Notes under the pieces: model-generated
Database searches by the model: none
Seen by the model: only the letters and a program-made list of their open reading frames with translations
Told to the model about the DNA's origin: nothing
In this document: one piece after another, positions 1 through 64,000 of the stretch
Layout: each line of letters starts with the position of its first letter
Position numbering within the stretch: the stretch's first letter is position 1
Program-made: the position numbers and the translations under genes
NCBI GenBank assembly: GCA_021234155.1
Contig: JAJEKV010000020.1
Span: 2,963,275-3,027,274 of the forward strand
Direction: 5' to 3'
DNA length: 64,000 nucleotides
Origin: Isoetes taiwanensis
Lineage: Eukaryota > Streptophyta > Lycopodiopsida > Isoetales > Isoetaceae

Positions 1-900
1 TTTTGCTTTCCTGAGAAAGCAAATGTGTATTCCGGGATACACCTTTGCTTTCTAAGAAATCAAACGTGTGCTTTGGATTTATTTCCTACCATTTAGGGGT
101 CCCCATTTAATATGCAACCTTCTTATTTTTGTTGAGGATGAAAACTAAAAGCATTGATGCACGACCCTAAACTAAAAGCATTGATGCACGACCCTAAATG
201 CATTGATGCATTGATCTGGCGACGTGCTGCATCGCAGTTGCTCTGTGGGAGGTACTTGCACAATGTAGAGCCATCACACGAGTAGGAACCCAAGGCACAT
301 GTGAGGAGCATAAACTAATACTATGTTCTAATAAGAGAGACAATACTTTATAAGGGTTGAAATTATTTCTTACGCCCCATCTTTCCGTAGACTGTTCATT
401 CCCATCTTTAATTCGCCTCAATTTCTATCTTTATTAGCCCGTAACTAAAAATGATTGGGTACATAAAAGGTACAGATGAAGAAACTAGAACAATCTTAGA
501 AATAAAACATTAAGAACAAAAGACAACCCGATTTAAGTTATGAACATTCATGTTTAAAAAATGTTCTCATTCAAAATTTACATGTGGTAGTAAAAATATT
601 CCAAGCCTCTTGTGATATCCACCACTCTGGTGATGTGAAACTCTAAACAAGTCTAAATACAACTAACTTAAAATCAGCAACTGTACATCTCAGATAAAGA
701 ATGTGAACACAGGACCATCTAAAGCAATCAAAATTTGCCCCATCTATGAAAGCTGCTAAAGAATTTGAATCTTAGGCCTTAAGACCTTAAGACCTCAATA
801 TTCTTCTCCACAATGATTTGCAGTATTGACATGAGAGCAGAGCTGTTTGCCAATTAGATCTTTCTCACAAGATTATCATTTGGCATTTTGTCCTCCGCCC
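1..900. other. Intergenic, short tandem repeats
   Basis: No gene was recognised here. At 25-42 there is an 18-bp near-palindrome (gtgtattccgggatacac) of the same kind as the cluster at 7.8-8.2 kb. At 148-215 a unit of about 27 bp (aaactaaaagcattgatgca followed by cgaccct) is repeated about twice and then decays. The rest is AT-rich sequence without coding signal. Confidence 0.5.
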
Positions 901-911
901 TTAGAAAATCC

Positions 912-1447
912 TCAAGTGTAATGAAATTCTTCTCTTAGCAGCTTTTCCAACTCAGGATGCTTCAGCAGAGGCTCACCACTTTTGCCCTTCCTATAAAAAT
1001 GAAGAGCCCTAGAAAAGACAAGACACAAAGGCTTAGGATAATCATTGCTATCATAGAATTTATTATTTCACAAAAGAACATTCAGAAAAGATCTTATCAT
1101 TATTTCTCAAGACCATAAATCGCCATTCTTATAGGTTGATAAGTCAACATCTCAAAGTCATCATATAGATCTTGTCTAAATTTCTGCTTAAGTCCATAGC
1201 TGAAAGTAGAGGGAGAAACATTATTTAGCATAGCAAAAGAAAAGAACCAATATTAGCATAGCAAAGAAAAGCAAGAACTTCATTATCAACTACTAAAGTC
1301 TTACCTAAAAATCTGAAAAAGACATTCCATGCCATAATCAGTAACCAGTAGCATCATATTCTTACGCTAGTCTCCGAAATTCTGAATACATGCCACCATG
1401 AAAGTTGGTGCGGAGGAAATATGACCAGAAACAAATAGGGTGTTCAT
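912..1447 (-). pseudogene. LARP1: LARP1 (La-related protein 1) C-terminal DM15 region, broken
   Basis: LARP1 is a cytoplasmic mRNA-binding protein whose C-terminal DM15 repeats bind capped 5'TOP mRNAs. Three exon-like pieces follow in order on the minus strand. Piece 1 (about 1447-1305) reads FWSYFLRTNFHGGMYSEFRR then LA, and further on YGMECLFQIF before a good donor (AG|GTAAGA). Piece 2 (1199-1100), after a TTTCAG acceptor, reads YGLKQKFRQDLYDDFEMLTY and ends near IYGLEK. Piece 3 (1008-912), after a TTTCTAG acceptor, reads ALHFYRKGKSGEPLLKHPEL and ends REEFHYT-stop. The order matches the DM15 region of plant LARP1. Piece 1 has in-frame stops and a one-base shift near 1350, a base or two is lost after MNTL, and piece 2 ends in a stop where FWAF is expected. 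It is therefore a pseudogene; the family assignment rests on the recalled YGLEK and KHPEL motifs. Confidence 0.72.
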
Positions 1448-2489
1448 TTCGTAATATCAAAGAATTGTGCAACAAACAGACGTGTTAGAGTGCTCAGCCA
1501 AGTAAATAGCATAAGGCTCTAACTCATAGATAGACGAGAAAAGACTTTTGCCCCGCTTCGAAATCTTTCTCTCATTGTAGTCTAGACAGATCTAGTGATG
1601 CAAGTAAGAGGCGTTTTAGCAGATAACTCTAGCTTACAGACTAGGGAAATCGCTATAGATAAAAATTCCATTTATAACACCTCATGCCACAAACATAAGT
1701 GTTCAAAACATAAAGTGTTCAAAGGAAAGCTTGGACATGGCAACTAGCTTGAATATCGAGATAGAGAACCATGTACCTTTGTCCATCCTTGAATGGATTG
1801 TCCGCAGACCTCCTCGATAGCAACCTCCTCGATAACATATACGGATACCAAATGAAGATAAACAAACTACCACCTTGTGGAGGGGTAATAGTGTGTATAA
1901 AGCATCAGTCAATATTAGAGGATTGAATGAGATTTGCACAACAGAGAACCTATCTCGAAAAGCATTTCCTCATCACAAGCTTCGATGGCTCCGAATGGGA
2001 AAGGTAATAAGTCAGCAAAATCTGTGCCATCCAAAGTTTGACCAGATTGATGTATGCGGCCGAGGTATATCTACGAGGGGATATGTCCAAGCTCTTAACA
2101 AATGAAGCTTTGTAACAAACCCTGCAAGTAGACGTCCAAAGCAATTCAAATAATAAATTTATCTGTGCAAATGCCGCAGAGCTTACTTAGAAAACCAAAA
2201 GGAAGAGCTTACCTAGAAGCTTATTTGTGCCGCTTTGTTTGTATACCTGGTCCGAGCTTGATCTTAACTTTTTTGCGTAATCCGACCGTAACTTATGCCC
2301 CATGCTGTAAATCTTGTTGCTTGCTCTCATCTTCTGCAGAATCCGCAGAGCTCCGTCCCGAGCCAAGAGTTTTTGTTGAAAAACAATTTCGGATCTCCCA
2401 TGAAGGCGGCGATGTAGCCAACGATTGAAATTACTGCAAGAGAAACCTAAAAACAAGCAAGCGCCAAAATAAAATGGGAGGCGCTAACT
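1448..2489. other. Unassigned, possibly upstream part of the LARP1 pseudogene
   Basis: Upstream (on the minus strand) of the LARP1 remnant. No further LARP1 exon could be read. A short direct repeat lies near 2176-2225 (agagcttact / agagcttacc). Short overlapping frames here have no recognisable domain and are treated as chance. Confidence 0.35.
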
Positions 2490-2718
2490 TGTGAATACAG
2501 AGTGCACAACAGGATATGGTGGAAATATGTAGTTGGGTTTTGTATTGAATGGTGTAACAAAAAGAATACAATATAGACTCAAATATATGCATTGGACAAA
2601 TGCATGCATTGGACAAATGCATGAAACGACCCGTTACTTATTGTGTCTCTTGGACACGCCGCCAGAGATCTTGTTGACAGTGGATAGCGTTACCTCATTG
2701 CCGCCGCTAATCTAACTA
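2490..2718 (-). repeat. 3' LTR of the 2.5-7.7 kb Copia element
   Basis: Matches 7254-7745 after allowing for the insertion there. It contains an extra tandem copy of a 17-bp unit (gcattggacaaatgcat) near 2589-2622 that the other LTR lacks. The inner boundary is uncertain by about 8 bp because the string taactccccat occurs both just inside this LTR and just outside the other. Confidence 0.8.
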
Positions 2719-5700
2719 ACTCCCCATCAGCCCGGACTCTAGCTGACGGCTGTCTTCTAGATATATCTTCAATTGCTCACGAAAACAGTCTAACTTATCT
2801 CGAGAGAGTGACTTTGTCAGCAAATCTGCTATCATGTCTTCTGTTGGACAGTAGAGCAAGTTAATTACTCCATTCTTTACTTGCTCTCGGATAAAGTGAT
2901 ATCTGATGTCAATGTGTCTCGTTCTTGCATGATACTTGGAAGAATAGGCTAATTCCACAAAGACTCTTGTTGTCACAATAGAGAATGGTAGGTCCTTCTT
3001 GCGGAAGCATGATTCCCCTTAGTAATTCTCTTAACCATATTACTTCTTGTCTTTGCGTATAGCGGCTATATACTCGACTTGGTTGCTTGATAGTGCAACT
3101 ATAGGTTGCTTTTTACTCTTCCAAGAGATAAGACAATTTCCCAAATAGAATATGAATGCTTGAAGTGGATCGTCTTGTATCTCGCTCTCCAAAATTAATC
3201 TGCATCACAATATCCATAAAGTTGAAATGATTCCGACTTTGGTTTTATAATTCAAAGACATAATTCTTGGTTCCTGCAATATATCTCATTATTCTTTTGA
3301 CAGCAAGCCAATGAAGGTGTCCTGGATTATTCAAGAATTGGCTCAATACTCCAACTGAATATGCTATGTCTGGCCTCGTGCACAGGGCCAAATAATTCAA
3401 GGAGCCAATTGCATGTCTATATGGGACATCCTTCATTGCATCTCTCTCTTGCTCAGTAGAAGGGGACATATCATTTGTGTATGAGATATTAGATTCCATA
3501 GGTGTTGCTGCAGGATTAGCTTGATCCATTCCAAACCTATTCAAGATATCATCAATGTAACGTGCTTGACTTAACTTCATCCATCCATTTTTGTGGTCTC
3601 GAATGATTTGGATTCCAAGGAAGTGGTGCACCTCCCCATGTCGGACATCCGAACTTCGGTGATAGTCGGCTCTTCACTTGATTAAGGAGAACAATAGAGT
3701 TTGCCAATAATAGGCAGTCATCAACATATAAGGCAACCATAACAAAGAACTCCCCCATACGGTGCACATATACATTACCATCAACAGAAGTACTCCCAAA
3801 ACCAAGACTAAGAAGGTGACCATTCATGCGATCAAACCAGGCTTTAGGGGACTGCTTCAAACCATATAATGCCTTTTTGAGTTTACACACCAAGTTCTCG
3901 TGGCCAGCCTTCACATAACCTTCTGGTTGAGCCACATAAACTTCTTCATTTAGTGTGCCGTGCAAGAAGGCAGTTTGAACGTCTAACTGATGGACCTCCA
4001 AGTTTGATTGAACCGCCATAGCAAGCAGAGTTCGAATGGATGACATACGCACCACGGGAGAAAATGTATCTGTAAAGTCAACACCAGCAATTTGTGAGAA
4101 CCCACGTGCAACAAACCTTGCTTTAAAACGCTCGACTTGGCCTGCAGCATTGCGCTTGAATTTAAATAGCCACTTGGTAGTGACCATCTTTCTTTCAGGC
4201 GGGAGGGGAGTGAGTTCCCACGTTCCATTCTTCAATAAGGAATCATACTCAGATTGCATGGCTTGTCGCCATTGCTTGGCATGGGGACCTGATAAAGCTT
4301 CTTGAACAGTTAATGGTTCTTGAGAGGCTTCATCGAGAGGCACCAAATCAATAGGTTCAGCATCTTGAATGATCATGTTCATCCATCGCTTATGGGTTCC
4401 TTGAGAAGCTTCTAATGCATCAGCCGCCTTAGAGGAAAGATAACTGATTCTGCCAGATCTAGTTGAGCCGCGATTTGGTTTATGAGGATCCACTATTGTA
4501 GGGGTACCAGCAATATGACGTTCCTTTGTCTTGTGTGATCTACCAATATGTCACCCTTGTCGAGATGAAGGGCCCGACCGGTCTGGGTCAAGAGGAGGTG
4601 GATCCGCAATATCTCCTAAGGCTTCAAAAGGGTTAAGTGCGACATCAGAATCAATAACATCATCAGAGGGATGTGGAATGGTTGCACTGGTAGAAGCATC
4701 GTCTTCTTGGGCTCCCCCAGAATCTTCCATAAAACAATCAACCAATGTCTCCAGGTTAAGGCGTCTATGCACTAGAACCTCGATCATAGGCTTGGTAAGA
4801 TCTCCATAAAATATATTCTCATTAAAGATAACATCTCCAATACGCCCAATTTGCAAGCGCCTGGTTGTGAGGTTATATAGTCGATATGCTTTGGCTTCAA
4901 GAGAATACCCCACAAAGACACATTTTTGACTCTTGTCCTCCAACTTGTGTCTGAGTTCATCAGGAATATGAGCATAGGCAAGGCACCCGAATGTGCGCAA
5001 GTGGCCAAGATAGGGCACTCGATTCTCCCACAACTGGCATGGAGTTGATTTTTGAAGAGCCGCAGTAGGTAAACGGTTTCTAAGATATGCGGCAGTCATG
5101 ATGGCTTCTCCCCAAAATTTATCAGGCATCCCAGCTAGTTTGAGCATGCATCGAGCACTTTCAACTAAAGTGCGGTTCATCCGTTCAGCAACCCCATTTT
5201 GTTGAGGTGTATAGGGGGTAGTGGATTGATGAATGATGCCATGCTCAGCACAATAATGGTCAAAACGGCTTGAAAAATATTCCCCGCCCCCATCACTTCG
5301 CAACACTCGAATTCTTCGTCCAATTTGGGTTTCAACTTCGGCCTTGAATAATCGAAACATGTCAAAGACTTCAGACTTCCTAGCAAGTAATCGCACAGTG
5401 ACAAATCTTGAGAAGTCATCAATAAATGTGAGTATGTATTTCTTCTTGCCAAGAGTCAATGTTCGCATTGGGCCACATAGATCAGAATGAATAATCTCCA
5501 ACGGACCCATGGCTCTAGTTCTTGCTCCTACAGGGAAGGGGGCTCTTTTATGTTTCCCTAAAATGCAAGCTTCGCAAAAATCTATATCATCATTGCCTTC
5601 AATAGGATCTAAACCAGTGACCATATTGGACCGGGATAAAGTTTGGAGAGCTTGCTCATGACGTGCCCCAAGCGATTATGCCACAACTTGAGATTTGATG

Positions 5701-7363
5701 GTTTGGGCTTAACGGCAAGGGCTTAAGGAGGTTCCGTAAGTGTGGCATCCAATTGATATAAGCCTTCCACTCTAGTGCCTGTGGCTGCTAGGGCTCCCTC
5801 AGCATAAGTAATATAGCACTTGTTGGAGTGAAAGGTGACATGAAAACCTGCATCAGCAATCTTACCCACAGAGAGAAGTGTCTGGGTTAAGCCGGGAACA
5901 TAGAAAACATTTTGAATCTCTTTGGGGGTCTCACCAAGGTGAACTAAGATAGTTCCTTTCCCACAGACTTGATAAGATCGACTATCTCCCACATAAACTT
6001 GTTGCTGGTTATTAAGAGGTTCATAAGTATGAAAAATCTCCCTTAATGGCATCATGTGCATAGAAGCACCAGAGTCCAGCCAGATAACCCAATTTTGAGG
6101 ATGGTTCTCAAAAGTAGATGCCATAAATAGTTTATTACCAGTTCGAGTCTCATTTTTCGAATCAGAAGAAGAAGATGGTTTACCAGGATTATTCGGTAGT
6201 CTCACGCGACAATCTCTGGAACGATGCCCAAGTTTCCCACAACGAAAACACTCCACTCTTCCATTTTGAGAGGGGCGTCTAGAATTATAAGGCGTACCAC
6301 CATCTTGCCCTTGACTCCCACGGGCAGCATAAGTACGAATTGGTTTCTGGCCAAAAACAGGTCTTCTTTTGCGCATAAAGAATGCAGCATTTTTAGAATT
6401 ACCTCCATCAGAGATCTTTATCTTTCTCTCTTCTTCCATGAGGGCAGCAACAAGGGTATCCATAGTTTGATTGGGAATGTTCGTCAACGTGGTGACAACA
6501 TGTTTATAATCAAGTGCAAGGCCTTTAAGTAATACCGCCATCTGGTCCTCCATAGAAACAATGGCGTTGACCCGATCCAATTGCACAATAAGGGAGCGCA
6601 TGCGGCTTAAATATTCAGCAATGGCTTCACTAGACTCCATCTTTAGGTCAAATAATTGTTGCTTAAGGGACAACTCACATGCCTTACCGGAGCCTCCAAA
6701 CGCGGTTAATAAAGTGCTCCAATTGTGATGTGCAGATTTTGTAAGGTCTATCAAATGCACATACTCCTCTCCAAGGGCTAAACCAATGGTGGTGAGGGCC
6801 TTACGATCCCTTTGCTCCCACTCAGAAATTTTGGCAGCCTCAACGGGTTTGGGTTCTGTCCCATCCACTACTCCCCAGGTGGCTTCTCTCCTTCTCTCAT
6901 TAGCATCAATTGTAATTTTGTAGACCAGGTATGAAAATTATGGCCAGTAAATTTTTCTAGAAACTTTTCAAGGAATTTCTCCAACCCTTGAGATGAGGAC
7001 CCAGCCATATAGTTTCTTAAGAATAAAATAAATGCCAAATAAAGGCAAATACCTGGCTTCAAGAAAAGGAGAGGCGCTCAAAAACGCTTGATCTTCTCCG
7101 TTGGCAACAACAACAAGGAAATTTGGGTCGCCGAATATAAGAACGGCGCCGCTTTTGAATGCGCTCGTTCACTCGAAGTATAGCAAGCTTGCACTTGATC
7201 TCTTCACGGCGTTGGGCCTTGCTCTTACGCGCCATACCCGACGTCTGATACCATGTGAATACAGAGTGCACAACAGGATATGGTGGAAATATGTAGTTGG
7301 GTTTTGTATTGAATGGTGTAACAAAAAGAATACAATATAGACTCAAATATATGCATTGGACAA

Positions 7364-7382
7364 ATGCATGAAACGACCCGTT
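7364..7382. repeat. Target-site duplication, left copy
   Basis: Nineteen bases atgcatgaaacgacccgtt, identical to 7654-7672, bracketing the poly(A) retroposon. Confidence 0.9.
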
Positions 7383-7617
7383 TGTCACTTTTACCTTTGT
7401 CTATCAGTATCTTCGGGAGGCATTTTAGGGTGGCATCATCGTCATGCAGGTCATGCAGGGGTTTTTTTCTTTTGATGATTTCCTCAAATGGTGTCTGTCT
7501 CTACCTTCATACTTGGGGTTTGAGTACTTGTGCTGATACGGTTAGGCTATCTGGCTACTATGGAGCCATCAATAAATGTATTTATTACATATTATTAATA
7601 AAAAATAAAAATATCTT

Positions 7618-7653
<36 letters not shown>
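7383..7653 (+). mobile_element. Poly(A) retroposon or 5'-truncated LINE copy inside the LTR
   Basis: A 271-bp insert ends in a run of about 30 A (7624-7653) and is flanked by a perfect 19-bp direct repeat, atgcatgaaacgacccgtt, at 7364-7382 and 7654-7672. The uninterrupted site is seen in the partner LTR near 2620. A poly(A) tail with a long target duplication is the mark of LINE-driven target-primed reverse transcription. The insert has AATAAA-like strings before the tail (near 7574 and 7599). It has no protein homology I recognise, so it is either the 3' end of a LINE, a SINE, or a retroposed transcript end. The exact duplication shows it arrived after the Copia element. Confidence 0.88.
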
Positions 7654-7656
<3 letters not shown>

Positions 7657-7672
7657 CATGAAACGACCCGTT
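7654..7672. repeat. Target-site duplication, right copy
   Basis: Identical to 7364-7382; directly follows the A run. Confidence 0.9.
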
Positions 7673-7799
7673 ACTTATTGTGTCTCTTGGACACGTCAGC
7701 AGAGATGCGCTGACAGGCAGATAGCGCTGCCGCTAACTGCTAACATAACTCCCCATAAGGAAATCGCCTAAAAAAACAAGAACTGCCATGCTTTTTGAA

Positions 7800-8225
7800 A
7801 ACCAAATCCTATTCCGGAATACAAAGTGTATTCCAGAATAAGATTCCCTATTTCTTTTTGAACCAATATCCTGTATCCCTAGTCCCCACAAAACAAACCA
7901 AACAATCCTTTTTTTATTTATACCACGATCCTGTATCTCTCCCAAAAAACAAAGATCCCAAGGTTGTTGGTTTGTATTGCTCTTTCGCTAATCCCTTGAT
8001 GATCTAGAACTATGTTCATGTTTCAATTGAAACCAAAAGATTGCAAGGTCATTGAAAATCCGGAAATTTGGAAAATTGCAAGATCACTGTTGATTCTCAA
8101 AAACTTGTACAGCAAAAATGTATTCCGGAATACACTTCGGATTTCGAGCAAAACCAAAAGTGTATTCTGGAATACACTTTGACTTTCAAAAAAAAGTAAA
8201 AGTGTATTCCAGAATACACTTCTGT
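7800..8225. repeat. Cluster of 18-bp palindromes (GTGTATTCYRGAATACAC)
   Basis: Palindromic copies centre near 7815 (tattccggaata), 7833, 8127, 8168 (gtgtattctggaatacac) and 8210 (gtgtattccagaatacac). The last three are 41-43 bp apart, embedded in a longer AT-rich unit with aaccaaaag-like flanks. A further copy is at the window start (25-42). They are too regular to be chance. They may be a degenerate satellite or clustered protein-binding sites. The stretch from 8226 to 8620 holds no gene I can see and would be the 3' flank of the histone-like frame. Confidence 0.75.
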
Positions 8226-8623
8226 TATTCTCTAATGGTAAAAGTGTCAATTTTGGTACTTTAAAATATTATATCATTAAAAAATGTCTCATTGTAACCT
8301 AAAAGTACGTTTTCTGGAAAACGATCCAAGCTAACAAAATGTTGTGTAGGACGTACACTTAAATTAGTGGTTTTCTCAAAAAACACACTTCAAGTAAATT
8401 CTATCTGTTAGGAAAAGTGTCACTTTGACATAGTCAATTTTCTCTTTGCACAAAAAAATGAGTGATTTTGGGGGGGTCAAAATACATTTTTATGACAAAA
8501 ATAAAATTTTTACCCCATTTTAGCTCTTTTTTGGGAAAAAAATGGAATCTTTGAGGAATATTCCGTTTGCTCCCATTTCAATGATTTGCTCCCGTTTCTA
8601 TTGCAACTCTGTTGGTCGCATAA

Positions 8624-8947
8624 TCACCGAAACTCCCCTCGAATCCTCCTGGTAAGCTGGAGGTCTTTGGGCATTATGGTAACCCTCTTTGCATGGATGG
8701 CACAGAGGTTGGCGTCACTCAAAATCTCTATGAGGTAAGCCTCGGCTGCCTCCTGGAGTGCGAGGATAGCAAAGGCCTGAAACCTCAGATCGGTCTTAAA
8801 TTTTTGGGCAATCTCCCGGACAAGCCGCTGGAAGGGTAGCCGGCGAATCAATGGCTCAGTAGTCTTCTGATACTTACGTATCTCGCGAAGAGCTACTGTG
8901 TCCGGTCGGAACCTATGGGGCTTCCTTGGCTTGACCGTTGAGCAATT
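8624..8947 (-). CDS. Histone H3 core-domain frame (C-terminal part), probably a fossil
   Basis: An open stretch of 107 codons ending in TGA encodes an almost complete H3 histone fold. Reading order: [20 protein letters not shown] (alpha-N), then [20 protein letters not shown] (alpha-1), [20 protein letters not shown] (alpha-2), and [20 protein letters not shown] followed by RRIRGEFR (alpha-3 and C-terminus). Loop 1 has the normal H3 length, unlike most CENH3. Departures from canonical plant H3 include TEPLIRR, QKFKT, the AFAIL region, LIEILSDA and the EFR end. No canonical H3 tail (ARTKQTARKS) lies upstream. Instead a basic frame and an unrelated protein precede it in the same orientation. 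It could be a divergent H3 variant, an H3 captured by a mobile element, or a retrocopy. The fold is clear; expression is not shown. Confidence 0.85.
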
Positions 8948-9119
8948 TCAAAGCAATCTGCTCTCGTCGCTGAGCTGACGTCTTCTTTCCAATTTGGGCA
9001 TCCTTCTGAAGCCGGGTCTTGTAATTGACTCCTCCCCTCACAGGTTTTGTATTCTTCCTCTTCCTGTTACCCCACTCCCTATCCGAAACATCATTTGGTG
9101 CTACCTCCTCTTGTACCAC
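8913..9119 (-). CDS. Short basic frame between the unknown protein and the H3 core
   Basis: A 68-codon open frame with no ATG at its start, overlapping the neighbouring frames at both ends. It is rich in K and R ([33 protein letters not shown]) and so resembles a histone-tail-like or nucleic-acid-binding linker. I do not recognise a family. Its [16 protein letters not shown] stretch resembles KSKAQRREEIKCKLA in the leader frame of the Copia element at about 7235-7059, which may be coincidence. It probably belongs to the same ancestral transcription unit as its neighbours, which now lie in more than one frame. Confidence 0.45.
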
Positions 9120-9862
9120 ATGTTGATCTCCTGATTCACATTTTGATCAACATTTTGATCAACCTGCTGATCAACTTGCTGGTCCCCCTGCTGGTTTTGA
9201 GCATCCTCCTCTTCCTTACGGAGCCTCTCCTTCTCAGCATCCCGGGCTTCCTTGTTCAAGCGCACTTGTACTCGTCTGGCGATCTCCGTATGGTACCAGG
9301 CCGGGTGAGCTCGCATGTCCTTGCACAAGGTCCAGGCGATCTTGTGTGAAGGTAGGGGGGGGACATTTTCAAAAACGAAGCTATAAAGTTCTTCATTCCA
9401 AAAGAAAGTAGGAAGATTGTAATGGTCCCTGTACATAAGTACATGGCCTTTACCAAGGTAATAGAAACGGGCAGCCCGCTCCTCTAGTAGGCCGCTAGCT
9501 ATTTGCTGAAGGTCTTCTACCCTAGCAAGGAGCTGAATCCATTTGGCCTCCGTCCGGATAAGTTCAGCGGGATCCTCCTCTTGGCCGGCTTGTGGATAGA
9601 ACTTAACAATGGCCCAGGCTTGGTCAGGCTGCTCTACAAGGGTGTAAGGTTGGTCTGCAGCATTTAGCTTCATGAGGAAGCGGTCATTGAAATGGAAAAT
9701 GGGGTAAGGGATCCTACGGCCCTCAGTGAAATGAACTACAAGGAGGTCCAGAACAGTGTCAACCATAGGGCTATCACCTGAGAGATAGTCTACTAGGACT
9801 CTAAACAACTGAAAGACAGTCGCCTTGTTTAGGTCCACGGCGAGCTTGAAGCGCGGCATCAT
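9101..9862 (-). CDS. Unrecognised 253-aa protein with charged coiled-coil C-terminus
   Basis: An ATG-started frame (MMPRFKLAVDLNKATVFQLF...) of 253 codons. The first ~190 residues look globular, with hydrophobic and aromatic segments (HYNLPTFFWNEELYSFVFEN; KIAWTLCKDMRAHPAWYHTE). From about residue 200 comes a charged helix (RLNKEARDAEKERLRKEEED) and then a Q/D repeat (DQQVDQQVDQNVDQNVNQ) caused by an imperfect ~12-bp repeat, gat-caa-nnn-gtt, near 9130-9185. The upstream sequence (9863-10060) contains aaaaccctagcgcc, typical of plant 5' leaders. I cannot name the family. It lies in one orientation with the basic frame and the H3 core, and downstream of an LTR with a primer site. It may be the gag-like or accessory frame of a non-autonomous LTR element. 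Confidence 0.6.
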   Translation of the reverse strand: MMPRFKLAVDLNKATVFQLFRVLVDYLSGDSPMVDTVLDLLVVHFTEGRRIPYPIFHFNDRFLMKLNAADQPYTLVEQPDQAWAIVKFYPQAGQEEDPAELIRTEAKWIQLLARVEDLQQIASGLLEERAARFYYLGKGHVLMYRDHYNLPTFFWNEELYSFVFENVPPLPSHKIAWTLCKDMRAHPAWYHTEIARRVQVRLNKEARDAEKERLRKEEEDAQNQQGDQQVDQQVDQNVDQNVNQEINMWYKRR

Positions 9863-10534
9863 GGCACTGGTGATGGCTAACAAGAGAGGAGAAGTAGGGC
9901 GCTCAAGCTTAGACAAGTGGCGCTAGAGGGTAGGCGAAGGCGCTAGGGTTTTAGGGTGGTTGCAGGGTGGCAGTAGAGGTCAGCTATGGCGGAAAAGGAG
10001 CTCTAGTCCGGCGGCTATGGCGGAAGAAAGTCGTGCAAAGAAACACACTTTTCAAAAAGTGACTCAAATTTGAATTTAACTTTTAACTTTTTATTAAAAA
10101 TTTTCAAAAAAAAAAAAAAAAAAAAAAGGCGTAAAAATACGCTGGGACCGTATGGGGCCAAGGAATGGCGTTATACGCTCCTAACTCTTCGAAAGAAACA
10201 CCTCGGACGACAGCAGCGCCCCTTTCGACTTTTCGGCCTGCTGTTGACTTTCCGCCCTCGGGAGACGTGCCCCCTAGGGTATTTGGGAGGTGCCCGATCC
10301 GTTGGAGCCATTTTCGCCTCCATTCGAGCTACCTACAAAAAGTTATGGTCCTTTCAAACTTGGGTCCTCCAGTCGCCCTAATCTTCTTAGAAAACTTACA
10401 ATCTATTACATTGACCTAGCACAAAACCAAACATCAAAGAGCTAAACAATCCCACTAGCTTAAACTCCCACCTAACTACCGAGCTAGCGAGTTAGGGTTT
10501 GGTCAGTGCTATGATTTCGAGCAACCGAAATCAC
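9863..10534 (-). other. Leader region between the primer site and the unknown frame
   Basis: Read on the minus strand this runs from the primer-binding site to the 253-aa frame. It holds a homopolymer (22 A on the plus strand, about 10107-10128) and GC-rich sequence (10130-10330) without a sustained open frame on the minus strand. It resembles the long untranslated leader of an LTR element, but could be two joined pieces because of the A run. Confidence 0.4.
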
Positions 10535-10547
10535 GGCTCTGATACCA
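10535..10547 (-). other. Primer-binding site (tRNA-Met type)
   Basis: The minus strand reads TGGTATCAGAGCC one base inside the LTR edge at 10549. This is the standard initiator tRNA-Met complement used by many plant LTR elements. Confidence 0.7.
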
Positions 10548-10548
10548 C

Positions 10549-11599
10549 TGTGACGCTCCCTGAACATATACGACACTCGGACGTATACGTACGGGGACTT
10601 TCCCCTTCCATGGCAACCAACTCGCCACGAGCAGGGCCCTCCGTCTAACTCGGGCCATCTATAGAGAGATGCTCGAGTGAAGGACACAGAGGGGTCATTC
10701 GGCCCACACCTTCAATGGGGCTCTTATGTCGCGGAGGCGTGAATACAAGGTTAGCACACAGCATAATCATATCATAAAATACCACCACGAAGGGTGGCAC
10801 ATCCATCCGACTGACAACAACAAAGAAGATGCATTTAATACTAGGGAGAACACCCCAAACCCATGGTTCTATCCCGGCTCAGACTCCAGTGAGGATCGAC
10901 TGACGGCTAGGTCTCAAGAGATCAGCAGACCGAATCTTGGCATGGCATTGGCTGGCATAGAACATTGGCTAGGGTTGTCCACTCCATCCGCCCCTCCTGT
11001 GCACACTTTGCAGATGAGTCGAATCATGCTATGGCATCACTATAGCCTTCCGGAGACGCAGACTCAAGGTATCACCTTCGAGCCTACTCCAGGGTTCATG
11101 AAGCCCTGGTCCGATGAGGCAGGTCGGGGAAGTGTCCCCTTCCAGGATCACAGCGATTCCATGGGTGAGCTAGAGAATATGTGCCGCATCAGCGACCCCC
11201 GCATCCATACCCGACTTACTCACCCTAAATCTACTCAAAGTACATGATGCCCCATACGGGTCACACCTCTGCACCCAGGGAGTGTCAGACCCATACTCGG
11301 CCCTCTACGTGACCGGCTATCAGGCCTAGCCCACTGTAGGAGTCCCAGGAGCCTTGTATGTTCGTGCAAGACCCCACCCCCACTTCACCACTGTGTCCCT
11401 TCTCTGGTGCTAAGCAATCCCATAGCATCCATGACTCGGTGGTCTCTTGTGCACAGGCCGCATTAATTGGGAATTAAAGGAGCTACTAGGAGCATATTAA
11501 AGCATAAGGCACAGAGGTCTCTACCCCCCTCTAATCCCTGCTTTACAGAAGGCTAACAGAAATACTTTCATAGATTCATCCATCCATTCATAATAAACA
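10549..11599 (-). repeat. Unpaired LTR with tRNA-Met primer site (LTR-retroelement fossil)
   Basis: On the plus strand the segment begins TGTGACGCTCCC and runs to AATAAACA, where a Helitron end abuts. Next to its left edge, 10535-10547 reads ggctctgatacca, the complement of the initiator-tRNA-Met primer site TGGTATCAGAGCC. That makes this the 5' LTR of a minus-strand element whose interior lies to the left (10.5 to about 8.6 kb). The family is probably Gypsy-like, judged only from the TGTGACG start. No second LTR was found in the window, so the element is incomplete. Its right edge may continue beyond the inserted Helitron. Confidence 0.6.
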
Positions 11600-11628
11600 C
11601 TAGAAACGTGTGCCCGGCGATGCCGGGC
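11600..11628 (-). mobile_element. Helitron 3' terminus (hairpin plus CTAG)
   Basis: On the minus strand a perfect hairpin (gcccggc-atc-gccgggc, 11628-11612) is followed 8 bases later by CTAG (11603-11600) and then T. This is the canonical Helitron 3' end (hairpin, CTRR, insertion before T). The body must extend to the right. Its 5' TC end was not located, and the hairpin sequence differs somewhat from that of the two Helitrons at 36.7-43.2 kb, so it may be another subfamily. Confidence 0.7.
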
Positions 11629-14600
11629 ATTATTCGAGCACGTGGGGGATGTGTTTACGGTATTAGCTTTTGCAGTGCTAAAAACACTTTACCATTATAT
11701 CATCTCTGTAGGTGAAGAATAAATAGCATTTTATCACTGCAATTAAAGAGATATAGGAAATGGGATGAGAATTGTATTTTTTTTTTTGTTGTAAGACTAT
11801 CAATTAGTCTTCTAAAAAGCATGTAGGCCTTGGCATCAAAGAAGCGATTGTTAATAGCAATAAAGTGTATGAAACAAATGTTAACCTCCCATATATGAAA
11901 CATGTCCAGTAAGCACTTTGAAAAGGAGCGCAACACAAAAGGCATGACATTGATATGTGATATGCCAAAGTACACCATACAATAGATAATGCCAATAAAA
12001 AAAAGTTGTTCGATGAGCATGATCCAATCCAAAATAAGCATGTATAATGATGATGAATTAGTTGAATGTCTTGAATGGGTTTGGTGATGCAGGTCATTAG
12101 AATGCCAGAGACTGGAAATACTATCCCTCCAAAGATGGGATGCTAATTTTTAAGCACGCATAAACGCTGATTATAGAACATGGAGAACATCAAATCATAA
12201 TTGAACTCATGCAATAATATAACCTAAAAATCACCATGAAGTGTAAAAATGGATTTTTTAATGAAGATGCAGCAAATGATCTAATGTCCAACATTTTTTA
12301 TGACTGCTAATAGGTACCCTCAAAGATTGAACATAACGCAAACCCTAATTTAAAAGTAAAAAGACAAATCTTGTTCAACATCGATTCCATAACATCTTTC
12401 TAACATGAGGGTATAGATTAGAATACTACAAATAGCACTTAAAAAAGACTTAAAGGACATAAATGGACGCAAGGAGTCACCGATATGTTAGCTTCAAAAG
12501 TGCTGCATTCTAATAGATGTCCAAAAGTTTTCATAAGCTAGTAATTGTGTGCTATTGCCGCAAATATCCAAGCGAAATTATACATGAAATTATATAAACA
12601 TCATCAAGTGAACCACCCTAGTTGTAAATACGCTACAACCAACTTATCATCATACAGAACTGTAATTTTGCGAAAGGCAAGCATGATTTATACATGTTAT
12701 GTTCGAGAGAGCAAAGCAAAAATTGTTAAGTCTATCTCCGCCATTCATGTCCAATTACCAAAACTATATTCCGACCAAAGCAGCAATCTGGGCAAGATCT
12801 TATGGTTAAATACTGGTACTCTAGAGATAAGAAGCTCCATTCCAAAATGTGCAGAAGGCAATATCAAGTGCAATTGCTAATGATCAGCAACCTTATATCC
12901 ATAACTTGGGAAGCACAACCCGCAGACCTATAGGATTGGTCAAAAATAAGAAAAACATGAGTTTTAGCTGTGTTTATGGAAAATAAGCTCACAGAATCAA
13001 ATCATAAGATTGATGTCAAAAAAAGATAGATAGCAACCTCTATGTCCCGAAAGTGAAAGCAAGTAGAATGGATGACAAAATCCTTGATTGAGTAATAGCA
13101 GTCTATGTGTGCAGATGGTAAGGCAAGTACCTTTGATAATGATCTAAAATAAATAGTCTTCTACTCTAGTTGATGCAAGTATAATCAACATCCTCATTAT
13201 TATCAGTCATAGCAGAATTCATTATCATTATCCTATTTGTCAAAGGGGCAAAAGCACTCTCTGTTAATAAAAGTGTGAAACAGAAGATACAAATAGTAGG
13301 CTATTCACATTTAAAATACAGAAAGACATGGCAGAAAATTAGCAGCCGGGCAGAGTCTGGGTAGAGTAATGGTCTGCACATGATTGGTCCTCCTTATCTC
13401 TTGATGAGATGAGCCTATCCTTGGATAAATTTACAGTCTTATTCTCTTTAACATCTATGTCTATTGCCTGGATAAATTCACAGCCTATTCCCTTTAATAT
13501 CAATTAATATCAACTTTTTGAGTGTTTGTCTTGGGTGGCATTCATTCAAGCACATGCAGATCTGGTTACCATAGATGAACAATACAAAGGTGTTTATCAT
13601 CTATTCTATGACCTATAAAGATACAGGTGATTTAATCTTTTACTAAAGATCATGACTTGCATGCCACGAAATTTGTATTTCTCATCACATCTACTTGAAA
13701 ACTAAATCATGCTGAAACATTTTGTCACTAAGTCTTGCCCACTACCCAAAAAACATAAATATCGAATGAGATCATAAACCTTAAACTACAACCATATATT
13801 TTGCCAAGAGCAGAATACTTTGAGAAAAGGCTTTACCTCAATGGCATACACTTGAATGTCCAACAATTACAAATGTATATCCCTGCTCAAAGATGTGTAA
13901 CCTGTAGCATTTTTAATGCATAAACGAAATTGCTAAATAAAATATAGCATATCTACATGCATACCTATGACACAACTTAAGGTATCAAGAAAAGAAAATG
14001 AAGATACCTCATCCAAAAAATGTAACACTTGAATCGAGCCCATGTAATGGCCTCCACAGGCAAGTCTAGAGACAATAATGGATTGGGGAGGCTTCAAACT
14101 GGCATTTGAAAGAGCATTAAATGCAACTTAATGAACAAAACTTAGACGTTTTCACATAAACATGATACTGAAATGATTTTGAACATTTTATTACCCTATG
14201 AGGAAGATGGAAAACATATCTGAAAGCACCTCTTGGAAAGTGCATACTAACTTTGCTGCAAGTCATTCAATGGAGAGAAAATCCACAAAGTCAATTTACA
14301 TTTCAGCATTATAAATAAGACCTCTAAGCTCACAAAAACTTAAGACTTAAAGACAACATAAAACTTACATGATCTATCATGCTGCAACTGCGCTTTTCAA
14401 TTTGGCGCCTTCAAAAGAGTAAAACAGCCAGCCCTTTAGTCACTGCTAATTTGAGTTGCAAAATACATCATTAACAAAGAATAAACATTGTCGATTTAGA
14501 AGCTATGTAAACTCAAGCCACAAATAAAGGCATAAAATTCCTGGACAAACCAAGGCCTTGCCTTTTTAAATAAGAAGATAATCAAATTATACCACAGAAT

Positions 14601-15480
14601 TTGCTACCACAGAAGTTACATAATCTGTTGCAAACATTCAAGGAGCTGATTCTTCGGTATGATTCTTATGAGATGAAGGCATGAGAGAGATCGGAACTGG
14701 CTAGATGCCAATCTTCTGGGCCACGGCTTTCCAGCAAGCTAAGGGGCTTCCTAAATCTCATTTCTATAAATTTAAAGTGCAGTAATGGAAATTTGCTATA
14801 TGTTGAAGAAGAGGTAGAAGGCAGACGGTTCCTTTAACTCTTTGGAATGAAATAAATAAGAAATGCTCTGAATTTGAGCATAAAATCAGCAAAAGCTTTC
14901 TCGTTCTGCACCGATTTTGTAGGCATGTTAATTAAGACCTACTGCAAATTGATTTGAAAGGGAACTTCGATGGGGTTCTTCTAAAGTAAAACTGAGAGGT
15001 CGAGAGAACCTGAGAGGCCGAGACAGTGGGTCTGAGATGAGTCGAAACCTCCTCTTCCTTTTCCTGCAGAGGATTTACAAAGGCATACAATGATCAGCCG
15101 TTTGAAATAGGAGTGCAAATAATAGGAAGAACATAAAGTATACAGTGATAACCAGGCAGGAACATCGGCATAGCAAGTAGCGTGCTCTCCCGGGTCCTTT
15201 GCCACGAATTTACCCTTAAAGCTTCAACGACTGAGCACTATGAACTAAGAATTCAAAATATACCTTTCTATCAGAGTGCAGAGGCCCGAGAAAAAGGAAT
15301 GGCGGTTAGCCTGTTTCGCAGGCTATCAGAAGGTCATCCCGGGGCAGTTTCTGCTTTGCAATGCCAGGTACCAATGCATAAGCTTTAAACCAGATTCGTA
15401 GATGAGGAGGCGGTGAGACAATAAAGAAAACTTCGGAGGTGAGAGTAGTGAAGAATCATGCAAACCCGGGAAGAATCGAG
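11629..15480. other. AT-rich region, no recognisable gene; presumed Helitron body
   Basis: About 3.9 kb without a frame having recognisable homology. If the CTAG at 11600 is a genuine Helitron end, at least the left part is Helitron interior on the minus strand. The longest frames here (111-113 codons near 11.7-12.9 kb) are AT-rich and show no domain. Confidence 0.35.
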
Positions 15481-15482
15481 CT

Positions 15483-15810
15483 GCTCCAAGGATCCCAAGT
15501 GCGCACAGCCTGTGTTTCGTGAGTAAAAAGTGGGAGAGTAACCTGAAGAATAAAACAACATTATTGGCAAGAACAACTTCGGATTCTTGCTTTGTTTCCA
15601 TGCTCACCTGCCGCCTAGCTGAAGAGCTCCACAGCTCCAAGGATCCCAAGTCGCGCCTGACCTACGTTTAAGTGAGTAAAAGTGGGAGAGTAACCTGAAG
15701 AATAAAACAGCATTATTGGTAAGAAGAACTTCAGATTCTTGCTTTGTTTCCATCCTCACCTCTCACCTGCCGCCCAGCTGAAGAGCTCCACAGCTCCAAG
15801 ATCCGACCCA
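15483..15810. repeat. Tandem duplication, unit about 155-160 bp
   Basis: Two adjacent copies share agctccaaggatcccaagt, then gtgggagagtaacctgaag, then gattcttgctttgtttccat, then cctgccgcc and agctgaagagctccacag. Copy 1 lies at about 15483-15630 and copy 2 at about 15631-15800. A shorter repeat follows at about 15911-15965 (gctggcgatgccg twice, 37 bp apart) and ttccatgcggcg twice near 15990. Confidence 0.8.
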
Positions 15811-17680
15811 GCGCAATAGCCAGAAGAAGCGCCAAACTGAGTTTCGTATCCAAAATTCGTCGTCATTCAATTGTGTCGGCTCGGCCAACTTCAAAAAAAA
15901 TCGAATTAAATGCTGGCGATGCCGGAAGGGGAACTCAGGATGCTGGCGATGCCGCAAGGGGGAACTCAGGCCAAAAGGGAATGCGGCGTTCCATGCGGCG
16001 TTCCATGCGGCTGCACAGGCACATTTCCCAACACCTTACCAAAATAAAAAAGAAGATAATCCATAATTGAAATGTAGTCCTAATTATCAAAGAAGGGTTA
16101 ATCCTAAGCTAGAACAACCAGAGAAGACTCAGAGAACATGACTAAAGCGCTAGCCTTAGAGATAACAAACTAGACTGTCTACTAACCCGAGTTTCGACTT
16201 GATCCATTATCATGGGGTGGCTCCATCTTCAAGACTTGGATGTTTAGCAAACTTCGGCACTCAGCAACAGCTTCAGCAACTTGGGCGCTCAACTGCTCCT
16301 CTTCCTAGCTCGATTTTGGAGTCAAATGGGACAAAGGTTCAATGTTGATGCCCCAAGTTAGCATCCCCGTGCTGGCCAATCGAGTTTGGCCAAGTGGCGC
16401 CTTCCTAATCCATCCATTATCCTAATTAATCCAATTAGAGATTAATTCCTTAATTATAGGTAATTAACCTTTAATAATTAATTTAGCATAGCTAAATTAA
16501 TCCCTTTTAGGTCAACCCCCTAGGTTAAAATACCCCATGGTGGCGTACCTCTACTGGGTGACGTGTCATTATATTTATGCGTATACCGTATAAATACTTG
16601 GAACGTCACATTTTACTTTTGGCAGAGCTGTGTATTCTTGAAAAATTGTTCGAATAAAAGTGGAATAGTGGACTTACGGTCTAATTTTGGCTGATCTAAT
16701 TCATTCATCGGAGCGACCTACAACAGGTTGCACCCAATTGGTATTGATCTAAGATAGGTATTGCTAAGACCAAAATTCCAATGCGCTGGAAGTTCCTACT
16801 TGGATGAGTTGTGAAAGTCCACAATAACAAAGTTTGTGAGTTTTGACATTTCATTACAGCCCGAGAACAATCAGAGATTTTGCTCCTAAGCATAGCAGTG
16901 TATTCCTGAAAAAAAAAACTTCAAGTAGGAGTGAAATAGTGGAATTTAGGGTGGAAGATCGGGAGCTGAATGCTAGTAACATATCTTCTCTGAGCTTTAC
17001 AGATTAGCAAAGATGTGAAAAGGATAGGATGTATAATTCAATCTCAGATAGAAACAATGACTAGGCCATGTACTCTAGTTGCAAAAATTATCTCGAGTTC
17101 CAACTGCTGACGTGCTGCTTTTGCTTTCAACTTATTTTAAGGAAATTCCAAAGACCACTAGCAATTCTAAATCCTCCCTCTAATACTTGTTAGATAATCC
17201 TGCAAAAAAGGTAAAGGCATCTATCATCCCTGCCAGCAAGGCCAATTTTGACCCTTCCTTCAACCTTTTTGAGCATTTCAAGAATAGGAATTTGCCTTCT
17301 CACACTGTTTAATCAGCCATCAACAATATGTTTTTTTTTTAAAGAACGAAAGCAAACGAGTTTATTAATCAGATATAGAAAACAGAATTTACATGTCTCA
17401 TTTAACTATGTAGGCACAAAAAGATGTCAAAGGAGCACGAGCGTGAAGCACAATGTACTTACTCCAGAATAGGAGACTAATAATAAGAACGAATTTGAAG
17501 ATATTGAATCTAAATATGTTCCATCACTTCTGACTCAAGAGAGGAACACTCATAAACTATCAGTATCTTTTTTTGCGCCACAACAATAAGCCGCGCGTAG
17601 ATGAGTGAATGTCATCAACAATAATTTAATAACAAATGTTACAATATTCTTTTAATTAAATTAGCTATAGTCATATGTTC
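15811..17680. other. No gene recognised
   Basis: AT-rich intergenic sequence. Frames in this stretch are short and without domains. Confidence 0.35.
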
Positions 17681-17683
17681 TAG

Positions 17684-18040
17684 GTGCGTATTCTCAAATG
17701 GAGAGGCATCCATATGATTGTTTGGCTAATGTGCGTATTCTCAAATGGAGAGGCATCCATATGATTGTTTGGATATGCTTACTTAGTGCTCATCCACCTC
17801 AAGTGGTCCCTATGGACCTTAAACTATGGATATGCTTGCTTAGTACTCATCCACCTCAAGTGGTCCCTATAGATCTCAAACCATATCAATTCCTCCCCTT
17901 CTTGCAAGCATATAGGACTTACATCATTCACCCATGAAGCAATTTTATATTTGAGATGCTCCTATAGAGACTTGAACTCGAGACTCGGCCCTGATACCAT
18001 TGATATGATACTTAATCCCAACCAGGCAAAAAACATCTAG
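17684..18040. repeat. Dispersed repeat family, copy A, with internal tandem duplications
   Basis: gtgcgtattctcaaatggag is duplicated 48 bp apart (17684 and 17732). A ~62-bp unit with cctcaagtggtccctat is duplicated at about 17770-17875. Then come ccatatcaattcctcccctt and gagacttgaactcgagactc followed by ggccctgatacca. The same blocks recur in related form at 29.25-30.18 kb, which defines a repeat family. The tgatacca string resembles a tRNA-Met 3' end but the class is unresolved. Confidence 0.6.
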
Positions 18041-18830
18041 CACTACCACCCCAATTCTGGGTCCACACCTAAAAACAACGGTAACAAGAAGACCACATGT
18101 CGTCGTTCCAAAAAATCTACATGTGGTTATGTGGAGGTGTGGTTTTATTAAGGAGGCGGTGTAGTTTTTTTTATGGAGCTATAGTTTTTTTTTTTTTTTT
18201 TAAGGCGTGGTCTTTTTTTGAGGTGTCGTTTTTTTAAAAGAAGTGTTGCTTATTTTTTTGAGGGGGTGTTGTTTTTAAGAATGTGTTGTTTTTTGAGGTG
18301 TAGTTTATAACTAGGTGTAGTTTTTAAGAAGTCGTTTTTTATGGAAGTATAGTTTTTTGAAGTGTGGTTTATAAGGAGGTATAGTTTTTAAGTGGTTGTT
18401 TTTTAAGGAAGTATGGTTTTCTGAAGTGGTATGATTTTTTTAATCGAGGTATTATTTTTTGAGGTGTCGTTTATAAGTGGGTGTAGTTTTTAAATAGCTG
18501 TTTTTTAAAAAAGTATGGTTTTTTGAAGTGTGGTTTATTAGCAGGTGTAGTTTTTAAGTGGCTGTTTTTTAGTGAAGTATGGTTTTCTGAAGTGGTGTAG
18601 TTTATAACTAGGTGTCGTGTTTAAGAAGCTATTTTTAAGGAAATATGATTTTTTTTTGTGTGGTTTATGGTTTTTTGAGGTGTAGTTTTTAAGTAGGTGT
18701 AGTTTTTAAGTGGCTGTTTTTTTTACAGAAGTGTGGTTTTCTGAAGTGGCGTAATTTTTACGCAGCTATTTCTTAAGGAAGTATGGTTTTTTTGAGGCTA
18801 TTTCTTAAGCAAAGCACCACCACCTGGAAT
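18041..18830. repeat. T/G-rich minisatellite-like insert beginning CACTACCACCCCAA
   Basis: Starts cactaccaccccaattctgg and continues for about 790 bp as degenerate units such as gaggtgtagtttttaagtgg, ctgttttttaaggaagtatg and gttttctgaagtg. An inverted copy lies at about 28500-29256, ending (on the plus strand) ttttggggtggtag. In both cases the block abuts catctag or atgttgagg, so it looks like a discrete insert into the flanking repeat family. Confidence 0.6.
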
Positions 18831-19251
18831 ATTCTTTGTGTGCTCAACTTTGGGAATGTATCTTATTGTTTTACATTCGTGAAAAATAACTTCAACAGTT
18901 AGATCCAACCACTACAAGAGAATGAGCATTTTTTGTCAGAAAATTGTCAGACTGTCTAGAGAGATTTTTGCCTGACATACAGGCTGACGAATGTACTGAA
19001 GATTACTATTTTGATGCTTTTCCTGATGATACTACGTCAGACATATCGTCACATAAATCGTCAGAAGCCTTCGTCAATTTAAGCGTCACATTAATCGTCA
19101 ATATGTAGCATAATAACAGGGGGTTTTCTTTGTATTTTTGTACGCTTTTCACTAAAGTTTTCCTATGATTTCGTGATGTATTCAAATGGATGTACTAATG
19201 CGTACATCTAGAGTGCACCATTTCTGAGCCATTGATTTTAGCCCCTTTTTT

Positions 19252-19440
19252 TTCCAATGGTCAACAACCAATGGCTCACAACAAAAGCCCTTTTTTTTGT
19301 GCGTGTGGTGCATAATGGTCAACAACCAATGGCTCACAACAAAAGCTCTTTTTTTTTGTGTGTGGTGCATAATGGTCAACAACCAATGGCTCACAACAAA
19401 AGTCCTCTTTTTGTGTGTGTGGTGCATAATGGGCACATGA
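19252..19440. repeat. Three-and-a-half tandem copies of a ~57-bp unit
   Basis: tcaacaaccaatggctcaca recurs at 19261, 19319 and 19376, each followed by acaaaag, a T run and gtgtggtgcataatgg. A partial unit ends at about 19435. Confidence 0.85.
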
Positions 19441-20034
19441 AGGGCGCATGTAGTGCAGTTTCCCGCAACAAACACATTTCTTATCATAACTTTTGATCCG
19501 TAGCTCTGTTTTGAGATGATTTTTATTATGTTGGAAAGCTCTCTCCGAGATCTTTTTGATAGTGTATGATATGGATATGTTTGGTTAAGTTATCTATGCT
19601 AAAACAGCAATTTTCCGGCCGGGTTTGGTAGGCTTTTACATCCTACCAGCTGATTAATACAGGATTGCGCTATTGGATATTGTTTTATGGCTCATTCCGA
19701 ATGAAGCCTGCAAAAAATTACCATGCATTTTTAGATTTTGAGGCTTCTAGATCCTTGTGCTAACAAGCAGAAAAGTTTCCCACTTTGGTTTCTCACCACA
19801 AGAATCCATGGAGGCCAAAGGTTGCTGTTAACTTCCAGTTGCAAAATGTTTGTGTATGGGTGTTGCAAACTTTATGACTTTCAGAATAATGGGATCAATC
19901 TGCTCTATCTTTATGGTAACTTTTACTTATGTTCTATTTGTTTTATTGTGATGAAATTCAAAAGCTACAGGTGATGAAAGCCTCAAATGAATTCTAGTTT
20001 TTTTCTGGTTTGGATTCTAAAATTTTTGTCTCAC

Positions 20035-20336
20035 CCGGGGGGGAGGGGGGCTGTGACGTCCTTAAGGCCCCGAAGGGGCCAAAAATTTTTTTTTGCAACA
20101 CAAACCATTAACATCCAACATATAAAAATTAAACCTCCCAACACATAACAACCAACACATAACAACCATTGACATTAACAACCAACACATAACTACCATT
20201 GACATTAATTAACACAACCATTGGGTCCAACACATTTAAATTAAAATCCCCCTTAAACCCCCTTTGGTTTGGGTGCATATTCACACGGGGGGTGACGTAG
20301 GGCAGCGAGAGCTGTTGGATAGGCATATTCACCCCT
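20035..20336 (+). repeat. Polypurine tract plus LTR-like fragment
   Basis: A G-rich purine tract (ggggggagggggg) is followed at once by TGTGACGTCC, the arrangement seen at the junction with a 3' LTR. About 280 bp of LTR-like sequence follows, containing direct repeats of aaccaacacataacaacc. No partner LTR was found in the window. A fossil LTR fragment is the best reading. Confidence 0.4.
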
Positions 20337-20456
20337 TATTCCTTAATCTACACCGTACGTCAGATATAACGTCAGATATATCATCAAATTTTGCGTCAGA
20401 CTATTCGTCAGATATTGCATCAGACTAATCGTCAGATGGTGCTTTTCTAGGCGCTA

Positions 20457-23400
20457 TCCTATATTATAATGTTATAGTGTATTGAATGGATTCAGCCCTA
20501 AATCCAATGGTTTAGATTGATCGACAAAATTGACAGCTTAGATTTATGTTTTTTTAAGGTTTTACCTTGCTTTAGGGTTTCTTCCTTGCGTTTTTGGTTG
20601 GCTATGGTCCGTCTCTTTTTCGATTCATTTTGTGCGGGCTTGGATTGCTTCGCTTACCTGGAGGCTTGCACTGCATATGGCAACAACGGCATCTATGCTT
20701 CACACCATTTTCTAAGAGCTGTCCGCTTTGGTCTATGGCCTTTGTTAGGTCATTTGGAGACTAAGCAGACACAATCAGAGAACAGGCGACCAAAGAACGG
20801 TCGATTAAAAGTTTAGAGGGAGTAAAATCGGCATGTTATGGCTGATTTGATTATGAAAACTAGGGCTGATGCCATTTGGAGCAGAGCACTCCGGCATTCT
20901 GAACTCCTTTCTTTTTTATTCTGATGCCCCTTGCCTTTGATTCGGCCTGTGAGCAGCTGCTTTGGTTCCTTCAGACGTGATCTTCTGTTGCTTCAAGATT
21001 CCAGACTTAGCTCTAAGGTGCACAAATATGCAGGTAGAGAAGCTCTTTGGCATCTACACAATAGTTCTCAGCTCTTTGGGTTACTTATCCAGTGTTGCTT
21101 TATATCCACAGACCAATCCGACCTGAGCAAACTCATTGTTGTACACATTATTTTATATTCAGGGTTGCTTTGTCTACAACACCCGACCTGTGCAAACTCA
21201 TGTGCTGTGTACACTATTACAACTGCATGTTTTCATAGGTTTTATTTTTAGTTTTTAAGGAAGGAAGACAAATTTGGCATTTAGGGGTTTGAGCTAAAAT
21301 GCAAGTTTTCCTGCGTTATCTTCCAAAATATGGGAGAGCTTATATATTTTAAGATTCTTTCCTTAGAGATTCTAGGAAAAGAAGGAGTTTGACCGTTGAA
21401 GCTAGACGATTGCAAGCATTTTCTTGGTCTGTAGCAAGTTACCATGGATCTAGGGTTCTTCTCCAACTCTATACTTTACATGTTACGTTGCATTCTTGGA
21501 TGTTTGATATTGTCTTTGCTAGCTCTTTGTGCCCTCTGTTTGCAAATGCAGATATGCTGTCTCATCTAACATTATGTTATCCAGGTATTTTTCTTGCAAA
21601 TTTTGCTATCAGTCTCATGTTATTGTTTATATGAAAGAAAAAGTTAATTTATGCAGGTTAGCACATGGTGTCTAATCAGTCAAAATGAAGAGTATTGCTC
21701 ATAATGCTAAGGGGAGCTGAGATTCTTTTACAAACAAAAAGGTAAGGGCTCATGCTAAGTTGGCGTCTTTGTTGGATTGACATGCTTGACGATTTGCTCT
21801 ATAAGCCAATACAAATTTCATGCATTTGAAGTTTCACATAGTTGTGATTGTAGGGAATTCATGTTTCTGGAACTATTTATTTGAACATCTTTAGTGTTAG
21901 GATTTTCTTGACATGCTTGACGATTTGCCAATTAAGCCAATTTTCTAATACAAATTTCAGGCATTCGAAGTTTCACATAGTTGTGATTGTAGGGAGTTCA
22001 TGTTTCTGGAACCATTGATTCAAACATCTTTACTGTTAGGATCTTTTATAAAATGGTTAATGCCTTGGCAGTTAATGCATCTATATATGGTATACTTCAC
22101 GCTTCAACAAGTTGTAGATTAAAGATACATGCTGAAAATGATGTCTAACTTTAATTTTTCAAGGTGGATGCATATACGGGTTTTTGAGGAAACCCTAAAG
22201 ATAAACAACCGTCTAAAAGATCTTGAACACAACTAAAAGGAAAGGAACCCTCATGCCTACAGGCCTTTTCGGGTTTACAGAAACTTGTAAAAGGAAAACC
22301 ACAAGCAGATGTGAGATGCCAGTTATACAGGAACTCGGTTGAAAGCAGCAGCCTCACCATCCAAAATTGCAAACATGACCGCGTCAACCTGCAAAAGAAC
22401 AACACGAGTAAGACAAGACCCCGTGCCCATCGGCACCAAAGGCCATAACATCAGCCACCAAGGCTTGAAAAATCGCAAAACTGCCACCAATGCTTTAAAT
22501 CATAACCAAGCCACCAAGGCTGTAACACTATAAACAACAGTCCCATCATGATATAAGCTACCAAGGCTCCATCACCATGCCAACATACATAGCAATCACT
22601 AAAGCCAGTCACGTAGACAAAGTCAAGAGGGAACCATTGGAGCATGCTGCCTATGTATCAGCAGAGAAGGGACAGGAAAGAGGGAGGGTTGGGAGGGGAA
22701 GAGAGCTCAGGAAAAATCTTTCAGATGGAGATGCGTGCACAAAAGCGCTGATGCCAAAAAAACTGTAAGCCAAGCCACAAATAGGGCAAGCTCCTGGCAG
22801 TTGCTAACTACCCGGGACACTTGTCCCCTAGCTCTAGACGTCCATTTACCGTCTATTCGTTGAAAACGAAGGTAAATGGGACATCTAGAATGTGCAGAGA
22901 GCCTTAGTTTTATGGTTATTTTATGGACATCAAGGAAAAGGATGAACAAAGCCTAATATCGGTGAAGAGTTCTCTAGAAGTTCATGTGCATTAAGAAATC
23001 TAAGATATCTCTCCATGGCCTGTGCATCAACTTGCAACGGATCATATGGGGGTACTATATCTTGGAATCATCCTTCATCCTCCAAGCCTTTTTGTCCAGA
23101 TTCTAGGCTTAAGAACTGCAAAGCTGCTCTCTGTGATTAAAGGTTTATGTTATTTGTATTCTGAAGGATACTCTTATAAACTTCTCATTTTGACATATAT
23201 ATTTTAATGTCGAAGATGCTGATAAAGGATGGAATAAATCTTGGCAATCATCATCTGTGCAAGGCTGTTCATAAATCTACTAAGGCAGCCAGTACAGTGG
23301 CATTAGGACTCTTAGGCCATTAGATGTACATCCTGAATCATAACTTCTATATGTCCTGCAAAAGCCAGCTCACTGCCCTAGATTATGTCATTTCATGTGT

Positions 23401-24016
23401 GCTTTCTCAATGTACCAAAATGTGGATGCATATTCCTATAACATGTAAATTTTAACCTGGAGACCTATTACACATTTCTAAGTAACATAAGCGAAGCTGA
23501 GAATTTAGTCAGGCATTTGCATATATTTTGTATACAATTGGTACCCTTTTGTAAGAAAAAGTTTAGCATGTATATTTCTGCTGGAGCAGTGGTCCCCTTT
23601 ATACGACTTATAATTGTCACTAGATTTTTAAGGAGGCTCACAACAATGCTTCAAATCCTTTAAATAGAAAAATTGATACTCACATCCATTTTGCAATCAT
23701 TTTCTAATAGATATTGGTTGGAGTGCAAGGTGCATCCAGTAGTCTTGCAATGTAATATTCATTGTCATTGAATGAGCAAGAAACTTCCATTGTGCTGGCA
23801 GTGGCTACGAAAATAATCCATAGCAACTTAGGTTTTGAGAACCGTACTAGAGTACGTGACAACCAATCATAAAACTTCTTTATGGCAATGATATAAACTT
23901 CTTTATGGATTTGCCTAACTATATTAGATTTATGATAAGATAAGGAGTTTGAGCTGAACAGGTTTTCATTCACATAGGTTCTCAACTTATTCCCAGCAAC
24001 GCTTACGCTGGGCTAG
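20457..24016 (+). mobile_element. Probable Helitron C (3' end less certain)
   Basis: The 5' end, tcctatattataatgttat, preceded by A, matches the 5' ends of the two Helitrons at 39.3 and 39.45 kb, as does the agccctaaat string about 35 bases later. At 23980-24016 the sequence ctcaacttattcccagcaac continues to a hairpin-like cccagc...gctggg and CTAG. It resembles the end of the 43.2-kb Helitron (ctcaacttatgcccagcaac), but the next base is A rather than T and the spacing is short, so the true 3' end is uncertain. No RepHel frame is present, so it is non-autonomous. No captured gene was recognised inside. Confidence 0.55.
22835..22892. repeat. Imperfect hairpin inside Helitron C
   Basis: tctagacgtccatttacc and ggtaaatgggacatctaga form an imperfect stem around a ~20-nt loop containing ttcgttgaaaacgaa, which is itself foldable. 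It could be a MITE remnant or a small-RNA-type hairpin; nothing else supports a function. Confidence 0.5.
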
Positions 24017-24486
24017 AGAGAAATCAAGGTGTCGACTGAAGCTTTCAGAAATCCTCTGCCCTTTCTGAAAATTCGGAGTTAGCTTCAAGAAAAAAACTTT
24101 GCCACATCGCAAAGTTAAGTTGTGTTGGTATTGCGTGACCTGGACTTCGACTTTTTTTTTTTTTGCGAAGTCAAGTGAGGCAACCACATGGGAACGTTGC
24201 CTTTGGCCTCAAAGTGTCATAAGCTTATGACCTTGATAAAAGTTTAATAGTTTCCATTGCCTTTATAGGATATAAAAACTAATACTGGTGTATTTCTAAC
24301 CTTTGAAAACCTTCTGTCACTTCTGGATATCGATTTAGGGTATGCATAAACCTTTAGGTTAAAAATTGATTATGGCCAAGACATGGTGCCGACATGGTTA
24401 ACATTGCATTTGATTAGTCTTCTTGAAGGGCAACAAGAATGCTCAAATGAAATAATGTAACAACTTCAAATAAATCTCACAATATG
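24017..24486. other. No gene recognised
   Basis: Between the presumed Helitron C end and the DnaJ-like pieces. A T run lies near 24150; there is no domain. Confidence 0.3.
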
Positions 24487-24930
24487 CAGCAAGACTTGGG
24501 GCAGGCTTATGAACGCTTGGCCAAGGCAGAAAAAGAGTTGAAGATGCAGTTGACCACTAATACTCTTCAGTGATGTCTCTTTCCCTTAATTCATTTTTGG
24601 TGGGAGCACATATTGTAGTCAATTCTGTTTGCCTCAAAACTTAGATGTGTTTATGGTCCTTATTAATTGTTGTTTTTGCAGTGGAATTGAGCCATCCTCA
24701 ACAGCTACTGAGATTAAAAAGGCATGTCAAAAACTAACATTGAGACATCATCCGGACAAAGTAGTACGCTTCTTGTACTACACTTGTTTTATATTCTACT
24801 ATTTATGAACTCTGAAGAAAAAAGATCTTACTGACGCATACATTTACTTCAGGTATTCTTGCTCAATGCAAAACTAGCAGAGGCTGAAACCATGACTCAT
24901 GATGTAGTTAGGGATCTGCTGGGGGATTAA
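24487..24930 (+). pseudogene. DnaJ (J-domain) gene fragment
   Basis: J-domain proteins stimulate the ATPase of Hsp70 chaperones through an HPD tripeptide. A short exon at 24682-24760 follows a TTTTTGCAG acceptor and reads GIEPSSTATEIKKACQKLTL then RHHPDK, with the invariant HPD, before a GTAGTA donor. It corresponds to helices I-II of a J domain and most resembles the GIEPSATASEIKKAY type of plant TPR-DnaJ proteins. A possible next exon (24853-24927, after TTCAG) reads VFLLNAKLAEAETMTHDVV and soon stops. An upstream piece (24487-24570) reads DLGQAYERLAKAEKELKMQL. Helices III-IV and the rest are missing, so it is a fragment or pseudogene. Confidence 0.72.
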
Positions 24931-27007
24931 ACTAGATATTAAGAACTGTAGTAAGAAATTGAATATTTGTTCTTGAGATCTTAAGGACTTCTATTAACAA
25001 AACGTGCAATTCCTTTGCCAGTCTCTATTTTCACAAGTTTACCAGTCAACTTTGCTAGTCAAAAGTTGGCCTTGCTTACTTGGCATGGCATGTCATCAAT
25101 GGCATGCAACATCATCATGCACATGACATATCACCAATGGCATGCCACATCATCATGCGCCTTGCTGTCTTATGTTTTCGCAGGTTGTGGTTGAAATATG
25201 CTTCGTTGGGACAGAGTGGCAAAGCAGAGTAGAATAGTGGCACATAAGGTGAAATGGCAATGATATGGCACTAGAAATGTTGAGGTTGCTTCGAAACAGC
25301 AAGCAAACTTCATTCTTTGCAAAAATTATGGGAGATGACATGGCATGAGTATGGTGAGGTGGCAAAGATGAGTGGTGAGGTGTGAAAAGATGAAGGGCTT
25401 GAAAACCAAAGAATTTGCCTAGACATTCTTTTCAACTTAAAAATAAAGCATATTTGTCCATGGTGACATGGCATTCCCTTGGATGATGTGGTATGTAACA
25501 TGATGACTAAGCATTTTATGCACTTTAGATAGAAAATGACTAGGCCAATTAAAAGAAAAGGAGAATTTTTTTGAGTGAGATAAGTAGGCAATAGTGGCAA
25601 GCAATAAGGAGATGTGGGACTAGAAATGATGATGGCATGGTATGAGCATGTGGGATGCAACTATGAGTGATGACATGGCAAAAAATGAGGGAATAGAAAA
25701 TGAAGAATTTGCCTAGGCAATTTGAAACTTCTTAGAAGAAGCATATTCACTATAATGACATGGCATTTCTTTTGAAGATGTGGCACATCACAATGTATGA
25801 CTAACACATTTGGTTTCAAACACATTTGGTTTCAAATTGGAATGTCAATATATGATGTGCCAAATATTCTGACAACATTGATATTCATTGACGTAAGACA
25901 ATCATCTTTTGTCCTTTGAGCTTCTTAAAACATGCAAATCCTATAAGTAGCTTATGCCGCACCAAAAGATTTATAGAAGAATATGCAATGTGCATTCAAT
26001 TTTTAGAAATAGATGCGTTGAAACAGAGCTAAAAACAACAAAAATTTTAAGAGATTCTAAGCTTGGAAGAAAAACTTGGAAGATCCATCGATGGCAGAAT
26101 GCATGGCAGCATAATACATGAGATCGGCCTGTAAACCTTTCTGCAGCTTCGTCAAGCTTTTGCAAATGCCCGGCATTGGCTGGAAAGACCCATAAATTCC
26201 ACCAAAGAGTCAAGAAAATTAAATGAACACATTCCTAAGCAAATCATGAGAAAAAACTTGCAAAGGTCCTAAGCTTGGAAGAAAAACTTGAAAAATCTAA
26301 AGCAAATCCTACTCGTACTGCGAAATAGGGCAGGTGCCATAGCCATCGAGTGCCAAGGGCTACAAAGCGACATCAGAGCAAGCTCCAAGGGATGCCCACC
26401 GCCATAGACAGACCTTCGCTGAAAAAAGATGGGGGCGGAGGGGCAAATTAGCTCCCCATTCCCATGTTGTGGTGATACGGCCACCGGTTCCACATTTCGG
26501 TGTGGCCAATGACCCCTTTCCGACTGCCACCGATTGTGGGGCCCCACCGGTCCACACCGTAATGTGGTTTCCGTGACCATGCCACCATACAAGGACATCT
26601 TTTTTGTAACAATGTAAAGTGATAAAACAAGGTTATAAAAACCAACAAACATTTAACATTATCATAACCTACGAAATTTATATTTAATAGAGATGAACGG
26701 CGGAGATTAATTGAAATAGACGGTTAAGATGGTGATCTTCGACCTAACATCCTATTGGTGGAATTGAACTGCTTTTTATTGTTTGTTTCCAGGAGATATG
26801 GCGCCTTCCTTTTGCCGCCGAAATTCAAGGCCATAGCGGAGATATGGCGCCTTCCTCTTGCCGCCTAAATTCAAGGCCACAGCGGCCGGTCCATTGCAGC
26901 TTCCATCTCCACTGTGCTCTAGGTTCGCCTTGCTCTACGACGGCCAGATCTGCCTCCAGCTCCACTGCTGCCAGTCCAAATAGGGCCATAGCCAATCTTT
27001 GTGTATA
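24931..27007. other. Repeat-rich spacer
   Basis: Contains the short repeat gtcatcaatggcatgc-aacatcatcatgc at about 25090-25165 and a degenerate ~290-bp repeat at about 25430-25830 built around gtgacatggcatt and gatgtgg. A duplicated string, ctaagcttggaagaaaaact, lies at about 26058 and 26270. A 55-bp tandem duplication (gagatatggcgccttcctyt ... ttcaaggcca) lies at about 26792-26880. No gene was recognised. Confidence 0.5.
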
Positions 27008-27234
27008 GGTTCTTAGTGTGATTGCTCAACAAATATTGACTATTCAACGAGCTAAAGCAGCAAATCTGAAGGCTTTTGAATTTGAAGGCGTGAAGCTTAC
27101 TTTAAAACGGACATGTAGTGTCTTCATTACCATGAATCCAGGCTATGCTGGGCACTCAGAGCTCCCCGACAATTTAAAAGCTTTGTTCCGCACAGTTGCA
27201 ATGATGGTTCCAGATTATGCAATGATCTCAGAGA
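27008..27234 (+). pseudogene. Dynein heavy chain AAA1 exon (fragment)
   Basis: Dynein heavy chains are the motor subunits of flagellar and cytoplasmic dynein. After an intron-like TGTATAG acceptor the frame reads [75 protein letters not shown]. This is the highly conserved part of AAA1 just after the Walker B region; the family consensus is [38 protein letters not shown]. Only one exon of a ~4,000-residue protein is present, two consensus positions are changed (R to H, P to T), and at 27235 the homology ends without a donor and runs into unrelated sequence. It is a gene fragment. The family also tells that the genome encodes dynein heavy chains. Confidence 0.9.
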
Positions 27235-27776
27235 AGGGATATCCGGCAGTTCTGAGGCAAAAATCTTGCCTTATTCAACCCAGCATTAAATTTTGAATCA
27301 GATCCCACTCTTGCTGCACATTCTGAAGTGGGCATCTCTGCTCTGCTTGCAGAATTGGACCTAAAAAGTTTGGGCTTTTTAAATCCCAGGATCTCCTTCC
27401 AGCTCTTGTTCTTTTTGCGCGAAGGATCAATAGCTCCGCCATGCAAATCTTTATCTTCAAGAGTTTGATGGAATTTTAAATACTCCGAAATCTTCCTTCC
27501 CTTGCTTCCGACTTCAGTTTCTTGTGCGAATGCCCTGTTTTTTGGAGTTTTGGGAGAAAGTGTGCGAATCGTGCCATCTTGTATCAGTTCTTCTGCTGCC
27601 TTCATGAACCCATTTAATGCATCATTCCATTGGCTTAGTCCCGGAGTTGCAAATTCAAAATCTAGGCCGGAATCATCTTCCATTAAGGCCCCTGATTTTA
27701 TTATGCATATTTCGGAATCAGTACAAGGATTGGTGTAGAACGAGGGAAAGTATCTTGAAGCTTCTTTTCAGGTGAA
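27228..27776 (-). pseudogene. Unknown exon, opposite strand, abutting the dynein piece
   Basis: An open frame on the minus strand of about 180 codons, preceded by an acceptor-like CACCTGAAAAG. It reads ASRYFPSFYTNPCTDSEICI, IKSGALMEDDSGLDFEFATP, GLSQWNDALNGFMKAAEELI and later KKNKSWKEILGFKKPKLFRS. Composition is that of a real plant protein (acidic then basic and serine-rich, with a SWKEILGFKKPK patch), not of an AT-rich chance frame. The last ~15 codons read into the edge of the dynein piece, so the exon is truncated there. I do not recognise the family. Confidence 0.5.
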
Positions 27777-27868
27777 CAATTTTAACCTATTCCTCAATGC
27801 AATTAGTTTCATGTTGCAGAATACGTCTGTGTTTCGCTGAAGTTTTTTTTCTGCTGTGAAAATGACAG

Positions 27869-28099
27869 TGTGAAGACATGGTTAAGGTGGAAGAGCTATT
27901 AGACGAAGCAGGGATCAAGACAAGTATGAAAAAAGGGTGGTGGAAGAGAAGGGCATTGAAGTAGAACAGATTTTTTTCCATGATCATGATGGCTTTATGA
28001 TAGAGATATGCACCTGTGAGAAGTTGCCAGTGGAACCACTAGGTGCCTCTGTTTGCCTTTCTAAACTTTATAGCTCAAAACTGAACAGAATTGCCTGAA
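27869..28099 (+). pseudogene. Glyoxalase/VOC-family terminal exon, frameshifted
   Basis: After a GACAG acceptor the frame reads CEDMVKVEELLDEAGIKTSM. One base out of phase it continues VVEEKGIEVEQIFFHDHDGF, MIEICTCEKLPVEPLGA and ends in TGA at about 28097-28099. The order matches the C-terminal half of plant glyoxalase-I-like VOC proteins, whose consensus is VEQLFFHDPDGFMIEICNCENLPVVPL; the E in MIEIC is a metal-binding position. The family usually acts on glutathione or related adducts in the cytosol. A one-base shift near 27933 breaks the frame, the N-terminal half is absent, and dynein and unknown-gene pieces lie next to it. It is a fragment, not a working gene. Confidence 0.78.
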
Positions 28100-28499
28100 T
28101 TTTTTTCAAATCATTAGCTGAGCACAGTTCAACAAATGCACATGCCTAAGACGTCAGAACTCCCATATTCTTTGGCGGCAAAGATGAGGCAATAACAGGG
28201 ATATAACAGGCAAATATTTTGATCTTGTAAAAAGATTTCTTTGCTTTTTTGAGCATGATGCTTGGCATCTTTTTGTTTGTTTAGGTAGTAACTGTTTCTA
28301 TCATGATTATTATGTCTAGAATCACAAAAAGTCCAGAAACATTGAAAGTTGGAACTCTATGGTTTAATAACTACATATAAGAATAAACATACATAATTGG
28401 AAGTCACAATATGCTTTAAGAACTACCATGCTTGATGGAATTATTTGGGTTCGATTCCCAAAAGGCAAGAAATTAACAATAGTTTGTACCAGGGTTCAT
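28100..28499. other. No gene recognised
   Basis: AT-rich. A tRNA-box-B-like string, gggttcgattcccaaa, lies at about 28448-28463 but has no paired box A or tRNA fold. Confidence 0.35.
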
Positions 28500-29256
28500 A
28501 AATAAATTCGCATAACATAGTGATTTTTTTTTGTCAATATTATCTTTAAATATATTTTTGGTAAAAAGCATGCGTTGTTTTTGTAAATTTTAAAACTGCA
28601 TGTGGGTGGTTTTTTTATTTTTTCCCAAAAACAACACTCGAAACAACCACTACCCTTAAGAAATGATGTGTTAGTTTTTTGATAACTACACTTGAAAATG
28701 CTTATTTTCAAAAAGCCACATGTAGATTTTATATAAAACAACACTAAAAAATAGCACCTAGTTTTGATTAACCACATTTTTTTTCTTAAAACCACATATT
28801 TTTTTGGAAAACCAACAACTAAAAACAATATAATTAAAGAAAAAGTGCAGACAACTACGTGTAGTTTCTAGCAAAGTTGGACAAAATTCTCTATGTAGTT
28901 TTTCAGTATAATTTTTTTGTTTTTTTGCAAAACAACAGTTAAAAACAACATGTGGAACTTTTAAGTTTTATTAAAAACCACATGTCTTTTTTTCACGAAA
29001 GCAACACTTGAAAACTACTTCTTTTAAAAAACAACATGTTGAAACACATGTAATTCCTACGCGTAGATAATTTTGACAAAATTCTACGCGTAGAGTTTTT
29101 ACAAAAAAAACTACACGTCTAAAAGTTTGACAAAAAACTACACGTTGTTTCTAGCAAATCCGGACAAAAAACAACACATAGTTTTTTGGTGTTGTTTTTT
29201 TAGCAAAAAAGACACTGAAAAACAACATGTGGACCCAGTTTTGGGGTGGTAGATGT
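28500..29256. repeat. A/C-rich minisatellite-like block, inverted copy of 18.04-18.83 kb
   Basis: Degenerate units such as acaacatgtgg, aaaaccacat and caacacttgaaaactac run to ttttggggtggtag at 29256, the complement of the start of the 18-kb block (ctaccaccccaa). The two blocks lie in opposite orientation about 10 kb apart. Confidence 0.6.
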
Positions 29257-30180
29257 TGAGGTTTGACCCTCTATATGTGATAATGAAGTGCCATTACTCG
29301 AGTGGTCCCCAACGACCCCAACCAAGTGTCACCCCCTAAATCCATAGGGCTAACCAACTCACCAAAAGGGCAGATCCTTCATGAAAATTGTTATTCAATG
29401 GGCCCAAACCATTTCTAGGTACCCCACACCACAGACCATATCAATTCCTCCCCTTCCTCAAGCATGTGCAACACACCAATGTTGCTACAAGGAATTGAAC
29501 CTTACACTATGATACCAAACGTTACACCCAAATCCATTGGGATAACAAACTCATTTAAAGGACGAATCCTTCATGAAAATAGTTATCCAATGCGACCCAA
29601 CCATTCCAGGCTTTATCCCATAACCCACAGACCATGTAAATTTAAATGTTAAGCACCAGCACCACTACTGATCATAGCCAACATACCAAAAACGTGGATC
29701 CTTCATGGAAATCGTTATCCAATGGGCTTTATCCGATACCATATCAATCCCCTCCCCTCCCTTCCTCCCTCAATGCTTTGCCCTTAAGCATGTGGAACAC
29801 ACCAATGTTGCCATGAGGAATTGAACCTTGGCTCTGATACCAAATGTTATACTAGCAGCACTAGAACCAACACACCAAAAGGGTAGATCCTTCATAGAAA
29901 TTGTTATTCAATGGGCCGAAACCTTTCACAAGGCTTTATCCCATCATATATCCCTTGATGCGACACCTTAACCAATTAACCAGTGAGACACTCCTATGGA
30001 GACTTGAACTCAAGATAGCTCTAATAACATTTGATATGGCACCTTAATTATCGTGCTCCAACCAACTGGGCAAAAGCATCTAGATGTTGAGGTTTGACCC
30101 TCTATATAAGATAATTAGGTCCTACCTCTCCAAGATCTCTCAAGTGGTCTCCGTGGCCTCCAAACCATATCAATGTCTCA
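29257..30180. repeat. Dispersed repeat family, copy B, internally repeated
   Basis: atgttgaggtttgaccctct occurs at about 29257 and 30084. gaattgaaccttggctctga (29818) and gaattgaaccttacac (29494) are internal copies, each ending tgataccaaa. Blocks ccatatcaattcctcccctt and cttcatgaaaattgttat(t/c) repeat about every 160-340 bp. Related to 17.68-18.04 kb. Confidence 0.6.
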
Positions 30181-31080
30181 GATAGAGATGTCGGATATGG
30201 GGATCATGATTAGCAAGAAAGAAATGGAAAGATATAGAATGAGTTCAAACGCATTATCAACCCGACATATTGTGCTCTAATAGGCCAAAATGCTAGGCAG
30301 TTCTGAAGAATGTGACATATCATCTTCAATGACTCCCAGTTGGCAACATTGGCAAGAGGAAAAATCTTACCTTATCTTAATGGTTATAGTATCGAATACC
30401 TTGCTTGTGACATTTATAAACCGTTGGAAATCTAAAGGATCATGATGATATCAAAGAAGTTAGATGTATTTGAATGTGAGGTGGTAGAATCTAGTAAACT
30501 TGTAGTAAGAGTCTCAATCCAAGGTTGTGATCAGTAGATCTAATGATAAGGTTAAGTGGAGTATCTTATAAGTTAGAAGTTGCATTACATTAAAGAGGGT
30601 CTCATGCAATTCCCACTTTTTTCCAGAACCCATCATTTTGTGCTCCATTATTGTTTGAATAAGAGACTTTTTTCTAGTGCGAAACAAAAAAACATAAGGG
30701 TTACAAATGGCCTCCTTTTCCCAGATAACGAGTCGAGAAATTAAAAAACACATACAAAATCAATGAAATAATTTACTTTCTACAAACAAAGGAGCCATAT
30801 TCAATGAATTTTTTTTACAATGTAGTTTCTAGTAGAAGGAGAGACTATAGCGGCCCTGTCATTTCCATCCGAAAGGACGTGAATAAAAAATCTAAGTATA
30901 CACAAATGACCTTTTCTCGGATGGCGAGTTGAGAAACTATAGAACGCATGTAAAACCACTGACACAGTTTATTTTCTTCAAACTAAAGTGCTAGTTTTCA
31001 ATGATGTTTTTATTCATAAGTAATATCTTTATAGTGTAATTTACGGTAGATGAAGAGACCATGGCGGTCGTGCTATCATA
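30181..31080. repeat. AT-rich stretch with a ~190-bp tandem duplication
   Basis: Copies at about 30700-30890 and 30890-31080 share ccttttcycrgatrrcgagt, then a ttyttcaaac-type string, then a gaaggagagac/gaagagacc string with agcggccctgtcat/ggcggtcgtgctatcat. No gene was recognised. Confidence 0.55.
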
Positions 31081-31089
31081 ACTGTTACA

Positions 31090-31271
31090 TCCAGATGATA
31101 CACGGTTCACTTGAGTGGAACAACAACCAGAGTATACTCAGATCTTTTCCAGGCTCTCGGAGCAACGTGAAGACAATGGAAAGCTTCACGAGGAGGAGCT
31201 TCATGGGAAACTTGCTGACCCTTCCAACCAATATCGCACAGTTCTCCCGCATCCTTTCTTTAATGTCCAGG
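31090..31271 (+). pseudogene. Possible exon, unknown gene
   Basis: An open frame reads EQQPEYTQIFSRLSEQREDN, GKLHEEELHGKLADPSNQYR, TVLPHPFFNVQ and meets a good donor (CAG|GTAAAA) at 31271. Amino-acid use is protein-like (E, Q, L, helical). I do not recognise the family and no neighbouring exons were found. Confidence 0.35.
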
Positions 31272-31617
31272 TAAAAAATATTTCTCTCCCATTCTCCATG
31301 GATGTCATGCATTGCTTGCAACATCCTTTGCAGTTTATGAACTTAAAAAATCAACTTCCTTTCATCAGGATCCCTTGCATTTCTATAATACATGTGTCTA
31401 CTATTAACCATATCCCAAAGCCCTGTTAAGAGTGTGTTCTAAGCGGGAAACATGCCAAACTCCTTGTCACCTAGAAAGGAAGATTGAAAATGACAATTAC
31501 AATCCAATTAGCAATTACAGTTAAAACTAAGAATTACAGTCCAATTACAGGTCGATTCAGGTGTTTCATATATTACAATTACACTACGTGGTTCACATAT
31601 TTGTATCTTTGATCAAG

Positions 31618-31655
31618 AAGGCACTTTCTCAACTCGCGAGTTGAGAAAGTGCCTT
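31618..31655. repeat. Perfect 38-bp palindrome
   Basis: aaggcactttctcaactcg at 31618-31636 is followed with no spacer by its exact reverse complement at 31637-31655. Flanks are AT-rich, with short caattacag-like repeats to the left (31490-31590). Confidence 0.95.
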
Positions 31656-31732
31656 GTAACGGAACATATTTTTTTTCTATACAAAACTTTACACAATATA
31701 CATAGAATCATTTGGCTACACTTCTTTAATTT

Positions 31733-31870
31733 ATTTAGCAACATGCATAGTCATGCCATTCAGGTAAATCACCATAAAATTTCTTGTCTATCACTGCCAT
31801 GGTGCCACTGCTTTCCTTATCAACCTCCTTGAGCTCTAGATAATTATGCAGAACTTCTTCCAGAAGAATT
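31733..31870 (-). pseudogene. FCP1/NIF-like gene, downstream piece split off by the LTR insertion
   Basis: Read on the minus strand directly across the LTR element's 5-bp target duplication (gaatt on the plus strand), the frame WFSI from 34581-34600 continues here as LLEEVLHNYLELKEVDKESS, GTMAVIDKKFYGDLPEWHDY, ACC-stop. The continuation in phase indicates that one exon was interrupted. After this the homology cannot be followed. See 34581-35230 for the domain. Confidence 0.6.
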
Positions 31871-33018
31871 TATAACACACCTAGGGGGTTGAGGAATAAG
31901 TAAATAATTTTCTTAACCTCAGGTCAGGAATATTTAAAAGAATTGCAACGGTTGGGAAACAAATTGAATACGGGTGTCTATACTAAGGTACGGTAGGTAT
32001 CTGAGGAAAATAGAGGTAATATCTGAACTAGAATAGCAGATCTATGATTAGAGGAGATAAACTAGATAAGAATTTGTAAGAATAGGAAGATATTTCATAT
32101 AATTGGAAAGGAGAGGATGTTTTTCTAATTTTAGAAAAGACGGATAGTATAAAAAAGGGGAAAAATTTAAAACATGATAACTTGGCGAGCGATTATCAGA
32201 ATGGAGCAATCTTAAGCGTTCTGGAAAGCTCTCAGAGTCTAGTTTCAGAATTGGTGTGGCATGTCTTCTAACTCCTTACGGTTAGAGAGATATCGTAGAA
32301 AAGGTGGACAAGGGTCAGATAAGACGGCATGTGGAAGATCCTTTGGTGGATAGCCAGAGCCGGATCTTTGGAATTTCTGTTGGTTTGGAGTTATCTTTTA
32401 TTTTGCTTAGTAGTTTGTCGAAAAGCTTACATGTTTTATTTTGTTATTGATTCTTTGTGTTTGTGTTTGTGTTTGCAAATATAATAAAACATTAAAGAAT
32501 GAACCTGTATGACAGAACTCGCCCCTTTATCGTTGCCGAAGGGCTGGGCGGTAAAGCAACGTGCATACCAGGTGATTGGTATGTGGACGTATAGTCGTGT
32601 CTGAAACGATATACGTGTGAACCTGGGTGAGGGATTGATCATCCCTGAATCACAGTAAGTTATAAGAAGATGTTCTATGCGTGACTAACATTTGTGTGCC
32701 TATTGTGTGTGACTAATGATTCGCCTCAGGTTAAGGTAATGGTTTACCCACTTAGTCCTTCCCAGGACTAACCCCACCTTCCTCTTCTTCCTTCTTACAG
32801 ACAGAGTTAATAGCTAAGTGAGTTTTGCGCCGCGAGAAGCATGGGATAATAGCTTAAATGTCAAGGCATAGATTTTCTAAAGACTATGAGTAGTTTGAAA
32901 CTCGGATTTCGAGTGTCAAGGACCATTGTTACCGCATAATAAAAGAAAGTTGTATATTATTGTTCCAATTACTTCTCTGTTTGATTTTCAAGTGTTAAAA
33001 CGCCTTAGGAGCGTTTCA
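31871..33018 (+). repeat. 5' LTR of the short LTR element
   Basis: 1,148 bp, ending ccttaggagcgtttca; partner 33437-34580. Confidence 0.93.
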
Positions 33019-33436
33019 TTTGGTATCAGAGCCTAGGCTTCCGATTATTAAGCATAGTTGGTTATTGGGCCAAAGACAATTAGAAGTCATCAATATTGAA
33101 ATGATGAGAAACCAAGAAGGAAGAAACTCCTTGGGGAAGTTATGCAGCCGAGACATCTAGTCGTGGCCAGCAACGGGAAAAGGAAGAATTCAAAATTTAG
33201 TTTTCACATTCTAAACCTACCTAACTGTGAAGTCCCCAAACATTAGTAGTCATCCAAATTAATCTTAAATGTTGTAGTGGCAAGTGTAGTCAACCCCGAA
33301 AGGTGTATGGGAACATAGCTTTAGATATGTCTTGTACCTTGGATATCTTGGCTCATCTATAGAAATTAATGACTTGCAAGGAATTTACAAGATTATCCCC
33401 ATGAGGACATGGGTAAATTTTTAGTATGAGAGAAAA

Positions 33437-34580
33437 TGTAACACACCTAGGGGGTTGAGGAATAAGTAAATAATTTTCTTAACCCCAGGTCAGGAATATT
33501 TAAAAGAATTGCAACGGTTGGGAAAAAAATTGAATACGGGTGTCTATACTAAGGTACGGTAGGTATCTGAGGAAAATAGAGGTAATATCTGAACTAGAAT
33601 AGCAGATCTATGATTAGAGGAGATAAACTAGATAAGAATTTGTAAGAATAGGAAGATATTTCCTATAATTGGAAAGGAGAATAGATTTTTCTAATTTTAG
33701 AAAAGACGGATAGTATAAAAAAAGGGGCAAACTTTAAAACATGATAACTTGGTGAGCGATTATCAAAATGGAGCGATCTTAAGCGTTCTGGAAAGCCCTT
33801 GGAGTATAGTTTCAGAATTGGGGTGGCAGCGCTCCTATATATCTCCTTACGTTTAGAGAGATATCACAGAAAAGGTGGACAAGGGTCAGATAAGACGGCA
33901 CGTGGAAGATCCTTTGGTGGGTAGCCGGAGCCGGATCTTTGGAGTTTCTGTTGGTTTGGAGTTATCTTTTCTTTTGCTTAGTAGTTCGTTGAAAAGCTTA
34001 CATGTTTTATTTTGTTCTTTGTGTTTGTGTTTGCAAATATAATAAAACATTAAAGAATGAACCTGTATGAAAGAACCCGCCCCTTTGTCGTTGCCGAAGG
34101 GCTGGGCGGTAAAGCAACGTGCATACCAGGTGATTGGTATGTGGACGTATAGTCGTGTCCGGAATGATATACGTGTGAACCCGGGTGAGGGATTGATCGT
34201 CCCTGAATCACAGTAAGTTATAAGAAGATGTTCTATGCGTGACTAACATTCGTGTGCCTATTGTCTGTGTGACTAACGATTCGCCTCAGGTTAAGGTAAT
34301 GGTTTATCCACTTAGTCCTTCCCAGTACTAACCCCACCTCTTCCTCTTCTTCCTTCTTACAGACAGAGTTAATAGCTAAGTGAGTTTTGCGCCACGAGAA
34401 GCATGGGATAATAGCCGAAATGTCAAGGCATAGATTTTCCAAAGACTATGAGTAGTTTGGAACTCGAATTTCGAGTGTCAAGGACCATTGTTACCTCATC
34501 ATAAAAGAAAGTTGTATATTATTGTTCCAATTACTTCTCTGTTTGATTTTCAAGTGTTAAAACGCCTTAGGAGCGTTTCA
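33437..34580 (+). repeat. 3' LTR of the short LTR element
   Basis: 1,144 bp, beginning tgtaacacacctaggggg and ending ccttaggagcgtttca, followed by the target duplication gaatt. Confidence 0.93.
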
Positions 34581-35230
34581 GAATTGAAAACCAAAACGCA
34601 GCCAAGACATGAATCAGTTTAAGCACAAGCCACCTATCTGTTTCAAACTTCTCAGATTTATATGTTTTGGCAATAGTAGCATTATCAGAGTTGTGATAAC
34701 ATATATTATCGTTTATGATAATAGTGTTGTGCTTGTTGTATTTCTGAAACATTTCATAGACGCCTTGGAATTGGATAATTGGAGGCAAATCTGCCACATG
34801 ATCACACCTTTCACTGCCCTATACAAACTTAAACTTCATCACATGCAGCGATTCAAAATATTTCTCTTCGCCATCGAAGACCAGATTCCTACTTCAAAGC
34901 CACGATCGAAGCACCAATCAACAATAGCTTATGCTTGAGGTCGAGGATACACCACCTTACTCTACGTCTTCTTTGGCTTCTTTCCGGTGTTCAGTTCTGG
35001 GACATCAACATCTTGGTACACTACTGCTAGGACTTCATTGATATCAAATATTACAAGTTTGGTCGGTGCTTCTGGATCCTAGTTTGAGTTTGGATCCGAC
35101 CAGTTTTCCACTTTCAGATCAAGAATTGGGATCCTAATTGCCACAACTTCCATTTTGGATGGTGAGTTTGGCTCTGATGCCGGATCTGGATTCTTTCCAG
35201 AGTCTATCCCCTGATTTTTCTTAGAGTCTG
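34581..35230 (-). pseudogene. FCP1/NIF-like HAD phosphatase-type domain, copy 2 (broken)
   Basis: FCP1/SCP (NIF, HAD superfamily) proteins dephosphorylate the RNA polymerase II C-terminal domain; plants have many divergent relatives. On the minus strand the order is: serine/proline-rich lead (DSGKNPDPASEPNSPSKMEV), then TKLVIFDINEVLAVVYQDVD in the position of the catalytic DxDxT strand (here DINE), then SKVVYPRPQ, VDWCFDRGFEVGIWSSMAKR, and after a gap CDHVADLPPIIQFQGVYEMF, NTIIINDNICYHN, TIAKTYKSEKFETDRWLVLK. The W-S-S motif and the N-x-I-I-I-N/D-D strand match the family. Several in-frame stops (near 35085, 34980, 34935 and around 34840) make it a pseudogene. At 34581 it is cut by the LTR element, and the frame continues at 31870. 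The DxDxT nucleophile is not preserved. Confidence 0.75.
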
Positions 35231-35573
35231 CTTCTAACCATCATCCAATTAAATTGGGATTATGTCAACTCCAAAATCACGCCAACCTGCTGTTGTCTTC
35301 TAGGGGGTTTTTGTTTTTTTTTAATCTTTTTTTTTGGACTTCAAAAATAACACAAGGCTGCGATTCACGTGTGACGTTTCATATGCGAATTGAAATATGC
35401 AAAAATGAAGAGCAAATTGCTAACATAGATGAGACCAAAACTGAAGAGCATTTAGATGATAATACTAGGTTTGATAATAATAGATTGCATTATTTGCGAG
35501 GCAATTCCAGACTCGAAATTATCGATACATGGCACAAATATCATACAAAAATATCATATATTCCAATAAAACA

Positions 35574-36190
35574 TTAAGGGATCAATCCATGTTTTTCCAC
35601 GTATTTAACAAGGTGTGGTTCTATGTCAGCCGTTCTATCCAGTTCTGGGTATGAATATAACACTTCACCCACCGTCATCCCCATAGCCAAATTATGCATA
35701 ATAGACACAAACTTCACCAGAAAATCATCTGTCGCAAAGTTTTTTGGATCGTAAGATGGTGGATTCAGGGCCTGCGTTTGATTGTAGAAGCATTTGAGAG
35801 CATCATCATCCACTATGATTATATCATCCTTATTCTCGATACCAAGTTCGTCCATCATGTTACTCAAGTGTTTGATGAAGATAGGCTTGCCTGTTGGATC
35901 CTTGGGATTAGTGAACTTCACACATTTGTTCTGATCCCAAAAGGTCAACCAATGTCTACGCATTTCCCCCAGTGCCTCCAAAGTATCCTCGATGTTCCTT
36001 AGTTCCATGGATGACCAAATACCAACTCGAAATAACCTGAATGCCTCATCTAGCATCTCCTTTGCGGCCGCGGATAGATCCACTTGGTGTTTGATTCTAC
36101 TGGTGTCTGATGAAACTGATCTCTAGCCACTTTATTTTTCGGAAAAGTCTTGCAAAGGACTCCGTTTAGGTCGAACACCACAACCTTCTT
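35574..36190 (-). pseudogene. FCP1/NIF-like HAD phosphatase-type domain, copy 1
   Basis: After an intron-like TTTCTAAG the minus strand reads KKVVVFDLNGVLCKTFPKNK, VARDQ..., KWIYPRPQ, then (one base out of phase, near 36065) AKEMLDEAFRLFRVGIWSSM, ELRNIEDTLEALGEMRRHWL, TFWDQNKCVKFTNPKDPTGK, HLSNMMDELGIENKDDIIIV, DDDALKCFYNQTQALNPPSY and a stop at 35574. The DLNG strand, WSSM, FWDQ-C and IIIVDDDALKC-N-QALNPPSYDP elements match plant FCP1-like NIF domains in the right order; D-L-N-G replaces the canonical DLDET. Domain length is near normal. The one-base shift disrupts the frame unless an unseen intron is used. It lies just upstream of the more decayed copy 2 in the same orientation. Confidence 0.82.
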
Positions 36191-36259
36191 AGAAACGCAA
36201 TGGAAGCTGAAACATCAAACATGTATCCGATCAGCAAGATACGATAACACAAACAATAC

Positions 36260-36398
36260 AAACGCGCCAAGCGTGATTTGAGATAGTCAACCAAATCGCG
36301 CTCGGCGTGATTTAGTTTGACAACGAAAAATAATCAAAGCACGCCTGGCGCGATTTAATTCAAAGGTAATACAAATTAAATCACGCGTGGCGCGATTT
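36260..36398. repeat. Four copies of a 20-21-bp GC-rich motif in alternating orientation
   Basis: aaacgcgccaagcgtgattt (36260-36279), aaatcgcgctcggcgtgattt (36293-36313), aaagcacgcctggcgcgattt (36336-36356) and aaatcacgcgtggcgcgattt (36378-36398). Copies 1-2 read as near reverse complements of copies 3-4, and each is itself nearly palindromic (AAATCRCGC...GCGYGATTT). Spacing is 33, 43 and 42 bp. They lie in the presumed intron of FCP1-like copy 1, in an otherwise AT-rich setting. Confidence 0.9.
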
Positions 36399-36415
36399 CG
36401 TGGGCAAGGCCATAC

Positions 36416-36653
36416 CTATCATCTTCAGTTTCGCTGCCGTCGTCGGCGTCATTCTCCCCTTCGCCACCCTTAATCGTCGTGCTCTTCTGACTGTTAGAAT
36501 TGTTATTTTCTATTAGTTCCGCTGCGTCCTTTACAACTGACATTATTTTACTATTGTTTTGGCAAACCTGTGAATCACTAGAGTCGTCTTGGTTGCCTTC
36601 AGTTCCGGTTGCCCTGTCAATTAGTTCATTGTTAACCTGTGAATCTAACTGTT
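36416..36653 (-). pseudogene. Acidic N-terminal exon of FCP1-like copy 1
   Basis: On the minus strand, after GATGCAAG, the frame reads QQLDSQVNNELIDRATGTEG, NQDDSSDSQVCQNNSKIMSV, VKDAAELIENNNSNSQKSTT, IKGGEGENDADDGSETEDD and meets a donor-like AG|GTATGG at 36415. It is a low-complexity acidic segment as often found before FCP1-like domains. Splicing to 36190 would leave an intron of about 225 bp containing the 21-bp motif array. The phase does not join cleanly, so the link is inferred from position. A Helitron 3' end lies 37 bp further upstream. Confidence 0.5.
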
Positions 36654-36689
36654 GCTTGCATCACACAAGGCACCCAAAATTAAAACCAA

Positions 36690-39309
36690 CTAGTAATAGT
36701 GCCCAGCGTTGTTGGGCTAATGTTGGGACCTTGTTAACGAATTTACTCGATTCAATCCACAGACCTTGCAATTTTCGTAGGGACTACCTTGTGTCTATGT
36801 TTTAATAGGTTCATGTTTACCCTGCAAGTTTTATAGGAACTTCATGTTTTGCATAAGAAAGGAAAAAGACATTGTAGAAAGGTTTAAATCACTTCCAATT
36901 GTTTAATACATGAAATGTATATGCAACAATAATTCAAACAGCCTCTTCATTGAGGATGCATATACAAAACCCAACTCGCACATGGTTATCATTAATACCT
37001 AGTGCACCTCCCAATGAAGAACAATTATTCATAGTGTACATATAATATTAGCAATAACCACACGTGGTAGAGTTTAGATCTTATTGGCTTGGTGTATCCA
37101 TCGAATGTCCTTTGTATTCATATGTACTATATAAGTAGATGCTTCAACCATATATTCTTTGCTTCGATTATTACTTATGGCATTATACATACAGCTTTGT
37201 TTTGGTTAACAAACTATTTATGGCCAATTATTTGTTATATCCTTTGGAACTAAGGTTGTTTTGATTAACAAATTATTTACGACCATTGTTCTTGTTCTGA
37301 GTTGGAGGTTTTGATGTTGTAGAAGTTAGTGTTTGACAATGGAGCAAGTATTTGGAAATGGAACCTTATTTATGGTGTCTCAAGATGGCAAATCCAGAAT
37401 ATCATACAACAATTGCTTGTAATTTAAGGTATGATATTTTTATCAAATAATACCAATATCACATTTACATATATGACCAGCACCACATCCTAAGGATCTA
37501 ATCATCTGATACATGACAACATCATCATTCTCAAGCGTGACCATAAACAGAACTTGAGAGCATGCTAATTAGCATCATAATTACAAAGTTAGCTACATCT
37601 TCAGAGTTAGCTCTACCTAGTAAGCAAGAATGCTGGTGTTTCACCTTTATGCTTGTGAATAAATCTGACATGCATTCATAATTACAATTTTGAATGAACA
37701 TCTGAAACACAATATTTTATTGTGGAAATATGCATACTTGTCCTTTCCGTAGAATCTAAAAGATTAATCAAGTCCATGGGCAGGAAAAGCGCTTTTGTTT
37801 TGCCATATAATTATATTTATGTACAGAGATTTGAGAAAATTTGATGAAATTCATGGGAGATTTTTACTTTAAAGCTAAATATCATAATATGATTTCGAAA
37901 AGATAAAATTCCACTTACCGACAATTGTAATCTCTTTTGCTTCGCATACTATTGACGGGAAATGATAACATCTTCCAGAAGGTCCTGCTAATTTAACCAA
38001 AGGGGCATTATGCCTACAACAGCCGTATAACTTAGCAGAAACTATGATGGCAATGCAATGCCCCTGAGAAATTAATGTTGTGCTACATGATGCAGCTACA
38101 CCTTCAAAGCGAGCGCCATGGCTGAATCTGGTAAGAAGAAATGCCAAAAATCTAGGGCAAATTCAAGCTGCAATCCAAGAACAAAAACCCAGATGGAAGC
38201 TCTAGAGGATCGATATCAAGGGCGACAAATGCAACAAACTACCTGGATACAGAAGTCCTGGTATATGTTTTAGGTTCATTGGTGAAATCCAAGAACAAAT
38301 GTAGGAGCAAGATGAAGGATCACTCCAGTCCATAAGCATAAGTCTTGTGCAAATCCATAAACTTCACCTTCAATTGGCTTGTGTAATTTGTGAACTGGCA
38401 TGTGTAAATCCACAACCTTTCACTTCAACTGACCTGTGTAAATCGTGGCATGGCATAACAGAAGAATCACAGAACTGGTCAAAGAAGATCTAGAGGTTTG
38501 ACAAAAGGGGCAACAGAAAATGTCTCATGGCGTATTCTTGTGGTGCAGCAGAAAAAAACTCAGGGTGTCGCTGGAAGCTGGTGTCGGAGCATTGCCCTTT
38601 CCATTCAAGCAGTCTAGGCATAGGCATGCACCAAAATTTACTGTCCCAAGAAAGTTGATTTGGTCTGGATTCAAGGTTGAGGCTTACCAGAATGTTGTTA
38701 TTGCCACTTGCCGCCATTCTGCCATGTTCTACCATTTGTGAAGCTTCACCACGGCCAAAGAGGAAGCTTCACCAGCACAGCCCAAGAGGAATGGCCCTGT
38801 AATGAAAAAAAAAAAGAGCAATCTTAGCAGCCCAAGAGGAGCCTAAGGACATAACACGGTCACCAGTAGAGGGCGTCGCAAAAGCGGGTTACCAGCAACC
38901 TAGCCGACCTTTCACAAAAACAAATCCATGGCTTCACCGTTCCTAAGAAGGAAATCCGAATTGCTTGTGATTAAAACCAAAACTTGAATATCCTTTTGTG
39001 TGCCAGTCTTTATAGCTCTGCAATTGAAATAGCTTTGTGAAGCTCTATGACCGTGGAGCATCTGCCCTAGGGAGGAATCCGACGGCCTCTTCCTAAATCG
39101 CTAGAGCCAGAAAGGGCAGGAAAAGAAAATCGAGAAAAGGCAGAAAAAAAACCGTGGCCTATCCGAACCGTCCAACTTTTAGGTTAGATCTGGCACTTTT
39201 TTTAGTTAAATCACATCATAGCCGTCGAATTTAAGGCAAATCAAATTCTGGCTGTCGGATTTAGGGCTCGATGCACTACGCACTTACGTCAAAACATTAT
39301 AATATAAGA
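36690..39309 (-). mobile_element. Helitron A (non-autonomous), minus strand
   Basis: 5' end (minus strand) at 39309: A|TCTTATATTATAATGTT, with agccctaaat about 37 bases in. 3' end: hairpin gcccaac-aac-gctgggc (36717-36701), then CTAG at 36693-36690, then T. All four Helitron hallmarks are met: TC start, hairpin, CTAG, insertion between A and T without duplication. Length is 2,620 bp. There is no Rep/helicase frame. A minus-strand frame at 38147-37875 (GHCIAIIVSAKLYGCCRHNA...) might be a captured exon but I do not recognise it. Confidence 0.88.
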
Positions 39310-39450
39310 TATGGGTTTTTACCCTAGTTATATATATAAAACCGCTTAATAAAACCAATACATCTTTGTGGGTTGATATCATTAAAATCCTTATATGAAT
39401 TTTATATGGTGTTCACCAAGGTGGTTTTCTAACATGTTTAAAAGCAATAA
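39310..39450. other. 141-bp host spacer between two head-to-head Helitrons
   Basis: Starts T and ends A, the target bases of the two flanking Helitrons. AT-rich (ttatatatataaaaccgc); no coding signal. Confidence 0.7.
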
Positions 39451-40639
39451 TCTTATATTATAATGTTATTGTGTAAGTGTTGGACCCAGCCCTAATTTGG
39501 ACGCTCCAGATTTGATGAAGCCAATGGAGGATATTATGTCACGTCATATTCTTAACATGGTTTTTTTTGGGCTAGGGTTAGCGAGGGCGGCTATCGCACC
39601 TTCGAGCTGCTAGCAACAGAGTTTGGGTTTTTTTTCCCTAGGGTTCGCGAGTGCGGCTCTAGCTCTTCAGAAGCAAGTTTGTCTGCTTGCTTTTCCTTCA
39701 TAAAATATCATGTATCGTTGTTTACGATGAGGTGCCGTTGTTCCTGCATCAGAAGAGACAGCTCGAGGTGATGAAGTGCGCATGCTACACAAATGCTGGA
39801 GTTCCGGGTTCGACTTTGCTGACATGATATTGAATCGATGAGCTCCGATGGATTGATGGCTCCTGGAAACTGCTTATTCGGTTCTAGACCTATGTTGAAG
39901 CTGGTTTGCAGATGGATTGCTATGTTTGCAGCTGGTTTTAAGGCTTAGACATAAGAAAGAAAGAAACCTTCAGTTAGACTATATCTGGTTGTTCTGCTCA
40001 AATATGAAGAAAGGAGCTGAAAATCATCATAAAGCCAAACAGTAGCATCTCGACATCATTTGCCTGTGTTCTTTAGTTGGTGAGACGAAACAAACAAAGG
40101 TATGGATGCTCACACATTTTCTGCAACTAAGATATTCAATTCTTATAATAGCTTCCCTATATATATTTGCAACTCTTAGAATTACCGTAGGTGATGCAGC
40201 AACAATAATGAATTCAGATCATTTTTCTGCAGTTGGAGCCTTGGCACGAAATGGAAGAATATGGTAATTTTATGAGCAAGTTTACATACTGCATGGCCCT
40301 TAAATTCGTTTTGCATGTCATAGCAGCCTGTGGAGGATTGACAGCATACTGGCTAACTGTTTCTTTTTGCAAATAGAGGATTTTAGGGCGGCCTTGGAAG
40401 CTACAGACACCTTTGTTCCATCCATGATTTCAGATGCGCAATTGATGTCTTCTACAGCAAACACAAATAATAGCAGGATCATGTTTTATACAAAATGACC
40501 ATGTTGGGCATGCCAAGGAAAACAACAAAGGTGGCTGCATTCTAAATACTTTTAAATGTTTTGTAAGAAAAAACAGAATGCAAACGATCTCAATTGCATT
40601 CTGTAATGCAGGGCAATTCAAGAGGCATTTTCAAACAAG

Positions 40640-41830
40640 AGAAACCAGCTCTGCTCAACATGAATTTAAAGTGTGGAAGCGTAATTGATGCAAGTTAGTT
40701 ATTTGACATGATGTCTGGAATGGATGTGACGACAATGGTTGCATGTTATAATCATGGAGATGGAAAGGTAGCAAGCAAGATTTTTTAATAGATGAAGCAA
40801 GATGAGTTCAAGCCAGAGATTGTTACTTATGTAAATGTTCTATCTGCAACTGCCCATACAAATCATTAGGGTGGGAAAAGTCTATAAATGTTGATTCTAG
40901 AATTGACATCAAAACAGATATCTTAGGGCTTGAAGCTCTTGGACATGAATACCAAGTTTGAAGACATGAATTATGCTTGCCAAGTCTTAAGATCATGCAG
41001 TCCAAGAGATCCAAGCTAGATAGTGTCGTGTATGTCAATGTGGTAAGCGTCTGCAGTGTAGCAAGAAGCCTGGAATGGGAAAAACACATTCATACTGGGT
41101 GCTATTCAGTCACAATATGCTTCTGACATATTTATTGGCAGTGCCATTCTTACGATGTATATGAAATGCGGAAGCACTTTGCTTCTGATATATTTATTGG
41201 CAGCGCCATTCTTACGTTGTATATGAAATATGGAAGCACTTGAGATGCCAAATCAGGTCACATATACAAGTGCTCTACATGTATGTACATCTGCAGAATT
41301 TTTGATATGGAGCAAATACATTCATGCCTGTTATATCAATGGCATGAACTGCGTGAAGTAAACCCAGGTAAAAGTTACATTTCCTATTTATCAAAGGAAC
41401 CGTAATTAATACTTGATATTTTTAACATCTGTTTTGATGGTACAAGCAGATGAAGTTATCAATCATGGGCAAGAGCAGAGGTTTTGTCAACACTGCAATA
41501 GGTTAGAATATGAACTGGATTCAGTAGCATTCTGTACCCTGATTGGGAACACTAATAATAATACGATGCATCAAATGTCTCAGCTTTCTGCTAACCCTGT
41601 TTGTTAGGCTGTTTTACAAGAAATGTTTGACATGACATAAATGAAGGTGGAAGACATCGTCAGCCAAAGACATTGGCAAGCAGTTCGTGCAGCTCCTAAT
41701 TGCTTTCAGGTCTTTTCTTTGGTCTATAGGTTGTATAAGAGGAATGTTCGACCCATGATAAAGATAAAAGCTTAGGCAATGGTTGAGCCATTGTATATGC
41801 AGATTGCAAGCAGACATTGATTACATATGG
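40640..41830 (+). pseudogene. Pentatricopeptide repeat (PPR) gene, decayed, inside Helitron B
   Basis: PPR proteins bind organellar RNA in plastids and mitochondria through 35-residue helical repeats. Recognisable PPR phrases occur in order on the plus strand: LLNMNLKCGSVIDA (40660), LFDMMSGMDVTTMV, MKQDEFKPEIVTYVNVLSA (40790), VVYVNVVSVCSVARSLEWEK followed by HIHTGC (41028), SDIFIGSAILTMYMKCGST (41124), a second near-identical IFIGSAILT copy at 41190, NQVTYTSALHVCTSAEF (41260), and DSVAFCTLIGNT (41519). The KCGS, TYVNVLSAC and H-x-H signatures are typical of plant P/PLS-class PPR genes. Many stops and shifts and a ~62-bp internal duplication (about 41120-41240) make it a pseudogene. No DYW domain was found. 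Confidence 0.82.
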
Positions 41831-42861
41831 GCTTAGCATTGTAGGTTTGAAGAGAGGAACTATTGAAGGTGTACATAATAATACATATGGAAAATTGTTC
41901 CCTTAGGTAGAGAACTCTTACGATACTCCTTCTAGACTTATCTTAAACAAACATTGGGCTAGAAAAGTGAGGTCATGGGTCTGTTCTCTCACTCTACACA
42001 TCCTACTTTTTTTCCCGAAACTTGGCAAAGGAGTTATTGCATTATGATTTTAAAACATTTTAGATAACGACAATATGGAATTTCAACTTCGTATTGCTTC
42101 TTAATTGAATTCGGTATCAGTATAATAATGGTGTGTGTTAATGCAAATAAATATACAAAAGTGGTGCTGCTTATCTACGTCCTTGGACTTCCAAAATCAA
42201 AATATAGCGTCAAATAAAAGAATCTACAAATGGTTCTTAGGGAATTAACATGACTTCCATATTTGTGATTATTGTAGTGCAAAACTACAAAAAGGGCTCA
42301 GAAAAGATAGACTTTTTTGTTGGGGGTTGTTTTTCCTAAGTATATATTTTAAGTGCAAAACCCTTATAATTAATCCACATTGTTATTTACTTCCCACAAA
42401 AATGCCCCTCTTCTATAAGCACAGATCAACATATAGTTTCTTTATATAAATCCTTGAGCATATTATATTTAAAGAATTCAAAGTATTATAGGTAAAGAAG
42501 TTTATGGCTCAACATTCAAAAATAGGAACATGATGTTTATACAAAGGTAGAAATAAATACACATAGGTATTCATTGTTACGTAAATATTAAATGATCATA
42601 ATGTCCAAGTTTGATTCCATTTAGCCTATGGAATTCAATTAAAAAATTAGTTTGCACCTTAGCTCCCCTTCTCTTTGACTGGGCATTAAGACACACCATT
42701 ATTTGGACTTCATCTTCGACAAGGAAATAATGGAGACAGTTGTGCACCTAAGAACATGTTTATTGGTTTCGTTTCGTCGTCATATCCCTGTCTTAATTTT
42801 GCTTGGAAGTCTCTATCTCTGTGGCAGACTTTCTAAAGTGACGATTATGCCTGTGGAGAAA

Positions 42862-43127
42862 AATGGAAGACATTGGGGAAAAGAGAAGGCATAAAAAAAG
42901 AGAAAGGGGAAGGGAAAAGGGCAAAGAAAAAAGAGAAGAGGGAAAAGGTGGAGAAAGGAGCAAAAGGGAAGGGAAAAAGGTTATCGGGAACAGGGAAGGG
43001 GGAAGGAAATGGATGGGAAAACAAGGAAACATGTGAGAAAGACGAGAAACAAAAAGAAAAGAAAAAAAAAAATAGAGAAAAAAAAATGAAATGCGGGATA
43101 GAGCAAAAGGGAAAGGGAAAGGGATAG
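42862..43127 (+). repeat. Polypurine (A/G) tract in Helitron B
   Basis: About 265 bp almost wholly A and G on the plus strand (gagaaaggggaagggaaaag and similar), ending roughly 45 bp before the Helitron hairpin. Frames through it translate to K/E/G runs and are not taken as genes. Confidence 0.85.
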
Positions 43128-43201
43128 GGCTTTTCTCACTGCATCCCAAAGCATTTACATGCTCTCAACTTATGCCCAGCAACGCTGGGCACCATTACTA
43201 G

Positions 43202-43850
43202 TTAAATATAATGCTTTATATGCATGGTTTGTGAATGTGGTGTGGTATGGTGGTAATAAGACGTGGTTTAATATATTGTTATATATACGTGGTTTTCAGA
43301 ATGCTAAAATAGCATGACTTATTGATATGGTAAATTTATATGGTTCTCCTTGTGTTTACATGTCATAGATCATGATTGTTTAATGGCCTAAAGCCTTGCA
43401 TGTCTATGCATCAAACCCGTAATGCTTTTAGTATGGGACGATGGTTTAGTAAGTTTTTTATGGAGTGGTTAAAGGTCATAAATCACTAGTGTTTTGTTTT
43501 CGAAAGCATATTAAGATACTTTATAACACCATATAATTTTATTTTCTTAACTTGTAGTGGTTTCTTTGTTCAAACCCTTCATAATGGGTGTGTTATCTGA
43601 AGCATATATCACTACCGTCTTGTTTTCCAAAGCCTAGGTGTATATCACTAGTGGTTTCTAAAAGATAGTCCCAAATTCCATAAGCTTGCAAGATCAAAAA
43701 ATAATAAAAACAAATAAATCAAAACTATGAGGATTTGAACCCCATTTTAACCATATATTGTGCATTATACCCAAAGTGGATACTTTACTCATGCACTAAA
43801 TCACTTTCTTCATATCTGACTTATCCTCCGCACATTTTATTCAAAAAAAC
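43202..43850. other. No gene recognised
   Basis: Flank between Helitron B and the LINE remnant; AT-rich, with several short gtggtatgg/atgtggttt strings. A tRNA-box-like ggatttgaacccc lies at about 43731-43743 without a supporting fold. Confidence 0.35.
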
Positions 43851-43851
43851 T

Positions 43852-45120
43852 AGGAAGGAAGGAAGGAAGGTACTTTTATCGTCCACGGAGACGCAGCAAG
43901 CGGATTACTGCCCGGATTAAAAAACCCCGCCCCGAAGGGTTTTCGAGGGAAAAACCGTGGCAGCAATCAGCCTGCTGACAAACTGTGCTAATCATATAAA
44001 ATGCAGAAACATCCCAATATATACAGTCATGCACCACCCCCGTAGTGCCTAGTCGGTGGACAAACGGTGGGGGCAAAGGTGACCTCGCAGTCCGGGACCT
44101 CCCGGATGTATGACCCGGTGGCACGTCGACGGCGGTGTGTTCACCGGCAAATGCAAGGGCACGTCCGGCCGCACTAAAGGGAGCGTGTCGCCCGGATCCG
44201 AGCGAACGCCGGGCAACTCGGAAAGTGTGAGACTCATCCTCAATGGCACCCGCTTGACAAAGACCGACAGAGCACATCTGGCGGGGCTCCCCAATCCACC
44301 TGCCGCCTCTCGATCACGAAGATGGTGGGCACCGCGTGCGAATGGAGGCAATGAGTCTGCGCTTTTTTTACAACCGGGAACGCAGGTAGAGTTTGTGGGC
44401 CCGGGCTAACTTCTGGGTTGATGTGCTCCTTGTAATGGGCCATTTTGACTGCTCTAGAGCAATGGGGTCCCGAGCTTGCCAAGGAAACAAGCATCTAGGT
44501 ACTCCCGCGGTCATGCCACGATCGGCCCATTGCGCCCGGTATCGCATCTGTGCTCTCGCATCGTTCCATCTGGCGAACCAGCGATCTCTCTTACCCCTCC
44601 AACAGGCCCTAAGCGGCTGCGGACTCATGACCCGCGGTGTAAGCCCGGTCGCGGGGGCCGAGCATCACCCATAGTAACCACTTTCTGAAAATAGGCGATG
44701 TGTCTATCAAGGGCTGCCGCCCGGCGGCGGCAGAATCCGGTTTCTGCAGCAGAGAATCGATAGGGGTGAAGGTTTCACCCAAGTGCCCGTGCCAAAAATG
44801 CCTTCTCACCTACTCCAAGTCATTCGAGTTCGCCAAAGAGGCGACCGGGCCCCAAACCTCGACCGTCTGAAGGGCCGGGCTCGACCGGTGCGGAACAGAT
44901 GTGGTGATGGCCCCAATCATATAGCTCTGCGCACGGTATTTTGTTGTTACATGGCATAAAGCGCTTTCCAGCCTGCTATCACCCACAAGCGGATAGACGC
45001 CTCCCAGCAGAGCGAGGAGGGGAACTCCACCCCTAGGTACTTGTAGGTGGGCGTGACGTCCACAGGCTGTCCCCGATATGTGAGTGCAGGAGGCATGGGG
45101 TGACGTGAAGAGGATATGAG
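43852..45120 (-). mobile_element. LINE (non-LTR retrotransposon) 3' part, 5'-truncated
   Basis: GC-rich for this window. On the minus strand the frames give TYKYLGVEFPSSLCWEASIR (45055-44995) and GWKALYAM, the post-catalytic part of a LINE reverse transcriptase (family pattern YKYLG-F...GWKA-Y). Next come RWFARWNDARAQMRYRAQWA (44590-44530) and LCQAGAIEDESHTFRVARRS (44265-44205), the C-terminal cysteine/histidine motif (family pattern C-LC-GE-EDE-HFL--C). The reverse-transcriptase catalytic core is absent, so the copy is 5' truncated, as is usual. At least two frame changes and several stops separate the pieces. The 3' end carries a (CCTT)n tail (43852-43871) rather than poly(A). Confidence 0.72.
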
Positions 45121-45560
45121 AACCACCCTAGAAAAACTACAGAATACCCTTATGTTTTGACATATTTTGCCACATGCCCCTAACTTTTCAAAAATCTATG
45201 AAATGCCCCAGTCAACATACAATGTATTTTGTAGTTTTGATATTTGTTCAAATACCCTTATGTTTTGACATAATTCCTCAAATGCCCTTATGTTTCCTTC
45301 AAATTCACAAAATACCCTTGATACCTGTAACGTGTGTTTTATTTCAAATTTCAAAAGTTTCAAAATTCACAAAACACCCTTTAAGTTATGCAAAAATGTT
45401 TGGAATGCCCTTAAGTTTTCCTTCAAATGCCCAAAATACCCTTGATATCTATAACGTGTGTTTTATTTCAAATTTCAGAAGTTTTAAAATTCATAGTTTA
45501 AACGTGTGTTTTTGTGAATGCTCCATAGTTCATAAAAATTCAACAAGAGAATTTCAAATG
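45121..45560. repeat. Degenerate ~125-bp tandem repeat
   Basis: Units at about 45293 and 45417 share ttccttcaaat, aaaatacccttgatacct/atct, ataacgtgtgttttatttca and aatttcaraagttt. Looser aatgcccyt strings extend to 45170. Confidence 0.7.
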
Positions 45561-45638
45561 CCAAAGTAGGGCCAAGACTAACTTAAATCTCAAAAACATT
45601 GTCTTGAAGTACAATAATCACAATGGACGCATTGCGGA

Positions 45639-45884
45639 CTAGATGGGTGCCCTGCATGTCCGTGAGTTATGGTCCCTACCCTTGCATCTACTACAATGAT
45701 GAACTTCCTTCACTTCTTCTTCACCCTTACGAATCCTCTTTGTTCGTGGATGCCCTGGAGATCTTCTTGTCGCTGGAGGCAACATCGTACCTAGAACATT
45801 AGGAACCGCTTGCAGAAGGGCATTTGAGGAAATACACAAAAATTTAAGGGCATATTGTGATATACGAAATTTAAGGCCATGCAT
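45639..45884 (-). pseudogene. MULE (MuDR-type) transposase C-terminal fragment
   Basis: The minus-strand frame ends MLPPATRRSPGHPRTKRIRK...VHHCSRCKGRDHNSRTCRAPI-stop. The proline-rich P--RR-PGRP-K-RI stretch followed by a CX2CX4HX4C knuckle (CSRCKGRDHNSRTC) is the usual end of plant Mutator-like transposases and their domesticated relatives. The catalytic DDE and SWIM parts are missing upstream, where the frame becomes AT-rich and non-homologous. It is a fragment of a DNA-transposon gene. No terminal inverted repeats were identified. Confidence 0.75.
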
Positions 45885-46205
45885 AGGTCGTTTATGCCCC
45901 CTTATGTTATAAACCTTAAATCACGGGTTCTAAACATTATAACAAAGGATCTTGTGCATAATTTATTAAACATTAATCGTAAAAGGTCCTTACATAGGTC
46001 GAACCCTGTGCATGGTTATGTTTCGGTGTTAAGATTGGTCAGTCGAGTTCTTGCCTCATCTTTCCCTTGTTGTTTGACACCACACATAGGTCGTTTGTGC
46101 CCCCTTATATTACAAACATTAAACCTCGTGCTAAAAACATTATAATCAAGGGTCCTTGGTGCGTATTTTATTAAACATTCATAACAAAAGTTCTTGTGCA
46201 TAGAT
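45885..46205. repeat. Duplicated ~200-bp unit
   Basis: cataggtcgtttatgccccc (45885) and cataggtcgtttgtgccccc (46085) begin two copies that continue with ttatrttayaaac, a taaacattataa-type string and yttgtgcata. Confidence 0.75.
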
Positions 46206-46373
46206 TGGTCCCTTCCCTCCCTCTTCCTTTTTCTTTGTTGTTTCTGGCGTCTTTTTCGTTGGTGTTTGGGGTCTAGAGTCGGTCCTTGTTTTGCTTTGTC
46301 GTTCCCTTGGATGTCTAGTAGCTATGCAGCTAAGCTTACTAACACAATATCGTTTGAGAAATTCCAAAATTAC

Positions 46374-46450
46374 AGTTGGTCTGGCGGCTAAGCTGGTAAT
46401 TCTCCAGTTTGGCGATGCAGGTATTGATGGTTCAAATCCAAGGCAAAACA
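46374..46450 (+). repeat. Possible tRNA-derived SINE head
   Basis: tggtctggcggctaagctgg resembles a polymerase III box A region, and atggttcaaatcc, about 45 bases downstream, matches box B (GGTTCRANNCC). No acceptor stem can be drawn, so it is not a working tRNA gene. No A/T tail or target duplication was fixed. Confidence 0.35.
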
Positions 46451-46554
46451 TGTAACCTCGATATTGAACAATTTTAGATTCAGTTTGGCTCGAGTTTATC
46501 TACATCCTGAACATTTTATCCAAGTCTGGACTCTTAGCCTCGATGGTATCGGTC

Positions 46555-46740
46555 ATCTGGTGCTCCGGATCATTTGCCTTAAGCGGCCATGGGACGGCCA
46601 TGAATCCGTGGGCATTGTCGCTCTGTGACCACATCTGTCCTTGTGATCATCTACCATGAATTGGTCATGAATCAACCATGATGCTGTGAGCATCACTGCT
46701 CTGTGATCATCTGCCATGAGTCAGCCTTTGGGCGTATCCT
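46555..46740. repeat. Short imperfect repeats
   Basis: gtgagcatcactgctctgtg (46687) and gtgggcattgtcgctctgtg (46608) with catgaat/catgagt flanks form two degenerate copies about 80 bp apart. Confidence 0.6.
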
Positions 46741-49700
46741 CAAAAAGTTAGCGAGAACAATCTATGCCGGGTTCTTTTTCCAGAGGATACCAGGGCCAGC
46801 TTATCCCTCTCAGTTCTGTCTATGATTTAGACCTGGTATCCCTTAAAATTCATATTTTTCTAATATTTAATCTTGTTTTAAGTAAAGTGCTATGGTCTGG
46901 GTTGTTCTTTGGTTTTACATGAGGTTGAGTTTAGGGTCTATTGTCTTTCTCTCCTAGGTCTTCAATGCATAGCCTAATACTTCATTGTACTCGGCGGTCC
47001 TGGATCTTGCGCTATGAGTTCCTTGTTTTTGGGTTTGCATAGGTCGTTTCAGGTTGCTTTGATTCGGCTTTGCTTCTGGGAGCTCGTCGAGTTATTTGGT
47101 CATAGAAGTTGAGATTGTTATTGTTGAGTGCTATTTTTGTGCTTCTTGCTTTGGAACTAGAGGTATGTTTCTTGTTTTTTGAGGCTTTTTTGTATGGTCG
47201 GTCCTTGGTTTGACTTCGTCATTTTTCATTTTTTAGGTTTAATTGTTTGGAAGGTTGCTCGTGGGTCGTATTTTCAGTGTTCTAGTAGTTTTTCGAGTTC
47301 TTTTTTGTTTATGGATGCTATGGATGTTTTTGGTCATTTTACATGTGGTTTTTGGTCTAGCATCTTGTGTCTTGCTCTCATATGTTCATTAAGTAGTATA
47401 GCCTAGATACTCCATTTGTACTTCTCGGGTGGTCAGCCCTTTTTCTTGCACTGTCATTCCTATTATTTCGGGTTGTTGCATGGGTCAGTTAGGATGCGTT
47501 GCTTGGGCCTTGTTTCTTGGATCTTGTTGAGTTGTTTGGTCATAGTGGTTAGGTCTATTTTGTTGGTACATTTGTTGTGTCTTGCTTTGAGCCATGGTGG
47601 TTGTTGGAAACGTTTTGCCTAGGTTAAGATGCTTTGTTACTCTAGGGGGGTCTGTTACCTTTCTAGGTTCGTCTAGACATTGCTTAAATACAGGTTTGTC
47701 ATCGTATACCATAATAGAGCCTCTTCATATGTGTTTTATGCTTTATGCGTGTTTGTATGCTCTCATCTAAATACATGTTTCTATTTGCTCTTATTGACGC
47801 TCAATTGGTCGAGTACACCCTCTTAATGACCCTATATACATGATTCACTTATGAATAGTGGCCCTTCATATGCATTTTTGTGCTTTATTTCGGTATCTCA
47901 CCCAATTTTCTATTTTTGCATGGTTTTCTTCATGGTTTGCTTGGTTATTTTCCACATGATATAGTTGTTCCGGCCCTGGCTTGTCCTTTCAAGACGTGGT
48001 TGCTTGGGCCTATGCATTAACGAGCTCGATGTTTTTGGCAGATGAGTTCGTCTTGGATTAGGGGTTTGTATCTCTTGATGACGGGATGGAGATTTGATGT
48101 GTTGGGAGACTCTATATTCATGGGACTAGTCAGGTCGACGGGGCAAGATCATGTGGCTTCATGGTTTCAGACGACGTGTTTTTTTTTTTGGGATCCATCA
48201 CATCACTTCAGTGTTTCTATTACGGTTGAGTCATGTTTACGGGATCTGATTGCAGTTGTCATGGATGCACCCTTGTTTGTTTTGACCATGATGCACCCTT
48301 CGTATATTTAGCATCAATTGTCATTCTATAGGGTGTATAACTTATTAGGTTTGATTTGTGTCAGTTTTCTATGGAGTTTGTGTTTTGGGTCGACCTTTGC
48401 ATTAAACTTTGTCCACCATCTTCATTAAGACATTCTACGTTTTCTTTCTCCTGAACTTTTCCTTGGCCATATTTCATTATCAGTAAGTGATTCATGTCAG
48501 TTTGCCATGTGGCGTTTTATCTAAGCTTTTGAATCTCGTACCTTTATTCTTTCACCTGGTGGTGGGCCGTTACATCTCTCTTTCCTACCACAATTAATCC
48601 TTTTTTAGGATCTTAGGTTTGTCCATCATTGGTCTATTAGTACCATTTGTGATGGTCGCTAATATTTAGTTGTTTTGCAGAGGTGTTACATTGGTGGTAT
48701 TTTGTAAAATCATTTGCCCATGTTTTGGCTTCTGCTAGAGCTATATCTTAGTTTGCATTCGCATTTATTGTGGCTTGATCTATTGACGTTCTTGTTACAT
48801 TGATGGTTGTGAGTTTTAGTTGCATATTTTATGTTGTATTCCCTTAGGTGACTTGTTCCTTGTCATTGTTACGACCACTCAGCCATGTGCCCCTTCAATT
48901 CTTTTGGCTCAACATCAGTCATTATTTCTTTTTTGTCCATTTTAGTTCCATTTATCTTATTGAGCTCTAATATTGTTCCCTTTCTCGTTCCTTGTTAGTA
49001 CTCACTCTTGCCGTTTGGGTTGTATACGAGTTGCTTCCATACTTCTTGTTACTTTGCTCTGCTTTGCTTGTCTCAATAGCTCCAAGTTGCTCCATTTGTC
49101 TAATTGCTCATGATATTCTTAGTTGCAGCTCGTTCATTGCCCGATGCCTGATCGGTTCCTTTAGCCCTTGCCTTTCTCGTGGCATTCTCAGTTATGGTTT
49201 GTTCGGTTGCCCGATTTGTTCCTATCGCCATTTAATTCCTGAAGTGGTTTTTATTGCCTTGGGTCCTATTCATCCCACCTCACTCTGCCTTGCTCTATAC
49301 TTGATAGGTTTCTTTAGTTTCATGCAAGTTTCCTTCTTGTCACTTTTTCTATCCTAGTTTCGGCACCCGGAGTCCCTGGTCCTTTGCATGCAAAATCGAT
49401 AAATTCCTTGGATCAATTTATAAACATTATTACCTTTTGAGAATGTTTAGTGTCTTAGCCTTACTGTTTGACCGTTCACTGTCTGATCTCCCCATTCTTT
49501 ACAAAGCTTCCCATAAGTTGTTCAAATTCTCGAATTTTTCTTTCACGTCTAGTTGGTTGTTGCAGCCATTGGAATTTTTTGGCATGGCTTTTACATCCTC
49601 GATATTGGCTATAGGTTGTGCCTGTTTGTAGAGGTGTTCAACTTAGGCTTGGCTTCTCGTGGTGTCGTTTGATTATTTAAACATTGTTGTGCTCGTTGTG

Positions 49701-49832
49701 TCGTTTGGTGCTATTGCTCTACTCCTTTCACTTGGTATTGTTCATTATGTTGCTCTCTTATGTCTGTTAGCCCCCCCATGTCGATTTTCGACTATGCCTT
49801 ATTGTTCGATTTATTTTTTATCTCTGTGTTCT

Positions 49833-50688
49833 TGATGAATTTAGAGGCAAAGAGTATGATTTTGCAAGTGTAATAACAAAATGCCTAGCAAGATTTTCAA
49901 AATTCAAGATCTACATAAACACATGTAGTACAAGTGAGGATTTAGTGGAGAGCCACAATATGGTCTCTCATCTCCACTATTGTAAACTCAATAATATAGG
50001 AAACAAGAAACAAGTTTTAATGGTCAATAAACCATTAGCCTTAAATCTTCACAAAGATATAATGAGTTTACTGTTCATCGGGCATTGACCCGATTACTGT
50101 AGCTCATTTGACTTGAGCATTTCGCGTTCTACTGAGCCGGATCTGCTTCATAACTTCGTCACACCATCTGTTCTCACAGGTTCCATATTCATAGTTGTAA
50201 ATCCGGCGGTTAAGGGACAGCTCCACTTTCCTATCCGGGTCTATTTCCATGTCTGCATATATCCCACAGGATAAACGTAAGTAAAAAGACTGGTTCACAA
50301 TATCCCACAGGAACGTTGATAAAAATCGGCTTTGGAACCATTGAGGCTTATTCTTCGAATTAATTTGCTTTCTTCTTCAACCTTAACCATGGTTGCACTA
50401 TTTGGTTCTCAACCTTCAATGAACAATTTTGCTAGCACTTAACAGAGAATTTATCATCACTGCTGTACCCTAGGTAATTAGATAATTCTCAAGTTTTTCT
50501 GGCCCACTGCCACTGCTTCTCATGGGCAGACACATTGAATTGTTTAAGTTTTCATGCAGTATAGGTCACAACATTCTGCAACTTGTGAGTTCACTTGGAT
50601 CACTGTCTGCTCACTTGCATTCTAAAAGCAATCACTGCCACTGCTTCTCATGATTGCAATATAGACTTATAAAGCTGAAAACTTATCA
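49833..50688 (-). repeat. 3' LTR of the young Copia element
   Basis: 856 bp, TGATGAATTT...ACTTATCA, nearly identical to 55484-56339. Contains the short internal repeat actgccactgcttctcatg twice (about 130 bp apart). Confidence 0.95.
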
Positions 50689-50842
50689 CTCCTCCTTCAG
50701 CTTATAAGTCTGTAAATTAGAGACATTCAATTCACCCTTAAAGTACACATACTTATTTTCTGGCAGTGCCTTAGTAAAAATGTCTGCAACCTGTTTATTG
50801 GTTTCAATATACTTCATATTGATTATCTTCTTGTCAGCAAGA

Positions 50843-53800
50843 TCACGTATGAAATGCTATATGCTTGGTCCTGTCATGATGCACAGGGTTCTTCACAATT
50901 GCTATGCAGCTCTGACTATCTGTCCATATGTCAGTAGGCTCCATTTGTTCACAATACAATTCATTTAGTAATCTTCTTAGCCATACCACCTCTTTGGACA
51001 CCAATGCAGCTGCTGCATATTCTGCTTCAGCTGAACTCATGGCTACTGCAGCTTGTCTTTTACATCTCCAAGACACTACTCCTCCTCCAAGAAATATTGC
51101 ATACCCTGAAATAGATCTTCTTGTATGCAAGTCACCTCCCCAATCTGCATCACTATAACATTTCATAATTAGATTTTCTGAGTTAAAGCAAATACCATGT
51201 GCTTGAGTGCCTTTGAGATATTTCAAGACTCGTTTGGCTGCCTCCCAGTGTTCTCTGGTTGCATTGTGATTTCTCCTGCTCAGTATATTGACTGCATAAG
51301 CTATGTCAGGTCGAGTATTATTTGCTAAGTATAGTAAACATCCAATTAATGCTCTGTAAGGAATGTTTTCCATATCTGCAATATCTTCTTCAGTTTGATT
51401 TTGTATTTGAGTTAACCTATGTCCTGGAGTCATTGGAATTTTTGTTGGCTTAGCTTCTGACAGGTTGAATCTATTTAGCATATTCTGTATATGATTCTCT
51501 TGATACAGCCTTAGCCATTTTTGCTCTCTATTTCTCATCACCTCTATACCTAGGAATTTTTTTAGTTCACCTAGGTCTGTCATTTGAAACCTTGACTTCA
51601 AAATATTCTTGCATAAGTTTAAGATTTTGGTTGAGCTAGCCACCATAATGCAACCATCCACATATAATGCAATTATGCAGTATTCTTCTCCTTGCTTAAA
51701 TCTATACAAGTTGCCATCATTCTGCAACTTCTCAAATTCCTGTTCTTGCAAGAATTGGTTCATACAGAGATACCATTCTCTTGGTGATTGCTTTAATCCA
51801 TATACAGCCCTATGTAATTTCCATATCATGTTTTTCCCTTGCTCAAAACCAGGTGCTTGTTTCATAAATGCCTCCTCCTCAAGTGTTGCATTTAAAAATG
51901 CTGTTTTGACATCCATATGGTGCAATTCTAAATTTAGAGCATTTGCCAGGGCCAATAAAATTCTGATACTTGTGAGCTTTACAATGGGTGAGTAGGTTTC
52001 ATCATAATCTCTACCTTTTTTCTGAGTGAATCCTTGAGCTACTAATCTTGCCTTGTATTTCTTGCTCCCATCTGGATTACTCTTGATTTTGTAAAGCCAT
52101 TTACTCCCTATGATATTCTGCTTTCCATCAGATTTTACTAATTCATATGTTTTGGTGTCCTCAAATGATTTAAGTTCATCTCTCATAGCAGCCATCCATT
52201 TTTCTTTGTCTGTACTCTCCAAGACCTCTTCAAAAGTTTGTGGTATAATTTCATCTTCTAGAATTGACAGAATTTGTTCATGCTCTACTGCTTCAATACG
52301 TTTGCTTTTGCCTTGTTCAGTTCTGCCATAAGGTTTATCCTCTAACTTTGCTTCTTCAATTAATTTTTTTGCTTGTGTTTTCCTTTTCCTTCTAATCTTG
52401 GTTGGCTCATGTATTTCTTGTCTTGGTTCCTGTATTACCTCAGGGACTTGGTGTTCAACTTCTGCTGCAGGTGCTTGAACCTCTTCTTCCATTGTCTTTT
52501 CCAGTGTATGATGCTCATTTTCTTCATTATGGACAGCCTGCTCAATCTCTTCTGAATCTTCTAGCTCATCAGTTTCAAATTTAGCCATTTGCTCAGTAAT
52601 TTTGGGTACAATTTTAATCCCTTTTCTGTACCTGTGCTTATACAATACACCCTCATTGAAAAGAACATCTCGACTAATTATTATAGTCTTTGTTTCTGGA
52701 TTATATACTCTATATCCCTTAGCTTCATTGTCATAACCCACCAGGAAACCAATATCAGCTCTATTGTCTAATTCTTTTCTTAATTCTGAAGGGACATGAG
52801 TATATACCAAACAACCATAGACTTTATATTTTAAGTAGTCTATTTTTCCTTTAGCATTCCAACTGTTTGGTATATTTCCATGAAGAGTGGAGGAGGGCAG
52901 TATGTTCTGAATTTCTATGGCAGTTTGCAAAGCTTCCACCCAAAGGCTATTTGGTAAGCCACTTTCCTTCAACATGGACCTAATTGCATCCATAATTGTT
53001 CTGTTTTTTCTTTCTGACACCCCATTTTGTTGAGGAGTGTATCTGCACGTTAATTGCCTTTTAATGCCATGTGTAATGCAATAGGTTCTGAATTTTATTG
53101 ACAAATACTCTCCACCACGGTCTGATCTAATGCATTTTAACTTGTGGCCTGTTTCCCTTTCCATTTCTGCCACATATTGTTTGAATGCATTTAAGGCTTG
53201 TGATTTCTTTTCTAAGCAATATGCCTTACACTTTCTACTGTAGTCATCAGTAAAGGTTATGAAATACCTTTTGTTACCTCTTCCTCTCACATTTAATGGG
53301 CCACATAAGTCTGAGTGCACTAATTCCAATGTTTGCTGAGTTTTAGATTGTCTTTTAGCAAATGGCAGCCTGTGGAATTTTCCTAGAGCACATCCTTCAC
53401 AGATATGATTAACTTTGCTGTCACAATAATCAATGAGGCCTTGTTTATGCAGACTTTCCAGTTTCTTGTAATCTGTGTGTGCTAATCTATTGTGCCATAA
53501 TTCTGCACCAACTTCAGAAATTGCATTTACACCATAATGCACAAGATTACTTAGTTCAAACAAGTTGCCAACTCTTTTAGCATAAAACTTCAATTCATTT
53601 TTGAGAAAGACATTACATTGTTCAGCCTCAAATGTCACCATATATCCCAAATCACATAACTGGCTTACTGAAATCAAGTTTTTGATTATTGCTGGAACAC
53701 ACAATACATCTTCAATATTTACAATACTTCCATTTAAGTCTTTTAACTGCAAAAGTCCACTCCCTTGAATATCTTGCAATGCCCCATTTCCAACTTGTAT

Positions 53801-54577
53801 TTTTCTTGATTTTGCAGTGGAAAATTTCTTCAAAATTTCAGCATCCTTGACTACTGATCTTTCAGCTCCAGAATCAACTATCAAATGATCAGCATTATTA
53901 GCACATGAATTTTCATTGATAACTGCAAAAGTACTTAATACCTCATCTTCATCTTGTGTTTCAATTTTAGCCTTAGCCTCTTGTTCTTCTAGTGCAATGT
54001 ATGCTTTCTCATAGCCTCCACCCCTACCTCTGCCTGCTCTTCCTCTGCTGGAATCACCCCTTCCTCTGAAGGATTTACCATAATTTTTTGGTGTGGGGCA
54101 CTTGGAGGCTGCATGTCCTCTTCCCCCACAATTGTAGCAATTAAAATCTTTCTTTAATTTAGGGCATTCACTTTTATAGTGCCCTGCCTCATGACAGTGA
54201 TAGCAAATTATTTTGCCTTTCCTTTTCATTACTAATATTTCAGGTGTTTCTTCATTTTGGCTTTGTCTCAATACTTTCTTTTGCTCCCACTCAGTTCTAA
54301 GCATGACTTCTGCCTCCTCCCTATTTTTGCTTGTATTTCTAATAAACAATGCCAATGTTTCATTCTCTCCTATTGCTCTTGAAATTTGTAACACCTGACT
54401 TCTTTCAGATATTACAACCCCAGCCCCTTCTAGGTCAGCAATTAAGTTATCAAACTTATTGAAAAACTCGGATACATCTTCATCTTCACTAAGCTTTAGA
54501 TTTCTTAGTTCATTTTCCAATAAATCTATTTGAGAGGATGTTTTCTCCTCATAGTGCTTAAGGAGAAATTTCCACAT
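50843..54577 (-). CDS. Copia polyprotein frame (gag part, protease, integrase, RT, RNase H)
   Basis: A single frame of 1,244 codons belonging to the young Copia element. By residue: gag remainder 1-130; two CCHC knuckles at about 123-165; aspartic protease around 230; GAG-pre-integrase and integrase about 355-640, with the zinc-binding H/C pairs and the D-D-E core in order; a variable charged linker about 670-780; reverse transcriptase about 800-1045; RNase H about 1120-1240. Integrase before reverse transcriptase fixes the Copia superfamily. The product would be a cytoplasmic virus-like-particle polyprotein. Treated as a fossil; whether it is still active was not assessed. Confidence 0.93.
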   Translation of the reverse strand: MWKFLLKHYEEKTSSQIDLLENELRNLKLSEDEDVSEFFNKFDNLIADLEGAGVVISERSQVLQISRAIGENETLALFIRNTSKNREEAEVMLRTEWEQKKVLRQSQNEETPEILVMKRKGKIICYHCHEAGHYKSECPKLKKDFNCYNCGGRGHAASKCPTPKNYGKSFRGRGDSSRGRAGRGRGGGYEKAYIALEEQEAKAKIETQDEDEVLSTFAVINENSCANNADHLIVDSGAERSVVKDAEILKKFSTAKSRKIQVGNGALQDIQGSGLLQLKDLNGSIVNIEDVLCVPAIIKNLISVSQLCDLGYMVTFEAEQCNVFLKNELKFYAKRVGNLFELSNLVHYGVNAISEVGAELWHNRLAHTDYKKLESLHKQGLIDYCDSKVNHICEGCALGKFHRLPFAKRQSKTQQTLELVHSDLCGPLNVRGRGNKRYFITFTDDYSRKCKAYCLEKKSQALNAFKQYVAEMERETGHKLKCIRSDRGGEYLSIKFRTYCITHGIKRQLTCRYTPQQNGVSERKNRTIMDAIRSMLKESGLPNSLWVEALQTAIEIQNILPSSTLHGNIPNSWNAKGKIDYLKYKVYGCLVYTHVPSELRKELDNRADIGFLVGYDNEAKGYRVYNPETKTIIISRDVLFNEGVLYKHRYRKGIKIVPKITEQMAKFETDELEDSEEIEQAVHNEENEHHTLEKTMEEEVQAPAAEVEHQVPEVIQEPRQEIHEPTKIRRKRKTQAKKLIEEAKLEDKPYGRTEQGKSKRIEAVEHEQILSILEDEIIPQTFEEVLESTDKEKWMAAMRDELKSFEDTKTYELVKSDGKQNIIGSKWLYKIKSNPDGSKKYKARLVAQGFTQKKGRDYDETYSPIVKLTSIRILLALANALNLELHHMDVKTAFLNATLEEEAFMKQAPGFEQGKNMIWKLHRAVYGLKQSPREWYLCMNQFLQEQEFEKLQNDGNLYRFKQGEEYCIIALYVDGCIMVASSTKILNLCKNILKSRFQMTDLGELKKFLGIEVMRNREQKWLRLYQENHIQNMLNRFNLSEAKPTKIPMTPGHRLTQIQNQTEEDIADMENIPYRALIGCLLYLANNTRPDIAYAVNILSRRNHNATREHWEAAKRVLKYLKGTQAHGICFNSENLIMKCYSDADWGGDLHTRRSISGYAIFLGGGVVSWRCKRQAAVAMSSAEAEYAAAALVSKEVVWLRRLLNELYCEQMEPTDIWTDSQSCIAIVKNPVHHDRTKHIAFHT

Positions 54578-54769
54578 CTCCCTAGGGCTGAGAAACCCAA
54601 GGGGGGTTCACTCAATGGTCACGTACGTACCAACTGAGTGAACTTTTAGGGTTTTTTTATTGCCTTGGTCGTAGGTATACGGTCGGGAGCTCATACGGGC
54701 GGGAAGGAGAGATTCCGTAGATGATCGATTTGGGGAGCTGATCCATTTGACGGAAAAAGGTACAAAGTC

Positions 54770-54900
54770 GGAAAGGGATTATATAATTTGGCACAAAAGG
54801 TACACAAAAGGTACAAAAGTCGGAAAGGGATTATATAATTTGGCACAAAGGGTCTTCACAAAAGGTACAAAGTCGGAAAGGGATTATATAATTTGGCACA
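54770..54900. repeat. Three tandem ~45-bp copies in the Copia spacer
   Basis: aaaggtacaaagtcggaaag (with ggattatataatttggcaca following) occurs three times between about 54765 and 54900, in the spacer between the gag start and the long frame. Confidence 0.88.
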
Positions 54901-55001
54901 ATCAATCGTAAATCTACGGATAGGGTATAGATTGTATGTTAGTTCGAAAAACCGTATGGTATGGGTTTTTCTACTCCAAAAAGCCGTATACATGGGTTTT
55001 T

Positions 55002-55460
55002 CTATGACCCCTCGAACGCAGATGCCATCTGTCCATATATAGAGGTGCACCCCCCGGGGAGAAACCTTAATTTCAAACGTATAGCAGGACTTACCTTGCA
55101 AGTTATGATTCCTTGTGCTTCCTTGACTTTAGCCTGCAGTGATTTGCCTCCTCCTGTACTGGTACCTCCTCCAGTACGTGCAGTACTGGTGCCTGAGCCT
55201 GCACCTGCAGCTCCAGAACCTGCACCAGCAGCTCCAGTGCTTGCCCCTGCAGATTGACCACCTGCAGCTCCAGTAACTGAACCTGTGGAGGCTGTTCTAG
55301 TTAGCACTTCTGCTGCCACTGAGCTATTAGGGTCAACTACCTCCCAAAGCTCCTCCACATCCAGTACATGCATTATGGCATCCTTCCATATTTGGAATCC
55401 TGGACCACCTTTGTATACATCTATGGTGTTGAGCAAACTTGCTCCAAATCTGCTAGACAT
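55002..55460 (-). CDS. Gag N-terminal frame of the young Copia element
   Basis: A 152-codon frame beginning MSSRFGASLLNTIDVYKGGP just inside the primer site. The F-x-W-K and V-L-D--ELW-V pattern (residues 25-45) is that of the Copia gag N-terminal domain (retrotran_gag_3/UBN2-like). A stretch rich in Gly/Ala/Ser/Thr (about residues 55-105) is a low-complexity insertion encoded by short repeats. It lies upstream of the long frame and is separated from it by a non-coding spacer. Confidence 0.75.
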   Translation of the reverse strand: MSSRFGASLLNTIDVYKGGPGFQIWKDAIMHVLDVEELWEVVDPNSSVAAEVLTRTASTGSVTGAAGGQSAGASTGAAGAGSGAAGAGSGTSTARTGGGTSTGGGKSLQAKVKEAQGIITCKVSPAIRLKLRFLPGGCTSIYGQMASAFEGS

Positions 55461-55483
55461 GATTGAGATGGCTCTGATACCAC

Positions 55484-56339
55484 TGATGAATTTAGAGGCA
55501 AAGAGTATGATTTTGCAAGTGTAATAACAAAATGCCTAGCAAGATTTTCAAAATTCAAGATCTACATAAACACATGTAGTACAAGTGAGGATTTAGTGGA
55601 GAGCCACAATATGGTCTCTCATCTCCACTATTGTAAACTCAATAATATAGGAAACAAGAAACAAGTTTTAATGGTCAATAAACCATTAGCCTTAAATCTT
55701 CACAAAGATATAATGAGTTTACTGTTCATCGGGCATTGACCCGATTACTGTAGCTCATTTGACTTGAGCATTTCGCGTTCTACTGAGCCGGATCTGCTTC
55801 ATAACTTCGTCACACCATCTGTTCTCACAGGTTCCATATTCATAGTTGTAAATCTGGCGGTTAAGGGACAGCTCCACTTTCCTATCCGGGTCTATTTCCA
55901 TGTCTGCATATATCCCACAGGATAAACGTAAGTAAAAAGACTGGTTCACAATATCCCACAGGAACGTTGATAAAAATCGGCCTTGGAACCATTGAGGCTT
56001 ATTCTTCGAATTAATTTGCTTTCTTCTTCAACCTTAACCATGGTTGCACTATTTGGTTCTCAACCTTCAATGAACAATTTTGCTAGCACTTAACAGAGAA
56101 TTTATCATCACTGCTGTACCCTAGGTAATTAGATAATTCTCAAGTTTTTCTGGCCCACTGCCACTGCTTCTCATGGGCAGACACATTGAATTGTTTAAGT
56201 TTTCATGCAATATAGGTCACAACATTCTGCAACTTGTGAGTTCACTTGGATCACTGTCTGCTCACTTGCATTCTAAAAGCAATCACTGCCACTGCTTCTC
56301 ATGATTGCAATATAGACTTATAAAGCTGAAAACTTATTA
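55484..56339 (-). repeat. 5' LTR of the young Copia element
   Basis: 856 bp, the same length as its partner, followed by the target duplication gttct at 56340-56344. Confidence 0.95.
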
Positions 56340-56859
56340 GTTCTGTCTTGCTTTCTGCTTCAAGCGTTTTTATTCCTTCAGTTGCCCACTAAAGCGTATT
56401 CCACCACTCTTCTCGTCGGGATTGCCCCATCTGTCTGGTTGCCTCTTGGTGTTCTTTGCTCGTAGAAGTTTGATTTTGTTCATTCGTCCAACTGCGAGTT
56501 TGTTCCTCTTCCCTTCCAGGTTCGGCAGCCAGTTTCTATGCCCCTTTCTTCCTCAATTCCTTTCTCGTGTATGTTCTATCTGGTTATGTCTATTTGTTCG
56601 CTTGGTTTGGGGTGTTCACCAAGTTGTTCATTTCAGTTTGTAGTCCCTTCATGTCGTCTTCCACATGTGCCAGATAGTTCTATTTTACGTCTTGGGATTT
56701 GTTGTTCCAGTCTCTATAGTTCTGTCTAGTCCTCTATATTGCTTCATTAGTCTTAGGGATGTTGGTTATGCTTGAAATTTCGTCTGGAACCATTATACAT
56801 GTATGATTTATATTGGATTTAGGCTTTGATTTTTAGTGTTTTGTCGTTATGGTTTTTGC

Positions 56860-57845
56860 TCTCGTTTGTTGGTACATTGATTCTTATGTTTTGTTGTTCA
56901 TGTGCTATTGTTGTGGTCGTAGTTTGTTGTGTGTTCGGTGCTCATATTTGTTTGTTTTTTGCATATCCCATTTTGCTCCTTAGGCTCGGCTTTCTTATTT
57001 GTTAAATCATAGTTGGTTCCTGGTATCATCATGCCTCCATCTCCCCTCCCACTATTCCTTGCTAGATTTTGCATTCGATGGCTAGTTTTTCATCTTCAAT
57101 ATTCTTATCTGTTGTCTCGCCTCGGCTCCCTTAGGTTCTCCAATCTCATGTAGCTGTTGTTTCACCTTTAGCGCACCCTGGGTATTGGTTGCTCCTCGTG
57201 TATTATTGACATCCTTTGTTCTTTGTCATGCCCTACCAGGTCACTCCAGTTCCCAGCCATTTCTTTATCACACAATTTTCATAAGTTTTATGGTTGTTTC
57301 CCATGTTAACTCTTTCTACATTTATGTCGCTAGGCAGCCCTCTCAGTGATCTGTCTTGTTTTTCTTCCAGGATACCCCTTTCTTTCACATATAGTTTGAT
57401 GCATTGATTCTCCAGTTTGTTTTCATGTGCTCGTTGTTGTGGTCATAGTTTGTGGTTTGTGTTCGGTTTTTTGTGTCTTATTTGTTTACGCATTCCATTT
57501 GCCCCATAGTTTTGGCTTTCTTGTTTGTTAAACGTGGTTGACTCGCATCATCTTTATGAAGTTTGTATCATTTGTCTCTGTCTTCTTCCCACCTTTTTTT
57601 TTTAGGTTTTGCATTCGATGGATAATTTTTTCACCTCCAATTTTCTCACCTCTTGTCTCGCCTTAGCTCCCTTTGGATTCACCAATCTCATTCGGCAGTT
57701 GTTTCGTCTTTGGCATGCCCATGGTATCAGTTGCTCTTCATATATTATTCTTTGCCATTCTCTACCAGGTCACTCTAGTTCCAAATTAGTTCTTCATCGG
57801 ACGAAGGTCTTAGTTTCATAGTTGTTTCCCATGGCATCTCTTTTT
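56860..57845 (+). repeat. Two tandem ~530-bp units inside the left arm
   Basis: tcatgtgct(a/c)ttgttgtgg (56896 and 57424), ttttgcattcgatgg (57067 and 57607), cttgtctcgcct/gttgtctcgcct (about 57113 and 57653), taccaggtcact (57234 and 57764) and gttgtttcccatg (57294 and 57822) recur with a period near 530 bp. Confidence 0.85.
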
Positions 57846-58371
57846 TGCATCTCTCGGCGATCTTACTTGTTTTGGCTCCCAGTCTCAGTCTGTGATTGGA
57901 GGAGGTAGGTTCCTCTTTGTGTCGGATGTTATTGCTTTGCAAAGGACCTTTCCCTAGAATCCATGGTTCTCTTCTTATAAGAAGAGAACCATCATTCTGG
58001 GGAAAGGAATGCTTGTTTTGGCGTCACGCCATTTTGGGCATTAGATCTATCTATGGCCTGAGCCTTCTATGGCGCAGGCTTTCTTTGGCTCTGTCTCCTA
58101 TATATCCATGTTGCCTGCTAGCATTCCTCATCGGTGTTTCCTCTGAGCTGAATTCTGTTGGTTCTAGAGTTTCCCTCCCTCCCTCCTCTGAGTCTAGTCA
58201 CCTGGTGTCGGCTCGTCTTAACATCTGTTGATTTCTTCTCGTTCCACCTAGTGAGGGCTGGTTCGACTCTTCTCTTCTATATCTTTGTGGCTGGTGGTCT
58301 CTGCAATTTCCCAGCGTAGCACTTGTTGCTTCCGGGGGACACCTGGGGGCAGACCCCCGCTGTCGGGCCTA

Positions 58372-58374
<3 letters not shown>

Positions 58375-58462
<88 letters not shown>
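58375..58462 (+). repeat. (CT)n microsatellite, about 44 units
   Basis: Uninterrupted CT repeat. A second CT run of about 20 units lies at 58653-58693. Both produce spurious Leu/Ser or Arg/Glu frames. Confidence 0.97.
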
Positions 58463-58465
<3 letters not shown>

Positions 58466-58650
58466 TTGGTGTGTTGGTCGTGTGGTTAGTCCACTCGTCT
58501 AGCACATTGAGGTCTCGTGTTCGAACCTCACTAGGATCTTGGCATCCTAGGACCTTGGGCCCCTGGTATCCTTGTAGGGGGTGGTGCTCCTTGAAGAGGG
58601 AGCGTCGTATGTCCTAAAGGATGCTGGCTTGTGCTACGACGTAAAAAATA

Positions 58651-58655
<5 letters not shown>
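58463..58655 (+). repeat. tRNA-derived SINE candidate
   Basis: gttggtcgtgtggttagtcc fits a tRNA D-arm with polymerase III box A (58474-58486). cgtgttcgaacctcac fits the T-arm with box B (58518-58528), with a T stem gaggt/acctc. After the ~75-nt tRNA-like head a ~115-nt body follows (ggatcttggcatcctagg, ccttgaagagggagcgtcgt), ending in aaaaaata and a CT tail. Head, body and simple tail make a SINE. No second copy was seen in this window. It sits exactly between two CT microsatellites, so target duplications are hidden. Confidence 0.55.
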
Positions 58656-58696
<41 letters not shown>

Positions 58697-59640
58697 CGTA
58701 GCTATGTGGCTTTCGAGTATTCTCATTTGTTGTGTCATTATCTCTGAAATCCTTGTTCCGTCCTGCTCGTGTATTTTATGATTCGGTTAGCGTTCTGATG
58801 CTTGGCCCGTGAGGGCGTCTAACCCCTTGTATTAAACTTCCATGTGGTCTGTTTGTTTACAGCTAGCGCGCGATGGATCGTCTTTTCAAGTTTTGGTATT
58901 GTGCTATTGTGCTTGGTTGCTTGTGTTGACTTTTGACTGTTTGTTTACTATTGGGTTGATTCTCAGTTGGCCATTGGTCGTGCTTTTACTCTCTCTCTCT
59001 CCCGGTGTAGCACTTGTCGCTTCTGGGTAGGCTCCAAAAGGTTCTTCTTTGGGATGTGCCTATTTTCTCTTCCTGGCGTAGCTTTGTGGCTTCCAGAAGG
59101 CGCTGAGGGGAAGACCCCCGCGGTCGGGCCTAGTGTATCTGTATCTATATATTTTCTCTCTCGGCGTAGCAATGTCGCTTCCGAAGATTCTTTATAATTT
59201 CTCTATTCTGCTATTTTTTCTCGTCAGATCCTTGTGCTCTGCTTGTTTTTTTTTTTTTTTTCGAGCATGATGCATGCTTGGCCATAGGGGCTCTAACCTT
59301 TTCACGTTAACCATCTGTATGATTGTGTTGTGCAGTTTGACGGGATCCTCTTTCTTGACACTGAGGTGGTAGCCAATTTTAGCAGTTCCGAGGTGGTTGC
59401 GGTTGCAGTTTTCGCTTCTACCCCTTCTTGATGGTGTGGGGGTTGGGTGTCGATATTGGGGGTTGCAGGCCGGGGTTGCAGTTTTGATCTGATCAATTCT
59501 GACGACGACTTTGGATGTTGTTTTGGGTTTAGGAACTTTGTGGGGGCCTAATTATATGTTTTGAGCTAGTTATATGGCTGCGGTCATTGTTGGATTTTTT
59601 CATTCATATTCACTCATGTTGGGGCCTCATTTTGGCTACC

Positions 59641-59751
59641 CCTATAGGTCATTGTATTTCCACTCATTCAGCTCAATGGAACTCCACTTCACTTCGAAGT
59701 GAAGTGGTGTTCCATTGAGCTGAATGAAAAAATAGTACAATGACCCATAGG
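59641..59751. repeat. Near-perfect hairpin at the axis of the giant inverted repeat
   Basis: Arms 59641-59695 and 59696-59751 meet with no loop at acttcgaagt. About 50 of 55 positions pair: cctataggtcattgta...cattcagctcaatggaac... against its complement, with a few mismatches and small bulges near the outer end and near the centre. The outer sequences (tttggctaccccta and others) continue to pair loosely. Confidence 0.92.
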
Positions 59752-62700
59752 GAAACAAACTGATGAATCCCAAAATGAGTGAAGAGGGGAACAAAATGAT
59801 GAACCCCAATGGGTAAAAAAACACAACCTCGGGTTAGACCACCCAACGTATAAGATAATTGTGTACAATGAGTACAGGCCCCCACGAAGAACATCTAGAA
59901 GGCCGCTGTACTGTAATGCTCCCAAACTGCAACAACTGCAAAAAATCAGGTCGCGCTACCCATCCAAGCAGTGACTCAAATCCGCCCCGCTAAGATACCG
60001 CTCCATGCGTCGCACCTGGCCACTGGTATAAAAAACAGCCACATGCACATCAGAGAGCTCCAAACTGCAAGACCAAACCACATGTGATTGTCAACTGTGT
60101 TAGAAGCCATCTACGAGCCAAGAGTAAGCAAGCTACAAAGTGGGACTAGAAATACAATAGCACAATATCAAAATGGAAAAGATGATCCATGAGGATCCCC
60201 GGAAACCACGAGGCTACGCCGAGATAGGGAAATCTAGGCTCGACCCAGATGCATAAAGAAAGCAGGTTCATGCACATCAGTGAGCTCCAAACTGCAAGAC
60301 CGAACCATATGCGATTATCAAATGTGTTAGAAGCCATTCACGGGCCAAAAGTCAGCAAATATGAAGTCGGAATAGAAATACAAGAGCATAATATTGCAAA
60401 TTGAAGAGATGATCCATAATGATCCTCGGAAGCCACGGGGCTACGCCGAGATAAGAAAAATATATATGTATATATGTAGGCCCGACCCAGGGGGGCTTCC
60501 CCTTGGTGCCCTCCAGAAGCGCCATGTGCTACACTGGGAAAAAATGCAAAAGCCCATCGGCCAACACTGAACAAAAAGTAAAACCCATATAGGAGAGTGA
60601 GAGGTGGGAGGGGGGAAACTCAGTACAACAACAAGATTCAGCTCAGAGGAAACGCCGATGAGGAATGTAGGAAGACACAAGGCTTTTATGGGAGAAAAGG
60701 CCAAAGAAAGCCTGCGCTATAGCAGGCTTGTGCCAAAGAAAGCTTGAATCCAAAAGCAGAGCTGGCGCCAAAACTGGCGTCCCTTTCCCTAGAATGATGG
60801 TTCTCTTCTATATAAGAAGAGCATTCTAGGGAAAAGTCCTTATGCACAAATATCAATATTCGACACAAAGAGGAACCTCCCTCAAACCCCATCATAGATT
60901 GAGACCACGAGAGATTGTAAGGCACACTGCTAGGAAAGTGTAACGACCATGAGATGAGGTGGGATGCCACTGCAAATAGAGGGGAAGGGGCTCAAGAAAC
61001 CCTGAGACAACTAGACTGCATAAGGCAAAGAAGGCATGAAAATCGAATACAAACAAGATCTATGGCCACCACCAAAGCACATGAAATCAAAATTGTAGAA
61101 CCAACGTACCCAACAAAATACAGAGAATACCTAACGACAAGATGCTATGGAAGTAAGAACAAACATACCAAACTTATATTATTCATGCAGAACAGACTCA
61201 AGCGAACTTTCATGAAGACAATGCAAACCCCTAATAAGAAAGACCAAAACCATGCACCATGGAATGCATAAAAAGAGAAGACATCAAGACCGGACATAGT
61301 CAACAAGCTAACAAAGAGCACATGGAACTAAAATTCAAGAATCAACGTACCAGTAGTGAACTACAGTGAATACTATAATGACAAAAACACTACAACAAAC
61401 AAGGACCTAAAACCTAAACATATACGCTACACACATAACCAGTTCAAATAAACTTTAAAAAATAGAAACAACATAACCCCTGGGAACAAGACGAAAGGGA
61501 CCCCGAGACACAAGGACAAAAAGGTTTCATAAGGTGACAGAATAATTATGCAATTGAGAACACTGGTAGATGACGCCACAGAGTCAGCGAGGATGGGACC
61601 AACGCCAAGATGAGGAATGGATGAAGAAAACTGAGGGCAACTTGAAACAAGAACCATTTACGAATGCAAGACAACGGACCACAAGAACCACTACAACATG
61701 CACGAATCTGCGAAGATGCAACCGCATTTTGAAATTTAAACTACAGGCCAAAAGAGAGAATGTCGCGGGAAAAAGGGAACACCAAACAACTCCTTTAGTC
61801 TTTAAGAGGTCAACACAGGAAAGGCATGACGACTGGACCAACAAGGCAAGAAGAACTACGTCAAATCAAGGGGCAGACAAAGGAGGGAATCAAGACAATA
61901 GCAGAGCAAAGATGTATTTTAAGGGATAAACTGGAAACAAGAGGAAAGGAATAAACATAGGGTGAAAAAGGGCAAACAGGAGACCCGAATGAAATGGATA
62001 GAAAAAAGGGATCGAGAATAGCAAACAAAGCAAAACGAGACAAAATGGCTGAGGACACAAAATGGAAATAACTGAAGGCCCTCAAAGGCACTAATGAGAC
62101 ACTAAGAATCTATGACAAAGAGCGAGTATAGGCCCCCATAAGGGCATCCATGAGAACCACTGAGAACATATGAGAATATTGAAGTAAAAGAACAAGTAGA
62201 GCAACAACAATAAATAGCAAGGACTAAAATTCATGAATGTATACCCACATACATCACTGATCCAAGCGAATTTTCAACGTAGAAACAACGATAGGGACCT
62301 TGAGATTCAAGAACAATCCAGAGAACTGGACCAAAGAACCCATTATGGTGAGAGAAAGATGGAGAAAGATGGGTGCTATATGACATCGTCGGAAGAAGCA
62401 GAGTGAAGAGAACAACTCGGTGAACAACATGCAAATTTGGTTGACGAGGGTAACCCGATCACTGAGACCAACAAGAATAAAAAAGGCTAAGCAACTGTGT
62501 CAACATAGTAAAACGACATAATGATTGGACACCGCCAGGGCAAAAAAGCACTATGATGAGACAAGAGGCGGGCAAAGGAGGGAGTCAAGACAATAGAAGA
62601 GCCAAGACATTTCAAGAGATAAAATGAACAAACAAAGAGGAAAGGGACAATATGCAAAATGAAAAAAGAGAGGAATGCGAGATTATAATGAAATGGATGG

Positions 62701-64000
62701 AATAAGGGAAGGAGCTAAGGCCACAAATGCAAATAAAGCCCTCGAAGGCATTCACGAGAAACTAAGAATCAATGGTAAAAGAGAAGAGTATGGGCCCTCA
62801 TAAGGGCATCCAAAGAACAATTGAGAACATATGAGAAACAAGCATGCACTTATCTACCTATACATACATCTAGAAACAAAGCTCAAGAATCTTAGAGCAA
62901 AAAAAGGGAAGCAAAGCAAATGAAATGGATGGAGAAATGGGATAAAGAAAAGAGGCACTAGAAAACCGCTCTGAAATGGAAAGGCGAGGGAAATAAACTG
63001 GGCAATCGAACAAACTACAACTGAAAAGACCAGGGAAAAAATACGAGTGAGAGGATGTGCAAGTGAACAAATTACTGCTGAGAAATCATGAGACAAGAAT
63101 GCTAAGAGCAATCAGACAGATGGGACAACTCAGGACAACTCGGACAAGCAGAGCAGTGTAACGACGTATGGAAGCAACTCAAGCACAACCCGGACACCAT
63201 AAGAGCTCAACGAGACAAATGGAACAAAAGTCAACAAAAAGGGAATAATGGACGTCATGTAGTAAAGACAACGAGTAAAGGCAGTGGAAAGAAGCCAATG
63301 AACCAAAAGAATTGAAGGGGCACATGGCTCGGTGGTCATCACAAGTACAAGGAACTAGCCACATAAAGGAATATAAAAGAAATTTGCAACTAAATGTCAC
63401 AAGCACCAATGCAGCAAGAATGCAATAGCTCAACCCATACAAAATACAAACTGAGATATGGCACTGGCAAAAACCATGCATAAATGAGCCAAATGATTCT
63501 AGCAAATACCACCAATTGTAAAACTCCTGCAAAACGATCAAATGCAAGCGACCACCATAAATGGTACCAATAGACCAACGACGGGGAAATCTGAGATCCT
63601 AAGCAAAAAAGGACCACATCTAAGTATGGAAGCAAAGCGCATTAAAAGGACTAATTGCGGTAGAAAATAGACGTTATGGACCACAACCATGTCTACGAGA
63701 TAGAAAGTGTTGAGAATAACCAAAAGCAACCTGGCATGAACTAACATGAATCACCAACTCATAACGAATGCAGCTATGGAAAAGTTCAAGAGTAGAAAAA
63801 ATGCTAGACTATCCCAAATGGAGAAGGTTATATACAAGATACTGGAAATACCTGACTCGCCTGACAACTCGTGCTAAAGTCCTTAGGTCGAGTGCCAAAA
63901 TGTCAACAAAAAGGGGGCAACCGGCATGTGTTGATTAAATACAGGATATAAGTGAGAAATTGCCAAAAATGCAATGAAGCAACTAAAATGCAAAACTGAC
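59752..64000 (-). repeat. Right arm of the giant non-coding inverted repeat
   Basis: A/C-rich on the plus strand; its reverse complement follows the left arm in the same order outward from 59.7 kb (GGCGTAGC units, ggttctcttct hairpin block, tandem-repeat zone, gccccttcaattcttttgg block). It still matches the left arm (about 48.3-48.9 kb) near 63.3-63.75 kb, so it runs off the window. It contains a ~700-bp internal tandem duplication (about 61868-62178 and 62568-62838: aaggagggartcaagacaat, gaaatggat, ataagggcatcca, gagaacatatgagaa). No frame has a recognisable domain. Confidence 0.75.
60100..60541 (-). repeat. GGCGTAGC modules, right arm (three copies, inverted)
   Basis: Reverse-complement cores at about 60541-60511 (cagtgtagcacatggcgctt), 60453-60426 (cggcgtagccccgtggcttc) and 60225-60198 (cggcgtagcctcgtggtttc). 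The block gtcgggcctac follows the first; gggtcgagccta lies upstream of the third. gatggcttctaacac/gaatggcttctaacac follow the second and third, as in the left arm. Confidence 0.8.

Follow-up and report, generated by a model that had tools for sequence, protein, structure and literature searches.

On the minus strand of the window (the whole 64,000-nt stretch of DNA that was analysed), the inner edge of a putative LTR is followed by a primer-binding site, a leader, a long open reading frame of no assigned family (ORF A), a basic stretch (stretch B) and a histone H3 core. The order begins at 10549 with GGGAGCGTCACA-G-TGGTATCAGAGCC and continues to lower coordinates. The putative 5' LTR (10549-11660) is seen only by its inner edge, which reads GTCACA at 10549, and the primer-binding site 1 nt beyond it is an exact 13-mer, TGGTATCAGAGCC (10535-10547), which we take to be of the tRNA-iMet type. 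The 672-nt leader (9863-10534) holds a 22-nt T run at 10106-10127 and the motif CCCTAAAACCCTAG near ORF A. ORF A (9104-9862, 253 aa) is marked by its open frame and codon bias, and stretch B (8916-9146), a basic linker or tail, lies in a different frame from both ORF A and H3. The H3 core (8624-8947) extends from alpha-N to the C-terminus with its stop codon, and is assigned by PF00125 and by identity to H3.3 and H3.1. The original prediction had proposed this order and these motifs, and we recovered primer site, leader, ORF A, basic stretch and H3 in that order and on the same strand. The arrangement is real and unusual.

The 13-mer TGGTATCAGAGCC occurs four times in the window. Two of the other copies, at 33021(+) and 55482(-), lie 1-2 nt past the ends of LTRs that have partners in the window (31865-33018 with 33431-34580, and 55484-56337 with 49833-50686), which verifies a primer site just past an LTR end as a local arrangement; no paired LTR was identified for the copy at 29842(-). 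The copy upstream of ORF A (10547-10535) begins one base past a CA edge, so that here too a primer-binding site is found directly past an LTR end in CA (10535-10549), as in LTR retrotransposons. Within 690 nt upstream of any one start, 0.03 primer sites on the same strand are expected by chance, counting the three minus-strand sites of the window with the present one among them; this figure is suggestive only. No partner for the LTR edge at 10549 was found in the window by blastn or shared 13-mers, and we therefore class the locus as a truncated remnant and do not count it as a full LTR element. Between the H3 stop and 7772 there are four purine runs of 9-10 nt, none of them a polypurine tract before an LTR start, and neither a TATA-type motif nor AATAAA was found in the putative LTR. 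A 12-bp near-inverted repeat, TGACACTCCCTG/CAGGGAGCGTCA, offers an alternative LTR start at 11287 instead of 11660. Scans of the window for tRNAs (bacterial code) and against Rfam gave no match. We also considered a plus-strand retroposon ending in an A run at 10106-10127, and rejected it because the bases after the run share no direct repeat of 8-14 nt with 8001-10107.

Maximum-likelihood segmentation of 7771-14000 by GC content placed change-points at 8591 and 11660 (gain 91.3; in 11 other, partly overlapping stretches the gain was 7.8-40.9 in ten and 95.3 in one). The block between them has 50% GC, with flanks of 32 and 34%, and it extends at its lower end 33 nt past the H3 stop. By these change-points the unit seems to reach a little beyond the H3 stop on one side and, on the other, about 1.1 kb past the primer site, this last stretch being the likely LTR. 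A block of 50% GC that spans all of the parts between AT-richer flanks favours one inserted unit. Against a single unit weigh an 80-nt patch of 15% GC inside the block and an uneven CpG content (observed/expected 0.49-0.93 outside that patch).

Judged by its sequence, the identity of the H3 core is beyond doubt. It matches PF00125 with E=5e-42 (143 bits), and the best solved chain, 7ux9_E, named H3.3, aligns with E=1e-49 and is ungapped across 99 residues. Identity is 80/99 (81%) to this H3.3 and the same 80/99 to the H3.1 of the next chain, with 19 differences in each case (the plant label of both chains rests on residues 41, 87 and 90, the search giving no organism). The core thus has the histone fold, an H3-type alpha-N and a gap-free alignment with H3. 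Residues R63, R83, H113, K115 and D123 are kept. The window H3 combines F41, an H3.1 sign of vascular plants, with L90, an H3.3 sign, and positions 87-90, the alpha-2 chaperone site, read FAIL. Ferns are the first plants in which H3.1 has Phe41 (PMC5809374), and the DNA thus probably comes from a vascular plant. Aligned with the H3.3 tail, the basic stretch upstream of the fold scored no better than shuffles did (P=0.42); we therefore rejected a canonical H3 and class the sequence as an H3 core, and the earlier view of a well-preserved H3 fold that does not have the canonical tail holds. A CENH3 was rejected as well: CENH3 has a longer loop 1, and the window H3 shows no loop-1 insertion relative to H3.3 and is 81% identical to ordinary H3. 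Confidence of the predicted structures is low (pLDDT 44.0 for ORF A alone and 57.5 for H3 alone).

Relatives of the H3 core were looked for in two large collections. A close-relative scan of IMG/VR confirmed none (18 pattern matches in one scan, 95 in another), and nine of 94 pattern matches in GTDB MAGs were H3 loci, which we read as eukaryotic contamination. One of these loci, L006, is only 54% identical and has a CENH3-like loop-1 insertion; its contig is filed as a Flavobacteriales MAG and is likely eukaryotic contamination. No further copies of ORF A, stretch B or H3 were found inside the window. The tree proposed with the original prediction could be run in part, using (as did the site counts below) six of the nine GTDB loci, the other three (L007-L009) being interrupted or partial. 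The nearest rows to the window H3 were H3.3 and H3.1, and none of the six forks was well supported.

The H3 core is free of stops and indels. Relative to H3.3, its 19 replacements have a mean BLOSUM62 score of +0.47, compared with -0.42 in a neutral simulation that started from H3.3 rather than from the host's own H3 (P=0.015; P=0.005 jointly with the absence of a stop). Five codons need at least 2 nucleotide changes, where the simulated mean is 1.1 (P=0.004). Such conservative, multi-step replacements would speak for a long divergence during which the protein was kept. Against this, six other H3s show no variation at 9 of the 18 sites where the window H3 differs from both plant forms, the changed sites show no enrichment for variable sites (Fisher P=0.60), and the tree branch of the window H3 measures 0.23 vs 0.00-0.07 in seven ordinary rows, with only the outlier L006 longer. 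Because half of the changed sites are otherwise invariant and variable sites are not preferred, the constraint on this H3 is altered or relaxed and not simply maintained.

ORF A opens with an ATG at 9862 and runs for 253 codons free of stops, with a GC content of 0.625/0.312/0.561 at codon positions 1/2/3. Its predicted product is acidic (pI 5.6), with a C-terminal charged stretch and VDQ repeats. No relatives were found in Pfam or NCBIfam, nor in IMG/VR (0 pattern matches), GTDB (23 pattern matches, 0 confirmed) or plasmids, the last three scans reaching close relatives only, in collections that do not include plant genomes. PHROGs gave one weak match on the charged stretch (E=0.046) and the PDB one non-significant match (E=0.5). 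None of ORF A, stretch B and H3 matches gag or pol in Pfam. Stretch B (9146-8916) is the sole stop-free frame of three across about 9100-8950, and a codon-usage scan trained on ORF A and H3, with B excluded, ranked its frame top in all six segments of 9140-8901, in one of them narrowly. It is basic (pI 9.9 as a whole, 11.2 in the tail part), and by eye it continues from the VDQ repeats of ORF A into the basic stretch. GC at third codon positions is 0.56, 0.60 and 0.62 in ORF A, B and H3, respectively, vs 0.30-0.47 in the six other ORFs measured; the low second-position GC of ORF A is absent from B.

ORF A and H3 share one frame and B lies in another, as expected from the earlier suggestion of a fossil with about two breaks. 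The common frame makes a single ORF with two compensating breaks the simplest reading, and two compensating frame shifts, introns or assembly errors within one ORF would be the simplest account of it. The further claim that the parts once formed one unit fared less evenly: the common GC block, the similar GC3 and the shared frame of ORF A and H3 agree with it, and no second LTR of the locus was found in the window.

We tentatively explain the locus, with somewhat less than even confidence, as the remnant of a vascular-plant LTR retrotransposon, non-autonomous and now truncated at its 3' end, that encoded a fusion of H3 to a domain of no assigned family. This reading is favoured by the primer site at its CA edge, the GC block, the frame shared by ORF A and H3, the bridge formed by B, the similar GC3 and the gap-free, conservatively changed H3. 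It is weakened by the missing second LTR, polypurine tract, TATA-type and AATAAA motifs and gag/pol, by the low pLDDT and by the second-position GC of B; the changed H3 sites that are invariant elsewhere also weigh against it, since they fit decay or relaxed constraint. We infer that ORF A and H3 made a single protein and that the element owned them; the ownership rests on composition, order and the primer site. The element's one sense ORF, since disrupted by two mutually compensating frame breaks, would have encoded a fusion protein made up of a mainly acidic domain of ~200 aa with no assigned family, a charged stretch, a basic linker and an H3 core, the last taken from a host H3 gene with its modifiable tail replaced. 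The H3 core may have paired with host H4 and been loaded by host chaperones into chromatin, where it would anchor a fused Gag-like or accessory domain to nucleosomes. Anchoring of this kind, the most likely use of the fusion protein if it was made, might aid nuclear retention or the choice of integration sites. Alternatively, deposition of a tail-less H3 could evade tail-based silencing by forming local chromatin that does not have the K4/K9/K27 tail sites used for silencing.

The main rival explanation, which we consider rather unlikely, is that a host gene or pseudogene of H3 type, divergent and with an unusual extension at its N-terminus, lies next to an LTR fragment that has nothing to do with it and stops within the leader. 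It would account for the LTR edge at 10549 having no partner and for CCCTAAAACCCTAG next to ORF A, presumably a telo-box-like motif of plant gene promoters; the AT-rich patch with the 22-nt T run (10051-10130) could be the junction. However, the LTR edge, leader, ORF A and H3 lie in a common GC block, no LTR start or end motif occurs between 10535 and 9862, and the chance expectation for the primer site is low (0.03). A chance neighbourhood of ORF A and an H3 retrocopy, never one gene, agrees with the frame breaks between ORF A, B and H3, but we hold it to be most improbable in view of the same strand, the same net frame, the stop-free basic bridge and the like GC3, and by eye no poly(A) run directly follows the H3 stop.

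It is also possible, if distinctly unlikely, that the locus goes back to an ordinary one-off gene capture, in which a host A-H3 fusion gene or H3 transcript was transduced by an LTR element, stayed at low copy number (one or few) and served no function for the element. Plant genomes commonly contain host genes captured by LTR elements (672 in rice, 1343 in sorghum and 424 in maize; PMC3726574), and transduced genes tend to be sense-oriented and of low copy number, with one copy or a few (PMC7264820). Yet the 19 replacements and five multi-change codons, accompanied by neither stop nor indel, suggest a long separate evolution as an open frame, and the H3 tail is no longer recognisable.

None of the literature matches listed, as far as their titles and the openings of their abstracts go, reports a plant LTR element that carries a histone, and the main texts of PMC3726574, PMC7264820 and PMC11963269 do not contain the word "histone". 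Chromatin terms are over-represented among LTR-captured genes (PMC3726574), and an earlier case of a captured histone may stand among the genes in the supplementary tables of that study, the main text being the part covered here. From our comparison, the single H3s of DNA viruses appear to be the nearest parallel to the window H3. They are found in xenomavirus, Dishui Lake phycodnavirus, Sylvanvirus and others, and are 73-87% identical to host H3 in the fold (window H3 81%); three of six have extended tails, one of six has a highly divergent tail, and the chaperone site on alpha-2, FAIL in the window H3, is SAIL or TAIL in three of six (PMC9145170). Their carriers are DNA viruses and not LTR elements, and the N-terminal part at the window locus is an ORF of 250 aa with no assigned family. 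Orf1 of the nudiviruses HzNV-1/2 resembles the A-H3 arrangement in its long unknown N-terminal part and C-terminal histone folds, but that protein, from an insect DNA virus, is 1111 aa long and its folds are an H4-H3-like doublet with 30-40% identity (PMC9145170). The word "retrotransposon" is absent from the main text of this viral-histone review.

Among LTR elements, orchid Ty3/gypsy elements with an ORF for an ALKBH-like demethylase likewise combine a plant retrotransposon with an acquired host-type domain, although they are 25 kb long, retain gag-pol and carry an RNA demethylase (PMC9289625). LTR retrotransposons of bdelloid rotifers have captured third ORFs, host- or virus-derived, but these are env-like, esterase or exonuclease genes beside gag and pol (PMC5408684). 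The plant TRIM, LARD and TR_GAG elements share with the locus an LTR edge and primer site without pol; the passages compared from PMC6696364 mention no histone, and the window locus differs in having no second LTR. By analogy, the integrase chromodomain of chromoviruses is likewise encoded by the element and tethers it to chromatin containing H3, but the chromodomain reads histone marks and is not itself a histone (PMC9289625, PMC12786077). The broadest form of our interpretation, which we regard as unlikely, is that some plant LTR retrotransposons form a family with a core histone of its own: a tail-swapped H3, fused to a Gag-like or accessory protein, that is loaded into host nucleosomes so as to direct integration or withstand silencing. 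If true, retrotransposons would have a new way of dealing with host chromatin, by supplying H3 themselves, and the histone capture seen in DNA viruses would have a counterpart in LTR elements. Even as a fossil, the locus provides a precise query for the genomes of ferns and other vascular plants.

Several further features were observed in the window. Downstream of H3 on the minus strand, a copia-type element at about 2485-7770, split over several frames and with RVT_2, has a 117-nt identical LTR stretch, and the AT-rich DNA just past the H3 block (7800-8240) contains by eye a repeated palindromic motif like GTGTATTCCGGAATACAC. The LTR pair at 31865-34580 (about 1.15 kb, 93% identical, primer site at 33021(+), 412 bp between the LTRs) is a TRIM/LARD-like element. 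The element at 49833-56337, copia-type by eye, has LTRs that are 99.6% identical over 854 nt and a polyprotein frame of 1254 codons; its CpG observed/expected is 0.06 in the coding part vs 0.43 in the LTR. A GC-rich block (58%) at 43881-45105 has no Rfam match, and two ORFs in it have no Pfam match. At 35577-36122 lies an exon similar to NLI-interacting-factor phosphatases (PF03031), the only piece of a host gene recognised besides H3 among the 13 ORFs checked with Pfam.
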